Positions 1 through 64,000 of a DNA stretch of 64,000 bases are shown in pieces. The DNA comes from Candidatus Woesearchaeota archaeon (GTDB taxonomy: Archaea > Nanobdellota > Nanobdellia > Woesearchaeales > UBA9642): positions 248,001 to 312,000 of the forward strand of contig QZIT01000006.1 of assembly GCA_003599145.1 (NCBI GenBank), read 5' to 3'. The position numbers and the translations under genes were made by a program. Each line of letters begins with the position of its first letter. Position 1 is the stretch's first letter. The notes beneath the pieces are model-generated. The model made no database searches and was not told where the DNA came from. It worked only from the letters and a program-made list of their open reading frames with translations.

Positions 1-1
1 A

Positions 2-1639
2 GGATCGGTTTATGTTGATCCTGAAAGTACATTAACAGTTGTTCGACCTGTAGGTGGACAAGATGTAGTTGCAACTGGCAAAGATACAGAAGTATTGATA
101 AACAACTTACTTCCATCCGATTTAAGAAGTTTCTTTTTTATGGATGGTGAAAAATTAAGAGAATTTTTTAATAAGGATACATCAGAAAATATAGGACAAT
201 CCATTGAAAAAGTATCCCAATTAGAATTAATGTATAAAGCTGCTGAACATTTAGAAGCACATGAAAAGGAACTCAGAAAAAGCGTAAAAGAGAGTTCACC
301 AAGATTAGAAGAAATAAATGGCGAAATACAGTATCTTCAAAACAAAATTGATTCATTAAAAGCCAGTATTGAAAAAAATAAAGAAAATACCAAAGAAAAT
401 AATAAAGAACTGCGTGAAGTCAAAGATTTCTTAAAAAATTGTGGAATAGAACACGTTGAGACTTTAGAAAGAGAAAGACAATCTATTGAAGAAGACATAA
501 AAAGTTTAGAGTCTTCAATGCATTCCAAAATAATAGAGCGAAATAGATATTTAGCAAAGATTGCACCATTTATTTATCTGAAAGGACCAATTGAGGAATC
601 TTTAAAATTAGTTGGTAAAAAGATTGACAAAGGAGAACTACCACCAAAAATCAAAGAAACTTTAGTCAGAGAGCTAATTGAGAGAGGAGAATGTATATGC
701 GGAACAAAAGTATCTGGCAAAACAAAAGATCATTTGGAAACATATTGTAAAAAACTGACTTTGTCAGAATTAGGCGAAATATCTGTTGTAGGTAAAACGA
801 AATTTAAAGATATTCTTTCAGACATTAGTGAATTCAGTTCAAAAATGGATAAATTCCACGAAGAGATTAAATCATCGAGTGATCAGTTAGAATCAAAGAA
901 TAGACGAATGAATCAAATTAAAGATGACTTGAAGAAAGGAGAAGATAAAACAAAAATAATTACTTATGAACGAAGAAGAGATGAACTAATAAAATTCAAT
1001 GGAAGATTAGAACAACAATTTAATATGGATCAGGGAGAACTAAATCAAGCAACTTCTTTATTAGATGGTAAAAAAACAGAATATGAGAAAGAATTAGGAT
1101 CATCTCAGAAAAATCAAGTTCTGAAAAATAAGTTGAAACTTGTACAAGATGCTTTAAGAGTACTTGCTTCAACCGAAGTTGCAATAAAAGATAAGATTAG
1201 AAGTCAACTTGAAAAACAAACAGAAAGTAACTTCTTTAAATTAATTAGAAAAAAAGGTGCTTTTAAGCAAGTTCTCATTAATGAAAAATATGAAGTGTTC
1301 GTAAAACATGAGTCAGGATATAATGTCATTGACCATCTTTCTGCTGGTGAATATATGATTTTAGGTTTATCATTCATGAGCGCATTGATGAATATATCTG
1401 GATTTAAATCTCCCGTAATCATTGATACGCCTCTTGGCAAAATTGATGATGAACATAGGGCTAAAATAACAACGGAATTGCCAGTATTCTTAGAGGGTAC
1501 ACAATTAATATTATTTGTTACACCAACAGAGTACGATCCTCATGTAAAAGCTAATTTATCGAAGTTTATTACAAAAGGCAATGTGTATGATATAACTGAA
1601 AATGCAAAACAAAATGAATCAAGGGTGACTAGAAAATGA
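2..1639 (+). CDS. DndD-like SMC/Rad50-type ATPase, 5'-truncated by window start
   Basis: Frame is open from base 2 (GSVYVDPESTLTVVRPVGGQDVVATGKDTEVLINNLLPSDLRSFFFMDGEKL...), so the listed ATG at 95 is internal. FFFMDGEKL resembles the LFFFDGEKI of the DndD in the same window; coiled coil with CICG; C-terminal LSAGEYMILGLSFMSAL and Walker B-like PVIIDTPLGKID. Confidence 0.8.
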   Translation, partial: GSVYVDPESTLTVVRPVGGQDVVATGKDTEVLINNLLPSDLRSFFFMDGEKLREFFNKDTSENIGQSIEKVSQLELMYKAAEHLEAHEKELRKSVKESSPRLEEINGEIQYLQNKIDSLKASIEKNKENTKENNKELREVKDFLKNCGIEHVETLERERQSIEEDIKSLESSMHSKIIERNRYLAKIAPFIYLKGPIEESLKLVGKKIDKGELPPKIKETLVRELIERGECICGTKVSGKTKDHLETYCKKLTLSELGEISVVGKTKFKDILSDISEFSSKMDKFHEEIKSSSDQLESKNRRMNQIKDDLKKGEDKTKIITYERRRDELIKFNGRLEQQFNMDQGELNQATSLLDGKKTEYEKELGSSQKNQVLKNKLKLVQDALRVLASTEVAIKDKIRSQLEKQTESNFFKLIRKKGAFKQVLINEKYEVFVKHESGYNVIDHLSAGEYMILGLSFMSALMNISGFKSPVIIDTPLGKIDDEHRAKITTELPVFLEGTQLILFVTPTEYDPHVKANLSKFITKGNVYDITENAKQNESRVTRK

Positions 1640-2061
1640 GCGATGAACATCATAATGAACCAAGAGAAGTAGGATATAATAAAACTCACAAAGATACGTT
1701 CAAAGAATGGACAAGCAAGGATTCAAACTCTATTTTTTCAGGTTTGACTCAAGCGGACTTATTTTTCTTTGCTATGGCATTAGGACATCATAGAAAAAAA
1801 CATAGTGAAGTAAAAAATAAAGCTAATGACGTTCCTGTTAGTGCATTAAACGAAGCACAAAAATGGGGAGTTCTCGCTACAGCAATAGACGCTAAAGAAG
1901 ATTTGTTAGTATTAAAAGATGAGAAAAAAATCTACCTATCTGCAGAAGAGTATGCTGAAGAAGGAATAAAGATATTAAAATCACATATTGAAAAACAAGG
2001 ATTGAATTATCCTAAATATTTAGAAGCGGAATTAAGAGAGTTAATAGGTGATGAATCATAG
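1636..2061 (+). CDS. Small protein, resembles Dnd-associated small proteins (dnd_assoc_4-like from memory)
   Basis: ATGA overlap with the upstream ATPase gene; FSGLTQADLFFFAMALGHHRKK pattern. Confidence 0.5.
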   Translation: MSDEHHNEPREVGYNKTHKDTFKEWTSKDSNSIFSGLTQADLFFFAMALGHHRKKHSEVKNKANDVPVSALNEAQKWGVLATAIDAKEDLLVLKDEKKIYLSAEEYAEEGIKILKSHIEKQGLNYPKYLEAELRELIGDES

Positions 2062-3207
2062 ATTACTCAATTTATTAACTGCTTTTATTATTTCAGTTAT
2101 AGCAAAATCTATTTGCTCTTCAGTATTTGTTTTTCCTAATCCAAATCTTATTGAAGAAAATGCTCTTTCTTCATCAAAACCTAATGATAGAAGAACATGC
2201 GACGGTTTTACATCATTGGAATTACAAGCAGACCCAGTTGACACCGCTAACTCATTTTTTATTTCATTAATCAGTGCTTTGGCGTCGATATTCTCAAATG
2301 ATATATTAAGATTATGATTCAGCTTATTCTTTGAGTTTCCATTGATTTTTACAGTACACTGAGAAGATATCCCATTATATAATTTATTCCGTAATTTCTC
2401 TAATTTGATTTCAGTTATTTTCATTTCTTCATGAGCTAATCTAGATGCTTCTCCAAGACCAACAATTCCAGGAACATTTAAGGTACCTGAACGCATACCT
2501 TTTTCATGGCCGCCACCATAGATAAGGGGCATAATCTTCACTAAGGGCTTATCATTACTAACATATAAAGCACCTATCCCTTTCGGACCTCCAATTTTGT
2601 GAGCGGAAATAGACATCAAGTCAATACTTAATTCTTTAACATTTAGAGGAATATGCCCAAATGATTGTGCAGCATCAGTATGAAACAATATGTTATTTTT
2701 ATGTGCGATTAAACCAATTTGTTTTAATGGGGCTATTGTTCCAACCTCATTATTTGCTGCCATAATTGAAATCATAATCGTTTTTGGAGTTATAACATTC
2801 TCTAATTCTTTTAAGTTAATTTCTCCATCTTGATTGACTTTAAGGTACGTAATGTTAAATCCTTCATTTTCTAATTGTTTGCAAGAATCCAATATTGCTT
2901 TATGTTCAGTCACACATGTGATAATATGATTTCCTTTTTCTTTTAGTATTCTTGCAACTCCAAATATCGCTAAATTATCTGACTCTGTTGCTCCACTCGT
3001 AAATATAATCTCTTCAGAATGACATCCAATATCATGAGCTAATTGTTCACGAGCTTTATTCACAGCGGAAACTGCTTCATTTCCATAAACATGATCTATG
3101 CTTGAAGCATTCCCAAATTTTTCATAAAAATAGGGTAACATTATGTCAATAACTCTTTTATCTATAGGTGTTGTTGCATGATGATCTAGATAAATAGGTC
3201 TGTTCAT
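2056..3207 (-). CDS. dndA: Cysteine desulfurase DndA/IscS-like
   Basis: PLP-lysine motif SAHKIGGPKGIGALYV; active-site Cys motif STGSACNSNDVKPSHVL; adjacent to dndE/D/C. Confidence 0.9.
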   Translation of the reverse strand: MNRPIYLDHHATTPIDKRVIDIMLPYFYEKFGNASSIDHVYGNEAVSAVNKAREQLAHDIGCHSEEIIFTSGATESDNLAIFGVARILKEKGNHIITCVTEHKAILDSCKQLENEGFNITYLKVNQDGEINLKELENVITPKTIMISIMAANNEVGTIAPLKQIGLIAHKNNILFHTDAAQSFGHIPLNVKELSIDLMSISAHKIGGPKGIGALYVSNDKPLVKIMPLIYGGGHEKGMRSGTLNVPGIVGLGEASRLAHEEMKITEIKLEKLRNKLYNGISSQCTVKINGNSKNKLNHNLNISFENIDAKALINEIKNELAVSTGSACNSNDVKPSHVLLSLGFDEERAFSSIRFGLGKTNTEEQIDFAITEIIKAVNKLSNL

Positions 3208-3208
3208 T

Positions 3209-3577
3209 TTAATTACCTTTCAATAAATTTGTCAAATCCGAAATATCATTTATTCTGCTGTATATGGCCATTATTCCATTGTTAAGATGTATTTTAAACT
3301 GCTCAATAAAATTCTTTTCAGGATCTAATCCATCTTGCAAACACCTTTCTTTGACAAGGGCAACAAAGTATGCATCATATTCTCCTGTTAAAGTATATCT
3401 ATTAAATTCTTGTCCCTCTTCATCTGGTTTGACTATGTTAGTAATTCTTTGTGTATTAAGAGAATAGCACAAAGCAATCCTTGCTAAAATATTTGGAGTT
3501 AATCCTGTTCTTCCTTTAAGAACTTTCAATCTTGCTGTTGCATCTGTACTTATTTTTATTCTATTGAATTTTACCAT
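3209..3577 (-). CDS. dndE: DNA sulfur modification protein DndE
   Basis: MVKFNRIKISTDATARLKVLKGRTGLTPNILARIALCYSL is DndE-like; start placed at the second Met (3577), just after the dndD stop. Confidence 0.88.
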   Translation of the reverse strand: MVKFNRIKISTDATARLKVLKGRTGLTPNILARIALCYSLNTQRITNIVKPDEEGQEFNRYTLTGEYDAYFVALVKERCLQDGLDPEKNFIEQFKIHLNNGIMAIYSRINDISDLTNLLKGN

Positions 3578-3578
3578 T

Positions 3579-5582
3579 TTAATCCCAAAAATACCCATTT
3601 GTTACTTGTGTTTTGTTATTATCATATTTTAAATTGTAAGTTCTAACAATCTTTCTTTTAAGCATATCCATATATTTTTTATCTACTTCTGTGTCTGTGG
3701 AAAGTATGATAAGTTGATGACTCGCTTCTGGGAAGAAATTTCTGATTAGGTTATCCCTGTGGTCAATATCGAGTCTACCGAGAGGTGTGTCTATTATAAA
3801 TGGAAGAGGTCTATGTGATATTTTTGTAAGTGTCCACAATACGGCGATAGCATAAATCTGTTTCTCTCCTGCTGATAATTGTGACTTTAATATTACTTTA
3901 CCTCCTTTTTTGAATAAAGTGACTGAATAATCCTTTGGGTCGACTTTTATTTGCTCAAATGCTCCTTTTTTTCTTGCAATTTGATCATAACATTGTAAGA
4001 ATACATCATTAAACTCAGCAATTTTTTCTTGTTCTAGTTTGTCGTGGTATTCTTCAAGAACATTTTGCACACGAGTTACCATTTTAATTCTATTTGAAAG
4101 ATTATCCGTATTTTGCATCTCATCTATTAATTTTCTTAATTCCCTAACAGTTTTTTCATAATTAAATTGTGCTTGTCTTATATCTTCGTCTAATTTCTGC
4201 ATATTTTGCTGCATCGTTCCTAAAGACTGATGAAGTTCATTACTTTTACCAATAAAATTACTTAGAGCAGAATCTGCAGGTGCAAAACTAATTTCTTTTG
4301 TAATTTTATGTAAATTTGTTGTTAATACTTCATGTTTTTTTGTTAATTCAAATAACTTAATCGGTGTATCTTCTATTGCTCGATCTATTAAGGAGAGTAA
4401 CACTGTCTGTTCATTATTTGAAAGATTATGGACTAAAACATTATTTGAAATTTTAGGCATCATAATTTCATTAATCGTAGAAATTATTTTATTAGATACT
4501 GCTTTTGAATCTTTCACATCAATTTCTGTTTTTAACCAAAACTCTTTCTTGTCTAATTTGGATTTAAGTTGTGATAATTTCTCTTCTAAATTTTTCTGAA
4601 GTATTACTTCATTTTTCAGGGAATCTTCTTTCATCAATGTTTTTTTCAATTTACCGCTAAGTTGTTGCGCAAAAACAAATGGTAGAAGGTCTCCACACAT
4701 TTCTCTAAGTTGATTTTCAATTAGATTAATCTCTGTTTCAATCCTGGTTTTTCTACTAATTAAATCATCCCTTTTTTCAGCAAAAATTCCGCCCTCTTTT
4801 TTAATTAATAATTCTTGTCTTTCAATATCTGCATAAGTTTTATCTATTTTTGATTGTAATTGTGCTTTTTCTTGATTCTTTGCATCTAATTCATGCTCTA
4901 GTTTATTTTCTTCTGATTGAATCATATCAATTCTATCTTGTAAATCTGTTGCTCCACTCTGCTTCAATTGTTTTATTGAATATATCTCTAAATCAGATTT
5001 TAATTTTTCAACAAGATCAACACCTAATAATGATTTAAACGAGTCCGATAATTGTCTGTTATCAACACCATCTTCTGCTAATGCTTGAATTTTTTCTCCA
5101 TCAAAAAAGAATAATTGCGATAATCCTGGAGGAATTAAATCATTAATAAAATCTTGCCATTGTTCAGAGTCTATCTCTGCTAAGTCATTTCCATTTTTTT
5201 TAACTTCAAACTTTTCTGTAACAAGTTCATTTACAGCAGTCCATCGTCTAAATACATTATACGTATCAACTTCCCCAAGATGTGCATGTTGAAATTCTAA
5301 TCCTACTGCTGCAGAATTTGGTTGAACCGATAATGTAGAATTATGGTGTATTTTTTCAAATAAATATTTTTCATAAGCATTTTTTACGGTTCTTTTTTCT
5401 AATACCATCGGCCCGTATAAACATAATCTAATAGCTTCAAAAATGGTTGTTTTACCATTGCCATTTTTACCACCAATTAATGTTATTTTTTTATCTCCGT
5501 GCGGCAAGAAATCTAATTCTTGTTTCCCATAAAATAATCCAAAATTTTCGATATATAATTTATTTATTATCATTACACACAC
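3579..5582 (-). CDS. dndD: DNA sulfur modification protein DndD (SMC-like ATPase)
   Basis: IGGKNGNGKTTIFEAIRLCLYGP Walker A; LIPPGLSQLFFFDGEKIQAL; LSAGEKQIYAIAVLWTL signature; PFIIDTPLGRLD Walker B. Confidence 0.93.
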   Translation of the reverse strand: MCVMIINKLYIENFGLFYGKQELDFLPHGDKKITLIGGKNGNGKTTIFEAIRLCLYGPMVLEKRTVKNAYEKYLFEKIHHNSTLSVQPNSAAVGLEFQHAHLGEVDTYNVFRRWTAVNELVTEKFEVKKNGNDLAEIDSEQWQDFINDLIPPGLSQLFFFDGEKIQALAEDGVDNRQLSDSFKSLLGVDLVEKLKSDLEIYSIKQLKQSGATDLQDRIDMIQSEENKLEHELDAKNQEKAQLQSKIDKTYADIERQELLIKKEGGIFAEKRDDLISRKTRIETEINLIENQLREMCGDLLPFVFAQQLSGKLKKTLMKEDSLKNEVILQKNLEEKLSQLKSKLDKKEFWLKTEIDVKDSKAVSNKIISTINEIMMPKISNNVLVHNLSNNEQTVLLSLIDRAIEDTPIKLFELTKKHEVLTTNLHKITKEISFAPADSALSNFIGKSNELHQSLGTMQQNMQKLDEDIRQAQFNYEKTVRELRKLIDEMQNTDNLSNRIKMVTRVQNVLEEYHDKLEQEKIAEFNDVFLQCYDQIARKKGAFEQIKVDPKDYSVTLFKKGGKVILKSQLSAGEKQIYAIAVLWTLTKISHRPLPFIIDTPLGRLDIDHRDNLIRNFFPEASHQLIILSTDTEVDKKYMDMLKRKIVRTYNLKYDNNKTQVTNGYFWD

Positions 5583-5585
5583 TCT

Positions 5586-6983
5586 TTAATCATTCGTTGT
5601 ATTCTGAGGGCTCATTTCTTCTTCAGATCTCCACTCTTCTTTGATGATTTTATCTATCCTAACATATGCACTAGCACGTCTAGTCATTCCTTGAATCTCA
5701 CGTTCTACGCCTAATAATTTCATAACTAAATCAGTAGGAATATCATGCTTAGTACAAATTTGATTTAATAATTTGCTTTCTCCATTTGTAAAAACTCCAA
5801 CATCGTCTTGGACCCAATCTAAATCTTGATCCATAATTTGCCTGTACAGTTTTGGGATGGAATCTTCCCAATCTCCTCTTTCTGTCAACCACAATTTTCG
5901 GATATGATGAATTTCTTCATCAGTAATTATTTTGAAATCGGTCCCAGGTTTAACTTTCTCAATTTCTTTTTGAGCTTCTAAAAGTTTTTTGAATAATTCT
6001 TTACAGAAAGACAGTTTATAAGGTCCTCTCGAAATTTCTCCTGTTCCATCGCTCTTAAATCTCACCTGCCCATTTCTTCCCTTATATTCTCTAAACTGTG
6101 ATTTTCTTTCAGGATCAGTTGTCTCAAACAAATAATCTCTAATCTCCATCAAAGGCTTCATCCAGGTTTCTCCATTTTCTATTAAATTCTGCATAGAAGT
6201 GTCTTTATTTACTACAGTACATGTCCAACATCCAAACCTACTTCCACCACATGAAGGAGTCGTTTTATCAACAACCAACGGGCATTCTCCTGCATTTTTG
6301 GAAGTATACAAATTTAATAATTCTCTATTATTAGAGCCCCAAGGGGATTTTTTTTGTAAAAGATATGTCCATACATCATCAACTGAAAAATTCTCAATAG
6401 GAGTATATACAAATGCTTGTGGGAATCTTGAATGTCTTGATAATATTGTGTCTTTTATTTTATACAAACTCATTACTTGAGCTCTTGTTGTACTCTCTTC
6501 TTTTCTTACACCTAAGATTAAAATCACTTCTCCGAATTCACTCACTTTGTCAAGAATAAAAGTATCTGCAGGTCTTATTTTTAATCTGTCAGTACACCAC
6601 CTAAACATTCTTTGTGGAGCGGGATAACCTTTTCCTAATAACAAAGTCCAGAAAGTATCTTCTACTTTAGGATAAACATGTTGTGCTATTATTGGCAGAT
6701 TTTGTTCTTTTGCAGCCTGATTTATTTTTATATGAATTCCAGACATGTATTTTAATAATATTGGAGATTCAACCATAGTATTTGATGAAATTACATATAT
6801 TTTTTTAGTTCTCTGCTTTTCAGGTAGTTCAGATAATGCATACCAGACTAATTGAACACAGGTTGTTGAATCTTTTCCCCCACTAAATCCAATAACCCAC
6901 GGCCTATTATCGCTAAGATATAATTTTTGAATCTCCAAATATATTTCTTTTAGTGGTTTTTTGTTAAAAATTGAATCTGCCAT
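5586..6983 (-). CDS. dndC: DNA phosphorothioation protein DndC (PAPS reductase-like)
   Basis: FSGGKDSTTCVQLVWYAL PP-loop; CGGSRFGCWTCTVV Cys-rich motif. Confidence 0.95.
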   Translation of the reverse strand: MADSIFNKKPLKEIYLEIQKLYLSDNRPWVIGFSGGKDSTTCVQLVWYALSELPEKQRTKKIYVISSNTMVESPILLKYMSGIHIKINQAAKEQNLPIIAQHVYPKVEDTFWTLLLGKGYPAPQRMFRWCTDRLKIRPADTFILDKVSEFGEVILILGVRKEESTTRAQVMSLYKIKDTILSRHSRFPQAFVYTPIENFSVDDVWTYLLQKKSPWGSNNRELLNLYTSKNAGECPLVVDKTTPSCGGSRFGCWTCTVVNKDTSMQNLIENGETWMKPLMEIRDYLFETTDPERKSQFREYKGRNGQVRFKSDGTGEISRGPYKLSFCKELFKKLLEAQKEIEKVKPGTDFKIITDEEIHHIRKLWLTERGDWEDSIPKLYRQIMDQDLDWVQDDVGVFTNGESKLLNQICTKHDIPTDLVMKLLGVEREIQGMTRRASAYVRIDKIIKEEWRSEEEMSPQNTTND

Positions 6984-6995
6984 TTTTTCACATCA

Positions 6996-8111
6996 TTATT
7001 TTCTTAAAAATCTTTTTTCTAAATTTTCTTCATTTTGATTTAAGCTCAACCCTAATTTACTTTTTAGTAGATTACTAGTGAGCACAATATTAGCACTAAC
7101 CTTTGTTAATCTGCCACCAATCATAGATCTTCCTTCCCATTCACGATTATCCTTTGACCAATCTATCTCATTTAATTGTTTAAGTTTAGATTTCCATTTC
7201 TGAGGATATCTTTTCATTAAATCATTACCTAAGATTCCGAGAGCATGTAATAAGATTCCATGTACATGAACAAAATTCTTTCTTGCATCATATGGTTGTA
7301 AAGTATTATTTACAATTTCTTGCCATTCAGAAATATTGTTATAAACTTCATTCCAATATGTCATTATCAATTTTTCTTCATCATTAGTTAATTTTGGTTT
7401 CTTTTCGGTCTTACCGAGTAAAGCTTTTGAAGCAGAATATATGCTATTTAATGTGAAAACTTTATGGGCTCTGTTAGATATTGAAGTTCTTTCTAACTCA
7501 GTAATTTCATTAAAGATTGGTACTTCAGAAAGCATACCTAATATTGAATGTGAAAATATATCTCTATGATCGTATAAAATATTTAATGATTTTGTAGGTC
7601 TAATTGCATGTTTATTTAGATCAGAAAACATCTGTTGACTATGTTTTAATCCTGAATCTAAATAAAAGACTACAGAAATTGTTTCTGCCGATAAATCAGG
7701 TCTTTGTTTCAAAGCTTCTTCAATAGCTTTTCTTCTATGTTGACCATCATTAATTAAAAATTTAGCATTTACTGAAATGGATAATTTCCCTATTTTAGAA
7801 GAAGGACCTTCAGATTCTAATGGTTCAAATTTTACATCACCATCTATTGATGCTGTAATTGATGAGAACACATAATCTCTTCTATTATTTACTAGATAAG
7901 AAACCATCTCTGGAATTCTTGCTTTATTAAGAACTCTTTGAGCTCTTAATTGTGGAGATATCCCTGGTTCATTAAAGACAAAGATAGTTGGAATTAATTT
8001 CAAAGGACACATAATTGTATAATATTCACGTCCTGCTTGAATGCCTCTTAACGCACTAAACTCGAAATAATCAGATGATGACATCCTATTTGTTTTAGGT
8101 GTGTTAGCCAT
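6996..8111 (-). CDS. dndB: DndB (DGQHR-domain protein)
   Basis: INDGQHRRKAIEEAL motif, SDLNKHAIRPTKSLNILYD; adjacent to dndC. Start placed at Met 8111 (MANTPKTNRM) rather than the ORF-track 8204. Confidence 0.9.
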   Translation of the reverse strand: MANTPKTNRMSSSDYFEFSALRGIQAGREYYTIMCPLKLIPTIFVFNEPGISPQLRAQRVLNKARIPEMVSYLVNNRRDYVFSSITASIDGDVKFEPLESEGPSSKIGKLSISVNAKFLINDGQHRRKAIEEALKQRPDLSAETISVVFYLDSGLKHSQQMFSDLNKHAIRPTKSLNILYDHRDIFSHSILGMLSEVPIFNEITELERTSISNRAHKVFTLNSIYSASKALLGKTEKKPKLTNDEEKLIMTYWNEVYNNISEWQEIVNNTLQPYDARKNFVHVHGILLHALGILGNDLMKRYPQKWKSKLKQLNEIDWSKDNREWEGRSMIGGRLTKVSANIVLTSNLLKSKLGLSLNQNEENLEKRFLRK

Positions 8112-8251
8112 GATTATTTGAAAAACCCTTGATTTTATAAATGTTTCTAAATTAACGTACATTTGACAGAAATTAACTTCTTTTTTAATAAAATTGACTT
8201 CCATAAACTTCCATGTAAAATAATATTAAGAAAAAAATAGAACAATATGGT

Positions 8252-8497
8252 ATGAATTTACAATTAGAACAAGAAGTTTCACAACTCCGAAAAGAGATTG
8301 CAGAGATAAAATCAGAATTAACGCTTGCTCTCTCCAGAATAAGCGATAAATTAGCAACACATTCTGAAAATTATCGAGAGCTAAGAGTTAAAATTGATCA
8401 AATAAACAAAATGATTTCTCTTAAAGAAGAACAAGACTCTGCCGAGGTGCAATATGAATCTAATAATAGAAATACTGCTATTAATCCTGCTGATTAA
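8252..8497 (+). CDS. Small coiled-coil protein
   Basis: 81-aa ORF with heptad-like E/L/K pattern, divergent from dndB. Confidence 0.5.
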   Translation: MNLQLEQEVSQLRKEIAEIKSELTLALSRISDKLATHSENYRELRVKIDQINKMISLKEEQDSAEVQYESNNRNTAINPAD

Positions 8498-8630
8498 GAC
8501 ACTAAATGTCAATGCAGTGCTCATCTGGAGCTTGTATGTAGTAAGCAAGATCTTAGGTCAACTTTACATCATGTGGGAAGAAGGAGTAAGACAAACATTT
8601 CTTCTACACTTCAAAAAGAAATCAAAATGA
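8454..8630 (+). CDS. Small membrane protein (58 aa)
   Basis: Out-of-frame overlap with the previous ORF; my translation: MNLIIEILLLILLIKTLNVNAVLIWSLYVVSKILGQLYIMWEEGVRQTFLLHFKKKSK; strongly hydrophobic; stops 6 bp before the methyltransferase. Confidence 0.5.
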   Translation: MNLIIEILLLILLIKTLNVNAVLIWSLYVVSKILGQLYIMWEEGVRQTFLLHFKKKSK

Positions 8631-8636
8631 TACACG

Positions 8637-9581
8637 ATGAAATATTTCAGCATGTTCAGTGGCATAGGGGGATTTGAGCTAGGAATACAAAGATCATTTC
8701 CTAATGCCGAATGTGTTGGATACTCAGAGATAGACAAATATGCGATTGAGACTTATGAAAAACACTTCCCAAATCACAAAAACTTTGGAAATGCAAAAAC
8801 AATCAAACCAGGAGAACTTCCAAACTTTGATATGCTCTGTGCAGGATTTCCTTGCCAAGCATTCAGCATTGCTGGAAAAAGGAAAGGTTTCAGAGATACA
8901 AGAGGCACATTGTTTTTTGAAATTGCAAGAATCATTAAAACTAAAAGACCTAAAATTGTACTCCTTGAAAATGTCAAAGGCTTACTCAATCACAACAAAG
9001 GGAAAACTTATTCTGTCATCATACAATCGCTGGATGAATTGGGGTATAACACTCAATGGATGGTACTTAACAGCAAAGACTTTGGAGTTCCACAAAACAG
9101 AGAGAGAATCTTCATTATCGGATCTCTTAGAAATAAACGTAGACCCGAAATACTTTCTATCAGAGAAAACAATGGAGAATCTAATTCGAAGAGTTCGAAG
9201 AGGTTGGAACTGCTCTATGATGGAGACTATCAAAGCAAAAGAATCTATTCTGTGGAGGGAATTAGCCCGACAATACCCACAGGCAAATCAGGAGGAAATC
9301 ACATTCCGTTTATTGCAACGCATTGGCAAAGAGCAAGCACAACAGGCAAAGGAGGAACAGGGATGCTAACAAGTGATAAATTCTCATTTACACTTGACAG
9401 AAATCCACACTTTGTAAATGGAATTAGAAGATTAACTCCTATAGAATGTGAGAGATTACAAGGTTTTCCTGAAGGATGGACAGAAGGTGTTTCTGATGTA
9501 CAAAGATACAGTCAATGTGGAAATGCAGTAACAGTAAATGTAGTGGAATCAGTAATAAAAACCATCAAGGGAGAATTATGA
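8637..9581 (+). CDS. DNA (cytosine-5-)-methyltransferase
   Basis: FSGIGGFELGI, GFPCQAFS (catalytic PC), ENVKGLL, QNRERIF, RRLTPIECERLQGFP, YSQCGNAVTVNVV. Confidence 0.95.
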   Translation: MKYFSMFSGIGGFELGIQRSFPNAECVGYSEIDKYAIETYEKHFPNHKNFGNAKTIKPGELPNFDMLCAGFPCQAFSIAGKRKGFRDTRGTLFFEIARIIKTKRPKIVLLENVKGLLNHNKGKTYSVIIQSLDELGYNTQWMVLNSKDFGVPQNRERIFIIGSLRNKRRPEILSIRENNGESNSKSSKRLELLYDGDYQSKRIYSVEGISPTIPTGKSGGNHIPFIATHWQRASTTGKGGTGMLTSDKFSFTLDRNPHFVNGIRRLTPIECERLQGFPEGWTEGVSDVQRYSQCGNAVTVNVVESVIKTIKGEL

Positions 9582-9787
9582 AACTATCGTCACAAGGAGG
9601 CATAATAGTAACTCTGAAAGAGCTAATTGACATGCACAGAGTGGGCTTCAAATACAAAATAAACCACAATACAAAGGATTTGATATCCTTTCGTAGCTTC
9701 CTAGACAATGAGATTAAAAGACGTAAGGAGAGTGCTTTAAATGACCAAAAAAACATATCAGAAAATAACAAACAAATACAAGATTAA
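9578..9787 (+). CDS. Small hypothetical protein
   Basis: In-frame Met at 9578 overlapping the MTase stop; 69 aa. Confidence 0.4.
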   Translation: MKLSSQGGIIVTLKELIDMHRVGFKYKINHNTKDLISFRSFLDNEIKRRKESALNDQKNISENNKQIQD

Positions 9788-9815
9788 AATTTCTCTTTGG
9801 GAGAGAATAAAGAAA

Positions 9816-9998
9816 TTATTCGGATTTTGATCCTTCATTCGTTCCATCTTGAAAACCATCGTCATAAATCTTATTAATAACAACAGATAAATCGTCATCA
9901 GTGAGACATATCTTGATGGCTTTTAGGTATTTCTTTGTGTATTTATCGATCATTGTTTCCATCTTTCTAGCTGAATAAAATGGCTGCTTCATCCCCAT
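9816..9998 (-). CDS. Small hypothetical protein
   Basis: 60-aa ORF in compact minus-strand run. Confidence 0.4.
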   Translation of the reverse strand: MGMKQPFYSARKMETMIDKYTKKYLKAIKICLTDDDLSVVINKIYDDGFQDGTNEGSKSE

Positions 9999-10344
9999 AT
10001 AACTCTACTGATTTGTTACTCCAATATTTTAGCCACTTTAATCTATCCTTATTAATTTCATTAACAAAATCAGTTTCCTTCAGTTTATTTATACGTTTTA
10101 GAAATGGTTTAATCAGAGCCAAATCCAAATCATTTGTATCAGGATGTTTTCTCATCTCCAAATATATTGCTTTCAAATCTTTGTTTTTTGTAAAAAACTT
10201 CCAGAATGAAAAATTATTTCCACTCCTGTAAGACTCTGTTGGCCAGTTTGTATGCGTTGGATCGCAAATATTTTTTTTAGCATCAGGGCATTGTTCGACA
10301 GAAGAATCTCCTGTCTTTTTGCCTATTCTTACATCTAATGTCAT
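9967..10344 (-). CDS. Hypothetical protein
   Basis: 125-aa ORF, tight packing with neighbours. Confidence 0.5.
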   Translation of the reverse strand: MTLDVRIGKKTGDSSVEQCPDAKKNICDPTHTNWPTESYRSGNNFSFWKFFTKNKDLKAIYLEMRKHPDTNDLDLALIKPFLKRINKLKETDFVNEINKDRLKWLKYWSNKSVELYGDEAAILFS

Positions 10345-10345
10345 C

Positions 10346-10555
10346 TTAGTTTACCTCCTTGAGCCATTCTTTCTCGAGAGCAATAAAATTCTCTGGAAAG
10401 ATTTTCTTTTTCTGTTTTGCTTGAGCTACTTGAAAATCGAAGATCGCTTCATCAGTGCAGCATTCAGAACATATTTTTGTTTTATTATCTCTTCTACTTG
10501 TACCTGGATGACAATCTACTGTCTTCTTGCATTTTGGACATTTCCATTCGTTCAT
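10346..10555 (-). CDS. Small zinc-ribbon-like protein
   Basis: CPKCKKTVDC...CSEC cysteine pattern. Confidence 0.6.
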   Translation of the reverse strand: MNEWKCPKCKKTVDCHPGTSRRDNKTKICSECCTDEAIFDFQVAQAKQKKKIFPENFIALEKEWLKEVN

Positions 10556-10556
10556 A

Positions 10557-11438
10557 TTAATCTCTCTCCACTCGTCTTTTTTGATTGAACAAGTTATTTT
10601 GAAGCATCATGATTGCTTCTTCTTCTGCAAACTTGTGTGTTGCAGGAGTGCATGCAGCTGCTTGTGGTGTAGCTATAACTTTTACTAAGTTTGTAAGCTC
10701 AGAGATCTGATTTTTCAATTCAGTAATTTCCACTGAATGTTTTTCTTCAATTGTATTGAAGACTGCATTCACGATATCTCGTTTTGCCTGTAAACTGGAT
10801 TTAATATATCTCTCTGTGCTTCTAAGATTTCTGTGTCTTCCGCAGATTTGTGCAGCAAAAACACCTCTCTTATCGCAAATCTTTTGTAAATAAAAGTGTC
10901 TTAATGTGTGAAAACTCAAGACTGATAATTGATGGCCTGAATTGCTTTTGCCGTATTTATGATCGAGACCAGCTTTCTTTCTTGCTCGAATTGTATGTGT
11001 CCTTATTGTTCCAGGACTCATATGGTTTTCTCCAGCAGAAGTATATTTTCCTGAGATCGTAGGTCTGCCACATCTTGATCTTCGCCCATATCTTTGTCTC
11101 CAAAAAATATAGTTATCAGCGAGTGCAATTTGTGATTTGTAAGTTAGAATATGATCTTTGAAGCGTTCAATCATGAAATCAGGCACAATAATTTTCTCGA
11201 ATTTTTCTTTGTTTTTTTGTTCAGGCAGAAGTAACGTCTTTTCAAAGAAGTCGATGTGATCAACTTTTATTTTGCAAACCTCAACACTTCTTAATCCGAG
11301 TTCACTTGCACAATAATACACATTTTCCCAAAATTTAATGTACTCATCATCATATCTTTTCTCAATTTCTCTGACGGAATCCATGAACATATTGAATTGT
11401 GCCTCAGTAATTGATTTTGCTTTTGCGTCTTGAGCCAT
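10557..11438 (-). CDS. Tyrosine recombinase/integrase
   Basis: ELGLRSVEVCKI (Arg I), FHTLRHFYLQ (HxxR), CGRHRNLRSTERYI (Tyr); C-terminal coiled coil. Confidence 0.9.
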   Translation of the reverse strand: MAQDAKAKSITEAQFNMFMDSVREIEKRYDDEYIKFWENVYYCASELGLRSVEVCKIKVDHIDFFEKTLLLPEQKNKEKFEKIIVPDFMIERFKDHILTYKSQIALADNYIFWRQRYGRRSRCGRPTISGKYTSAGENHMSPGTIRTHTIRARKKAGLDHKYGKSNSGHQLSVLSFHTLRHFYLQKICDKRGVFAAQICGRHRNLRSTERYIKSSLQAKRDIVNAVFNTIEEKHSVEITELKNQISELTNLVKVIATPQAAACTPATHKFAEEEAIMMLQNNLFNQKRRVERD

Positions 11439-11443
11439 CTAAT

Positions 11444-11788
11444 TCACCCCCATAATTCTTTCAGAAGTTCTCTTGAGTATTGTGCTACTTCTGACGCTGG
11501 CACTTTTGTTCCTGTTAAGATCTGTGCAGCTGCTTTTAGGCAAACTTGGAGATGAATATCATCCACAACATTATCTCTCATGTTCGGTGTTGCTTCTGTT
11601 TCTTTTTCTCTTTCTATCTTTATGATATTTCTGTACTTGCCATTTAATTTGTATTCAATAGAAGCTGTATCTCCTTTTTTTACAGGACAAACGCCATATC
11701 CACCATACCATTCATCCTTGATCTTAACACCATACTTGTTGCTTTCTCTCTGATTAACAGCTGAGATGATTCCTATTTCATTTGGCAT
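11444..11788 (-). CDS. Hypothetical protein
   Basis: 114-aa ORF within minus-strand operon-like run. Confidence 0.5.
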   Translation of the reverse strand: MPNEIGIISAVNQRESNKYGVKIKDEWYGGYGVCPVKKGDTASIEYKLNGKYRNIIKIEREKETEATPNMRDNVVDDIHLQVCLKAAAQILTGTKVPASEVAQYSRELLKELWG

Positions 11789-12098
11789 TTTTCTCAGCCT
11801 CCTTAGAACTCCATTCAGTTAATCCGAATGTACCTTTTGAGGTTTTTACAAATCGTTTCTGCGTATCAGTTATCAGTCTTGAAAAAATACTATTTTGTGG
11901 TGTTGTTCCTGTGGATTTGCTTCTTTTCAAAACTTCTGCAGTTATCTCTTTGTAATGCATTGGCTTGCCATTATCTTTTAGAACTTGGTATGCTACTTCT
12001 CTGTGAGGCAAGTCAATTTGTTCTGCTGGTTGTTGTTCTTCTTTCTTCGGCTCTGAACCGACATTTTTATATCTACCTTTATGTTTATCTCCCTTCAT
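11778..12098 (-). CDS. HARE-HTH-like domain protein
   Basis: HREVAYQVLKDNGKPMHYKEITAEVLKRSKSTGTTPQNSIFSRLITDTQKRFVKTSKGTFGLTEW. Confidence 0.7.
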   Translation of the reverse strand: MKGDKHKGRYKNVGSEPKKEEQQPAEQIDLPHREVAYQVLKDNGKPMHYKEITAEVLKRSKSTGTTPQNSIFSRLITDTQKRFVKTSKGTFGLTEWSSKEAEKNAK

Positions 12099-12126
12099 GG
12101 GTATTACCTCCTATGGTTTTACTCAT

Positions 12127-12163
12127 CGGGATTGAGGGTATCTTAGCGGATTACTCAATCCCG
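12127..12163. repeat. Perfect 10-bp inverted repeat, 17-nt loop
   Basis: CGGGATTGAG (12127-12136) / CTCAATCCCG (12154-12163). Confidence 0.85.
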
Positions 12164-12173
12164 TTATGATCAT

Positions 12174-12329
12174 TTATTCTGTTTTACATTTCTCTTTTAA
12201 AATCACATAAACTTCTTTGCCAATGTACTTTTTGGTGTATGGAATCACTGCTCCATTTCCAGACTTTACAACGGTCTTGATTTCTATGTTTCCAGGTTCT
12301 AAAACCAAATCCTTTGTTTTTATTTTCAT
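12174..12329 (-). CDS. DUF2080-like small transposon-associated protein (51 aa)
   Basis: My translation: MKIKTKDLVLEPGNIEIKTVVKSGNGAVIPYTKKYIGKEVYVILKEKCKTE; absent from ORF track because <60 aa. Confidence 0.6.
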   Translation of the reverse strand: MKIKTKDLVLEPGNIEIKTVVKSGNGAVIPYTKKYIGKEVYVILKEKCKTE

Positions 12330-12435
12330 TGTATCTCTCCTCGATAAGTCTATACTTTGTGAGACTATCAGGATATATAAATCTTGTCCTCAAAATGCCT
12401 ATTTTCTGCTAAATTTCTGCATTTGTCAGATATTG

Positions 12436-12483
12436 TCAAGTCCGTTTTCCCCATATCTCCGACTGTGGTTTTGTTGGACTTGA
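12436..12483. repeat. 8-bp inverted repeat upstream of integrase 2
   Basis: TCAAGTCC (12436-12443) / GGACTTGA (12476-12483). Confidence 0.7.
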
Positions 12484-12551
12484 AAAGGGGACACGGGGAT
12501 TATAAAGAACAATGGACACGAATATTCTAATGAGGGGGTTTACTTTACACC

Positions 12552-13514
12552 ATGAAAGTCAACAATGGGAGGATGCAATTTGGGCATAGGAATGAAGCCC
12601 GGGAAAAGACCATAACTGATGAACAGTTGAATAGATTTCTTTCTGCAATCCCATTCATTGAAGAAGATAAATATGTGTTCTTTTGGGAAAATGTTTACTG
12701 CTGTGCAGCAATGCTTGGTCTTAGAAGCGCTGAAACATGCAGGATAAGAATAGAAGACATTGACTTTATGGATAAGACACTCACTCTCCCTGAACAAAAG
12801 AATAAGGAACGATTTGAGAAAATCATAATCCCTGATGAAATGATGAGACGAATAAAAGATCACATCATGAAATACAAGTCAGAAATAGTTCTCAATGGAA
12901 GTCATGGCAAAGACATCAATCAAAATGATTTAAGAGGAGAATATTACATTTTCTGGAGAATGCGTGAGATGAAAACAGGCCACAAAGAAAAGCACCTGGC
13001 AGAACAAACCATCAGAAAACATCTCGAAGAAACCAGAAAGAAAGCTGGACTTGACCACAAATATGGTATGACAAAAGATGGCCATACTCTTGCTGTTTTA
13101 AGCTATCATACTCTTAGGCATTATTATCTGCAGAAGATCTGCGACAGGAGAGGCGTGTTTGCAGCTCAGATAACAGGAAGGCACAAGAACTTGAGAAGCA
13201 CAGAGAGATATCTGACAACAAGTCTCGTGGCCAAGAGAGATATCGTTAATGAAGTATTCAACACTATCCAAGAGCCAGAAGGAGCTCAAATGAAGGCTCT
13301 TAAAGACGAAATCTCTGAACTTAAGGCATTGGTCAAGCAGTCCATAATAATCAGTAATGGAAGCCCAGATAACATCAAAAATAACAGTAAGATCGCAATA
13401 GAAGAAGCCGAGAAAAGAATGCAGAACATGGCCTTGTATGAGAGTCGTCAGATGAGAAAAGGCGGCCCTGTACAGCAGGAAAGTGCTGTTGTTGTCAGCT
13501 CTATGGAGAGGTAG
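12552..13514 (+). CDS. Tyrosine recombinase/integrase, paralog of 10557-11438
   Basis: MLGLRSAETCRI, YHTLRHYYLQKICDRRGVFAAQITGRHKNLRSTERY; long near-identical blocks with the other integrase. Confidence 0.92.
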   Translation: MKVNNGRMQFGHRNEAREKTITDEQLNRFLSAIPFIEEDKYVFFWENVYCCAAMLGLRSAETCRIRIEDIDFMDKTLTLPEQKNKERFEKIIIPDEMMRRIKDHIMKYKSEIVLNGSHGKDINQNDLRGEYYIFWRMREMKTGHKEKHLAEQTIRKHLEETRKKAGLDHKYGMTKDGHTLAVLSYHTLRHYYLQKICDRRGVFAAQITGRHKNLRSTERYLTTSLVAKRDIVNEVFNTIQEPEGAQMKALKDEISELKALVKQSIIISNGSPDNIKNNSKIAIEEAEKRMQNMALYESRQMRKGGPVQQESAVVVSSMER

Positions 13515-13569
13515 ACTGGGCAGATAATTTTATATTGATTGAAATGGATTTCTTATCCTCTTAGAGGCT

Positions 13570-13597
13570 GGACTTGTCCACTTGACACACTTGACAG
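13570..13597. repeat. Short tandem ACTTGWCM repeats downstream of integrase 2
   Basis: GGACTTGTCC-ACTTGACA-C-ACTTGACA. Confidence 0.65.
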
Positions 13598-13750
13598 GGT
13601 GGACATAAGGTATATATCCTAGTGCCACCTTAGAACAGATACGACTGGTCATTTCTGACGATGTTCAGAGATAAGACCAGAAAGGCTCCAAATATCAAGC
13701 TCATCCGCTTGTAGCGATTTTGGGGAAAGCGCTATAAAGTTGTAGCGGAA

Positions 13751-13786
13751 ATATAAATGTTTCGTTTTTTAATTACTGGTAAGTGG
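13751..13786 (-). promoter_or_regulatory. Putative archaeal promoter plus ACT-N4-AGT element
   Basis: Reverse complement CCACTTACCAGTAATTAAAAAACGAAACATTTATAT. Confidence 0.55.
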
Positions 13787-13862
13787 TAAAGATTTTGTGA
13801 TGTGAGCAATGGTCTTTTCTTGAAGTGCAATGCCAGAATAGGAGAAGCGTCTGTTTTGATTT

Positions 13863-14534
13863 TTATGAGACGGGTGTTGTTGGCGCGTTTTCAATAACTC
13901 TCTTATTGATATTGCTTGCCCCTTTGGATGACCAGGCGGTCATTACTGACGTCCATATGGTACCTACAATTAAAGTGGTTGAAGTTCTTAAACTCTCTGG
14001 TATGGCATAATAGTTGAACGCTTGAAAAATATTCCAGCCAGTAAGAGTGGCAATGACGGTCTTTTTGTACTCGCTAAATGATATGTTATTCCAGTATTTG
14101 TCCCTGACGTTGCCCCAAAACTTATTTTTTCTTATTTCTGAGGGTGAGAAGATTCTTGCGTAATTTTTAAGAAGCTCTGGGATGCTGTAATTTGTTTTTT
14201 CCCCTAGAGTGTTGTTAGAGAAGAAAAAAGTGTTGAATGCATTTCCCCACAAATTTGGCCCTAGAGCGGCTTTTAATATTGGATTGTTTGAGATGTATTT
14301 GCCCACTAGGTTCCCTGTTTCCATTAATCCCTCGAGGCACAATCCATAAAACGGAGCCAGAGTTGCAGTATACACTAATTTTCTGGGGTTAATTTTTTTG
14401 TTGAGGACTTTCTGGCTTATTAAGTCTCCTGATACAAACATGAATTCAGCAGCGAGCATGTTTGCTATGTGTGAGTGTGTTTCCTGAAATCTTTGATAGG
14501 CATCTAACACGTGCATTGCTAAATTAGTTTCCAT
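13863..14534 (-). CDS. Mpv17/PMP22-like membrane protein
   Basis: FVSGDLISQKV near N-terminus; TGWNIFQAFNYYAIPESLRTSTTLIVGTIWTSVMTAW resembles the Mpv17 C-terminal W..Q..NF..VP..R.....W motif. Confidence 0.65.
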   Translation of the reverse strand: METNLAMHVLDAYQRFQETHSHIANMLAAEFMFVSGDLISQKVLNKKINPRKLVYTATLAPFYGLCLEGLMETGNLVGKYISNNPILKAALGPNLWGNAFNTFFFSNNTLGEKTNYSIPELLKNYARIFSPSEIRKNKFWGNVRDKYWNNISFSEYKKTVIATLTGWNIFQAFNYYAIPESLRTSTTLIVGTIWTSVMTAWSSKGASNINKRVIENAPTTPVS

Positions 14535-14565
14535 GGTCGCTTACGTTCACTGAAAAATTTTCCAG

Positions 14566-14596
14566 TTATAAATGTTTCGTTTTGTTACTATTAGAG
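14566..14596 (-). promoter_or_regulatory. Putative promoter of the Mpv17-like gene
   Basis: Reverse complement ...AATAGTAACAAAACGAAACATTTATAA, ~32 bp upstream of start. Confidence 0.6.
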
Positions 14597-14708
14597 AAGG
14601 ACTATGGAAAGAACTTTGTTGTGGTTTTCTGATGTTTTTTACGACATAACAAAATCTTTATAAATGAGCGTGATTGCCTTATAGCTATAGATTTTTCGAG
14701 GTGGAATA

Positions 14709-16172
14709 ATGAGACGCTTTTTATTTGTATTATTGGCAGCTTTCCTGCTTCTGGCAGTGCCTGTTTTTGCACGGGAAGCTATGGAAGTAGATGATCGCTT
14801 AAAAGCAGAAGTAAAAGATCTTTCTGTGGAGCAGTGTGTTGAAAAGCTACAGCAAAGATTTCCCAATGCAGATGCAGAGCGAATTGAAAATCGCTGTGAC
14901 GAGATAAAAAAAGCATATGAAGAGCTGCGCGATGAAGATGCTAAACGCCTGAGGGAGCTGGCAAAAGATACTTGGGAAGGCTTGTCTGACGAAGAGAAAA
15001 ATAAATTAAAATATCTTAACAGAGAGCGATTGCAGGCGCTTTCAGAAATGAATGAAGAGCAAATGAAGGCATTGCTTGCAGGCTATCGGCTAGTAAAATA
15101 TGAAGACGGATTTAAAAAGAGGGTTATTGCAAGAGAACGATTAGAGGAATGGGAAGACCGCTTTGACCAGTGGGAAGAGCGATTGGACGAGCTTTCAGAT
15201 ACGATAAAAGAAAAACGAAACGAGTTTTTGCGCTTTAAACAACTGGAAAAAGAATGCAGGGAGAACAACACCAATTCCAGTGATTGCCAGGAAATCTATG
15301 AAGAAGCAATAGCAAAGGCAAAAGAACATTTGCTCAATCTTGCAGACAAAGAGATTGCCCTTCTTGAAAAATTGAAGACAAGAGTTGAGCAGAACGAGAA
15401 CATTGACGATGAAAAAGCTCAGGAAATTCTTGAAGAGATTGACGAGCGCATTGCTGCATTGACGCAAGCAAAAGAAGCTGTACAAGATGCAACAACAAAA
15501 GATGAACTCAAGGAAGCTGCAGAAGCTATTCTTGAAAACTGGAAAGATATCAAAGAGCTTCTCAAAGTGCATACGTATCAGTTGTATCATTCTCGTGTTG
15601 GAGAAATCCTGCAAAGAGCAACTATGTTAGAAAGAAAGCTGGATAATCTCTTGGCATATATGGCTGAAAACAATTTAAGCACAGAAGCTATTGCGCCGTT
15701 GGTTGATGCATTTGGAGAAAAAATAGAATCTGCAAGAGCAAAATTTGAAGAGGCAGATGAAAAATTAAAAGATGCTTATGCACTAAAGCAAGAATCACAA
15801 CCAGACGTTGATGCCATAAAAAATCTTTCCAACGAGGCGAAAGTACTCTTAGAGCAGGCGCATGAAGAGCTTAACGATGCGCATGAAATCTTTAAGGATA
15901 TTTCTGAATTAGTTAAAGACCAAAGAGACTTGCTGAAAGAATCTGATGACGACTATTATGTCCTTGAAGATGACGATTCGGATGATCTTGATGACGATAG
16001 TGATAATGACGATAGCAACGATGATGAACGTGATGATAGTGGCAATGATAGCGATTCCGACTTGGACGATGCAGATGATGATTCAGACGAAGAGGATTCA
16101 GACGATGATGATTCGGATGAGTCTAACAACGATAACTCTACTGATGACAATTCAACGAGAGGAAATAATTGA
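14709..16172 (+). CDS. Secreted coiled-coil protein with Asp/Ser-rich acidic tail
   Basis: Signal-like MRRFLFVLLAAFLLLAVPVFA; DDDSDDLDDDSDNDD... C-terminus. Confidence 0.75.
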   Translation: MRRFLFVLLAAFLLLAVPVFAREAMEVDDRLKAEVKDLSVEQCVEKLQQRFPNADAERIENRCDEIKKAYEELRDEDAKRLRELAKDTWEGLSDEEKNKLKYLNRERLQALSEMNEEQMKALLAGYRLVKYEDGFKKRVIARERLEEWEDRFDQWEERLDELSDTIKEKRNEFLRFKQLEKECRENNTNSSDCQEIYEEAIAKAKEHLLNLADKEIALLEKLKTRVEQNENIDDEKAQEILEEIDERIAALTQAKEAVQDATTKDELKEAAEAILENWKDIKELLKVHTYQLYHSRVGEILQRATMLERKLDNLLAYMAENNLSTEAIAPLVDAFGEKIESARAKFEEADEKLKDAYALKQESQPDVDAIKNLSNEAKVLLEQAHEELNDAHEIFKDISELVKDQRDLLKESDDDYYVLEDDDSDDLDDDSDNDDSNDDERDDSGNDSDSDLDDADDDSDEEDSDDDDSDESNNDNSTDDNSTRGNN

Positions 16173-16180
16173 GGTGTAAC

Positions 16181-16372
16181 ATGAAAAGAGCGATACTGAT
16201 ACTGTTGGTTTTGATTGTTGTCATGGGCTGTGCAAAGCAGGCTCCTGTTGATGAACCTGTGAATGTAGATACCACTTCTGCAGATCCTTTAGCAGATGTT
16301 CAGGATGTTCAGCCAGAAGACCTGAATGATGCTGACCTTGACACAGCTGCAAACGATTATCAAGACTGGTAA
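16181..16372 (+). CDS. Small acidic lipoprotein-like protein
   Basis: MKRAILILLVLIVVMGCAKQ lipobox-like. Confidence 0.6.
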   Translation: MKRAILILLVLIVVMGCAKQAPVDEPVNVDTTSADPLADVQDVQPEDLNDADLDTAANDYQDW

Positions 16373-16387
16373 TTTTTTCTTTTTTTT

Positions 16388-17371
16388 ATGATTTCTTTAG
16401 ATGGTTCTCATGGAGAAGGCGGCGGTCAGATAGTGAGAACTGCATTGGCATTAAGCACCATAACCGGAAAGCCATTTATGATTAACAATATTAGAAGCGG
16501 AAGGGAGAAATCCGGGCTTAAAAATCAGCATGTCCATTGCATCAAGGCTTTAAAGCAGCTTTGCAATGCAGAGGTTGAAGGCTGTTTTTTAGGGTCTCCT
16601 TCATTGACCTATCAGCCTAAGAAAATTGTTGCAAAAGATATCTCTATCAATATTGGCACTGCAGGTTCTATCACGCTATTCATGCAATCCGTGCTGCTTC
16701 CTTGCTTGTATGCAGATAAACCTATCTTGCTTACGGTTGAAGGAGGCACTGATGTGCGATGGGCTCAGCCTATAGATTATTTTTCTCACGTGTTTTTGAA
16801 CGTTTTACATTTGCCGGTAACCGTTGAAGTGCAAAAAAGAGGGTTTTATCCCAAAGGAGAAGGTGTTGTTGCATGCAAGATAACGCCTGCATCCCTAAAA
16901 AAAATACAGCTTCTTGAAAGAGGAGATCTTGTTGCCATTAAAGGAGTAAGTGTTGCTTCAGATGATTTGCAGGACCTGCATGTTCTTGAAAGGCAAACCA
17001 AAGCAGTTCTTGAGCTTTTTCCTGATGCAGATATTGTGCCAGATTACCAAAAAGCAAGTTCAACAGGCTCGGGAATAACGCTGTTTGCGCAGTTTGAAAA
17101 AACTATTCTTGGTGCAGATGTTCTTGGTGAAAAGGAAAAAGAATCTGAAGAACTGGGAAAAGAGGTTGCAGAAAAATTATTGCAGGAAATAAACAGCGAT
17201 GCTGTTATTGACAGCCATTGTGCAGATGCGTTAATACCTTTTTTAGGCATGGCAAAAGGAGCCTTGAAAACATCTCAAATAACAAAGCATCTCTTAAGCA
17301 ATATCTATGTCACTGAAAAATTTCTTGACGTGAAGTTTCGCATAGAAGGAACGACGGTTTTTTGCGATTAA
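16388..17371 (+). CDS. rtcA: RNA 3'-terminal phosphate cyclase
   Basis: DGSHGEGGGQIVRTALALS, NIRSGREKSGLKNQHV. Confidence 0.95.
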   Translation: MISLDGSHGEGGGQIVRTALALSTITGKPFMINNIRSGREKSGLKNQHVHCIKALKQLCNAEVEGCFLGSPSLTYQPKKIVAKDISINIGTAGSITLFMQSVLLPCLYADKPILLTVEGGTDVRWAQPIDYFSHVFLNVLHLPVTVEVQKRGFYPKGEGVVACKITPASLKKIQLLERGDLVAIKGVSVASDDLQDLHVLERQTKAVLELFPDADIVPDYQKASSTGSGITLFAQFEKTILGADVLGEKEKESEELGKEVAEKLLQEINSDAVIDSHCADALIPFLGMAKGALKTSQITKHLLSNIYVTEKFLDVKFRIEGTTVFCD

Positions 17372-19197
17372 GCAGCGTTCATCAGTGCAAGATGAATAGC
17401 GTCGTATACTTCTCTGATTTTATTGTAGATTTTTTCTTTTTCTTTGCTTGCAATCTTTTTATTGTAATACTCTGTTTTGAGCTGGTTGTACATTTCCTGG
17501 GCTTCCCCTAATCTTCCCTGATTGACCAGCCTTTTGCAGTCTGTTATTTTTTTGTATACTTCAGGGTATGCTGTTTCAGGAATATCGAGAGCTCCATTGA
17601 TGTTCGAAACTTCTGTTAAATGTTCCTGCATGGGTCTTTCTAGTTCTTCTTCAACGTATTTTTTGAATCCTTGTTTTTCGAGCATGTCTTTTTCCTGCTG
17701 TATTTTTTGCCTGACATCATCAAGCGTTTTTCTTAATTTTTCTTCTTCATCAAGATTGCTCTTGACTTTAATTTCCTGTTTTTCTAGCAGTGTTTGCTTT
17801 GCCCTTACTGCAGATTCCTGTGCCTGTACTGATTTTGTTTTTATTTCCAAGTCGTGCAGTTTTTCCTGCAGCAATTTTCCAACGCCGTCTTGGGTTTTTT
17901 TCTGTTTTGCCAGTCTCGTTTTTTCTTTTTCAATGTCTTTAAGCTGATTTTGTAATTTTTTTTGAAGCCCTGTAATGGATGATTTTTGCCTTGCAAATTC
18001 TTCTTTTTGTTTTGCTAATGAAGTGCTTTCCTTTTGATATTTGTCGTTCCACGCATCCTGTTTTTTGCTGAGTCTGTTTTCCCGCTCGACAATGCTTTCT
18101 TTTTGTTTGTCTAAATCTGCTTCAATAGTATATAATTCTTGTCTGGCAAATTTCACTCTCTGCAAAAGCTTTAACTGCTCTTTTTTTGCAGCAAGCATTT
18201 CCTTTTTCTCCTGAGTCATGCTTTTGTCTATGCGATGTTCATAGTCTTCAAGAATTTTGAGCAATTCTGCTTTTGCTTTTTTGTTTCTGATTTCATCTGC
18301 TAATTTTTCATGCTTTAAAATATCCTTGAGCCAATTGGCAAAATCGTTTTTGTGCTCGTTGACATGATGCCTGAAGCTTTCATCATCGATGGTTTTTAAT
18401 GCATCGATTAAATCATGCAGTGATTTTAATGGCCTTCCGTTTTTCAAGTAGAAAAAATGCTCTGGCTGGATTTTTTCAGTTTTCTGTTCCGGTTTAGTGA
18501 CTATGTTTTTTATTTCCTGGCTGAGCTTTTTATGTTCATGGTCAAGATCGTCAAAATATTTTTTAATGCCCTTTTTTGGCTGAATCATTTTTGCGTTCGA
18601 AGGTATTTTTACCCATTCGTGATGCTCAGGAGCATGTTCTGTGTGTTTTTCTTGGAGGATTGGCTCTTGTTTCTCCTCTTTTTTCTGTTCTTCTCTTCTC
18701 TGTTTTTCCTCTTCTTTTAACCTTTTCTCTTCTTCTCTCTTCTCTTCAGCTTCTTTTTTGGTTCTTTCGCGCTCTTCTTTTTTTCTTTCTTCCTCTTCTT
18801 TTCTGGCTTGCTCTTTTTCTTGCTTTCGCTCTGCTTCTCTTCTTTCCTTTTCTTCTTTGGAAGGTTTTTCGTTACTCTGCGGTTCTTCTTTTGCCGTTTC
18901 GTCTAAGGCAAAATCAGGAAGCTCGTGCAATTCTTTGTCTAGCTCTTTGCTGAGCACTTCATCTTCTTCTTCTATTTTTTTGCTGGCGTGTGATTCTTTC
19001 TCTATCTCCTGCCCTATTTTGTCTAAATCAGACATATCGATATCTTCTACATGTCCAATTTCTCTATCAAGAATTTCGATGGGCTCCTGAGGCTCAGGAG
19101 GGGGCGCTACATTGACTTCCTGTTTCTTTTCCTTTTTAAATAAGCCGAAAAATCCTTTCTTCTGCTCGATAGGTCTAGGAATAGGAATATCTGCCAT
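17368..19197 (-). CDS. Charged coiled-coil protein
   Basis: 610-aa KE-rich coiled coil, convergent with rtcA. Confidence 0.75.
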   Translation of the reverse strand: MADIPIPRPIEQKKGFFGLFKKEKKQEVNVAPPPEPQEPIEILDREIGHVEDIDMSDLDKIGQEIEKESHASKKIEEEDEVLSKELDKELHELPDFALDETAKEEPQSNEKPSKEEKERREAERKQEKEQARKEEEERKKEERERTKKEAEEKREEEKRLKEEEKQRREEQKKEEKQEPILQEKHTEHAPEHHEWVKIPSNAKMIQPKKGIKKYFDDLDHEHKKLSQEIKNIVTKPEQKTEKIQPEHFFYLKNGRPLKSLHDLIDALKTIDDESFRHHVNEHKNDFANWLKDILKHEKLADEIRNKKAKAELLKILEDYEHRIDKSMTQEKKEMLAAKKEQLKLLQRVKFARQELYTIEADLDKQKESIVERENRLSKKQDAWNDKYQKESTSLAKQKEEFARQKSSITGLQKKLQNQLKDIEKEKTRLAKQKKTQDGVGKLLQEKLHDLEIKTKSVQAQESAVRAKQTLLEKQEIKVKSNLDEEEKLRKTLDDVRQKIQQEKDMLEKQGFKKYVEEELERPMQEHLTEVSNINGALDIPETAYPEVYKKITDCKRLVNQGRLGEAQEMYNQLKTEYYNKKIASKEKEKIYNKIREVYDAIHLALMNAA

Positions 19198-19260
19198 GTT
19201 CACCCCTTTTTGACCAATTAGCCAGAACTCCTATATAAAGGTTTTTGTTTATATAGGAAC

Positions 19261-20226
19261 TTACACTGGAAAGAAAACGTACTTGTGCTCCTGATAAAAG
19301 ACCATATACTGGTAGTTTTTGATACTGTCTGCAAATCTTTCTTTCAGGGCATCAAGAAAAATTCTTAGGTCCTTCATATCCTTTACCTGGACATCTAATT
19401 CGATATCATCACCGCCAAGCACTTCATTGTCATAAATGATGTTGGGATGCTGTTTAATATAGGATTTTAATTGTTTATATTTTTCCTGAGTTACATTTTG
19501 CAGGTTTATATGAACTTTAAAATACTGGTATCCTAGCTTTTCTATGTTGAAAAACGTCCTGTAGCCCACAATCACTTTTTTTCTTTCTAATGCTTTTATT
19601 CTTGCCGTGACGGTTTTCGGAGTTATATGAAGTTGTTTTGCAAGCTCGAGAATGGAGACTCTTGCATTTTCCGCTAAGAGCTTTAACAGTGCAACATCTG
19701 TATCGTCGATATCTGCCGGTTGAGCTTGGCTTGCAATCAGAAATTCATGAAAGTTCTGCTTTGTTTCCAGAATATACTGTCGGGGATAATACAGCACTTT
19801 CGTAAAAATAACGAGAAGCTTTTTTTCAATGTTTCCAGTATACTGCAGCATCAGCTTCTGCCAGAGCGCGTTCATGTTTTCTGTTGTTTTTGCAAGAACG
19901 CAGATACCTATATCATAGTTGCCCTCTATGGATGCTATCCAGATGATGCTTTTTTGCTGTTTTAAAAACTCGATAATTTCCTTTTCTTTTTGAGGCGTCG
20001 TATTCTGCAGTTTAATATACAATCTAAATGAAATGTATCCTAATTTTCCCGCATCAAAAATAGTGTGGAAAGAGTTGATAATGCCCTCTTCCTGCAGCTT
20101 GTTTATTCGGTAAATGACTGCATCCTTGCTTAAGCCTACTTTTTTGGCTATTGCATGAAAAGACTGCCTGCTGTTGAGGTCTAATTGATAGAGTATTTTA
20201 CGGTCTTTGAGGTCTAAATTAAGCAT
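19261..20226 (-). CDS. Tandem (fused) Lrp/AsnC family regulator
   Basis: Two copies of the HTH + RAM architecture: LDLKDRKILYQLDLNSR... and DDTDVALLKLLAENARVSILELAKQLHITPKTV. Confidence 0.85.
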   Translation of the reverse strand: MLNLDLKDRKILYQLDLNSRQSFHAIAKKVGLSKDAVIYRINKLQEEGIINSFHTIFDAGKLGYISFRLYIKLQNTTPQKEKEIIEFLKQQKSIIWIASIEGNYDIGICVLAKTTENMNALWQKLMLQYTGNIEKKLLVIFTKVLYYPRQYILETKQNFHEFLIASQAQPADIDDTDVALLKLLAENARVSILELAKQLHITPKTVTARIKALERKKVIVGYRTFFNIEKLGYQYFKVHINLQNVTQEKYKQLKSYIKQHPNIIYDNEVLGGDDIELDVQVKDMKDLRIFLDALKERFADSIKNYQYMVFYQEHKYVFFPV

Positions 20227-20348
20227 TAATAAGACAAATGATTATTATAATATTTAAATATTTCCTTTTTGGCGTAAAAATAGATAAAAGGTTTCTTATA
20301 GTTAATTTGTTATTATTATACAGTAATAAAAAAAAGAGGGGATACGAA

Positions 20349-20804
20349 ATGAACCAAAAAAAGAAGGGGTTGGAAAGTGTTGTTTGGGAAATGACTAAAG
20401 GCTTTGCTAAAGATGTGGCAACTGCAGGAAAAGGAGTTGCGTATCTGTTGACAGCACCAGTGATTGGAAATCTTAGTTCTGATCTTAAAAATAGAATATA
20501 TGGAACACTTACAAACGATGCAGATATGGCTTCTTATATTGCAACAGGAATATCGATGATTGCGAATACCTTTGCTTATACTTACTTAGCTGACTCCATA
20601 ACAAATGGGTATGGACCGGTAGGCTTTGTTTGTGGTTGGTTTGAAGCATTTGGACGAGGAATTGAAAGTTCCAACAAAGAGAAAAAATATGCAGCAAGCT
20701 TGATGGGCCTTGTTCCTTCTGCAATCATGCAGTATGTGGTGAACCTGTATGATGATGCAAAAACGAACTTGGAAAATAAAAATGATGAAAGAGGCGAAAA
20801 ATGA
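20349..20804 (+). CDS. Hypothetical membrane protein
   Basis: In-frame Met 20349; hydrophobic segments. Confidence 0.6.
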   Translation: MNQKKKGLESVVWEMTKGFAKDVATAGKGVAYLLTAPVIGNLSSDLKNRIYGTLTNDADMASYIATGISMIANTFAYTYLADSITNGYGPVGFVCGWFEAFGRGIESSNKEKKYAASLMGLVPSAIMQYVVNLYDDAKTNLENKNDERGEK

Positions 20805-21457
20805 ACCAAAAAAATCTCGTTGAAAGGCTTTTGGAAACTAACAGGGAAGGAAGAAAGCAGATGATTATAGAAGAAATCTGCAGGAGAGGCTACACTCCAA
20901 AAGTGCAGGAGTTTGAAGCAGAAGGCATCATCGGCTATAACGTTGTTGCAGAAACTGGCAAAGGAAAAAAAGCGGTTGTCAGCGCACATTATGACGGAGA
21001 TGGTGGTTATGATAACTTAGGCGGTGTAGCGATTGCATTAACCTTGATGGAAAAGCCATACGACAAACCTGTTGCCTTCTTGTTTTCAGATTTAGAGGAA
21101 ACAGGACAGCACGGCGCAAAAGCATACATTCAGCAGGAAAAAGACATTGCAAATAATGTAAACATCGACGGTGCAGGTGTTGGCAGTGAGATAGTTGACG
21201 TTACTGACATTAAAACCTTGCAGTTTGGAGATGTTGAAGTTCGCATCAGAAGCGATGCAACAGCGTTTGCAGAAAAAGGAATTCCTGCAAAGCATTATGC
21301 TACTTTGCCTTCAGCAGAGGCAAAACAGTACAGAGCAGGAAACATTCCTATGAAAACATGGTCAAGAGTGCATAACAATGATGGTGTGCAGGGAATAACC
21401 AGCATGGCCATCAAAAAAGCAGCAGAAAACTTGTATCAAATAATCAGAGGTGAATAA
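20801..21457 (+). CDS. M28-like metallopeptidase
   Basis: SAHYDGDGGYDNLGGVAIAL, SDLEETGQHGAKAY, WSRVHNNDG; 4-bp overlap with upstream gene. Confidence 0.75.
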   Translation: MNQKNLVERLLETNREGRKQMIIEEICRRGYTPKVQEFEAEGIIGYNVVAETGKGKKAVVSAHYDGDGGYDNLGGVAIALTLMEKPYDKPVAFLFSDLEETGQHGAKAYIQQEKDIANNVNIDGAGVGSEIVDVTDIKTLQFGDVEVRIRSDATAFAEKGIPAKHYATLPSAEAKQYRAGNIPMKTWSRVHNNDGVQGITSMAIKKAAENLYQIIRGE

Positions 21458-21459
21458 AA

Positions 21460-21897
21460 ATGAAAAAAATAATAACAGGCATCGTTGTTGGATTAGTAGG
21501 ACTGTATGCTTCTGGATGTACCGTTAATAAAGAGTACGAGTTCGATGGAACTCTGAAAAACTCTGAAACAGGCACTATTGAAAAAGTTACTTGTGAACGA
21601 GACCATCTCGAGTATGAAGTTTTTGGTGAAAGCATGCATCCCGATGGTTTACGTTTGACTGTTCAAAAGGATGATAGTACTTCTATCGTATTGAACGTGG
21701 ATAACCAGAAGAGAATTTGGCGTGTTAAAGTGGAAGAAGCTGGAAAGGTCTATGAGTTGCCAATGAAAAAATATTCTCCAGCTCAGAAAGACAGCTTGCA
21801 GGTACAAGTTAACCAATACCTTTACAGAATTACAGAGGCAAAACAGGCAAGCTTAGACTCTGTGATACAAAAAACGATAGATATTATGAAGAGGTGA
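21460..21897 (+). CDS. Lipoprotein-like hypothetical protein
   Basis: MKKIITGIVVGLVGLYASGCTV lipobox. Confidence 0.6.
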   Translation: MKKIITGIVVGLVGLYASGCTVNKEYEFDGTLKNSETGTIEKVTCERDHLEYEVFGESMHPDGLRLTVQKDDSTSIVLNVDNQKRIWRVKVEEAGKVYELPMKKYSPAQKDSLQVQVNQYLYRITEAKQASLDSVIQKTIDIMKR

Positions 21898-22608
21898 ATG
21901 AAAATGAAAGGCGTACACGAAAGACATTTCACAAACTTTATGGGAAGTCCGAAAAACACGGTGCACTATGCAGATGTTATAGGTGCAGGAGAGTTTTTTG
22001 GTCATGAAAATAGAGAAAATCCTGTTTTTGCAAGACTGGAAAAGATCGTTATAGAGCAGGCAAAGGCAGCTATCGTCTATGGAAAGCCAGTGGGTTTTGC
22101 AAGATTATTAACTCTTGCATACAATGGACAAGCTGATAAAGCTGTCCGTGAAGTTGAAAAATTCACCAAAGGCATTGAAGAAAAAGCATATGCACATGGC
22201 CGTGGAGATTTTTGCTGGCATGATACAAACCAGCTTTATGAGGGCGCTGATATCTTTCGAGGAATGAACATGAGCTTGGTAGGAAAAAAAAGAATGTATA
22301 ACTGCTCTCACCCTTACCTGTATATTGACAGCTGCTTTTTTGGCGCAAGATTGGCAGAATTAGCAGGAGATGCAAACAATGCAAGAGTGATGTATGATAG
22401 AGCAATACGGGCGTTGCGTTCAGTGACCTATAGTACATACTCGAGAACCATTCATGGCCTTGAAGGTGATATGGAGCGTGTTGATCTCTGGAAAAGGTCA
22501 ATGAAAAGAATGTACAAAAAAGGAATGATTGCATCAGCGTCTGAATCCGCTCCTGCAAACGAACAAAAATCTCTTTGGCAAAGAATAGTTTCCTATGTGA
22601 GGGAGTAA
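21898..22608 (+). CDS. Hypothetical protein
   Basis: Contiguous with upstream cluster. Confidence 0.6.
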   Translation: MKMKGVHERHFTNFMGSPKNTVHYADVIGAGEFFGHENRENPVFARLEKIVIEQAKAAIVYGKPVGFARLLTLAYNGQADKAVREVEKFTKGIEEKAYAHGRGDFCWHDTNQLYEGADIFRGMNMSLVGKKRMYNCSHPYLYIDSCFFGARLAELAGDANNARVMYDRAIRALRSVTYSTYSRTIHGLEGDMERVDLWKRSMKRMYKKGMIASASESAPANEQKSLWQRIVSYVRE

Positions 22609-22609
22609 C

Positions 22610-22705
22610 ATGCAGTGCGAACTTTGCAACTATGAATGGATTGCGCGAGTGGAAAATCCTAAATCATGTCCAAGGTGCAAAAGAAGGTTTGATTATTTTT
22701 TTTGA
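22610..22705 (+). CDS. Zinc-ribbon microprotein (31 aa)
   Basis: My translation: MQCELCNYEWIARVENPKSCPRCKRRFDYFF; two CxxC pairs. Confidence 0.55.
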   Translation: MQCELCNYEWIARVENPKSCPRCKRRFDYFF

Positions 22706-22713
22706 TTTTTTTA

Positions 22714-23490
22714 TCAGAATGTTCTTGAAACGCTAAAATTTCCATACGCGTGGTGTTCAGGACCAAAGAAATAATTGACGCCAACGCCTGCGTTAAATCC
22801 ATGAATAGGTTTGCTGACCTGTAATCCAATATCTCCATAGAAAAATTCTTGTCCTTTGATTGGGCTTGCATTGGTGTATCCTAGTAATCCTGTTAATGTT
22901 CCTTCTAAATTTTCTTGATTAAACATGTGCGGGGTTGATGTTTTTCTTTGAATGTAAACAGTACTTCCTGGATTAAAGTCTTTTTCAACGACGGCAGTGA
23001 TATCTTTCCAGCTTGCCTGTGCCGTTAATCTTACTGATGCACTTTTGTCCTTGTCTCCCTGAAACTGCGGCTCAACGCTGTACGTTTGAAACTTTGCTCC
23101 GAAGAATAATTCATCAAAAATTCTGTTGGTGCCAACTTTTCCTTCAATATGCACTGAGCCTATTTGGCTAAGAGCAGGATTATAGGTGAATGATCCATGA
23201 AAACTGGTAAGCAGTTTTTTTCCTGTTGTTGGTTCTTGTGCGCCTTCTGTTACGATAGTAGGTGTTGATGTTGATTTGTAAGTAGCGTCTGCAATGATTG
23301 CGTTTTTTGCAAGCACATCTCCATCCATATAGACTCTGCCGAATTGAAATCGAGCAGCTGTTTCAATAGTAGAGGTGACTGTTCTGGTGATTGTTTTTTT
23401 CTCTATAGGTTTTTCTTCTGGTTTATCTTGACTGAATACAGGAGAAGCACATGCAAGAATTCCTAAGGTTAAGGGAACCCATATTTTCAT
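22714..23490 (-). CDS. Secreted beta-strand-rich, porin-like protein
   Basis: Signal peptide MKIWVPLTLGILACASPVFS; alternating strand pattern; C-terminal FSVSRTF. Confidence 0.5.
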   Translation of the reverse strand: MKIWVPLTLGILACASPVFSQDKPEEKPIEKKTITRTVTSTIETAARFQFGRVYMDGDVLAKNAIIADATYKSTSTPTIVTEGAQEPTTGKKLLTSFHGSFTYNPALSQIGSVHIEGKVGTNRIFDELFFGAKFQTYSVEPQFQGDKDKSASVRLTAQASWKDITAVVEKDFNPGSTVYIQRKTSTPHMFNQENLEGTLTGLLGYTNASPIKGQEFFYGDIGLQVSKPIHGFNAGVGVNYFFGPEHHAYGNFSVSRTF

Positions 23491-23715
23491 ACTGGGAGAA
23501 GTTTTTTGCTGTTTATATGCTTTTTGCTATTTTTGAGGAGTACTTATAAAAGAATGCTGAAAGAGAATTTTAAAGTCTGAGTGATGCAAGGGGAGGTCTT
23601 CCGCCGATGGTAATTTCGCTTGGTTCTAGTGTTTTATGTTGGAAAGCTATTCTATCTAAGAATGTTCCTGCATAGTCTACTGTTTCTGGGCTTTTTAGCG
23701 AATCCTTAAAAATCT

Positions 23716-24429
23716 TTACTTTTTATCGCTTATCTTCCAGAGCATCTCGAAATGTTTTTTAAATCCGGAAGCGATTTCTTGATTCTGTATAAAAATAAGA
23801 TAGAGAGTTGGAGACCAGCAAATAAGAACAACTGTGTTTGCGTAGATGCAAATAGGAGTGGGCTGAAAGTGGTCTTTGTTGATGTATCTATATTGTGTAA
23901 TATGACTTCCGTAGAGCTTAGCTCCTCTGTAGGTTATGATTCTTTCTTTTAGTTCTTTTGCCTCCGCATCTCGATAGTATTGCTGCAGTCCTGTTTCATC
24001 AAAATCGAGATACTGAGCATCGTCACTCCCAAGCGAAAGAATTTCATCTCCTTTGTCAACTGCGTCTCTGAATAAATGTCTCATTCCCTGTAATCCCTGT
24101 CTTACTTCAACAACAAAATCCTGCTTTTGCTGCGACCATAATTTTTCCAAGCTTTTACTGATTTCCTTAAAGCGCTCTGTTTTCTCTTGAAGAACCTGCA
24201 AAATTCTTTTTGGTTGCGTTGCGTTGAATGTTTTTGCGCCGTGTTTAATGATGTGACTTGCATAGCCTTTTTCAACCATTTTCATGAGGACATAATAAGT
24301 TGTTGTTCGATCATATCCTAACTCTTCAGCGACAGTGCTTGCTGCGGAATTTCCCCTTTTGAGAAGTGTTGTGTAGATTTTTGCTTCTTTTTCTTCAAAG
24401 CCTATTTCTAGCAATTCTCCGTATTCCAT
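23716..24429 (-). CDS. TrmB-family transcriptional regulator
   Basis: LLEIGFEEKEAKIYTTLLKRGNSAASTVAEELGYDRTTTYYVLMKMVEKGY. Confidence 0.85.
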   Translation of the reverse strand: MEYGELLEIGFEEKEAKIYTTLLKRGNSAASTVAEELGYDRTTTYYVLMKMVEKGYASHIIKHGAKTFNATQPKRILQVLQEKTERFKEISKSLEKLWSQQKQDFVVEVRQGLQGMRHLFRDAVDKGDEILSLGSDDAQYLDFDETGLQQYYRDAEAKELKERIITYRGAKLYGSHITQYRYINKDHFQPTPICIYANTVVLICWSPTLYLIFIQNQEIASGFKKHFEMLWKISDKK

Positions 24430-24538
24430 GCTATTTTTAAATCAACTAGGCTTTTAAATGTTGTGATTTTTTCACAACATACATTTATATATAATTATTA
24501 CTTTATAGTGGCTAATAAAAAGATAAACGAGGAACACT

Positions 24539-24898
24539 ATGGCGAAACACTATGGATTGGCTCTTATGAGAACATTAACTTGGTATAAAGACGGTTATAT
24601 CTCTGACTGGAAACAGCGCCCTTTCAAAAGAGCAGTAGAACATGCTTTTTTTCTTGGGGTTGCTGCAATAATAGTTGCTAGTGGCTATAAAACTGATGAA
24701 TATTACAACCTTGAACAACAAGTGATGTTGACAGCAGATACCAACAAAGATGGAGCAACAACTAGCGAAGAATGGTCTAAAGTCTATAAATCTTTAGGTA
24801 TATTTTATGATTGGCGCAATCCTATTCCTTTGACGGGAAGACAATTAGAGCATTATCTTCAAACACAGAAAGATAATCCAAAACCACAACCTATTTAA
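24539..24898 (+). CDS. Membrane protein with EF-hand-like loop
   Basis: DTNKDGATTSEEW; one hydrophobic segment. Confidence 0.6.
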   Translation: MAKHYGLALMRTLTWYKDGYISDWKQRPFKRAVEHAFFLGVAAIIVASGYKTDEYYNLEQQVMLTADTNKDGATTSEEWSKVYKSLGIFYDWRNPIPLTGRQLEHYLQTQKDNPKPQPI

Positions 24899-24953
24899 AT
24901 ACCCTATTTTTCCTTTTACTCTACCCGTAAGCACTACTTACGTAGGAGGGCAA

Positions 24954-25607
24954 ATGGAAAAGGATACGATATTAAAATCATTAGACGAATTGCGCAAGGA
25001 GTCTAAACAGCGCAAGTTTGCGCAGTCTGCTGATTTGATTGTTAATCTTCAGGATTTGGATTTCAAAAAACCTACTGACCAGTTAGACTTCTTTATCACG
25101 TTAAATCATGGCTTGGGCAAAAAAATGACGGTTTGTTCAATAACAGGGCCTGAAATGACTGATGAGTCAAAAAGAGTGTGTGATTTTATTGTTGAGCAGT
25201 TAGAATTCGATGCGTATGCTGCTGACAAGAAAAAAGTAAAAAGGTTGGCAAGAAAATATGATTTCTTTATTGCGCAGGCAAACATCATGCCAAAAGTTGC
25301 TCAGGTGTTTGGAAGATACTTAGGACCAAAAAATAAGATGCCAAACCCAAAGGCAGGAGCAGTTTTTCCACCTAAAACAAATTTACAGCCCTTGTATGAT
25401 AAATTGCAAAAAACAATCAGAATTGTTGCAAAAAAATCATTTGTTCTGCAGGTTATGATAGGAAAAGAGAATCAGCCTGATGCAGAATTAGCAGATAATA
25501 TTTATACGGTTTATGATCAATTGATTCATCATTTGCCAAAAGAAAAAAATAACATTAAATCCATGTATATTAAATTTACCATGAGCAAACCGGTGAAGTT
25601 GACGTAA
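24954..25607 (+). CDS. rpl1: Ribosomal protein L1
   Basis: FGRYLGPKNKMPNPKAG; followed by L10 and L12. Confidence 0.95.
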   Translation: MEKDTILKSLDELRKESKQRKFAQSADLIVNLQDLDFKKPTDQLDFFITLNHGLGKKMTVCSITGPEMTDESKRVCDFIVEQLEFDAYAADKKKVKRLARKYDFFIAQANIMPKVAQVFGRYLGPKNKMPNPKAGAVFPPKTNLQPLYDKLQKTIRIVAKKSFVLQVMIGKENQPDAELADNIYTVYDQLIHHLPKEKNNIKSMYIKFTMSKPVKLT

Positions 25608-25608
25608 A

Positions 25609-26451
25609 ATGGCACACGTAGCAGAAGCAAAAAAACAGGAATTGAAAACATTAATAGATTTAATGAGCCAGTATCCTATTGTTTGCATTCTTAATCTTGA
25701 AAATCTTCCTGCAAAGCAATTGCAGATTATGAGGGAACGCTTAAGAAGTACGGTTGTCATCAGAATGAGCAAAACAAGAATCATCAAACTTGCTCTTGAG
25801 CAGACTCAAAAAGAAAACATTCAGGATTTGAAAAAATATCTGAAAGGCATGCCTGCATTATTATTCACCAAAGAAAGTCCATTCAAATTATTCAAAATTT
25901 TAAAGAAGAATAAATCCAGAACGTTTATCAAGGCAGGACAAACTGCTCCTTCTGATATTACCGTTCATGCCGGCCCTACAGGTTTTGCCCCTGGCCCTAT
26001 TATTGGAGAGTTGGGAGCATTAAAAATCAAGGCAGGTATTGAAGGCGGAAAAGTTGTTATCAAGGCAGATTCCATCGTTGCCCATCAGGGAGACGTTATT
26101 GATGCAAAAGCAGCGAGTGTTTTGCAAAGATTAGGAATAGAGCCAGTTGAAATTGGTCTTGACTTGGTTGCAGCGTATGAAAAGGGAGAAATCTTAACTA
26201 AAGACATTCTTGACGTTGACGAATCAGCATTTATTAAAAATATCATGACTGCGCACAGCGATGCCATGAAACTCGCCATGGATATTGCCTATCCAACAAC
26301 AGAAACCATGACGCTGTTACTGCAAAAAGCATTCAGGGATGCAAAAAACATTGCCTTGGAACAGGGAATTGTTTCAAAAGACGTTATCAACGAGTTGCTT
26401 GCAAAGGCTGAAGCTCAGGCAAGTGCGTTACATTCAAAAACTACTATTTAA
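25609..26451 (+). CDS. rpl10: Ribosomal protein L10 (P0)
   Basis: GPTGFAPGPIIGELGALKIKAGIEGGKVVI. Confidence 0.95.
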   Translation: MAHVAEAKKQELKTLIDLMSQYPIVCILNLENLPAKQLQIMRERLRSTVVIRMSKTRIIKLALEQTQKENIQDLKKYLKGMPALLFTKESPFKLFKILKKNKSRTFIKAGQTAPSDITVHAGPTGFAPGPIIGELGALKIKAGIEGGKVVIKADSIVAHQGDVIDAKAASVLQRLGIEPVEIGLDLVAAYEKGEILTKDILDVDESAFIKNIMTAHSDAMKLAMDIAYPTTETMTLLLQKAFRDAKNIALEQGIVSKDVINELLAKAEAQASALHSKTTI

Positions 26452-26459
26452 GGAGGTAA

Positions 26460-26765
26460 ATGAAAATGGAATATGTCTATGCTGCAATGCTGTTGCACAA
26501 AGCAGGAAAAACCATAGATGAAGCTTCCGTGAAAAAAGTGTTAGAAGCGGCTCATATTAAAGCAGACGATGGCAGAGTGAAGTCATTGGTTGCTGCATTA
26601 GATGGTGTCAATATCGATGAAGCCATTAAGAATGCAAGCTTTGCTGCGCCAGCTGCTGTAGCACATACGGAGTCTAAGCCGGCAGAAAAGAAGAAAGAGG
26701 ACAAGAAAGAGGAAAAGGTCAGCGAAGAGCAGGCCGCTGCAGGACTTGGAGCTTTATTTGGTTAA
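26460..26765 (+). CDS. rpl12: Ribosomal protein L12 (P1)
   Basis: [31 protein letters not shown]...[10 protein letters not shown]. Confidence 0.95.
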
Positions 26766-26780
26766 TTTTTTTTCCTCTTT

Positions 26781-27668
26781 GTGACAATGCAAGAGCGAGA
26801 AACAAAAGATCTCTTAAATGAACTGGACAATATCAGGAAAGAGGTTAACGAATTACGGAAACAGTTGAATGAAGTAGATAGAGCTAAAGAGGATTCTTTT
26901 TCTAAGCAGCATGGTGTAAGAGAACAGATACACCAAAAGCTCAGGGAGATTAAAGAATTAAAAGTTAAACGAAATCAGTTTACTGAAAAAGTAAAAGAAA
27001 TGAAGCAACAGAGAGATATTTTCAATAAAGAAATAGGGCAGCAGCTTGCAGGATTGAAAGAAAAAAAAACTGAGCACAAAAGTTATTCTAGAGATGACGA
27101 TCCGAGAACGTTGCAGGCAAAAATAAAGCATTTGGAAGAGACTGTAGAAACATCTGCCATTTCTTTTGAGAAAGAAAAAAAATTGATGAAAGAGATAAAA
27201 GACTTAAAAAAGAAATATGCTGCGGTAAAAGAGGAATATGAAAAAGCGCATGCTCTTGCAGGCTTATCGGGAGAAATTCACAAAAAGAAAAAAACAGCTG
27301 ATGACCTTCACAGCCAGATACAAAACTTTGCAAATCAAAGCCAAGACTTTCATGAAAAGATACTGCAACTGTCAAAGGAAATTGACGATTTGAAAGTAAA
27401 CGAAGAAGAGTTTCACAAGAGATTCATCGAGCAGAAAGAGCAATTTGCCAGTGTCAGCAATGCCCTGCAGGCAAAGCTGGACGTGTTGAAAGGCATAAGG
27501 GATGAGCTTGACAAAAGAAACGTCAAAAGCAAAGAGCAGAAGCATCAGGAAGAGCAGCACTTGCTCAAGCAGAAGGACCTTGAAGTCAAGGAAAAATTAA
27601 AGTCAAAGAAAAAGCTCACTACAGAAGACTTGCTGGTTTTGCAAAGCCTTGATGACGGTTCTGAATGA
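26781..27668 (+). CDS. Archaeal coiled-coil protein (COG1340-like)
   Basis: 295-aa coiled coil. Confidence 0.7.
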   Translation: MTMQERETKDLLNELDNIRKEVNELRKQLNEVDRAKEDSFSKQHGVREQIHQKLREIKELKVKRNQFTEKVKEMKQQRDIFNKEIGQQLAGLKEKKTEHKSYSRDDDPRTLQAKIKHLEETVETSAISFEKEKKLMKEIKDLKKKYAAVKEEYEKAHALAGLSGEIHKKKKTADDLHSQIQNFANQSQDFHEKILQLSKEIDDLKVNEEEFHKRFIEQKEQFASVSNALQAKLDVLKGIRDELDKRNVKSKEQKHQEEQHLLKQKDLEVKEKLKSKKKLTTEDLLVLQSLDDGSE

Positions 27669-27757
27669 TTGCCATGGATGCCGCGCTGCATGACGGCCCT
27701 GCTGATTGCTGTAAAAATTCTCCAAAGCTTTTTAAAAGAAGCAATTTTTCTTAGTTC

Positions 27758-28510
27758 ATGCTTTACCTTATAGGGCTTGGTTTGAACGACTGGAAAGACA
27801 TTACCTTGAGAGGATACGAGGCCATGATGAAATGCGAGTATGTCTATCTGGATTTCTATACAGCTGTTCTGCAGAATAATTTAAGGGAAATAGAAGATGC
27901 CTTTAAAAAAAGCATCATCCCTGCAGATAGGGATTTGGTTGAAAAAAGAGCTGATGAAATATTAAAAAATGCAAAATTGAAAAACGTTGCATTTCTTGTT
28001 GTAGGAGATGTCTTTAGCGCAACAACGCATATCGACCTCTTTTTGAGAGCAAAGGAAAAAAACATCCCTGTCGAGGTTGTCCATAATGCTTCTATTATCA
28101 CGGCGATAGGAGACACTGGCTTGCAGGTTTATAATTTTGGCAAAACCGCCAGCATTCCGTTTCCTCATGAGAATTTTTATCCTGAAACGGCCTATGATGT
28201 TTTGAAGATGAATAAATCCATGGGCTTGCACACCTTGATGTTGCTTGATTTAAACCCCAAGCAGGGAAGTTTTATGGATATGAGAGAAGCGTTAGAAATT
28301 TTGCTTAATATCGAGCACAAAAGAAAAGAAAATGTTGTTTCCCCTGAAACCATGGCTCTCGGCTGTGCACGGTTAGGGGGAAATAAAAAAATAAAATATG
28401 CCAAAATAGTTGACCTTCTTATCGAGGACTTTGGAGAGCCCATGCACTGCCTTATTTTCCCGGGAAACTTGCATTTTCTAGAAGAGGAAATGCTGAAACA
28501 GTGGGAATAG
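27758..28510 (+). CDS. dphB: Diphthine synthase
   Basis: MLYLIGLGLNDWKDITLRGYEAMMKCEYVYLDFYT; VVGDVFSATTH. Confidence 0.95.
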   Translation: MLYLIGLGLNDWKDITLRGYEAMMKCEYVYLDFYTAVLQNNLREIEDAFKKSIIPADRDLVEKRADEILKNAKLKNVAFLVVGDVFSATTHIDLFLRAKEKNIPVEVVHNASIITAIGDTGLQVYNFGKTASIPFPHENFYPETAYDVLKMNKSMGLHTLMLLDLNPKQGSFMDMREALEILLNIEHKRKENVVSPETMALGCARLGGNKKIKYAKIVDLLIEDFGEPMHCLIFPGNLHFLEEEMLKQWE

Positions 28511-28512
28511 CA

Positions 28513-29562
28513 TTAAAAGAACAATTTAAAGAAGTTTAATATTCCCTGCTTCCAAGGAACCCTGTGTGATATTCCTGTTTTGTTTTGGTAGTATCTGTAG
28601 TTTTTCAAGTACCATTGGTAATTTCTTACTAATGCCTGCTTATTGGAATATTTTGGCTTGAATCCCAATGTTTTTTCTGCTTTTTCAATAGAAACAAATG
28701 AATCTTCAGGGGCAGTTTCATAAACCCATTTATATAAAGGCGAGAGCCTGAAAAATTCCAGAATGCGCAAAAAGAGTATAAGCGGCTTTGCTGGTGTTGT
28801 GACAATTCTTTTTCCAAATCCAGCGTATTTGAGCACTTCTCCAAAATCCTCTTTCATGGTTGTGTATTCCTTTGCGCCGATGTTAAACGTGTCATTAACC
28901 TTTTTTTTGTCTTTTGTTGCGCAGAGATAAATAGCATCGCATAAATCTTCAACATCGAGAAGCTGGTATTTGTTCTTTCCATTGCCTACAATGGGAACGC
29001 TTTTTCCGCTGCTAATCCAGTCGTAATATACTGCAAAAACACCTAGACGTTCAGGGCCTATGAATGATTTTGGTCTGAGGATGGGAACGCACATTCCTTT
29101 TTTTCTATAGTCTTCGCAAACTTTTTCTGCGATTATTTTTGCTTTTCCGTAAGGCCCGACTCCTATAAGCTTGTCTGTTTCATACAGCGGATGATGGTCT
29201 GGTATCCCATAGACTGCTGTTGAGGATACGTGAATAACCCTCTGTACGCTGTTTTCCAAGGCTGCCTGGAGGACATTTCTTGTTCCTGTAATGTCTGTTG
29301 AGTAAATTGCTTTTTTCTTATATAACGGTAATGCAGCTGCAGAATGAACAACAATATCGACATTTTTGCATGCAGCTTTCATTGCATGAAAATTTCGTAT
29401 GTCTGTTTTAATAATCGTTACTTTGCCAAGCATGTCCTCATAATCAAAGGGGGCAATATCAACGATAATGACTTTATGGCCTTTGTTTACTAAGTATCTG
29501 ACAAGATTGATTCCTAGAAAGCCTGCTCCTCCTGTGATAAGGTAGGTTTGTGGTTTTGCCAT
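28513..29562 (-). CDS. NAD-dependent epimerase/dehydratase
   Basis: YLITGGAGFLGINLVRYL; SSTAVYG...GPYGKAK (YxxxK). Confidence 0.9.
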   Translation of the reverse strand: MAKPQTYLITGGAGFLGINLVRYLVNKGHKVIIVDIAPFDYEDMLGKVTIIKTDIRNFHAMKAACKNVDIVVHSAAALPLYKKKAIYSTDITGTRNVLQAALENSVQRVIHVSSTAVYGIPDHHPLYETDKLIGVGPYGKAKIIAEKVCEDYRKKGMCVPILRPKSFIGPERLGVFAVYYDWISSGKSVPIVGNGKNKYQLLDVEDLCDAIYLCATKDKKKVNDTFNIGAKEYTTMKEDFGEVLKYAGFGKRIVTTPAKPLILFLRILEFFRLSPLYKWVYETAPEDSFVSIEKAEKTLGFKPKYSNKQALVRNYQWYLKNYRYYQNKTGISHRVPWKQGILNFFKLFF

Positions 29563-29679
29563 CTTCTGGGAGGATGTTGCAGTCTATTTAATACTTTTTC
29601 TTTTTGCTTGAGATGAACGCGCTTTTAGCCCTGCGCCTTTAACGAAACATTTATAAATCTATTTTTGGATAATGCTTTC

Positions 29680-30141
29680 ATGGAAGGAAAAAGAGGTATA
29701 TCTCCTTTAATTGCAACGCTGCTTTTGATTGCTTTTACCGTAGCTCTGGGAGTTATGATTATGAACTGGGGAAGAAATATTGTTGATGATTTTGGGGAGT
29801 GTGAGAGCGTTAAGCTTGTAGTCGATAGCGTTCCCAATAGCGTGTGCTATAACACGCAATCTCAAACGTTGGATTTTACTTTGTTGAACAACGGGAAAAC
29901 AGATGTTTCCAGCATTATCTTGCGTTCAACCAATTTTGCCTTGCAGGGCAATGATAGAAAATTAGAGTTTACGGTTGATGGTTCCAGCATAGCACAGGGA
30001 AGATTTTTGGTTAAGCAGCAGCCGTATCTTAAGCCAGAGCAGTTTAAGCTTGAATTCATACCAACTATTTTAGTGAATAACAAAGAAACCCTTTGCACTG
30101 AAAAGGCTATTGAAGTTGTTGCGATTCCTAATTGTGGCTGA
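29680..30141 (+). CDS. Archaeal type IV pilin-like protein
   Basis: MEGKRGISPLIATLLLIAFTVALG; promoter TAACGAAACATTTATAAA upstream. Confidence 0.75.
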   Translation: MEGKRGISPLIATLLLIAFTVALGVMIMNWGRNIVDDFGECESVKLVVDSVPNSVCYNTQSQTLDFTLLNNGKTDVSSIILRSTNFALQGNDRKLEFTVDGSSIAQGRFLVKQQPYLKPEQFKLEFIPTILVNNKETLCTEKAIEVVAIPNCG

Positions 30142-30185
30142 TTCTTTTAAATAAACTTTATAAACCAAAAAAAGTATCCTTGAGC

Positions 30186-30941
30186 ATGCAGGTAGAATTA
30201 GATGTGAATAAAACCATAGACCAGAATGCTTCTGTGTATTTTGAAAAGGCTAAAAAGCTCAAGAAGAAAATAGACGGCATTAAGAAAACCATTGCAGAGC
30301 ATGAACGGTTGCTGTTAAAAGAGCAGGAAAAGGAAGAAAAAAAAGCAATAATAAAAAAAACAAGACAGCAAAAGGAGTGGTATGAAAAATTCAGGTGGTT
30401 TTATTCCAGCGATGGCTTTTTTGTACTTGCAGGCAGGGATGCGACAACCAATGAAATTCTGATAAAAAAGCATACAGAAAAAAACGATATCGTATTCCAT
30501 GCAGATGCTCCTGGAAGCCCTTTTGTGATTATCAAGACAAGCGTTAAAGTTCCTCAAACTACCTTGCAGGAAGCTGCTGAATATTGCGTAAGCTTAAGCA
30601 ATGCCTGGAAAAGAGGGTTGTCTGCTGCAGAAGTTTATTGGATAACGCCTGAACAGGTAAGCAAGGAAGCAAAAAGTGGGGAGTATTTAAAAAAAGGAGC
30701 TTTCATGATTTATGGCAAAAGAAACTATATGATTCCTAAAATGAACCTTGCAATCTGCAACTATCAGGAAAAAATAAGTGTGTTTCCTGTCAGCGCAGCA
30801 AAAAAGCATACAGATAAGTATGTTTTGCTTGTGCAAGGCAATAAAAAGCTTAGTGAAATTGCAAAGAAAATACAGAAAAAAATTGGCGGAGAAATAGATG
30901 ATATTGTAAGGGCTTTGCCTCAGGGCGTTGATATTGCATAG
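30186..30941 (+). CDS. NFACT-R (DUF814) domain protein, lacking NFACT-N
   Basis: WYEKFRWFYSSDGFFVLAGRDATTNEILIKKH; VFHADAPGSPFVII. Confidence 0.88.
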   Translation: MQVELDVNKTIDQNASVYFEKAKKLKKKIDGIKKTIAEHERLLLKEQEKEEKKAIIKKTRQQKEWYEKFRWFYSSDGFFVLAGRDATTNEILIKKHTEKNDIVFHADAPGSPFVIIKTSVKVPQTTLQEAAEYCVSLSNAWKRGLSAAEVYWITPEQVSKEAKSGEYLKKGAFMIYGKRNYMIPKMNLAICNYQEKISVFPVSAAKKHTDKYVLLVQGNKKLSEIAKKIQKKIGGEIDDIVRALPQGVDIA

Positions 30942-30954
30942 TGAATTTTAAGAA

Positions 30955-31596
30955 TCAGTGAAATCGTGGAATTTTGCCCATAATTTCTGATACTGCAGCA
31001 CGGACATCTCCATGAACCTGATGCACTTCTTGAAATCCGTTCACAGGATAAATTAATTGTTTATCATAGGCTTCCAAAACAGAAAGGGTTTTTCTTTTGT
31101 ATTCAGCAAGCCTTCCTTTCAACTTATCAGCGGTATCATCTGCTCTTCCTTCTTCTTGAGCTCGTTTCAGTATTCTTGCGGTGAGAATCTCTTCAGGAGC
31201 AGTAAGGTCATCAATAGACTCATCAAAATCAGTTTTTAGATAGATAATTCCGTCAACGCGCGCATGTTGCTCTAGTGGCTCAACCTGCATGAGTGTTCTT
31301 GGTATGCCGTCCAGTAGCAAAACGTGTGTATCTGGCTTGATGAATCTTCTTTGTAAATTTCCTAGATACTCACCAAATGCCTGCATGGTTACGTCATCAG
31401 GAACAAGCCTTCCTTGAATGTTGATAAGTTCATGAACCAGTTTTCCAAGATCAGAATCGCTTTTTGCAATCTCCCTGAACATATTTCCTGTAGAAACGTG
31501 ATAAAGTTGTTTTAGGTAAGAAAGCATCTTTGCCTGGGTTCCTTTTCCTATGCCAGGGGGTCCAAATAGTAAGATTGCAGGGTAGAGCAAATCCAT
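30955..31596 (-). CDS. adk: Adenylate kinase
   Basis: LFGPPGIGKGTQAKML; DGIPRTLMQVEPLE. Confidence 0.93.
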   Translation of the reverse strand: MDLLYPAILLFGPPGIGKGTQAKMLSYLKQLYHVSTGNMFREIAKSDSDLGKLVHELINIQGRLVPDDVTMQAFGEYLGNLQRRFIKPDTHVLLLDGIPRTLMQVEPLEQHARVDGIIYLKTDFDESIDDLTAPEEILTARILKRAQEEGRADDTADKLKGRLAEYKRKTLSVLEAYDKQLIYPVNGFQEVHQVHGDVRAAVSEIMGKIPRFH

Positions 31597-31761
31597 TGCA
31601 GGAGGATTTTTCTGCGTTATATAAATTTTGCGTTATATGCTTGTATTATATGCTTTTGTCATATGCTTATTCTTAGTTTGATCATGATCTGATTTTTTAA
31701 TCTGTTTTTTTTCCAGAATATGCATAGCTTTAAATACCATTTCAAGCTTCATTTCTTTATG

Positions 31762-31995
31762 GAGAATAAGGAGTTGCACACGGTTAACATAGGCAAGAAC
31801 GGGCTGACTGAAGGCACAGTGAAAGAAATAATGTTTGCCCTTAAAATAAAAAAAACAATAAAAGTAAAATTTCTCAAGTCTTTCATTGCAGGAAAATCTC
31901 ACCAAGAAAAAAAGCAGTTGTTTCATGAATTGGCTGAAAGGACTGCTGGGAAAATAGAAAAGCAGGTTGGTTTTGTGCTTGTTCTGAAAAAGTGA
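31762..31995 (+). CDS. CRS1/YhbY-domain RNA-binding protein
   Basis: HTVNIGKNGLTEGTVKEIMFALK; start placed at in-frame Met (MENKEL). Confidence 0.8.
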   Translation, partial: ENKELHTVNIGKNGLTEGTVKEIMFALKIKKTIKVKFLKSFIAGKSHQEKKQLFHELAERTAGKIEKQVGFVLVLKK

Positions 31996-32070
31996 TGGTT
32001 AGGGCAAACCTGAAGTGAACTCTGTTTATAAAGTGAAATCTTTTTATATAATCTTACATTTCTTTTATCT

Positions 32071-32934
32071 ATGAAACACTCTATGAAAGCAGCAGAAGTG
32101 TATGCAAATTTGGAGAAGGACTTTATCAAGCCGGCATTGAGCGATGATTGGGCAGCCCACATGCAGGGAATCTCAGATTTCTTGAGTGACAACTTTAGAC
32201 AGCGCTCCATGGGTGTGGTGTGTGATTTTACAGACAGCATAAGCCACGTATACACCGCCGTCTTCCCCTCTGACCTCGTTATGCAGACAATACTTGATGA
32301 TGATGTCAAAAATGCGTTGCTCTTTGTGCATCATCCTGCTATCTGGGACATCAGAACGGCGCCTAAAGTATTTCAGCCTATGAATAGGCAGCTTTTAGAG
32401 CAATTTAGGGAAAGAAAGATCGCCATTTACAACCTTCATGTTCCGTTGGATGATTATGGGGAATATGCAACAAGTGTGACGTTAGCCAAAGCATTAGACA
32501 TAACGCCTGAACAGCCTTTCGGGCTTTACTTTGGAGCCTTAGCTGGAGTTTTTGGAAAAACAAAAATGAAAACTGTTGAAGAGCTAAGGAAAAAATTTGA
32601 AGAAGTCATAGGCCATAAAACTAGTCTTTATCAGTATGGCGCTCCTGAAATAGCAAATGAAAAAGTTGCGCTTATTGCCGGCGGTGGAAACGATGAGGAA
32701 ATGCTTGAGGAAGTTGTTCAGCAAGGCATAAATACCTTTGTTACAGGCATAACTGCCTTAAACGACCATTCAAGAAAAGCACATGACTATGCCAAAAAGC
32801 ATAAACTGAATATTTTAGGAGGAACGCACTATTCCACAGAAACTTTTGCATGCATTGCCATGGTTGATTATTTTAAAAAATTAGGACTTTCTGCAGAGTA
32901 TGTTGCTGATATTCCTGTCATGGAAGACTTGTAA
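32071..32934 (+). CDS. Nif3-like dinuclear metal center protein
   Basis: LFVHHPAIWDI; NLHVPLDDYGEYATS; GGTHYSTETFA. Confidence 0.9.
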   Translation: MKHSMKAAEVYANLEKDFIKPALSDDWAAHMQGISDFLSDNFRQRSMGVVCDFTDSISHVYTAVFPSDLVMQTILDDDVKNALLFVHHPAIWDIRTAPKVFQPMNRQLLEQFRERKIAIYNLHVPLDDYGEYATSVTLAKALDITPEQPFGLYFGALAGVFGKTKMKTVEELRKKFEEVIGHKTSLYQYGAPEIANEKVALIAGGGNDEEMLEEVVQQGINTFVTGITALNDHSRKAHDYAKKHKLNILGGTHYSTETFACIAMVDYFKKLGLSAEYVADIPVMEDL

Positions 32935-32974
32935 AAGCAAAACTTATTTAAATACCCTAATCTGAAAATGATTC

Positions 32975-34468
32975 ATGGTAGATTCTGCTATAAGGCTGAT
33001 GAAGAATGGCTTTATAAAAAAGGATTATAAAACTCTTTATCCTGCTTCATTTAATTGGTCTACTTTATCAAAGGAGCAGGCAGAAAAACATGCTGATGAG
33101 GAAATAGACGAAGAAGTTTTGCAGTCTTTTGCAGGAAAATTCATCAATCCCTTTGACAGAACAGGCTATCCAAAGCCTTCAAGAAGAATGCGCTTGATTA
33201 TGGAGAATTTCAACATGTCTGTTGAAGAGCCTTATTTCTGGGTTCTTGACCATTTGAGACAGGATCAGTCGTTTAGAACAGTGCATAAGATAACTGATGT
33301 GTTTTCAGGAAGCGAGAGCAGCTCTTTTTGGGGGCAAAATAGCCAAAGATTGGGCATACAGCAGGATAAGGTTACTCAGTATTTTGCAACAGTTGGAAAA
33401 ATGATAAAGGACTTGTTTCAGTTGGTGAGGGAGTTGAGGATTATTGATGAGCGTATGGAAATTTACACTATGGCTCCAAAAAGCAAAAGTGCAGATGTTA
33501 CATTAAAGGGCTTATATATTGATTTAGTTGAAGGAAGCACTGAAAAGCCAACGAGCGTTTATGGCATGTCACGCCAAGTAGGCTTTACCATTCTTCCTGA
33601 TTTATTTTTTAACACCCATATTTATGACCTTGAAAAGCTCGATCAGGTTATAGAGTCTATGAAGTTCAATCCAACAGTCAAGAATGTGCTGAAAAGAAAA
33701 TTATTTCAGTTTGTCAACTGGAAAGTTAAAACACAGGCAGAGTTAGAGAGCAGAAGGCTGTTCAATTTACGATATTTAAGGCAGCACTGGGGCATTATTA
33801 AAATGTATATGGGGTGGATAAAGCCCTATCTCAAGAATATTCAAAGATTAAGCACCAGCCTGAAACATACGGAAAGTCCTGATATTATTACAGCATTTGA
33901 AACTTCTGTTCTGGAAATTGAAATTCTCGCTGAAAGGCAGGCTGTTTCAGGGTATCATCCTTGCATTCTAGCAACGTTCAACTATACTACAAAACCTTCG
34001 ATGAGTTATCAACAGGATTACCAAAGAGGACCTATTCATGTTGGAAGAGTTGAAATAAACATGCGTGCGTATTCATGGACTTCTGAACAAATTGATAATT
34101 ATAAAAAAATGAAAAATGCAGAAGATATGGAGTTAATGGGCATTATTGATGGCAGTGTCCATGCAGCAATGGAAGCGCTTGGTGATGAGCTTAACAAATA
34201 TCTTGAGGAAGCTGGAGAAAAAATAGAAAAACCCATTCCTAAAGAAGAGCCAAAGAAAAAAGAAAATATGTTTTCAGGCGCTTTTGAACCTGGCGTTGCT
34301 GTTTTCAAAGGATTTGCAGAGATGTTTACTGCACTCATCCCTATTTCTATGCCAAAAAAGAAAGGTAAATCACCAGGCAATCCTTCTTCTGCTGCAAAAG
34401 AGGCAAGCGGGGCAATGTGGCAAACCTATAAAAACTTCAAAAAATCCCACAAGCTGTTAGCATGGTAG
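32975..34468 (+). CDS. Uncharacterized protein (497 aa)
   Basis: Long ORF, precedes coiled-coil gene with 7-bp overlap. Confidence 0.75.
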   Translation: MVDSAIRLMKNGFIKKDYKTLYPASFNWSTLSKEQAEKHADEEIDEEVLQSFAGKFINPFDRTGYPKPSRRMRLIMENFNMSVEEPYFWVLDHLRQDQSFRTVHKITDVFSGSESSSFWGQNSQRLGIQQDKVTQYFATVGKMIKDLFQLVRELRIIDERMEIYTMAPKSKSADVTLKGLYIDLVEGSTEKPTSVYGMSRQVGFTILPDLFFNTHIYDLEKLDQVIESMKFNPTVKNVLKRKLFQFVNWKVKTQAELESRRLFNLRYLRQHWGIIKMYMGWIKPYLKNIQRLSTSLKHTESPDIITAFETSVLEIEILAERQAVSGYHPCILATFNYTTKPSMSYQQDYQRGPIHVGRVEINMRAYSWTSEQIDNYKKMKNAEDMELMGIIDGSVHAAMEALGDELNKYLEEAGEKIEKPIPKEEPKKKENMFSGAFEPGVAVFKGFAEMFTALIPISMPKKKGKSPGNPSSAAKEASGAMWQTYKNFKKSHKLLAW

Positions 34469-35025
34469 TCAGTGCAAAAGACATAAAGGATTTATCTCCT
34501 GAGGAAAAAATTAAGCGATTAAGGCAGTTGGAGCACCATAGAAAAGAGGAGATTGAAGCTTTAGAAAAAACGAAAAAGCAGGAAATTGACGAAGCAGAAG
34601 AACTCATTAAGAAAACCATTGAGGACTTAACAGAAGAAGAGGAAAAGAACTTTAAAGAAGTTGAAACGGTAAGAAGACGTGTTCAGACTGAAAATCTGGA
34701 AGAAAGTGTCCAGCAAGAAAAAGTTGAAAAAACAAAGCAGGTTGCCTATGGAGCTGTTTTAGAGGAAATACGAGAAAATCCTGGGGATGTTTATAGGCTA
34801 GGCAAAGGAAGTATTGCACAGGAAGTTGAACATCTCAGGGAAAAGGCAGAAGCTGAAGGTTTAAACGATGAAGAAGTAAGGCATTTTAGAACCATTCAAT
34901 ACAGTCTAGCAAAAGTTCCTGAGAATACGTATATAAGAAATAAGGAAGTTTATAATAATCTTTCTGAAATAAGAGAAGGCATTGATTTTATCAATAAACA
35001 TATGAAGCAGATTTACAGTAAGTAA
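34462..35025 (+). CDS. Coiled-coil hypothetical protein
   Basis: 187-aa charged ORF. Confidence 0.7.
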   Translation: MVVSAKDIKDLSPEEKIKRLRQLEHHRKEEIEALEKTKKQEIDEAEELIKKTIEDLTEEEEKNFKEVETVRRRVQTENLEESVQQEKVEKTKQVAYGAVLEEIRENPGDVYRLGKGSIAQEVEHLREKAEAEGLNDEEVRHFRTIQYSLAKVPENTYIRNKEVYNNLSEIREGIDFINKHMKQIYSK

Positions 35026-35085
35026 TTCTTGGTACCTTGAGAGCGCTTCCACAAAATTTAAATACCGCAATGTCCTAAAATCATC

Positions 35086-37032
35086 ATGATTTTCAACAAT
35101 GGATATTACAATGCGCTTGACAGAGGCTATTATGGAAATCAGGAACCTGTAAATTTAGATGCTCCTAAGCCTGTGTATGAAATGACTTCTAAGCTAGGAC
35201 CTCAAGAATTAGGTACTACAACGCACCCTATGCAAAATACCCTGCAAAGCTTGGTTGCAAAAATACGTTCTGGAGCAGGAAAAATAGAGTTTTCTTTTAT
35301 TGGACAGGGAAAAACTAATTCCCAGCAACCAGGTCCAGAAGCTTTTGGAAGCAGAGAAAGGCAGGATATGAAAGATTTGGTAACCATCAATAAGATAAGA
35401 ACGAGTACGCACGCTTCTGTGCATGGTGGCGGTCTTGGAGGGCTGCATGGTGGCGAAGGAGCCGGTTTCAGAAGGGATGTGCAGCAAAATACGCTGAAAG
35501 AAATTGAAAAGGCGATTCATTTTGCGGCAGAAGCAACCAACGGAGGAGCTGTTGTTTTTCACACAGGAGAATGGCAAAGACCGTTAAGCGAGCTAAAAGA
35601 AAAAACAGGAGAGCAGTTATTTAAAAGCTATCAGAAAGAAGATGAAGATGCTACTGTTTATTTTGCAGATAATAGAACAGGAAGATTAGTCAGCGGGGTA
35701 AGCAAAGATCAAGATTTATATGAGCCGGAGTTTGAAACAAAAAAAGTGAATGGAGAAGAGTATTACGTTGATGTAAGAGGAAATTTAATTCCCAAAGACG
35801 CTCCTGTTGAAAGGCTTTTTGACAGGGTGCCAAAATGGGATGCTGAGCACACTAATTTTAAAATAAGAAAGAAAAAATGGGCTGATTTTGAAAAAGATGC
35901 TGAAGAGTGGAATAGAAACCATGCTGATGAAAAGCCAAAATCTCCTGGAGAAATGTTTTTGCTCACACGATTGCAGAATCAAATTCTGCAGGCAAAGGGA
36001 AATTCGCTTTATCATGCACAGAGGTACGAACATCATAAAGAAGTAAGAGATAGAGCTTTGGATGCCTTAAAGTTTTATGAAAATCTTGAAAGAGATATTC
36101 CTGAAGATGAAAAGTGGAAAATCATGAAGCAAAAAGGCTTTGCCGAGCTGATTCCTCCAAAATCAGTTATGCCAACAGAATATTTAAAAGAAATCATTAA
36201 AAGTGAAGAAGACTCTATGAGGCACGTTCACGAGGCTTCTTCTGCTGCAGATGCACAGGCAAAGGAAGTTGAAGAGTCTTTAAAATACATTAAACCCATT
36301 AAGGATGTTGGCTTGCCTAGAACGTATGAAACCATTGCAAGAGCCGCAATGACTGCCATGAAATATACAGAAAAAAATAAAGATAAATTGGACGAAGCTA
36401 TCTATGTTGCTCCTGAAAACTTTATGCCACAGCAATTTGGCAGTCATCCTGATGAAATACGAGAGATTATTAAGGGCTCAAGGCAGGAAATGGTAAAACG
36501 ATTGATGCACGAAGGCATGGACAAAACTTCTGCTGAAGAAAAGGCAAAAACGCATATTAAGGCAACTATTGATATTGGTCATTTTAATCTTTGGAGAAGC
36601 CATTTCGAGCCAAAAGACGGAGAAAGCATTGAAGATAGGGATAAAAGATTTAATACATGGGTTATCGAGCAAACAAGCAAACTGGCAAAAGAAGGCATTA
36701 TTGGTCATGTTCATTTGACTGATAATTTTGGCTATGATGATGAACATATAACTCCTGGGCAGGGCAATGCCCCTATCAAGGAATTTATTGCAGAAATGGA
36801 AAAAGCAGGCTTGAATGATTTTATTATAGAACCAGGAAGCTTTAATGGAGATACATCCATGCATGAAACCTGGAACATGTTAAACAGTTCTGTTTATCAA
36901 TTTGAACGTTTGCCAGGATTTTCAGGGTTCCACGAAAAGCATTTTGGCTATCACGCTCCTCCTAATTACATTGTTGGCGCCTATGCTCCAAGCAACGAAT
37001 GGAAGTTGTGGTCAGAAGTTCCTTTGGAGTAA
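35086..37032 (+). CDS. Large protein with xylose isomerase-like TIM barrel (AP endonuclease 2 superfamily-like)
   Basis: KATIDIGHFNLWR; IIGHVHLTDNFGYDDEHITPGQGNAPIKEFIAEME. Confidence 0.7.
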   Translation: MIFNNGYYNALDRGYYGNQEPVNLDAPKPVYEMTSKLGPQELGTTTHPMQNTLQSLVAKIRSGAGKIEFSFIGQGKTNSQQPGPEAFGSRERQDMKDLVTINKIRTSTHASVHGGGLGGLHGGEGAGFRRDVQQNTLKEIEKAIHFAAEATNGGAVVFHTGEWQRPLSELKEKTGEQLFKSYQKEDEDATVYFADNRTGRLVSGVSKDQDLYEPEFETKKVNGEEYYVDVRGNLIPKDAPVERLFDRVPKWDAEHTNFKIRKKKWADFEKDAEEWNRNHADEKPKSPGEMFLLTRLQNQILQAKGNSLYHAQRYEHHKEVRDRALDALKFYENLERDIPEDEKWKIMKQKGFAELIPPKSVMPTEYLKEIIKSEEDSMRHVHEASSAADAQAKEVEESLKYIKPIKDVGLPRTYETIARAAMTAMKYTEKNKDKLDEAIYVAPENFMPQQFGSHPDEIREIIKGSRQEMVKRLMHEGMDKTSAEEKAKTHIKATIDIGHFNLWRSHFEPKDGESIEDRDKRFNTWVIEQTSKLAKEGIIGHVHLTDNFGYDDEHITPGQGNAPIKEFIAEMEKAGLNDFIIEPGSFNGDTSMHETWNMLNSSVYQFERLPGFSGFHEKHFGYHAPPNYIVGAYAPSNEWKLWSEVPLE

Positions 37033-37086
37033 CGAGCGATACGTTGGAACTGCGTTTTCAATCTCTTTTTAATCTCCGATGAAACA

Positions 37087-37605
37087 TTACACTTCAGCAT
37101 TATGCGCAAATCTTGCTGCTTTTCTCTCAAGCCATTCTTTTTTCTGCTCTTCAGTCATTTCTTCAACAGCATCATTCCCAAGAATAAATCCTCTGCACTG
37201 TTTGCTTCCGCATTTGCAGGGGTGCTCTTCATAGCAGTCTTTATCAAAGCTGTAGTCATATCCTAGTTCTTCTCCTTGCTTGATGTCTCTCATGGCAATA
37301 ACCCATATTCTTCCATCATCAATCTCTATTTCGCAATTTTCCTCGCAGGAATGGTTGATAAACCGTGCATCGTTTCCGTTTACTGCTCCATCAATATCGT
37401 GTGTTTCATCCAAGGTGAATATGTAAACGGTTCCGTTTTCGTTGTCTCTGTCCTGTCTTTTGTCTGATTCTTCCTTGGTTATTTTTTCCCCTGTGTACTC
37501 TATGATTTTTGTTCCTTTGGGAATGTCCATCTTAGCAAACACGCCTCTGCCATGAATAGCAGAATCACTTACCAATATCCATGGCGAGTCAGGGCTTTCT
37601 CTCAT
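37087..37605 (-). CDS. SET-domain protein
   Basis: GRGVFAKMDIPKGTKIIEYTGEKI; RFINHSCEENCE; GEELGYDYSF; CKCGSKQCRG; start at internal Met 37605. Confidence 0.9.
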   Translation of the reverse strand: MRESPDSPWILVSDSAIHGRGVFAKMDIPKGTKIIEYTGEKITKEESDKRQDRDNENGTVYIFTLDETHDIDGAVNGNDARFINHSCEENCEIEIDDGRIWVIAMRDIKQGEELGYDYSFDKDCYEEHPCKCGSKQCRGFILGNDAVEEMTEEQKKEWLERKAARFAHNAEV

Positions 37606-37689
37606 ATAAAAACGGAAAAAGAGGTGGTTTTTAAGTGTTGTGGTAGTTTCGGAAATATTTATAAATGTTCTCTGTATCCTTTCTGAACG

Positions 37690-38223
37690 ATGAATCAAAC
37701 TGCAGCAAAAACACTCGATGCTCAAATGCTTTTATGGGATGGTGAAAACCGAGTTTTTCATCCTGTTAAACCGAATGTTCCTGAACTTGTTGACAGTTTC
37801 AAAGTAGCAGACTATGTAGACCGTATTGGAGAACCTATTCCTGTTCTTGAGCTCAATAATTTTGCAACAGTCTATCTGGGCCGTATGATTGTTAATATAG
37901 CGCCTCCAAAATCAAATGGAAAATTGCCTGAAGCAGAGAAAATGCATCATATAAAAGTCCAGCAACTGCGCTATCTTGTTCTTGACCGTTTAATCAACAA
38001 TGCGTTTGACATTGCAGCTAAACATCACGCGCCGTACTTTGTCGTAAACATTGTAGAAAGTGCAGGAGAAGCTATTTTTGAGCTTCAGAAAGATGGCGTT
38101 TTTGAATATAGTCCAGGGCATACAGATAAAAGGTTCTTTCTTCATCCAAGTTTGAATTTGTATGTTCCTGTTCTGCAACACGTGGATGGAATATATAACG
38201 CAACGTCCCGTAAGAAAACATAA
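37690..38223 (+). CDS. Hypothetical protein
   Basis: 177-aa ORF preceded by TATA-like ATTTATAAATG. Confidence 0.65.
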   Translation: MNQTAAKTLDAQMLLWDGENRVFHPVKPNVPELVDSFKVADYVDRIGEPIPVLELNNFATVYLGRMIVNIAPPKSNGKLPEAEKMHHIKVQQLRYLVLDRLINNAFDIAAKHHAPYFVVNIVESAGEAIFELQKDGVFEYSPGHTDKRFFLHPSLNLYVPVLQHVDGIYNATSRKKT

Positions 38224-38256
38224 ATATTTATAAACAATACTTTCTAGAGTGCTTGC

Positions 38257-39435
38257 ATGGATCCTATTTTTTTGGTTACTATCTGCCTTATTCTTAGTTT
38301 AATTCTTGCAGAAGTATTTAATTTTTTCAAATCATCTATTGTCATAGGAATGATTCTTGCAGGAGTTTTGCTGACTATCCCTCAAATACATGTAGCAGTG
38401 ATTACAGAGCAGGGGTTGTCTTTTATTGATTTCCTTTCAAGCCTCGGAATTATCTTTCTGCTGTTTATAACAGGATTGCAGGTTGATTATGAAAAGCTCA
38501 AGGAATCAAGAAAAGAAGAAGGACTGATTGCATTTTTTTCAGCAGTTGTTCCTTTTGCTCTTGGATTTATCGTAAGCTGGCTTTTGGGATTTGAACTCAT
38601 AACCTGCTTTGTTGTTGGAGCAGCATTAGCGCTTACATCAGAAGGAACAACTATTGTTGTGCTGAACGAAGTAAAAAAACTGCGTTCGAAAGTGGGCACT
38701 ATCATCCTTGGGGCAGGCATTCTTGATGATGTCTTTGAAATTCTTTTTCTTTCTATTCTGGTGATTATTGTGCAGAAAGGCATCTCTTCTGAGCTTGCAG
38801 CGTTTCCCTTTAAAATAGTGGTCTTTGTCATGGTGGTCTTTATTATTTTTAAGCTTATTCTTCCTCGATTGATTTCTCATGCTTTAAAAAACGATTCTAA
38901 AATAAGCTCTTTAGGGTTGGTTATTGTCATGTGCTTTTTTATTGCGTCGATTTCAACGTTTTTAGGTTTTGGTCCTATCATCGGAGCGTTCATTGCAGGC
39001 CTTATTCTGCAGCTGCTGATTCATAAGCACACCATTAAGCATAAAATCATTGATGAGATTCAAAACTTCAGCTTTGCTTTGATTATCCCTTTTTTCTTTA
39101 TCAATATAGGACTGCATCTTGATTTGTCTATTCTTCAAACAAATCTTTGGTTAGTGTTGATTATTCTGGCAGTTGCTATTGCTGGAAAAATTATTGGAGC
39201 ATTAATAGTAAGGCCCTGGAGCAGTTTAACTACGCGGCAATTGTATCTTGTTGGATGGGGCATGAATTCAAGAGGTGCTGTTGAGCTGGTTATTGCAGAA
39301 GTTGCCAGAACTGCAGGTTTAATCTCTATAGAAATTTATTCTGTTCTGGTGTTGATGGCAGTGGTTACCACGTTTATCTTTCCCTTTGTTCTCAAATTGT
39401 ATATCAGAAAGTACCCTGGAATTATGGATGCGTGA
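38257..39435 (+). CDS. CPA2/KefB-type cation:proton antiporter
   Basis: Multi-TM; GIIFLLFITGLQVD; LGAGILDDVFEI; GWGMNSRGAVELVIAEVA. Confidence 0.92.
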   Translation: MDPIFLVTICLILSLILAEVFNFFKSSIVIGMILAGVLLTIPQIHVAVITEQGLSFIDFLSSLGIIFLLFITGLQVDYEKLKESRKEEGLIAFFSAVVPFALGFIVSWLLGFELITCFVVGAALALTSEGTTIVVLNEVKKLRSKVGTIILGAGILDDVFEILFLSILVIIVQKGISSELAAFPFKIVVFVMVVFIIFKLILPRLISHALKNDSKISSLGLVIVMCFFIASISTFLGFGPIIGAFIAGLILQLLIHKHTIKHKIIDEIQNFSFALIIPFFFINIGLHLDLSILQTNLWLVLIILAVAIAGKIIGALIVRPWSSLTTRQLYLVGWGMNSRGAVELVIAEVARTAGLISIEIYSVLVLMAVVTTFIFPFVLKLYIRKYPGIMDA

Positions 39436-39518
39436 CTGGAAATTTGCTTTAAGGATTATGTTTCTTCCTGAGAATTTCTAGAATTATCTTTCCTGAACAT
39501 TGCTGAACAACTATAGCT

Positions 39519-41015
39519 TCACTGAACATACTTTTCCATAAACTTTATCAGCAATCGTACTCCGTAGCCTGTTCCTCCTTTTGGCAGATATTCCCTTTCA
39601 TCGTTCAACGATGCAGTTCCTGCTATGTCTAGATGAATCCACGGCATGCTATCAATGAAGTTCTGCAAAAATATTGCGCCTGTAATAGAGCCTGCTTCCT
39701 TGATTTTGCTGATGTTTCTTACGTCAGCTAGATCACTTTTCATGTTTTCTTTGTATTCATCCCATAAAGGAAGCTGCCAGACTCTTTCAAACGTTTCTTC
39801 TCCTGCTTCAACGAGTAAATCCATATTTTTTTGGTCTGTTCCCATCATGCCAGCAGCATGACTTCCCAGTGCAACAATCACAGCTCCTGTTAATGTTGCA
39901 AGATCTATGGCAAGTTCAGGATGCAATTCTTTTTCAGTGTATGCAAGCGCATCTGACAATACTAATCTTCCCTCTGCGTCAGTATTTAAAATTTCAATGG
40001 TTTTGCCGTTAAAACCAGTAACAATGTCTCCTGGTTTTACTGCTGTTCCTGATGGCATGTTCTCGCATGTTGGTATCACGCCGAAAAGCGTAATGGGAAG
40101 TTTCAGCATCGCGGCTGCCTTCATAGTTGCCAGTACCGTAGCTGCTCCTGCCATGTCTATTTTCATATCTTCCATGTGCTCTTCTGGCTTTAAACTTAGC
40201 CCTCCGCTGTCAAAGGTGATGCCTTTACCTACTATTGCCATTGATTTTTTTCCATTTTGGTACGATAGCACAATAAATTTTGGCTCTTCTGCGCTTCCTT
40301 TGGTTACTGCAAGGATGGCGTTCATGCCTAGTTTCTCAAGTTGTTTTTTATCAAAAATTTGGGTTTTCAAAGGCAATTCTTTTGCCATTTTTTCTGCAAT
40401 GGCTGCTAGATGAGATGGTGTAACGACATTTGAAGGTTCATTCACTAAATCCCTTACTAAATTAGTGCACTCTGTAAGAATCATGGCTTTGTTTATGCCT
40501 TTGCTTATCTGCTCTGCATTGTTTCCAATAAGTATCATGCTGTCTATTTTTTTTATCTTTTCTTTGTCAACAGTCTTATAGTGCGTAAATTGATATAACC
40601 CTAGAATGGTCGCTTCAGCTATTGCCAATGCTTTTGTTTCTTCATTCTTTTCGTCTTTTCCTTCAAAGTCTACAAGCAGCAGGGCATTTGCAAACGATTT
40701 TGCATTCATTTCCCGCGCTTCTTTTGCAGCAACACCTGAGACTTTTCTTAAGGTTTCTAGAGTAAATTCCTTTTTATCTCCTAAGCCAATAAGCAAGATC
40801 TGCTTTGCAGGCATTTTTCCTTGCGTAGACAAAACACAAATCTCCTTTAATTCTCCTGTGAATCTTTTTTGAGTTATTGCATTGCTTATTTCATGGTTCA
40901 GTGCATCATCAAGCTGTTGCATCATGCTGCTTAGTGGTTGCTGTTCAAAAAGTCCGACAACAAGAACGTCAGCTTTTGCTTCAAGAATATTTTTTTCAGT
41001 AGTTATGTTTACCAT
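39519..41015 (-). CDS. pepA: Leucyl aminopeptidase (M17)
   Basis: VGKGITFDSGGLSLKP, NTDAEGRLVLSDAL; start at internal Met 41015. Confidence 0.93.
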   Translation of the reverse strand: MVNITTEKNILEAKADVLVVGLFEQQPLSSMMQQLDDALNHEISNAITQKRFTGELKEICVLSTQGKMPAKQILLIGLGDKKEFTLETLRKVSGVAAKEAREMNAKSFANALLLVDFEGKDEKNEETKALAIAEATILGLYQFTHYKTVDKEKIKKIDSMILIGNNAEQISKGINKAMILTECTNLVRDLVNEPSNVVTPSHLAAIAEKMAKELPLKTQIFDKKQLEKLGMNAILAVTKGSAEEPKFIVLSYQNGKKSMAIVGKGITFDSGGLSLKPEEHMEDMKIDMAGAATVLATMKAAAMLKLPITLFGVIPTCENMPSGTAVKPGDIVTGFNGKTIEILNTDAEGRLVLSDALAYTEKELHPELAIDLATLTGAVIVALGSHAAGMMGTDQKNMDLLVEAGEETFERVWQLPLWDEYKENMKSDLADVRNISKIKEAGSITGAIFLQNFIDSMPWIHLDIAGTASLNDEREYLPKGGTGYGVRLLIKFMEKYVQ

Positions 41016-41127
41016 GGTATTCAAAATAACAACCTCTATAAATAGTTTTTTGATTTTTTTGCTGTTTTTTCTGATACGGTAAAAAAAATGCAAAAGGTTT
41101 ATAAAGTGGAAAAAAGACTTGTAGAGC

Positions 41128-42150
41128 ATGCTTTTGGAAGATGAATCAGATTTTAGTTTTGAAGAGCCGGCTGTTTCTTTTGAAGCACTTCCTTCTTTGA
41201 AAATAGACGTTCCTGAGGAAAAAATAAACCATATTGAAAGGTCTTCGCTTGATACGTTGATTTCCATTTTGAGTGAACAAATGAAAACATCTTCACATCA
41301 TTCTTATATTGCAATTCGCGTAAACGTCATCTTGCCTCATGATGCCTATGTCAAAACATTTCAGTATGGCAAAATTCCCTCTGCGCAGGAATATCCTACC
41401 AACTTGCTTGTTTCAGGAATTGGAAAAAAAATAGGTCTGTTGCTCAGACGAAAGCCATCTGCGCAATCACTGAGAACTCTTAAAAAGAAACTATTAAGTG
41501 TTGCCGAAGAAGCAGCTGCATGCGAATATGAAATGGAGACAGAAAATTGGCATTTGAGGAGCTTCCTTAAGGAGCATCCTGCAATACATAACTTTCTGAC
41601 TGATGCGTATTCTGCGCAGATTTCCATGCTGATAGACGTGTTGGATGGCTATAGAAATCCTCCATTAAGTAATGGCATTGCGCAATCACTCAGTCATTTG
41701 AGTTATCTTACCAATGCAGGCATGGTCTCTCCTCATATCACAAGCAGGGAGCTTGCGGGAGTTTATCTTGATGATCCAGAAGCAATGAGCAGAGATGCCA
41801 GTGTCGATATTGCTACGGTTTCTTATCTCTTTCCTGCTTTCCATCATGCACATAGTGAGCTTAAGCCTGTTCTTGACACTCTTGGCCTTGCTCTTGGGGG
41901 ATTAATGCAGCAGAAAAATGATTTTCTGATAAGAAGACTTGGATTATATCTTAGTAGTGCATCTGACTACTTGAGTGATGATTTTAATGCCTTGCGAAAA
42001 ACAGAGCCTCCTGATCAGTGTCCTATGACTAAAGATGTGTTTCTTCACTTCCAAAGAACAGGATGTCTATTAAACGTTTTGAGTGCTTATCTTAAAGAAT
42101 ATGAAGATGCATACAGCATAGATGAACCTCTTGACAGCACGTTTCCTTGA
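41128..42150 (+). CDS. Hypothetical protein
   Basis: 340-aa ORF with TATA box upstream. Confidence 0.65.
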   Translation: MLLEDESDFSFEEPAVSFEALPSLKIDVPEEKINHIERSSLDTLISILSEQMKTSSHHSYIAIRVNVILPHDAYVKTFQYGKIPSAQEYPTNLLVSGIGKKIGLLLRRKPSAQSLRTLKKKLLSVAEEAAACEYEMETENWHLRSFLKEHPAIHNFLTDAYSAQISMLIDVLDGYRNPPLSNGIAQSLSHLSYLTNAGMVSPHITSRELAGVYLDDPEAMSRDASVDIATVSYLFPAFHHAHSELKPVLDTLGLALGGLMQQKNDFLIRRLGLYLSSASDYLSDDFNALRKTEPPDQCPMTKDVFLHFQRTGCLLNVLSAYLKEYEDAYSIDEPLDSTFP

Positions 42151-42222
42151 TGTCTCTATTCTCCAATAGTAAGTAAACTTAATAAAGGTTCTTCATCATT
42201 AGAGCTTAAGGAGGGAACATTC

Positions 42223-43017
42223 TTGGACTTTGAAATAAAAACCAAAACAAGAGTAAACCTGAAAAAGTACACTCAGGATGATATTGATGTAGCTTATAAA
42301 TTTTCTACGGTGATTTATAAAGAGTTTGACAAGTTTGTAAAAGCAATAGTGCTTTTTGGAAGTTCTGCAAGGCAGCAAAAATCAGGAGATATCGATATTT
42401 TGCTGATTGTGGACGATGTTACTATTCAGTTAACGCCTGAATTAATTCAAACGTATAGGATTATTACAGAAAAAACCGTTGCAAAAATTTCAACAAAATT
42501 GCACATAACGACGATGCGCTTTACAAGCTTTTGGGAGTACTGCAGGGCAGGAGACCCTGTTGCGGTTAATATTTTAAGAGACGGCATTGCCATTCTTGAT
42601 ACTGGCTTTTTTGACCCCATGCAGGCATTGCTGTATCAGGGCAGGATAAGGCCAACGCCTGAAAGCATATGGAGCTATTTTTCAAAAGCGCCTGTAACGT
42701 TGCATAATTCGCAATGGCATGTTTTGCAGGGAGTGATTGATTTGTATTGGGCAGTGATTGATTCAGCGCATGCAGCACTGATGAAAATGGGAGAAATCCC
42801 TCCAAGTCCTGCACATGTTGCAGATTTGCTTGAAGAAAAATTGGTCAAAAAGAAACTATTGCACAATCGCTATCCGAAAATCATGGCCCATTTTTATCAT
42901 CTCAGCAAGGCAATAACCCATGGAGAGATACGAACTATTTCTGGCGAGCAATACGATCAATACTTCAAGGATGCAAAGGACTTTGTTGACGAAATGCAGC
43001 GATTTATCAGAAAATAA
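42223..43017 (+). CDS. Minimal nucleotidyltransferase-fold protein
   Basis: IVLFGSSARQQKSGDIDILLIVDD. Confidence 0.8.
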   Translation: MDFEIKTKTRVNLKKYTQDDIDVAYKFSTVIYKEFDKFVKAIVLFGSSARQQKSGDIDILLIVDDVTIQLTPELIQTYRIITEKTVAKISTKLHITTMRFTSFWEYCRAGDPVAVNILRDGIAILDTGFFDPMQALLYQGRIRPTPESIWSYFSKAPVTLHNSQWHVLQGVIDLYWAVIDSAHAALMKMGEIPPSPAHVADLLEEKLVKKKLLHNRYPKIMAHFYHLSKAITHGEIRTISGEQYDQYFKDAKDFVDEMQRFIRK

Positions 43018-43100
43018 TTTCCATTGCAGTTGAAGTCTTGAACAGCTTTTTATATGCATTTGCTTTTATACAGAAATAGTTTGAAAATAAATATGAATAG

Positions 43101-44309
43101 GTGATGATGATGAAAAAAATGTTAGTGCTATTCTTTGTTTTGTTGATTTCTCTTTCAATGGTGCATGCAAAAAGTATGGCCGTGCAAGAAATCCGACCAT
43201 TGCCGGCCATTCCTTCTGTTGCACAATATTATTCTGTTTATTTTGATGAAGAAGGCGAAGCCATTGTTACCCTCTCCGTTAATCTTGTTAACAACGGAGA
43301 TGAGACCATCAACCAGTTAACTGTTGAAATTCCCTCTGCGCAGGTTAGATTTCTCGGTGTAATGCAGCGTGTGGATGATGTTCAGTATGATGCGTATGGA
43401 AATTTTCAAACGATAGGCTATGAATCTCTTGAGGTAACTCCAACAGAGCTGTCTCATTCGTTAGTGTTGCCGCTTACGCTGAAAGATTCTGTTCAGGCAA
43501 AAGAAACGACCAATATGCTTATCGTATACAAAGCAAACGGTTATGTCAAGACCTCTGCAGGAGTTCACAATTTCAATTTTGAAACTGCAAAATTTCCCTA
43601 TGACACCTCGACCGTGAGAGTTGCAGTAAATGTCCAAGAAGGATTATATCTTAAGGGAACGAGAAGCAATGTGAATTATCTTCCCAATACGATGCTGATG
43701 GCAAAATCAACTATGGACATGACTGCTGCTGAAAGGCAGACCGTAAACAATTATGCTTCTCAAATTATGTATGCTTCTGGATGGGTGAAAACAGCTTCCT
43801 ATTTAGATCCTTTGGAAAGTTTTTCTGTTGAAGGTAAATATGCAAATTCTTGGTTTACGGTAAACTGGGCATGGCTGTTGTTTATTCTAGTCATTATTGT
43901 GCTGGTTATTTTTGGCATTGTTTTTTTAGTTAAAAAACTGAAAAAGAATGCTCCTGCAAAAATCATAACAACAAAGAATACTCCAGAGAAAAAAAGTCAA
44001 TTCCTGCTTGCAGCAGGCGCAGGATTTTTTAACGCGCTAGCCATAGCAATCATCTGGATTATTGTTGTCGTTATTGCAAACAGCATGGGCAGATATGGAA
44101 GCATTGAAATTGTCGGGCTTTTTCTCATTTTGCTTGCAATTCTTATTACTCTTGGATTGTTGATAGGTGTTCCTCTTTATCTCGGTTCAAAATATGGTTT
44201 TGCCGTCGGTGGAGGAACTGCGCTGACAACCTTTGCTTGGTTGTTTATTTTTGCAATTATTCTCGTCGTCATACTCTTCTTAACTATGACCACAAGAACG
44301 GTTTATTAA
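43101..44309 (+). CDS. Secreted/membrane protein with C-terminal TM helices
   Basis: N-terminal signal-like segment plus several TM segments. Confidence 0.7.
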   Translation: MMMMKKMLVLFFVLLISLSMVHAKSMAVQEIRPLPAIPSVAQYYSVYFDEEGEAIVTLSVNLVNNGDETINQLTVEIPSAQVRFLGVMQRVDDVQYDAYGNFQTIGYESLEVTPTELSHSLVLPLTLKDSVQAKETTNMLIVYKANGYVKTSAGVHNFNFETAKFPYDTSTVRVAVNVQEGLYLKGTRSNVNYLPNTMLMAKSTMDMTAAERQTVNNYASQIMYASGWVKTASYLDPLESFSVEGKYANSWFTVNWAWLLFILVIIVLVIFGIVFLVKKLKKNAPAKIITTKNTPEKKSQFLLAAGAGFFNALAIAIIWIIVVVIANSMGRYGSIEIVGLFLILLAILITLGLLIGVPLYLGSKYGFAVGGGTALTTFAWLFIFAIILVVILFLTMTTRTVY

Positions 44310-44332
44310 TTTTTTTTACTTTCTTCAAAATA

Positions 44333-47230
44333 TCACAGTCTTTCAAGAATAAATTCCAATAATTCCTCTGGCCATGACTTTTTTATCTCTGCAATGTGCT
44401 TCTGTATTTGCGCTTTCATCTCCTCGCTAAACGCGCTGTCGTTCTCTATTACTTTCACTATCTCTTCTTTGGCAAACATCGGCACTTTTTCTAAATTCCA
44501 TGCCATGGCTTTTAATTTTTCTTTTTCAGGATCTTTTTCTTGCTGTGCTTTTTTATAATTCTCTTGAATCAGTTCCTGCATGTTTAAATAGGCTTGCTCT
44601 TTTTTTGTCTGGTCGAGTGAAATTTTTGCCAATACCATCTGGTGCATTCTTCTTAAAAATTCTAACTTGTCATCCATTTTCATAATATCGCTGTAGCCCA
44701 TGGTGACTAAATTAAAGGCAAACGGCGTAGGAACATCAGTGTAAATTTCTTTAATGCTTATTTTCTCGTCTTCAACTTCCTTTAAAACCAGTTCTGCGTT
44801 CCCAATATCCATCAAGTCTTCAAGCACTTCTCGTCTTGATTCTTGTAAAATAGGAAATTCATTGCTGATTTTTTTCACTGCAGAAAGCAGTAATCGTGAA
44901 TTCTGAGCTTGTCGTGAAACTGATTTTTTCCTGCCCATATAATTTCTTAAAATCATCAATGCTCTTGATGCGCAGTGCCTGAATCTTCTGTTTAAGACAA
45001 CGGTTTTATCGAGGGCAAGCTCCATCAGTTTTCTCAAATCTTTGCTTTTCAGCATTTTAAAAATTCTTGCAGCCTGAATGTTTTCTTTGGTTAAAATATA
45101 AAATCCGTTGTCGTTGATATTCATCTCGACGTCTTTTTTCTGCACTTTGGCTATGGCAAAGGCCATGGCCCTGCTTAAAACATCATTGACTCTCCTGCCA
45201 AAAAGCGTGTGAAAAATGATGTATTTATTGTTGCCGTCGTTGTAATACTCGATGACGATTTTTCTGTCGTGGGGAATTTCGCTGTAGGCATGCTGCTCCT
45301 TGAAATATTCGTAGATGCTGTTTGCCCCGTATTCATCGATGTATAAATAATCGTGGATGAATTTCAAAACTTCTGCTCTGGGTGTTTTGCTGTCGAAAAA
45401 TTCTTCCATGTATCTCCTGAACTTTTGAATTTCCATGGCTAAATCAAAACTTAAAGGCAATTGCTCTGAAAACCATGACGGTACTGTTGGCGGTCTGCTG
45501 ACTGATGCTTTTACAAATGCAGTCATGCCCTGGCTGTATAAAAATTCATAAACGTTTCCTCCCAAGACAAAAATATCTCCTCGTTTTAATCGCTCTAAAA
45601 AGTTTTCATCAATTCTTCCGATGATGACGTCTTTTACTTTTACTTTGACAGACGTTTCATCAGGAATAGTGCCTATGTTCGTCATGTAGAGCATTCTTGC
45701 CATTTTTCCTTTTTTTCCCATCATGCCTGTTGTCTCATCAATCCAGATTTTTGCATAGACATTTCTTTCCTCTAAGCTGACATATTCTCCGCTTAAGTAT
45801 CTTAAAATGTCCTGATAAGAACTTCTTGCTAAATTTCTAAAACAGTAGCTTCGTTTGACCAAGAAAAATGTTTCTTCAATATTTTTTGGCTCTTCAATCA
45901 CCATGCCAAAAATTTGCTGTGCCAAAACATCAATGGCATTTTCAGGAATGTGAATTTTGTCAATCTTTTTTTCAATGGCTGCTTTTAATAAAACAGCGCA
46001 TTCAACCAAATCATCCCTGTCCATAACAATAAGCCTTCCTTTTGCAAGATCATGCAGTTTATGGCCGCTTCTTCCTATTCTCTGCAATGCCCGTGCAACG
46101 CTTTTTGGGCTGCTTAAGAGAATGACTAAATCGATGTAGCCGATGTCAATGCCTAATTCTAGAGAAGTTGAACTGACAACAGCTTTTAATTTTCCCTGCT
46201 TTAATTTTGTTTCAATATCTAATCGGTGCTCTCTGCTTAAGCTTCCATGATGGGCTCCTATAAAACTTTTTTCGCCCTCTGCTTCCTCATTGAATTTTAC
46301 ATAATTTTGAGGAAATTTGTCTTTTAAATGATGGACAACTCTTTCTGTTGCGCTTCTTGTGTTGGTAAAAATCAGTGTTGTTCTATGCTCTTGAATGAGT
46401 TTATCAAGCAATTTGTACATTTCGGTATGAACAACTTCGTGCGTTGCATTGATTAAGTTGCTTACGGGGCTGAGAACTTGCAAATCGAGCTTTTTAAGAT
46501 ACTGCACATCGACTATCTTGCAGTCTCTTGGTTCAGTTTCATCTTTCATGCCTACAAGAAACTTTCCAACGTCTTCAAGTGGACTGATGGTTGCGCTCAA
46601 ACCTATTCGAGTAAAGTTAGTTATGGCGTTGAGCCGTTCCATAGACAAGCTTAAATGAACTCCTCGTTTTGATTCTGCCAGAGAGTGAATTTCATCGATG
46701 ATGACCCATTCGACCTGCTTTATATTTTCCTTGAACTTTGTAGTGCTGAGCATGATGGCAAAGCTTTCAGGTGTTGTTATTAAAATATGGGGAACCTGCT
46801 TGAGCATTTTTGCCTTTTCGCTTGCAGTGGTGTCTCCTGTGCGAAGAGCAACATTAACTTTGAACTCCTTATTTTGCTGTTTTGCTATTTCTTCCATTTC
46901 CTGCAGTGGCTGCTTTAAATTTCTTTCAATGTCGTTTGCTAATGCCTTCAAAGGGGAAATGTAGATGCAATACACTCTGTCTTCAAGAATTTTTTTTTGT
47001 GAAAGGTCAATGAGCTCATTGAGAATGGATAAAAATGCAGATAATGTTTTTCCGCTTCCTGTTGGCGAGCTGATTAAGGTATTTTCTCTTTGATGAATGT
47101 TGATAATGGAAAACTTTTGTGGGGGTGCAAACTCTTTAAACTTGCCAGTAAACCATTCTTTGATGACAGGATGGAGGATGTTCAGTATTTCCTCATCCTT
47201 GTAGGGCTTTTCCTGAAAGACAACTGCCAT
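44333..47230 (-). CDS. Lhr-like DEAD/H superfamily 2 helicase
   Basis: SSPTGSGKTLSAFL, VIIDEIHSL, LGIDIGYIDLVI, ARALQRIGRSGH. Confidence 0.93.
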   Translation of the reverse strand: MAVVFQEKPYKDEEILNILHPVIKEWFTGKFKEFAPPQKFSIINIHQRENTLISSPTGSGKTLSAFLSILNELIDLSQKKILEDRVYCIYISPLKALANDIERNLKQPLQEMEEIAKQQNKEFKVNVALRTGDTTASEKAKMLKQVPHILITTPESFAIMLSTTKFKENIKQVEWVIIDEIHSLAESKRGVHLSLSMERLNAITNFTRIGLSATISPLEDVGKFLVGMKDETEPRDCKIVDVQYLKKLDLQVLSPVSNLINATHEVVHTEMYKLLDKLIQEHRTTLIFTNTRSATERVVHHLKDKFPQNYVKFNEEAEGEKSFIGAHHGSLSREHRLDIETKLKQGKLKAVVSSTSLELGIDIGYIDLVILLSSPKSVARALQRIGRSGHKLHDLAKGRLIVMDRDDLVECAVLLKAAIEKKIDKIHIPENAIDVLAQQIFGMVIEEPKNIEETFFLVKRSYCFRNLARSSYQDILRYLSGEYVSLEERNVYAKIWIDETTGMMGKKGKMARMLYMTNIGTIPDETSVKVKVKDVIIGRIDENFLERLKRGDIFVLGGNVYEFLYSQGMTAFVKASVSRPPTVPSWFSEQLPLSFDLAMEIQKFRRYMEEFFDSKTPRAEVLKFIHDYLYIDEYGANSIYEYFKEQHAYSEIPHDRKIVIEYYNDGNNKYIIFHTLFGRRVNDVLSRAMAFAIAKVQKKDVEMNINDNGFYILTKENIQAARIFKMLKSKDLRKLMELALDKTVVLNRRFRHCASRALMILRNYMGRKKSVSRQAQNSRLLLSAVKKISNEFPILQESRREVLEDLMDIGNAELVLKEVEDEKISIKEIYTDVPTPFAFNLVTMGYSDIMKMDDKLEFLRRMHQMVLAKISLDQTKKEQAYLNMQELIQENYKKAQQEKDPEKEKLKAMAWNLEKVPMFAKEEIVKVIENDSAFSEEMKAQIQKHIAEIKKSWPEELLEFILERL

Positions 47231-47312
47231 GGTTCAAGGAAGAAGGGGTTCTTTAAAAATATACTCTGTGCATGACCAGTGGGTTTATAAATTTGAAATT
47301 GTTTCCCCTTGC

Positions 47313-47708
47313 ATGGATGTTGAAACGCACACTGCGATAAATACAGGGCAGTATTACAGGAGTGGCATTCGGGGAGAGCTTTCTGATGAACTGACTTTTC
47401 CTTTTCTTAAAACCAATCCTTGGAAAAGAGGAAGAACGCTTGATTTTATTGAAACAGGTCCTGGGATGGATCCAACGTATAGCGTGGGCAGACAATGCCA
47501 GATACATTTTCCTCAGGAGTATACCTTAACAAAGCATAAACACCGAAAACCCCGATTTAGATTTGGTACAGTAAAGTCTATTACAGAATATGTATCAAAT
47601 ACTGACGCGAATGAAAAAGTGTATATGATTGAAATTGATTTAGGAATTGCAACAGTCTATGTTAACTCTGAATTTTTGTCAACGCATCATGTTAATAAAA
47701 GAAAATAA
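47313..47708 (+). CDS. Hypothetical protein
   Basis: In-frame Met after TATA-like GTTTATAAATTT; start adjusted from 47229. Confidence 0.5.
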   Translation: MDVETHTAINTGQYYRSGIRGELSDELTFPFLKTNPWKRGRTLDFIETGPGMDPTYSVGRQCQIHFPQEYTLTKHKHRKPRFRFGTVKSITEYVSNTDANEKVYMIEIDLGIATVYVNSEFLSTHHVNKRK

Positions 47709-47713
47709 AAAAT

Positions 47714-48715
47714 TTAAACATACTTTGCCATAGCAGCCAAAGTTAAAATATCTGTTTCAGACATTTTTGTGTTTTTGGCGTAATCGCTTGCCGCCAAAAT
47801 GTATGCCGTGTCATCGTTGACTTTTCCTTTGAACTGCTGAAACAAATATGCAACTTTGCTTACTGCAGAATCAGTTGTATCTGCCTTTGTGGAATCTGTT
47901 TTTACAGAGTCTGTATTTGTACTATCTGTTTTTACGCTGTCAGCAGCAATGTAACTCGTATCAACAGGCATCTTGGCAAGGTCATAGTGAATAACTTGTA
48001 CAGAATCGCCCATAGGAATTCTTTGTTCGTATCCAATAGTGTCAACAATGGTTCTCGTAACAGGCACTTTTAAGGTGTCTGCCATGTAAATCATGTCTAT
48101 CATGCCATCTCCTTTACTTTGTTTTTTGCCTTTGGCATCGTATGACCAGTCTGGTTTTCTGTCTTTTATTTGTGGGTTTGCAGTTTGAATTTCATAGACT
48201 TTGTTTGCTATGTCTCTGTTTGAAGGCTTAGCATTTCCTTCTTTTTCTACTGCCCACTTTGCAATATCCCATTGTGAATTCCAGTCTGCTGCAGTATCTG
48301 GCAGTACTTTGATGGTATCGACAAAAGTTCTTGTTTGTGTTATTGGTTGGTATTGTGTGGTGTCTGGCAATGCAGGTGCAAACAAGCTGTCTAATGTATA
48401 GGTTGAATCAGTTGCTGTTGGTTGTACATATACTTGTTTAGGCGTAAACTGATCAATGCTTAATGCGCCCAAACCTAATGCAGAAAGCACTCCTGCTGTT
48501 ATTAACAGCCGTTTTCCAATGTTTCTTGGATTTTTCTTTGGTGCAGCTGTAGGAATTTCAGGTCTTGCTTGATGCACATCTGTTTCAGGCAAGTCTGTTT
48601 CATGCAGTTGTTCTGTAGGTTCTCGTAAAACCGGCTCTGAAATCTCTGGTTGTGCTGGAACTGGTGTATCTGTTCCTTCTCCATTTGGTGTGTTATCATC
48701 AGGTGTATTGTTCAT
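47714..48715 (-). CDS. Membrane-anchored LysM-like protein, paralog A
   Basis: One TM; WNSQWDIAKWAVEKEGNAKPSNRDIANKVYEIQTANPQI is LysM-like; paralog at 53693. Confidence 0.65.
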   Translation of the reverse strand: MNNTPDDNTPNGEGTDTPVPAQPEISEPVLREPTEQLHETDLPETDVHQARPEIPTAAPKKNPRNIGKRLLITAGVLSALGLGALSIDQFTPKQVYVQPTATDSTYTLDSLFAPALPDTTQYQPITQTRTFVDTIKVLPDTAADWNSQWDIAKWAVEKEGNAKPSNRDIANKVYEIQTANPQIKDRKPDWSYDAKGKKQSKGDGMIDMIYMADTLKVPVTRTIVDTIGYEQRIPMGDSVQVIHYDLAKMPVDTSYIAADSVKTDSTNTDSVKTDSTKADTTDSAVSKVAYLFQQFKGKVNDDTAYILAASDYAKNTKMSETDILTLAAMAKYV

Positions 48716-48740
48716 TTTATTCCCCCGTTTTTTAGTTTAA

Positions 48741-48754
48741 CTACTTTTTAGTAG
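48741..48754. promoter_or_regulatory. Palindrome CTACT-TTTT-AGTAG
   Basis: Perfect inverted repeat upstream of 47714-48715. Confidence 0.6.
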
Positions 48755-48862
48755 TAGATAGTGAGTATTTAATATATTAATTTTTCGTTATAATTATTAT
48801 AATATCCTAGATGATTATTATAAAATAGAAATATTTATATATTTGAACGCTTTATTTCTCTT

Positions 48863-49762
48863 GTGAAGCGCAAAGTTAATCAATTAGGAACGTCCTTAAG
48901 CATAACGCTCCCTTCAAAATGGGTAAAGACAATCGGCATAAAAAAAGGAGATGACGTTGATATTGACATCGCCAATAACTCCCTTATTGTTCATGGCGAA
49001 GGCAATCTTTTTCTTGAGGAAAGCACAGAAATATCAGTAAAAAAAGGCTCTTTGGGGTATGTCAAAAGCATGATTAACAATGTGTACAGGAAAGGCTACG
49101 ATGAAGTGCTTGTTCATTACGAAGATGAAGCAACCAAAAAGCTTATTCTTGAAGCATTGGAAGAAACCATGGGCTTTGAGGTTGTTGAGCAAAAAGAAAA
49201 CAAGCTCGTTATAAAAAACATTGCAGGGCTCTTTGAATCTGAATTTGACAATTTAATGAGAAGGGCGTTTCTCATAACGATTTCTATTGCAGAAGAGAGC
49301 TTGATTGACTTAAAGCAAAATAAAATAGACAAGGAAAAGTACTGGCAGCTGAAAAAAACAGTTGAAAAGCTGATGAATGTCTGCTGCAGAACCTTGAACA
49401 AAGGTGTGTTGAGAAATAATCCCAATAGTAAATTTAGATATTTGGTTATTCACACCATAGACAAAATAGCGTATGCCTATTACTACATTATCAGCCTTGA
49501 AAAAGAGCCGTTATCCCCGCCGTTGCTTGTCTACTACGCAAATACCACTGCGTATCTAAGAGCTTTTTATGACAATTACTATCAGAAAAATATAGGCAGC
49601 ATTAGCTTGTTGACAGATAAAAAAAATACGTTGCTGTGGGAAGAAGGGTATAGATTAATGAAAAAGGCAAATGTTTCTGAACGAATTGTTCTGCACCATT
49701 TAATGACGGTTATCAGAAGAACCTATGAATGCATGAGTCCTTTTTTAGGAGAGCAATTATGA
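48863..49762 (+). CDS. AbrB-PhoU-type regulator
   Basis: MKRKVNQLGTSLSITLPSKWVKTIGIKKGDDVDID then PhoU-like helical region. Confidence 0.8.
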   Translation: MKRKVNQLGTSLSITLPSKWVKTIGIKKGDDVDIDIANNSLIVHGEGNLFLEESTEISVKKGSLGYVKSMINNVYRKGYDEVLVHYEDEATKKLILEALEETMGFEVVEQKENKLVIKNIAGLFESEFDNLMRRAFLITISIAEESLIDLKQNKIDKEKYWQLKKTVEKLMNVCCRTLNKGVLRNNPNSKFRYLVIHTIDKIAYAYYYIISLEKEPLSPPLLVYYANTTAYLRAFYDNYYQKNIGSISLLTDKKNTLLWEEGYRLMKKANVSERIVLHHLMTVIRRTYECMSPFLGEQL

Positions 49763-51109
49763 TTGCTTCATGTATGCCTGTGCTTCTTTGAATTTTGCTT
49801 CATCGATGTTTGCATATACAAACGCTTGCACTCTTTTTTCTAGTTCAAAGGCAAGCGCTTTAGGGATATCCTTTCCATTTGCCAGCATGTGCGCAGTGTT
49901 AATTGCAAGATTCCGGTAATGCACAGCTTCCATAGTATAATGAAGGTAATCAAAATAATTAGGAGATTCTTCTGCATCCCTTAATGCATAAGCCATCTGT
50001 CTTATAGCAATAGGTATTCTTGCTGCATAAAAGCCTTTTGCAAAGTCTTTAAACTCTTCTTTATGCTCATTTGGATTTTTTCCATACCATCTATGCCATG
50101 CAGTTGGAAGAATTTCAGTTAATTTTTGTTCCTCGCTAATAGGGCTCGAAGCTATTTCATTAAATCCCCAGTCTCTTATAGGCATGTAGCTGTCTATGAA
50201 ATAAACTAAGCTTGCCTGAACAGGGGCAAATTCTGCGTGATTAAAATCAGTTAAGGCGATTTTATCGTTTTCAACAAGCACGTTGTTTGCAGATGCACTT
50301 ACTATCCATTTTCCATGTTTTCTTTCTGCACTTTTTAATAATTGCTGTAATGGCTTGAATGTTTCAATAAAAGAGCTATCATCAATATCGAGCGCTTCCA
50401 TTACCCTGTAGGCATCTTTATCTTGTTCAATCTCATCTTCTAATTTTCCAAATCTTCCACAAAGTTTTCTTATTTTTCTATCTTTTAAGTATGCTTTATC
50501 TTCATTGGTTAATATTTCATCAATGGTTTTATCTACGGCAATGCCTGTTTCAAGAATTTCATTCATGACAGCATTATATGCTTTGGTTGTTTCTTCAGGA
50601 TGCAATGCTCCTCGAACGCCAAAATACTCTTGAACTTTTTGTTGTAACGTCAGCCCTGGCATTTTTTGCAAATAAATAGTTGCGCCATCGCGGGGTTTTA
50701 ATACCATAGGCACTGGAAACCCTTTTGCCTTTAAGGCAATAAGCAGTTTTTCTTCAATACTAGAGATTCTTTCAGTGGTATTGGTTTTTTGAATACTATT
50801 AACAGGACTTATGCTTGCATACTCTTCAGTTATTGTTGCGCCTGTTCTTCCGCTGTAAGTTCTAGGTTCCAAAAGCAACGTCTGAAAGGCATCAAGAGCA
50901 TCTATTGCTTGCGTATCTGCTATTCTTCCTATTTGTTTATCTGGTGCAAAAAGCTGTACAAGATTTCTCAGAGTGCTGGCATTTGCTCTTCTTGCATGTT
51001 CAGCGTTTTGAAACGGAGATGTTCCATATCCTTCTTTAACAGGAACCGTATCTGCTCTACGTTCCGTTGCTTTTTTGCCTGAATCCACAGCAGTATCTCC
51101 AATAGGCAT
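49757..51109 (-). CDS. Possible kinase/phosphotransferase-like protein
   Basis: SASANNVLVENDKIALTDFNHAEF resembles the APH catalytic/metal region without HxD. Confidence 0.4.
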   Translation of the reverse strand: MPIGDTAVDSGKKATERRADTVPVKEGYGTSPFQNAEHARRANASTLRNLVQLFAPDKQIGRIADTQAIDALDAFQTLLLEPRTYSGRTGATITEEYASISPVNSIQKTNTTERISSIEEKLLIALKAKGFPVPMVLKPRDGATIYLQKMPGLTLQQKVQEYFGVRGALHPEETTKAYNAVMNEILETGIAVDKTIDEILTNEDKAYLKDRKIRKLCGRFGKLEDEIEQDKDAYRVMEALDIDDSSFIETFKPLQQLLKSAERKHGKWIVSASANNVLVENDKIALTDFNHAEFAPVQASLVYFIDSYMPIRDWGFNEIASSPISEEQKLTEILPTAWHRWYGKNPNEHKEEFKDFAKGFYAARIPIAIRQMAYALRDAEESPNYFDYLHYTMEAVHYRNLAINTAHMLANGKDIPKALAFELEKRVQAFVYANIDEAKFKEAQAYMKQS

Positions 51110-51111
51110 TG

Positions 51112-51738
51112 CTAAAACGTATCGACGTTTTGCACTCCATTCAAGTAAACGCCTTCACTTCGCAAGGTTAAACGTTCGTTCAATATGTCCATTGCTATAA
51201 GCATAGAATTTTCGTGGGTTATTCCTAGATTCTGTATATCTTCAGCAGTTATAAAGGTTACATCAGATGCCTTTCCAGTAGCTTCTCTGAGTTTATAAAG
51301 GTCTACGATGGCAGTGATTTCTTTAAGATCTGGTGTTGCATCAGAAACGCAGGGTCCTAGGATAGTTATCAAACCATATTCAGGAGACTTGACTATGTTA
51401 TGTGCATGTCCTGCAATAAGCTTTTTTTGTGCATCGAAAAGAAAACTTTGAGAACCTAATTTTGTTACATAACCTCCATCTGCTGTATGGAATGATTCAT
51501 GAAACCCTTTTAGATTTACTTTATCTGTAACAGGTATGCCTTCATATTGGGCGAAGGTATTCTCAATGCTCATGCAGGTGTCATTAAATTGTGAATAATT
51601 CATTGCCCTTTCAATAAGATAGATTCTATCTGGGTATTCATAATCGCCTATTTGTTCTTGTTGTCTTTGGCTACAACCTGAAAACGCAATTGCTGCTGTA
51701 GCAGCTAATGCCAAACCAATGCGAGTTTTTAGTTTCAT
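51112..51738 (-). CDS. Lipoprotein-like hypothetical protein
   Basis: MKLKTRIGLALAATAAIAFSGCSQ lipobox. Confidence 0.65.
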   Translation of the reverse strand: MKLKTRIGLALAATAAIAFSGCSQRQQEQIGDYEYPDRIYLIERAMNYSQFNDTCMSIENTFAQYEGIPVTDKVNLKGFHESFHTADGGYVTKLGSQSFLFDAQKKLIAGHAHNIVKSPEYGLITILGPCVSDATPDLKEITAIVDLYKLREATGKASDVTFITAEDIQNLGITHENSMLIAMDILNERLTLRSEGVYLNGVQNVDTF

Positions 51739-51781
51739 GATATCCCCCCATATTGTTCTTACTTCTTCTAAGGCGTTCTCC

Positions 51782-51822
51782 TTTATAAATGTTTCGCTTT
51801 TGTAACTACTTTACAGTAATAA
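51782..51822 (-). promoter_or_regulatory. Promoter plus ACT-N4-AGT element
   Basis: Reverse complement TTATTACTGTAAAGTAGTTACAAAAGCGAAACATTTATAAA. Confidence 0.65.
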
Positions 51823-51870
51823 ACTTATAGGAATGAAAGACTTTATAAATAACCCCAAACTTTTAAGACT

Positions 51871-53208
51871 ATGACATTCGAAGAACTCAATTTGCATCCA
51901 GATATTCTCAAAGCAGTAAAAAGAGCAGGTTTTATTGAGCCAACAACTATTCAGAAAAGATGTATTCCGGAAATTAAAGCAGGAAAAGACGTTGTTGCCC
52001 AATCATTGACAGGAAGCGGAAAAACCGCAGCATTTGGATTGCCTTTATTGGAAAAAATCAGCGCAGGAAAAGGATTGCAGGCTTTGATATTGACGCCTAC
52101 AAGAGAATTGGCAGTGCAGGTAAAAGAAACTCTTTCTCAATATGCCATGTTTTTGAAGCTGAACATTACCGCTGTTTATGGCGGTGTTGGGTTGCAGCCG
52201 CAGATAGATGCCCTAAAAACAGCGGATATTGTTGTTGCAACACCTGGAAGAATGACTGATCATATGCAGAGAAAGACAATAGATATGCATGATGTTCATT
52301 TTCTGGTTATTGATGAAATGGACAAGATGTTTGAAATGGGCTTTATTGAAGATGTGCAAAAAATTATTCAGGCAATTCCAAAACAAAGGCAAACCTTGCT
52401 CTTTAGCGCAACTATTTCAGAGGAAATCCATCAGATTATCAGAAAATACTTGAAAAGCCCTGTTAATATAAAAGAGCAGATTCATGTTCACAAGAGCTTC
52501 CTTAAACAAGTGTACTATGACGTTCACAAAGAGGAAAAATTTTCTCTTTTAGTGCATTTGCTGAAGCACAAAACGCCTGGCTTGGCTATTGTTTTCTGCG
52601 GAACAAGAATGGCTGTTGACAGCGTTGCAAGAAATTTAAAAATGCAGAAAATAAAGGCGATGGCCGTGCATGGAGGATTAAGCCAGAATAAAAGGACCTT
52701 TGCGGTCAACTCAATAAAACAAGAAGACATCCAAGTGTTGGTCGCAACCGATGTTGCAGCAAGAGGATTAGATTTGCAAAATATTTCTCATGTGTATAAT
52801 TATGATTCTCCTAAGACTTCTTCAGAATACATTCATAGAATTGGAAGAACTGCAAGAGCAGGAAAGTCAGGAGAAGCAGTAACGCTTTTGGTTGATAGAG
52901 ACCACGATAATTTTAGAAACGTCATGTCTGATAGGAGTTTGCAGATTGTAAAAGAACAAGTTCCTAAATTTGAAAGAATCCCTTTTATCAGAGACAGAGG
53001 TTCCTTTGGAAGAGGCCCTGGAAGACAGCAAGGATATAGGCAAGGGTCATTTCAAGGACGTGGGCGCTCAGAAGAGCGTGGACATTCACAAGCCAGACAA
53101 GGAAGCTCAAGAGGCCCTTCTAGGCGTTTTGATGACCGAGATTCCGGCAATCGTTCTCAGGGCAGTTTTAGAAAATCAAAGTTTACCCGAAACCAATACA
53201 ATATTTAA
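51871..53208 (+). CDS. DEAD-box RNA helicase with Arg/Gly/Ser-rich tail
   Basis: LTGSGKTAAFGLPLL, PTRELA, VIDEMDKM, SATIS, HRIGRTARAG. Confidence 0.95.
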   Translation: MTFEELNLHPDILKAVKRAGFIEPTTIQKRCIPEIKAGKDVVAQSLTGSGKTAAFGLPLLEKISAGKGLQALILTPTRELAVQVKETLSQYAMFLKLNITAVYGGVGLQPQIDALKTADIVVATPGRMTDHMQRKTIDMHDVHFLVIDEMDKMFEMGFIEDVQKIIQAIPKQRQTLLFSATISEEIHQIIRKYLKSPVNIKEQIHVHKSFLKQVYYDVHKEEKFSLLVHLLKHKTPGLAIVFCGTRMAVDSVARNLKMQKIKAMAVHGGLSQNKRTFAVNSIKQEDIQVLVATDVAARGLDLQNISHVYNYDSPKTSSEYIHRIGRTARAGKSGEAVTLLVDRDHDNFRNVMSDRSLQIVKEQVPKFERIPFIRDRGSFGRGPGRQQGYRQGSFQGRGRSEERGHSQARQGSSRGPSRRFDDRDSGNRSQGSFRKSKFTRNQYNI

Positions 53209-53209
53209 C

Positions 53210-53244
53210 CACTTCTAAGTAACAAAAAACGAAACATTTAAATA
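53210..53244 (+). promoter_or_regulatory. Promoter plus ACT-N4-AGT element
   Basis: CACTTCTAAGTAACAAAAAACGAAACATTTAAATAC. Confidence 0.6.
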
Positions 53245-53265
53245 CTAGTATATCTCAAAAGCAGT

Positions 53266-53658
53266 ATGAACTTTATTGATAAAGTGTCTTTGAAGAGAAG
53301 AAAAGCGATAACCTATGATTCTTTTAAAAGGCTTGCGGCAAATGCAGAAAGCGTGGACATTATTCCGGTTATGATAGAAACTCCTGCAAAGCTCTTTGGA
53401 AGACAGCTGTATAATGATGTTGAGTATGCTGTTCATGCCATTGCTTATTTTCCTGATGCTGCAGTCACCTTTGATAAATCGTATGGTGCTATTCCTAAAA
53501 ATACAGACTTTCATCTTCAGCAAGATGCTGTTGTCGAGGAAAAAAGAAATGATGACTTGCTGGTTATGGTAACAGACATGCCAAATGCAATCTTGCATCC
53601 TTCTTTCAGATGCATTCTTAACAGTCCAAGAGATGTTTCTGCATTATGCACAGCGTAA
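53266..53658 (+). CDS. Hypothetical protein
   Basis: 130-aa ORF downstream of recognisable promoter. Confidence 0.65.
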   Translation: MNFIDKVSLKRRKAITYDSFKRLAANAESVDIIPVMIETPAKLFGRQLYNDVEYAVHAIAYFPDAAVTFDKSYGAIPKNTDFHLQQDAVVEEKRNDDLLVMVTDMPNAILHPSFRCILNSPRDVSALCTA

Positions 53659-53692
53659 TGTTAAGAAATAATATCTTAAAAAAAGAAAAAAA

Positions 53693-54823
53693 TTATGCAG
53701 CTTGATTATATGCTGCATTTGCAAAGTGCTGCGACATTGCAGCTAAGGTTAAAATGTCTGTATCTGACATTTTGCTTCCTTTTGCGTAATCGCTTGCTGC
53801 TAAAATGTAACTCGTTTCTGCATTCTCATTTGCATATCTGCCCTGCAATGCGTAAACTTGGTTCACGGTATTGTCAAGTGAAGCAGTAATCGTCAGACCG
53901 TGTGGTGCGTTCTTGGTTGTATCTACAGGCGTTGCTTTCGTTGTGCTGTTAAAGTAACCTGCATGTGGCTCTTCGACAGTGTCAACTTTTGGACCATTTT
54001 GTCCATAAACTGTGTGAGTCCATGCAATGGTATCAGCAACATTCGTTACTATAGGAACTTGCAAGCTGTCTGTAGTATAAATCATGTCTATCATGCCATC
54101 TCCTTTGCTTTGTTTTTTGCCTTTGGCATCGTATGACCATTCAGGTGTTCTTCCTGATAGTTGTGGGTTTGCTGTCTGTATTTCATAGACTTTATTTGCA
54201 ATATCTCTGTTTGAAGGCTTAACATTTCCTTCTTTTTCTAAAGCCCACGTTGAAATATCCCAGAGAGAATTAAAGTTGCTTGCAGTATCTGGAATAACTT
54301 GTGTTAAAACAGTGTCTGTTTTTGTTCTGGTAATTGGTTCATATACTTCTACGAACGGAGTTCTTGAAACGCCAATCTTCGTGCTGTCTTTCAAGCTGTC
54401 CGTCTTAAATAAATTTGTATAAGCAGTTGAATCTGGCAGTACGGTTGCCGTGCTGTCTGTTTTGGTTGTTGGTGATTGGGTTTTATCGCAGCTTAAATAT
54501 GATAAGCCTATTGCTCCTGCGACGATAATTGCGCCTCCAAGAATCAATAAGTTCTTTTGCCTTCTTTTGGCATCGGCATCTAGTTTCTTCTGGTTTTCTG
54601 CAACTTCTGCATTTATCTTTTTGTTATTATCAGTATCTACTGCAGCTACTGTTCCGCTTGTAGAGGTATCAGTTGTTCCTGCTGAAGTTGTGTCTGTTTG
54701 ATCCGCTATAACTTCTGATGTTACTGGTAATGATTCTGTAGAACTTGTTGGTTTTGGCGTTTCATTGCCAAGAACGTCTTTGCTTGATCCGTCTGGACTT
54801 GGTCCATCACTTGCATCTGCCAT
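53693..54823 (-). CDS. Membrane-anchored LysM-like protein, paralog B
   Basis: Shares KEGNxKPSNRDIANKVYEIQTANPQ...WSYDAKGKKQSKGDGMIDMIY and the AYILAASDYAK..KMS(E/D)TDILTLAAM tail with 47714-48715. Confidence 0.65.
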   Translation of the reverse strand: MADASDGPSPDGSSKDVLGNETPKPTSSTESLPVTSEVIADQTDTTSAGTTDTSTSGTVAAVDTDNNKKINAEVAENQKKLDADAKRRQKNLLILGGAIIVAGAIGLSYLSCDKTQSPTTKTDSTATVLPDSTAYTNLFKTDSLKDSTKIGVSRTPFVEVYEPITRTKTDTVLTQVIPDTASNFNSLWDISTWALEKEGNVKPSNRDIANKVYEIQTANPQLSGRTPEWSYDAKGKKQSKGDGMIDMIYTTDSLQVPIVTNVADTIAWTHTVYGQNGPKVDTVEEPHAGYFNSTTKATPVDTTKNAPHGLTITASLDNTVNQVYALQGRYANENAETSYILAASDYAKGSKMSDTDILTLAAMSQHFANAAYNQAA

Positions 54824-54877
54824 TATGTATTCACCTTTTTATTTTTTTGACTATTTTCTATGAAAAATGAGAACCTG

Positions 54878-54917
54878 TTTATAAATATTTCGCTTTTGTA
54901 ACTACTTAGAAGTGATG
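54878..54917 (-). promoter_or_regulatory. Promoter plus ACT-N4-AGT element
   Basis: Reverse complement CATCACTTCTAAGTAGTTACAAAAGCGAAATATTTATAAA. Confidence 0.65.
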
Positions 54918-54918
54918 C

Positions 54919-56472
54919 TTAAAGATCCAAGCTTTCCGTTATCAATGCAGGCTTGAACTCCTGCAAATCATCATAGGTTTGCCCTGTTCCCAAATAGAGA
55001 ATAGGTTTTTTGGTTACATAGCTTACGGAAATGGCTGCTCCTCCTTTTTCGTCTACATCAGCCTTTGCTAGAATGATGGCATCTATGCCGACTAATTCAT
55101 TAAAAATCTTTGCCTGTTCAACGCAATCATTGCCGGTAATGCTTTCTCCTACAAATATTTTTAAATCAGGCTTATTCACGCGAATTACTTTTTCCAGCTC
55201 GTCCATTAAATTAGTATTGCTGTGCAGTCTTCCTGCAGTGTCTATTAAAACAATATCAATGCCCTTTGCTTTTGCATGGCTGATGGCATCAAAGGCGACT
55301 GCAGCAGGGTCGCTGTCATAGTCATGCTTTATCATTTTTACCTGCAATTTTTCTGCATGTTCCTGCAATTGCTGGATTGCAGCTGCTCTAAAGGTATCGC
55401 TTGCAGCGATGACAACAGAAAAATTATTTTTCTTGAACAGATGCGCCAGTTTTGCCAAGGTGGTTGTTTTGCCGCTTCCATTGACGCCAATCATGGCAAT
55501 AACATAAGGCTTTTTCTGCCTTGCTCTCTTGACGAGGTCGAAAGTTTCAACATCAAATAATTCTTCGATGGATTTTTTCAGCGTCTTTTTAATCAGCTCG
55601 TCAATATGTTTTCTTGGAATTTTATCTTTGGTTAATTCCCTTTTCAAATCTTCTTTTATTTTTTCTATCACTTCAACAGCGACGTTGTTTTCCAGCATGG
55701 CAACTTCAAGATCCCAGAATATTTCATCGAATTTTTCACCGCTCAACTGCACCTTGCTGATGGTGTCTTTCAAAACGTCAAAGAATGATTTTTTCTCTTT
55801 AGGTTCTTCTGGTATCTTTTTTTCTTCTGTCTCTTCTTCTTTGATTTCTTTTAGTAATTCTTCTTTTTTCTCCTCTTCTTTTTCAGAAATCTTTTCTAAT
55901 GCCTCTTCTTCGAGTTCTTCATCTATAATCTCCTCTTCAACTTCTTTTTCAGCTTTTTCTTTTTTTCCAAAAATGCTCTTGAAGAAGGATGGCTTTTTTT
56001 CTTCTCGTTTATATTCTCCTCTTGTTGCTTCTTTCTTTTCTGTTCTATCTAATTTTTTTTCTTCTTTTTTCTCGTCTATTATCGTCTCTTTTTTTCTTTC
56101 TTTCCTTTCTTCTGGTTTTTTTATTTCTATGTTTTCTTTTCTTTCAGGTTCTGCTTTTCTTTTTTCTTCGCCTTCTCGCTTTATTCTCACTTCTTCTTTT
56201 CGTTCCGCTGCTTTTTCAAATTCTTTTTTTTCCAGCTCTGCTATCCTTTTCTTTTCATCTTTTTTTGCTTCTTCTGCTTTTGGTCTTTCTGCAGGTATTT
56301 TTTTGTCGTCTTTGCGCTTTTCTTCAGCTTTTTTCTTAGGCAGTTCCTTTTCAGCCTCTTCAATGACTTCTAATTCCTGCTCTTCTGCAGCTTCCTCTAC
56401 GGCAGTCTCTTCAACATCTTTCTTAAACTTGCTTAAGGCCTTGTCAAGCGTTTTCTTTAAAAATCCGAACAT
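54919..56472 (-). CDS. ftsY: Signal recognition particle receptor FtsY
   Basis: GVNGSGKTTTLAKLAHLFK; DTFRAAAIQQL; DTAGRLHSN; long charged N-terminus. Confidence 0.95.
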   Translation of the reverse strand: MFGFLKKTLDKALSKFKKDVEETAVEEAAEEQELEVIEEAEKELPKKKAEEKRKDDKKIPAERPKAEEAKKDEKKRIAELEKKEFEKAAERKEEVRIKREGEEKRKAEPERKENIEIKKPEERKERKKETIIDEKKEEKKLDRTEKKEATRGEYKREEKKPSFFKSIFGKKEKAEKEVEEEIIDEELEEEALEKISEKEEEKKEELLKEIKEEETEEKKIPEEPKEKKSFFDVLKDTISKVQLSGEKFDEIFWDLEVAMLENNVAVEVIEKIKEDLKRELTKDKIPRKHIDELIKKTLKKSIEELFDVETFDLVKRARQKKPYVIAMIGVNGSGKTTTLAKLAHLFKKNNFSVVIAASDTFRAAAIQQLQEHAEKLQVKMIKHDYDSDPAAVAFDAISHAKAKGIDIVLIDTAGRLHSNTNLMDELEKVIRVNKPDLKIFVGESITGNDCVEQAKIFNELVGIDAIILAKADVDEKGGAAISVSYVTKKPILYLGTGQTYDDLQEFKPALITESLDL

Positions 56473-56505
56473 AAGCGTAAGTAAAAAGAAGCAATTTATA
56501 AAGGT

Positions 56506-56892
56506 TTACTCTTGCTGTTCCATTCCGGAAAGCTTTTCAGAAAACTTTTCAAGTTCGCCCATGGTTTCTGCTTTATAGAGCTGCATGGTTGCAAGCTGCT
56601 TGCTTAATAACTCTTTTGTTTCTGCAATAGTTTTTTCAACAACGACGTTGCTGCCGACGTTGATTTTTATCTTTTTGCTTTCTCCCAACAAGCCTTCAAC
56701 GAAAATGCCGTTGTGCAGGGGCATGAGCACTTTGCTTCCTGCTGTTGCCTTTTCAAATTCCTCGAGAGAAACAAGCATTTCTTGAATGTTGGTAATCTGG
56801 GTGTCAAAATTTTCAAGGTATTGCTGCAACTGCTCCATCTGTTTTTCCGCAATCTGCATTTCCATAAACTGCTGTTTTTCGTCTTCTTCCAT
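56506..56892 (-). CDS. pfdA: Prefoldin alpha subunit
   Basis: Two coiled coils around the KVLMPLHNGIFVEG beta region; next to ftsY. Confidence 0.88.
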   Translation of the reverse strand: MEEDEKQQFMEMQIAEKQMEQLQQYLENFDTQITNIQEMLVSLEEFEKATAGSKVLMPLHNGIFVEGLLGESKKIKINVGSNVVVEKTIAETKELLSKQLATMQLYKAETMGELEKFSEKLSGMEQQE

Positions 56893-56968
56893 AGTTAAAG
56901 GAACAGGGGGGGTTTTAAAAAGTTTGTTGTTTAGAAACTTATTTATAGACTAAGCGTTCACTATCTTC

Positions 56969-57451
56969 ATGGACTTCAAAGAACTCCTGAAACAATTTGA
57001 TCATCTTCCTAAATTCCCTGACGGAAGAATAAACTACAGCAATGCCGATACAGCGGTTGTGTTGAATTGCTTTGTGAAATTTGGAGATGAAATTTTGCTG
57101 TTAAAACGAAGCGATAAAGTAAATGCTTACAAGGGAAAATGGAATTCCATAGGCGGTTATCTTGATGAGCCTGTTTCCCTCAGGAAAAAAGTGCTTGAAG
57201 AGTTGAGGGAAGAATTGGGCATAATCACAAACATAAAGTCACTATCGACTGCAGAGCCTCACACCCTAGTAGATAAGGCAATAAACAAAACGTGGATTAT
57301 TTTTCCTGTTCTTGTTGAACTGTCAAAAAAACCCGAGATAACGCTTGATTGGGAACATACCGATTTTGTGTGGATAAAACCAGAGCAAATAAACGATTAT
57401 GATGTTGTGCCTGATGTTCCTTTTTTGCTGAAGAGAGTTCTTAAACGCTGA
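56969..57451 (+). CDS. NUDIX hydrolase
   Basis: GGYLDEPVSLRKKVLEELREELGI. Confidence 0.9.
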   Translation: MDFKELLKQFDHLPKFPDGRINYSNADTAVVLNCFVKFGDEILLLKRSDKVNAYKGKWNSIGGYLDEPVSLRKKVLEELREELGIITNIKSLSTAEPHTLVDKAINKTWIIFPVLVELSKKPEITLDWEHTDFVWIKPEQINDYDVVPDVPFLLKRVLKR

Positions 57452-58108
57452 TTATGTCCTTCTGCACCGAACGATGAGGCTCCAGGAATCCAGTCGCCTT
57501 CTGTTCGACTTAAACGGATAAAGAAAGTGTACATACTTGTGCTTGGTGATGCGCAAACCCTGCTTGCGCAGGAGTTGTTTTAGGTCGTTGAAAAAAATCT
57601 TCACTTTGTGGGGGTTTTCAAAGCGAAAGGTGACGATGTTGTATAGTAGCTGGAATAAGGTGCAGTCTCCTCTTATGCGCTCCTGAGGAACTACGATGAT
57701 GAGCTCGCCATCATCTTTCAGCAGTCTTCTAAGGTTGTGTAATAATCCCTCCCTGTCATCAACATGCTCAAGCACATGGGCAAGAACAATAACGTCAAAT
57801 TTGCCTTTCTTAAATAAATTCTTATCTATATTATAGAATGTGAACTCTTTGTATTTTTTTCTTGCGTACTTCAGTGCATGGCGGTTAATGTCTGCACCGT
57901 AAAGATCAAACTCTTTCTGAGGATATTTCTTTTTGACGATGTCCAGAAAAAATCCCGTGTTGCACCCGTAATCTAGCAGGCGAAGGTTGTTCTTGTTCTT
58001 TAGATAACTTACCAGTTCATTCACCTCTGTTGACTTATAGACAAGTATGGTTCTTCCTAAGAACCCTGTTGTTCGCGTAATCAGTGTATATGATAAGCCG
58101 TATTTCAT
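57452..58108 (-). CDS. Class I SAM-dependent methyltransferase
   Basis: LLDYGCNTGFFLDIV; DVIVLAHVLEHVDD; start at Met 58108. Confidence 0.85.
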   Translation of the reverse strand: MKYGLSYTLITRTTGFLGRTILVYKSTEVNELVSYLKNKNNLRLLDYGCNTGFFLDIVKKKYPQKEFDLYGADINRHALKYARKKYKEFTFYNIDKNLFKKGKFDVIVLAHVLEHVDDREGLLHNLRRLLKDDGELIIVVPQERIRGDCTLFQLLYNIVTFRFENPHKVKIFFNDLKQLLRKQGLRITKHKYVHFLYPFKSNRRRLDSWSLIVRCRRT

Positions 58109-58118
58109 GGTGTATGGG

Positions 58119-58673
58119 TCAAATCCAATCCTCCTTGAGTTTCGTTGCCTTGCTGACGACGCCGCTGACCAGATGAATTGCCATGCTGATGACGAGGATT
58201 GCAATGATGACTTTCCATGAAGGTATAAATGCAATAGCGCTTAAAAGCAGTGCGCCAACAACAAAATCCCATTGATCAAAGGGAAACCAGCTTTTGCCCG
58301 GATTTATCCGCACTCTCCTTTTGAAAAAGCTTTTGACTAAGTCTCCTAAAATTGCTCCTGCTCCTAATAAAAATCCAAAATAGACAATGCCCCAGGAATA
58401 ATCAATAATGCTTATGCTTTTGAAAAAAGAAACATCCTTCAGCAAGATTTGCACGATAAACAGGACAATGCCTGCAAGTATGCCAAAAATAACCCCGCCA
58501 ATGGTTTTATGGTCTCCAAAAATTCTTCCTTTGTTGACTTTTTGATAATTATCGACAGGTGTTTTTAGCAGTCCGTGTTTTGTTGTAAACACAGGAGTCA
58601 TGTTTGCAAAGTATGCAGGAACCATGAAATAGATAGCCTGTAAAAAAAGCAAGAGTATTTCATTCATGCTCAT
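58119..58673 (-). CDS. carS: CDP-archaeol synthase
   Basis: MVPAYFANMTPVF; GRIFGDHKTIGG; GAILGDLVKSFFKRR. Confidence 0.88.
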   Translation of the reverse strand: MSMNEILLLFLQAIYFMVPAYFANMTPVFTTKHGLLKTPVDNYQKVNKGRIFGDHKTIGGVIFGILAGIVLFIVQILLKDVSFFKSISIIDYSWGIVYFGFLLGAGAILGDLVKSFFKRRVRINPGKSWFPFDQWDFVVGALLLSAIAFIPSWKVIIAILVISMAIHLVSGVVSKATKLKEDWI

Positions 58674-59034
58674 TACTTTCTCTGTTTCTTTTTAAATGTT
58701 TTGCGTATGCAGCCCTTAACTGTTCAGAGGTTGCATGAAACGTTGTTAACAAATAATCTGAGTATGCCCTTAGCCCTTCTGCAGTTTTAAGCGTGTGCTG
58801 TTCAGGTAAATCTCTTAATCTCTGAGAGACATCGGCAAGGGCCTTTCCATAATACGGATGGTCTGTTTCGTTGTTAAGCATCAGAGAAATGGCAACAATT
58901 TCTTCAAGTGCAGCTTTTTTGATTGCAGACTGCTGCAGCAGGGGCAGAAAAGATGCTCTTTCTGAAAGAGCGTAGAGAAAAAAAGTCTTTTTTACGGCAG
59001 CTTGCAATTGCGGAGCAGTATAAACGATAGCCAT
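58660..59034 (-). CDS. Hypothetical protein
   Basis: Overlaps carS start by 14 bp. Confidence 0.55.
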   Translation of the reverse strand: MAIVYTAPQLQAAVKKTFFLYALSERASFLPLLQQSAIKKAALEEIVAISLMLNNETDHPYYGKALADVSQRLRDLPEQHTLKTAEGLRAYSDYLLTTFHATSEQLRAAYAKHLKRNRESNEHE

Positions 59035-59083
59035 GGGGTTGAAAAGAACAAGCTATATAAATTTATTACTATTCCGCAATGAC

Positions 59084-60853
59084 ATGGGTGATTTGAGCGG
59101 TTTTGTAGAGGATTTACGGCAGAGAGTTGACCTTGCTGAGCACGTTAAAGCCATTGTCAAACTCGGAAGGAATAATATGGGCAAATGCCCTTTTCACGAG
59201 GAAAAAACACCGTCTTTTCATGTAACATCTGACTTTTTCCATTGTTTTGGATGCGGGAAATCAGGAGATGTCATAGGGTTTTATCGAGAGTACCATGGAC
59301 TCACGTTTATTGAGGCTGTAACTGCAATAGCAGAAAAAGAGGGAATTTCTGTTCCGACATTCGGCAGGGCAGAGCCAAAAATAAGAACCTATGAAGTTTT
59401 GGAAGCTGCATTAAGCTATTTTCATAACAGCCTGATGATGGACAGAGGAATCGAAGTTTATGAATTTTTACTTGAGAAAAGAAAAATATCAAGGGAAACC
59501 ATCCAGCGATGGAAATTAGGTTACGCACCAGACAGCTGGGATGAATTGCATACTCATTTGCAGCAGAAAGGATTTACTGCCGAGGAGCTTGAACGGCAAA
59601 GCCTCATCACGCAAAGAAAAGAAGCTTCCGGATATTATAATTTTTTTAGAAACAGAATCATGATCCCACTAGTAAATCATGCAGGAAAGCTTATCGGATT
59701 TGCAGGCAGAGCTATTGATGCTGACCAGATAAAATACCTTAATTCAAGAGAGCAGACATCAAGAGGAAAAAGCCTGTACAATAAGAAAACACTTTTATTT
59801 GGATTGTACCCTGGACTTTCTGCAGTGCGAGAGCAAAAATCAATTATGGTTACCGAAGGATATTTTAATGTTATTTCTAGCCATCAATCAGGAATAGAGA
59901 ACGTTGTTGCGGTAGGCGGAACTGCATTTACTGAACAACAGGCGCGGTTGATAAAAAGGCTTACTTCTGATGTGGTTTTTGTTATGGATGGGGACAGTGC
60001 AGGCATTGCTGCTGCAAAAAAAGCAGTTAAAGTTGCCTATGGTTCTGGATTAACGCCTCAAGTTGCCTTATTGCCTGAGGGAACAGATTTGGATGACATT
60101 TGTAAATTAGGCGATAAAGAGAGTGTTATGCAAACCATTCACCCTGAAGATATCCTTCAGTTTCATCTAAGGACAACGCCTTCTCAAACATCAGATGAAA
60201 AAACAAGAATCTTGGACGAAATGATAGAATATCTTTCATTGGAAAAGGATGTTGCGAGGAAATTTATTTGGATCAGCGACATTGCAACTGCATTACACAT
60301 TCCTGTTCAAATTGTTGAACAAAAATGCGTTGCATATCATGCAGAACAGCTTCCTGAGCAACAGCAAGTCTCTTTGAGGAAAATAGCTGCGCTGTATATT
60401 GCAAACCTGTTTCATCTTCCTTCTGCGCTGCGGAGGCATTACTATGAACTTGTTCCAGAGAGCGATGCGTTTTCTGACGAGCTGAAAGCGCTTTATGGTA
60501 TTTTGCAGGAAGGAGACAAGGAGAATCATGAGCAATTAGCTATGCCTATGGTGCCTATGCAGAACGGCCAGCATGACTTTATTGCAAGCGATAAAGCAGA
60601 GCAGGTTATTGCTTATTTGAAGGATGCATACCAAAAAAGAAAGATTGCGCACATTCCTTTGCAAATAGTCCGTATGGCAATGGAGCCGTTGCCTGTAAAA
60701 GTCGACATCTGTGCAAACATCCTGCACGAATATGCTATACAAGAAGAACAGGGAAAGTTGTTTATTGATTTGCTTGAAGCGCAGAAACTTCAGCATACCA
60801 ATAGACTAACGAAAATTCAAAGAAAACTAGAAGAATTGATGTATCATGGCTAA
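59084..60853 (+). CDS. dnaG: Bacterial-type DnaG primase with CHC2 zinc finger
   Basis: KCPFHEEKTPSFHVTSDFFHCFGCGKSGDVIGF; Toprim_N RNRIMIPLVNHAGKLIGFAGRAI; TOPRIM VTEGYFNVI...VMDGDSAG; start at Met 59084 after TATATAAATTTA. Confidence 0.9.
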   Translation: MGDLSGFVEDLRQRVDLAEHVKAIVKLGRNNMGKCPFHEEKTPSFHVTSDFFHCFGCGKSGDVIGFYREYHGLTFIEAVTAIAEKEGISVPTFGRAEPKIRTYEVLEAALSYFHNSLMMDRGIEVYEFLLEKRKISRETIQRWKLGYAPDSWDELHTHLQQKGFTAEELERQSLITQRKEASGYYNFFRNRIMIPLVNHAGKLIGFAGRAIDADQIKYLNSREQTSRGKSLYNKKTLLFGLYPGLSAVREQKSIMVTEGYFNVISSHQSGIENVVAVGGTAFTEQQARLIKRLTSDVVFVMDGDSAGIAAAKKAVKVAYGSGLTPQVALLPEGTDLDDICKLGDKESVMQTIHPEDILQFHLRTTPSQTSDEKTRILDEMIEYLSLEKDVARKFIWISDIATALHIPVQIVEQKCVAYHAEQLPEQQQVSLRKIAALYIANLFHLPSALRRHYYELVPESDAFSDELKALYGILQEGDKENHEQLAMPMVPMQNGQHDFIASDKAEQVIAYLKDAYQKRKIAHIPLQIVRMAMEPLPVKVDICANILHEYAIQEEQGKLFIDLLEAQKLQHTNRLTKIQRKLEELMYHG

Positions 60854-62834
60854 ACGAAAATTTTCTGATTTTGAAGCACTGAAAGCAAAAGTTAGGGCTA
60901 TCATTGAAAAAAAAAGATGGAAACCAGGAGAATTCTCTCCTTTTCAGATTGCAAAAATTGATCCCTATCTTGAACGCAGGCTCCGTGATGTAGGATACCA
61001 GTTAACGGGAACGTATAGCAGCGCTCTTGCTCTTAGATATATGGAGCTTGAACCAAAGAGAAGGTCTGATAAACTTTCCAATGAGGATATTCTTGCAATT
61101 ATGGGAGAAACGATTTCAAGAGAGACTGCAGTATCCATCTATGATACGTATTTGCAGGGCACTCAAGGGCTGAGTGCAAGGCAGTTATTTAAAAGCGGAA
61201 TTGCCAGTAAAGCATTAAAGGCTGCCTACAGCCCTAAGAGAAAAGAGTATAGAGAAGGCTTGTTTTATGAGCTTATTGACAGGCTTTATCCTGATGTGCA
61301 AGACCAATATGGCTTTCCTTTAAGCATAGCATTGCGCAGAGAACCCTTAAATAAAACCGTTTTGGCAGGTCAGTGCAAAAGACTTTATTTTTCCGGTTCA
61401 GATATCTCTATGAAAGCAGTTGCAGTAGACGTGAGTTCGTCGATTGCACATACCTTGATGACAGGGCGCCATGAACGAGTGTTGGTTAAAAAAAGTGACC
61501 GTGCCTTTTCTGATTATATGAAACATTTTTGCAAACTGCTTGGAACGTCTCTTGTTCCTGATGATCTCATCCCAAGAGGCACGAGAGGAGTGAAAAATCT
61601 TTCTCTTATAGCAGAGCGGGAAGTTGGATTGATGCTTCATATTCTTCAAAAATACGACCCTGAACTTCAGGAAGTGCCTTTTCCTTCTCTTGAACCTCCC
61701 TTGCAGAATATTACCAGTTATCAAGCGTTGATAGCACTGCCCGCGGAAGAAGGAAACACCTACGCTGACTTGAGGGTTGTTTCAGCGAACCTTGAACATT
61801 TGGTTGAGGTAAAAGCGTGCAGGCCGTGGAATGAGTTTGCAGTAGTTTCAAGAATGAGAAACCAGCATACTGCAAAAACCTGGAGTGATGGCAAGTCTAT
61901 TGATAAAAAATTAGCAGTTGTTTTGGGGTCTCCGTTAAGTGCAGATAGCAAAGAAGCATTGGCAAAATATGGTTTTCATACTCTTGATGAGCCCTTGTTT
62001 GGAGAGCTCTATGTAGCGTCGCTTGATTTATTGCATAGGGAAAATCCAGAATTTTTCTCAGGAAAACCGTATACTGCAGATGACTTGAAAAAAATTCATC
62101 ATTGGCTTACTGATAAAGCGCACCTGCTTGCAAGACCATTGTATCAGACGCTGAAAAACTGGTCTGCAAAAATATTGAAGCAATGCATAGATGCTCTTGA
62201 ATTTCCCTTTTCCGTTATTGATGGCCATCCTTCTGTCTATCAGGCTCCTTTTTCATTGTTTGAGGATTTTTATGGCTCTTCAGCAGGAAAAGTATTTGCT
62301 CCTCATCACTTGTTGTTGGATATTGAGACATCAGGATCGAGCAGCAGGGAAGGCATGATAAGCATGATTGGTTTAGGCTATGCTGTTGGCGATACAATGA
62401 TTGTGCATATTCAGCATGCAAGGACTCCTTTTGAAGAAGAAGACTTGCTGAAAACATACGATGCGTTGGCAAGATCAGGACAATTTACTCATGTCGTTAC
62501 CTTTAACGGAAGAAGCTTTGACATTCCCTTTATCAATAAAAGATTGCTTGCGCATTTTATCAATCCAAACTATGCATTAGAGCATCTTGATTTGTATCCT
62601 TTGTTTAGACAATATGCAAAACAGCATCAATATCCCAATGCAAGATTGCAAACATTTGAGAAAGGCGTTTTGGGTGCTTCCCGTCATAAAGACCTTCCAA
62701 GCAAGGATGTTCCTGAAGTCTTAACGAATGTCATGTTTGGCGTTGGCGATCATAGGTTGCAGAAAGTGGTGTTGCATAACCAGTATGATATTGTAACGCT
62801 GGGTTTGATGCTGGATTATTTTAAAAATTCCTAA
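60846..62834 (+). CDS. YprB-like RNase H-fold exonuclease-domain protein
   Basis: HHLLLDIETSGSSSREGMISMIGLGY; VVTFNGRSFDIPFI; NQYDIVTLGLML; 8-bp overlap with dnaG. Confidence 0.8.
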   Translation: MAKRKFSDFEALKAKVRAIIEKKRWKPGEFSPFQIAKIDPYLERRLRDVGYQLTGTYSSALALRYMELEPKRRSDKLSNEDILAIMGETISRETAVSIYDTYLQGTQGLSARQLFKSGIASKALKAAYSPKRKEYREGLFYELIDRLYPDVQDQYGFPLSIALRREPLNKTVLAGQCKRLYFSGSDISMKAVAVDVSSSIAHTLMTGRHERVLVKKSDRAFSDYMKHFCKLLGTSLVPDDLIPRGTRGVKNLSLIAEREVGLMLHILQKYDPELQEVPFPSLEPPLQNITSYQALIALPAEEGNTYADLRVVSANLEHLVEVKACRPWNEFAVVSRMRNQHTAKTWSDGKSIDKKLAVVLGSPLSADSKEALAKYGFHTLDEPLFGELYVASLDLLHRENPEFFSGKPYTADDLKKIHHWLTDKAHLLARPLYQTLKNWSAKILKQCIDALEFPFSVIDGHPSVYQAPFSLFEDFYGSSAGKVFAPHHLLLDIETSGSSSREGMISMIGLGYAVGDTMIVHIQHARTPFEEEDLLKTYDALARSGQFTHVVTFNGRSFDIPFINKRLLAHFINPNYALEHLDLYPLFRQYAKQHQYPNARLQTFEKGVLGASRHKDLPSKDVPEVLTNVMFGVGDHRLQKVVLHNQYDIVTLGLMLDYFKNS

Positions 62835-62844
62835 ACGAGGATAC

Positions 62845-63999
62845 TTACGCCTTAATAATTCCATACCCAATCAATCTAAACCTATTTCCTATTCTTCTTG
62901 AGATGGTTACCCTGCTGTCTACTTCACCACAAACAGGAATCTTTAATTTGCACTGAAATGTGTTTTTTCCAAAATCATAAACCAATCCTACAGTAGAAGA
63001 GCTATTGACATTAAGCAAGAGCATTTCGTTTTTTTTGATAGGCTCTACTTTTAAGTCTTCTTTTGAGCCTACAACTCTGTCCAGCAAATGCAATTCAAGT
63101 TTTAATTCATACCATATCTTTGGAAGCTTTCCCGGTAATCCAACAACACTTCCTGTTAAGCTGTCTCCTTTGACAATTCCTGGGTCTAAAGCAGTCATTA
63201 ATCCAATGCTTCCTCCTGGAACAACTTCAGAAACTTCTTTGCCTCCTGTAACCAATTGAGTGATGATGGTTCTTAATGGCTTAGCAACAATCTGGTTTGC
63301 TTCTTCAAGAATTCTTCCTGGGCTTATTTCAATTTCATCTCCCAGCTTAAGTTTTCCTTGGGTTACTGCACCGCCTAAAACTCCTCCCTTCAGCTGCTTT
63401 GGTTTTGTTCCAGGTTTATTGACATCAAATGATCGTGCAATAAGCATTAAGGGTTCTTTGCGGACGTCTCTTTCCGGAGTTGGAATGTGTTTTTCTATTG
63501 CATCAATAAGCAGGTCAATATTGACTCTTTTCAATGCGCTTATTGGGATAATAGGAGCATGCTCATATTCGGTTCCTTTCAAGAATTCTTTTATTTGCTG
63601 ATAGTTCTTTAATGCCTGCTCTTTGCTTATCAAGTCTATTTTGTTCTGTACAATAACAATATTTTTGATGCCTGAGATGTGCAATGCCATAAGATGCTCT
63701 CTGGTTTGCGGCTGAGGGCATTCTTCATGGCTGTCGATGAGCAGCAATGCACCATCCATAATCGTAGAGCCGCTTAACATAGTTGCCATTAAGCTCTCAT
63801 GTCCTGGTGCGTCAACAAAACTCACTCTTCTTTTTGGAATTGCCGTTTCATTGCAATCTTTGCAGGTTTCAAAAATAGTGTACTTCTTGCAATGTTCGCA
63901 ATAGTAGAATGTGCAGTCCGCATATCCTAATCTGATGGTGATTCCTCTTTTTATTTCTTCGCTGTGCGTATCTGTCCATTTGCCAGACAGCGCTTCAGT
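62845..63999 (-). CDS. Translation initiation factor aIF2 gamma, 5'-truncated by window end
   Basis: Frame open upstream of 63825: CTFYYCEHCKKYTIFETCKDCNETAIPKRRVSFVDAPGHESLMATMLSG. Confidence 0.95.
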   Translation of the reverse strand, partial: TEALSGKWTDTHSEEIKRGITIRLGYADCTFYYCEHCKKYTIFETCKDCNETAIPKRRVSFVDAPGHESLMATMLSGSTIMDGALLLIDSHEECPQPQTREHLMALHISGIKNIVIVQNKIDLISKEQALKNYQQIKEFLKGTEYEHAPIIPISALKRVNIDLLIDAIEKHIPTPERDVRKEPLMLIARSFDVNKPGTKPKQLKGGVLGGAVTQGKLKLGDEIEISPGRILEEANQIVAKPLRTIITQLVTGGKEVSEVVPGGSIGLMTALDPGIVKGDSLTGSVVGLPGKLPKIWYELKLELHLLDRVVGSKEDLKVEPIKKNEMLLLNVNSSSTVGLVYDFGKNTFQCKLKIPVCGEVDSRVTISRRIGNRFRLIGYGIIKA

Positions 64000-64000
64000 T

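What the first reader, a model, noticed from the sequence alone, without database searches (positions are those of the whole stretch)
59084..62834. Bacterial-type DnaG primase overlapping a YprB-like nuclease gene in an archaeon
The DnaG ORF keeps the N-terminal CHC2 zinc finger (CPFH...CFGC), Toprim_N and TOPRIM (EGYFNVI, DGDSAG). Typical archaeal DnaG lacks CHC2 and acts with the exosome. It overlaps by 8 bp a 662-aa protein with an RNase H-fold exonuclease domain (DIETSG, FNGRSFDIPF, HNQYDIVTLG) and a ~450-aa uncharacterised N-terminal region. Neighbouring genes (CarS, prefoldin, aIF2 gamma) are archaeal, so transfer rather than contamination is likely. The pair may form a priming/primer-removal module.
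Basis: partly seen in the sequence, partly recalled or inferred. Interest (0 to 1): 0.75.

Follow-up and report, generated by a model that had tools for sequence, protein, structure and literature searches.

The report
Mobile archaeal primase–double-nuclease gene cassette
A tiny-genome archaeon carries a bacterial-style primase next to a protein with two different DNA-cutting domains. The same set of genes recurs as a travelling unit in about 2% of related genomes and is probably an undescribed DNA-defence or DNA-repair system.

Summary
A full CHC2–DNAG_N–TOPRIM DnaG (59084-60853) overlaps by 8 bp a 662-aa nuclease gene (60846-62834) in a Nanoarchaeota/DPANN genome that also keeps its own archaeal DnaG and PriS.

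The pair is real and conserved. The nuclease occurs in 11 of at most 537 related genomes (6 families), and all 11 have a DnaG-like gene beside it.

The 'uncharacterised' N-terminal region contains a PD-(D/E)XK nuclease domain (residues ~245-400). The C-terminus is a MrfB/YprB-like DEDDh exonuclease. Both active sites are conserved in 11/11 at ~20% identity.

The primase site is not: one copy lost the TOPRIM, one the zinc finger and acidic residues, one the zinc finger, one has an altered DxD.

DnaG and nuclease trees agree and reject the species pairings, so the cassette moves as a unit.

I read it as a mobile primase-associated double-nuclease cassette, more likely for DNA conflict (defence) or repair than for priming and primer removal. 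Anatomy, linkage and mobility are shown; function is inferred. No match was found in PADLOC, phage or plasmid collections, or papers searched.

The parts
58660..59034 (-). small (124 aa) protein, divergent from dnaG; third gene of the cassette, family without any Pfam/NCBIfam/PADLOC/PHROG match
   Evidence: leave-one-out HMM recovers the divergent gene in 7 of 7 subtype-I loci at E 3e-5 to 1e-16 among 431 ORFs
59053..59064 (+). TATA-like box (CTATATAAATTT) about 25-30 bases upstream of the dnaG ATG, inside the 49-bp divergent intergenic stretch; similar A+T boxes lie at most other loci
   Evidence: sequence; by eye, no statistical test
59084..60853 (+). bacterial-type DnaG primase (589 aa)
59102..59356 (+). 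CHC2 zinc finger of DnaG
   Evidence: PF01807 2.6e-25, residues 7-91
59417..59809 (+). DNAG_N catalytic-core domain
   Evidence: PF08275 1.2e-33, residues 112-242
59840..60100 (+). TOPRIM domain with EGY and DGD metal-binding residues
   Evidence: Toprim_2 1.2e-19; residue check
60846..62834 (+). double-nuclease protein (662 aa): helical N-terminus, PD-(D/E)XK domain, DEDDh exonuclease domain
60846..61565 (+). helix-rich N-terminal region (residues 1-240), probably DNA- or protein-binding; no family match
   Evidence: secondary structure of the AF2 model; no Pfam hit
61578..62045 (+). PD-(D/E)XK nuclease domain (residues ~245-400; D308, E321, K323)
   Evidence: residues conserved in 11/11; AF2 pLDDT 89; Foldseek top hits Can2, Cdn1, NucS, R2 endonuclease
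62298..62825 (+). DEDDh 3'-5' exonuclease domain, MrfB/YprB type (D492, E494, D559, H644, D648)
   Evidence: PF13482 1.7e-21; Foldseek best hit MrfB core 8un9; residues invariant in 11/11

Best explanation
This is a horizontally mobile cassette built from a DnaG-type primase, a two-active-site nuclease and a small divergently transcribed protein. Proposed mechanism: the DnaG-like protein recognises single-stranded or fork-like DNA through its zinc finger and C-terminal region and, where intact, lays down a short RNA. It recruits the nuclease, whose PD-(D/E)XK domain cuts the DNA and whose DEDDh domain digests it 3'-5'. The small protein probably regulates or bridges the complex. The likeliest purpose is attack on replicating foreign DNA (a defence-type conflict system); DNA repair is the close alternative. 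Shown: the anatomy, conservation of both nuclease sites, gene linkage, transfer as a unit, and dispensability of primase catalysis in some copies. Inferred: complex formation, substrate, order of steps and purpose.
For: The full-length nuclease is found in 11 genomes of 6 families, each with a DnaG-like gene adjacent. Leave-one-out HMMs recover it at E 8.5e-78 to 3e-152 when it is one ORF, and both halves at E 2.6e-46 to 8.4e-28 in the two loci where it is split. PD-(D/E)XK residues D308/E321/K323 (R in one copy) and all DEDDh residues are kept in 11/11 at ~20% identity. The PD-(D/E)XK fold is supported by AF2 (pLDDT 89) and Foldseek; the exonuclease by MrfB 8un9. Primase catalysis is not always kept: TOPRIM deleted in G536; zinc finger and acidic residues lost in G084; DxD changed in G003; no zinc finger in G340. 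Nuclease and DnaG trees both reject the species pairs G001+G003 (AU 0.004, 0.003) and G347+G233 (0.0003, 0.004), and both join G003 with G322. Housekeeping archaeal DnaG is 61-77% identical to the window's copy in the same carriers, against 20-41% for cassette DnaG. Position differs in every genome; the aIF2 gamma site of the window has no cassette in five family members. Two loci lie near defence-type genes: G001 near an integrase and type II R-M genes, G233 beside a SoFic-like gene.
Against: No carrier sits in a clear defence island; most neighbours are housekeeping genes. Most copies (7 of 11) keep an intact zinc finger and TOPRIM, so primer synthesis may matter. No helicase belongs to the cassette in most loci. 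The small gene is not demonstrably homologous in subtype II. Transfer could be mimicked by old duplication followed by losses, and G003-G322 is a join of long branches. The published catalytic relative MrfB is a repair enzyme.
Confidence: 0.45

Rival explanations
1. A mobile DNA-repair module: the DEDDh nuclease works like B. subtilis MrfB, the PD-(D/E)XK domain incises near a lesion, and DnaG re-primes the gap for repair synthesis.
For: Best structural match of the exonuclease is MrfB, which acts with helicase MrfA in mitomycin C repair (PMC11194089); its profile also matches Chloroflexota MrfB-like proteins. Most primases are intact. Loci lie among housekeeping genes.
Against: About 2% patchy presence, transfer as a unit, very fast divergence and catalytically broken primases are unusual for a repair pathway. 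No MrfA-type helicase belongs to the cassette.
Confidence: 0.28
2. A decayed replication module of an integrated virus or plasmid: primase plus nuclease left behind after other genes were lost.
For: DnaG-type primases are common in phages (276 phage records match). G084 carries a two-domain DnaB helicase directly downstream. Primase decay in some copies.
Against: The same two or three genes persist with both nuclease sites intact in 11 genomes, with no capsid, packaging or portal genes noticed nearby. The nuclease architecture is absent from phage and plasmid collections; only exonuclease-domain matches there.
Confidence: 0.15
3. One reading: a priming and primer-removal module for normal replication (lagging strand).
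For: DnaG is complete in 7 of 11 carriers; the nuclease is an RNase H-fold enzyme in an overlapping gene.
Against: Host PriS and archaeal DnaG remain; no DnaB partner in the own genome; about 98% of relatives do without it; TOPRIM deleted in G536; MrfB-type domains are DNA 3'-5' exonucleases, and a PD-(D/E)XK domain is not needed for primer removal.
Confidence: 0.1

Closest known systems
MrfAB (YprA-YprB) mitomycin C repair system of Bacillus subtilis
   Same: MrfB-like DEDDh exonuclease domain (Foldseek best hit 8un9; same D-E-D-H-D order and H/D spacing)
   Different: No MrfA helicase; the exonuclease is fused behind a PD-(D/E)XK domain and lacks MrfB's C-terminal TPR; the partner is a DnaG primase
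Bacterial replicative DnaG (TIGR01391)
   Same: CHC2, DNAG_N, TOPRIM; above the equivalog cut-off
   Different: In an archaeon beside a dedicated nuclease; no DnaB in the own genome; some family copies lack catalytic parts
Archaeal DnaG (exosome-associated)
   Same: TOPRIM domain
   Different: The host has a separate 431-aa archaeal DnaG without CHC2 on another contig
DRT / reverse-transcriptase-associated DnaG-like proteins (PADLOC RT_UG29, RTasDnaG-like)
   Same: DnaG-type primase core in a defence setting (PADLOC E 3e-41 and 1e-38)
   Different: No reverse transcriptase noticed here; the score reflects general DnaG homology
YprA-family defence systems (DISARM, Druantia, ARMADA, TALON; PMC12458937)
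   Same: Nucleases of MrfB, PD-(D/E)XK and RNase H types recur in them
   Different: Built on a YprA helicase, which is absent; no primase is mentioned in that paper
PD-(D/E)XK effectors Can2/Card1 and NucS
   Same: Fold of residues 245-400
   Different: No CARF domain was seen; different architecture and partner

Membership tests
Bacterial-type DnaG primase | CHC2 zinc finger + DNAG_N + TOPRIM above curated cut-off | tested here: met
   TIGR01391 342.4 bits vs 283.6; catalytic E and DxD present
Bacterial-type DnaG primase | Acts with a DnaB replicative helicase | tested here: not met
   No PF03796 match above cut-off in the own genome; DnaB lies next to the cassette only in G084
MrfB/YprB DEDDh exonuclease | RNase_H_2 fold with D-E-D-H-D | tested here: met
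   residues compared with PMC11194089
MrfB/YprB DEDDh exonuclease | Linked or fused to MrfA/YprA helicase, C-terminal TPR | tested here: not met
   The domain ends at the C-terminus of the 662-aa protein and no YprA-type helicase adjoins in the loci read
PD-(D/E)XK nuclease superfamily | alpha-beta-beta-beta-alpha-beta core with D-X(n)-E-X-K | tested here: met
PD-(D/E)XK nuclease superfamily | Nuclease activity | not testable with these tools
   Needs purified protein
Known anti-phage defence system | Match to a described multi-gene system | tested here: not met
   PADLOC: only generic DnaG matches to DRT models and weak DEDDh matches; no system
Virus or plasmid replication module | Same gene set in viruses or plasmids | tested here: inconclusive
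   Not in phages or plasmids; the viral-contig collection gave no answer
Archaeal exosome-type DnaG | Lacks CHC2; archaeal DnaG profile | tested here: not met
   CHC2 present; NF003108 only 27.9 bits vs cut-off 300

The most novel reading that the evidence does not exclude
A new class of mobile conflict system in which a captured bacterial primase is the recognition subunit that directs a double-active-site nuclease (endonuclease plus 3'-5' exonuclease) to replicating foreign DNA, with primase catalysis optional.
Probability: 0.35. Interest if true: 0.85.

Novelty: new variant of a known kind. Interest (0 to 1): 0.62.

Why it matters
DPANN archaea have few known defence systems; R-M and CRISPR-Cas are under-represented there (PMC12988326), and this cassette is invisible to PADLOC. 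It pairs a replication primase with a double nuclease and shows primases that keep their flanking domains but lose catalysis. That raises a testable question: what a primase does when it is not priming.

Tried and rejected
Chimeric assembly or contamination: rejected (smooth composition, internal contig position, independent assemblies). Chance adjacency: rejected (11 of 11). Viral contig scans failed four times. Chloroflexota (201 genomes) have only the exonuclease domain. A resemblance of the N-terminal helices to homing-endonuclease-associated repeats was considered but has no Pfam support and was dropped. The 280-aa gene upstream of dnaG in G536 and the small genes of G308, G340 and G233 are positional analogues only; homology is not shown. 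A single bacterial donor for all cassette DnaGs could not be shown: six form a clade (100/99) while G308, G340 and G233 are unresolved among bacterial DnaGs. The three papers returned for bacterial-type DnaG in archaea, and the other searches, describe no such cassette in the text read.

Full report
Observation. The window (G000:C2:248001-312000, a 421-kb contig of a 1.3-Mb genome, 97.5% complete) holds the two ORFs as described. The DnaG passes the NCBIfam dnaG cut-off and has all three catalytic-core domains. Composition shows no break at 59 kb.

Host replication genes. The genome also encodes a 431-aa archaeal DnaG without CHC2 and PriS above the Pfam cut-off. DnaB_C gives only sub-threshold hits. 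The bacterial-type DnaG is therefore additional, not a replacement.

The nuclease is two nucleases. An alignment of relatives at about 20% identity leaves few invariant residues, and most of those are catalytic: D308 and E321 with K323 (R in one copy), then D492, E494, D559, H644, D648. The second set has the DEDDh order and the His-to-Asp spacing of B. subtilis MrfB (PMC11194089), and Foldseek puts MrfB first. Modelled alone (pLDDT 89, pTM 0.86) it has PD-(D/E)XK topology, and the top PDB hits are PD-(D/E)XK nucleases (Can2, Cdn1, NucS, R2 endonuclease). No single Foldseek hit for it is below E 0.001 (best 1.3e-3, probability 1.00), so the motif, topology and hit list together carry the claim.

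A conserved cassette. The full-length nuclease occurs in 11 genomes of six families (f1, f8, f22, f26, f59, f74) out of at most 537 genomes searched in the phylum and order. Each has a DnaG-like gene adjacent. In subtype I (G000, G001, G003, G084, G322, G347, G476) the order is small gene (divergent), dnaG, nuclease. In G308, G340 and G536 the nuclease is convergent with dnaG, and in the last two it is split into two ORFs. G233 has the subtype-I order but groups with these in the nuclease tree. In the phylum sample, seven of the eight full-length CHC2-DnaGs with readable neighbours are next to this nuclease; the exception, G345, faces an unknown 566-aa protein. In the window and in G003 the two genes overlap by exactly 8 bp. 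Leave-one-out profiles recover the small gene in all seven subtype-I loci (E 3e-5 to 1.4e-16) but not in subtype II.

Primase catalysis is optional. The DnaG-like ORF of G536 keeps the zinc finger and the C-terminal region but has no DNAG_N/TOPRIM. G084 has lost the zinc finger and the TOPRIM acidic residues. G340 lacks the zinc finger. G003 has DAH in place of DxD. MAG errors could explain one such case, hardly all.

Mobility. Cassette trees for nuclease and DnaG agree with each other and both reject the pairs that the archaeal DnaG marker supports strongly: G001+G003 (AU 0.004 and 0.003) and G347+G233 (0.0003 and 0.004). Housekeeping DnaG is 61-77% identical between the window's genome and carriers, cassette DnaG 20-41%. 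In five family members aIF2 gamma is present without the cassette beside it; in G001 and G003 the cassette lies elsewhere. Long branches make G003+G322 less certain, and ancient paralogy with losses is not excluded.

Origin. Six cassette DnaGs form a clade (100/99) outside 26 sampled bacterial DnaGs; the others are unresolved. The exonuclease domain matches Chloroflexota MrfB-like proteins better (1e-38) than the stand-alone DPANN proteins (1e-17) (searches of different genomes), which fits a bacterial source of the parts. The combined architecture was not seen in the 201 Chloroflexota genomes, phages or plasmids.

Function. Always-intact nuclease sites, optional primase catalysis, patchy distribution and joint transfer fit a DNA-targeting conflict cassette best. 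Repair is close behind. Ordinary replication priming fits worst. Context is weak evidence: two loci lie near defence-type genes, the rest among housekeeping genes.

Known or new. PADLOC gives only generic DnaG scores and weak DEDDh scores. The papers found do not describe the combination; most subscription literature could not be searched. Parts are known kinds, the assembly appears undescribed, so I rate it a new variant and not categorically new until a function is shown.

Noticed in passing
L198 (G084:C4) 11089-12753: A two-domain DnaB helicase (PF00772 + PF03796) lies directly downstream of the cassette nuclease in an archaeon, in the copy whose primase is catalytically dead.
   Followed up: partly
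L203 (G345:C1) 6951-10398: Another bacterial-type DnaG (549 aa) in a DPANN genome, divergent from an unknown 566-aa protein without any family match; perhaps a sister system without this nuclease.
   Followed up: partly
L239 (G536:C31) 2010-3449: DnaG-derived protein with zinc finger and C-terminal region but no TOPRIM or DNAG_N.
   Followed up: yes
L044 15350-18947 and L199 1855-2778: Integrase with MutH-type restriction enzyme and C5 methylase (G001), and a SoFic-like Fic protein (G233), close to the cassette.
   Followed up: partly
window 54919-56472: FtsY with a charged N-terminal extension of about 230 residues.
   Followed up: no
window 1-9000: GC content about 0.31 against 0.37-0.41 beyond about 11 kb: possible foreign segment at the start of the window.
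   Followed up: no
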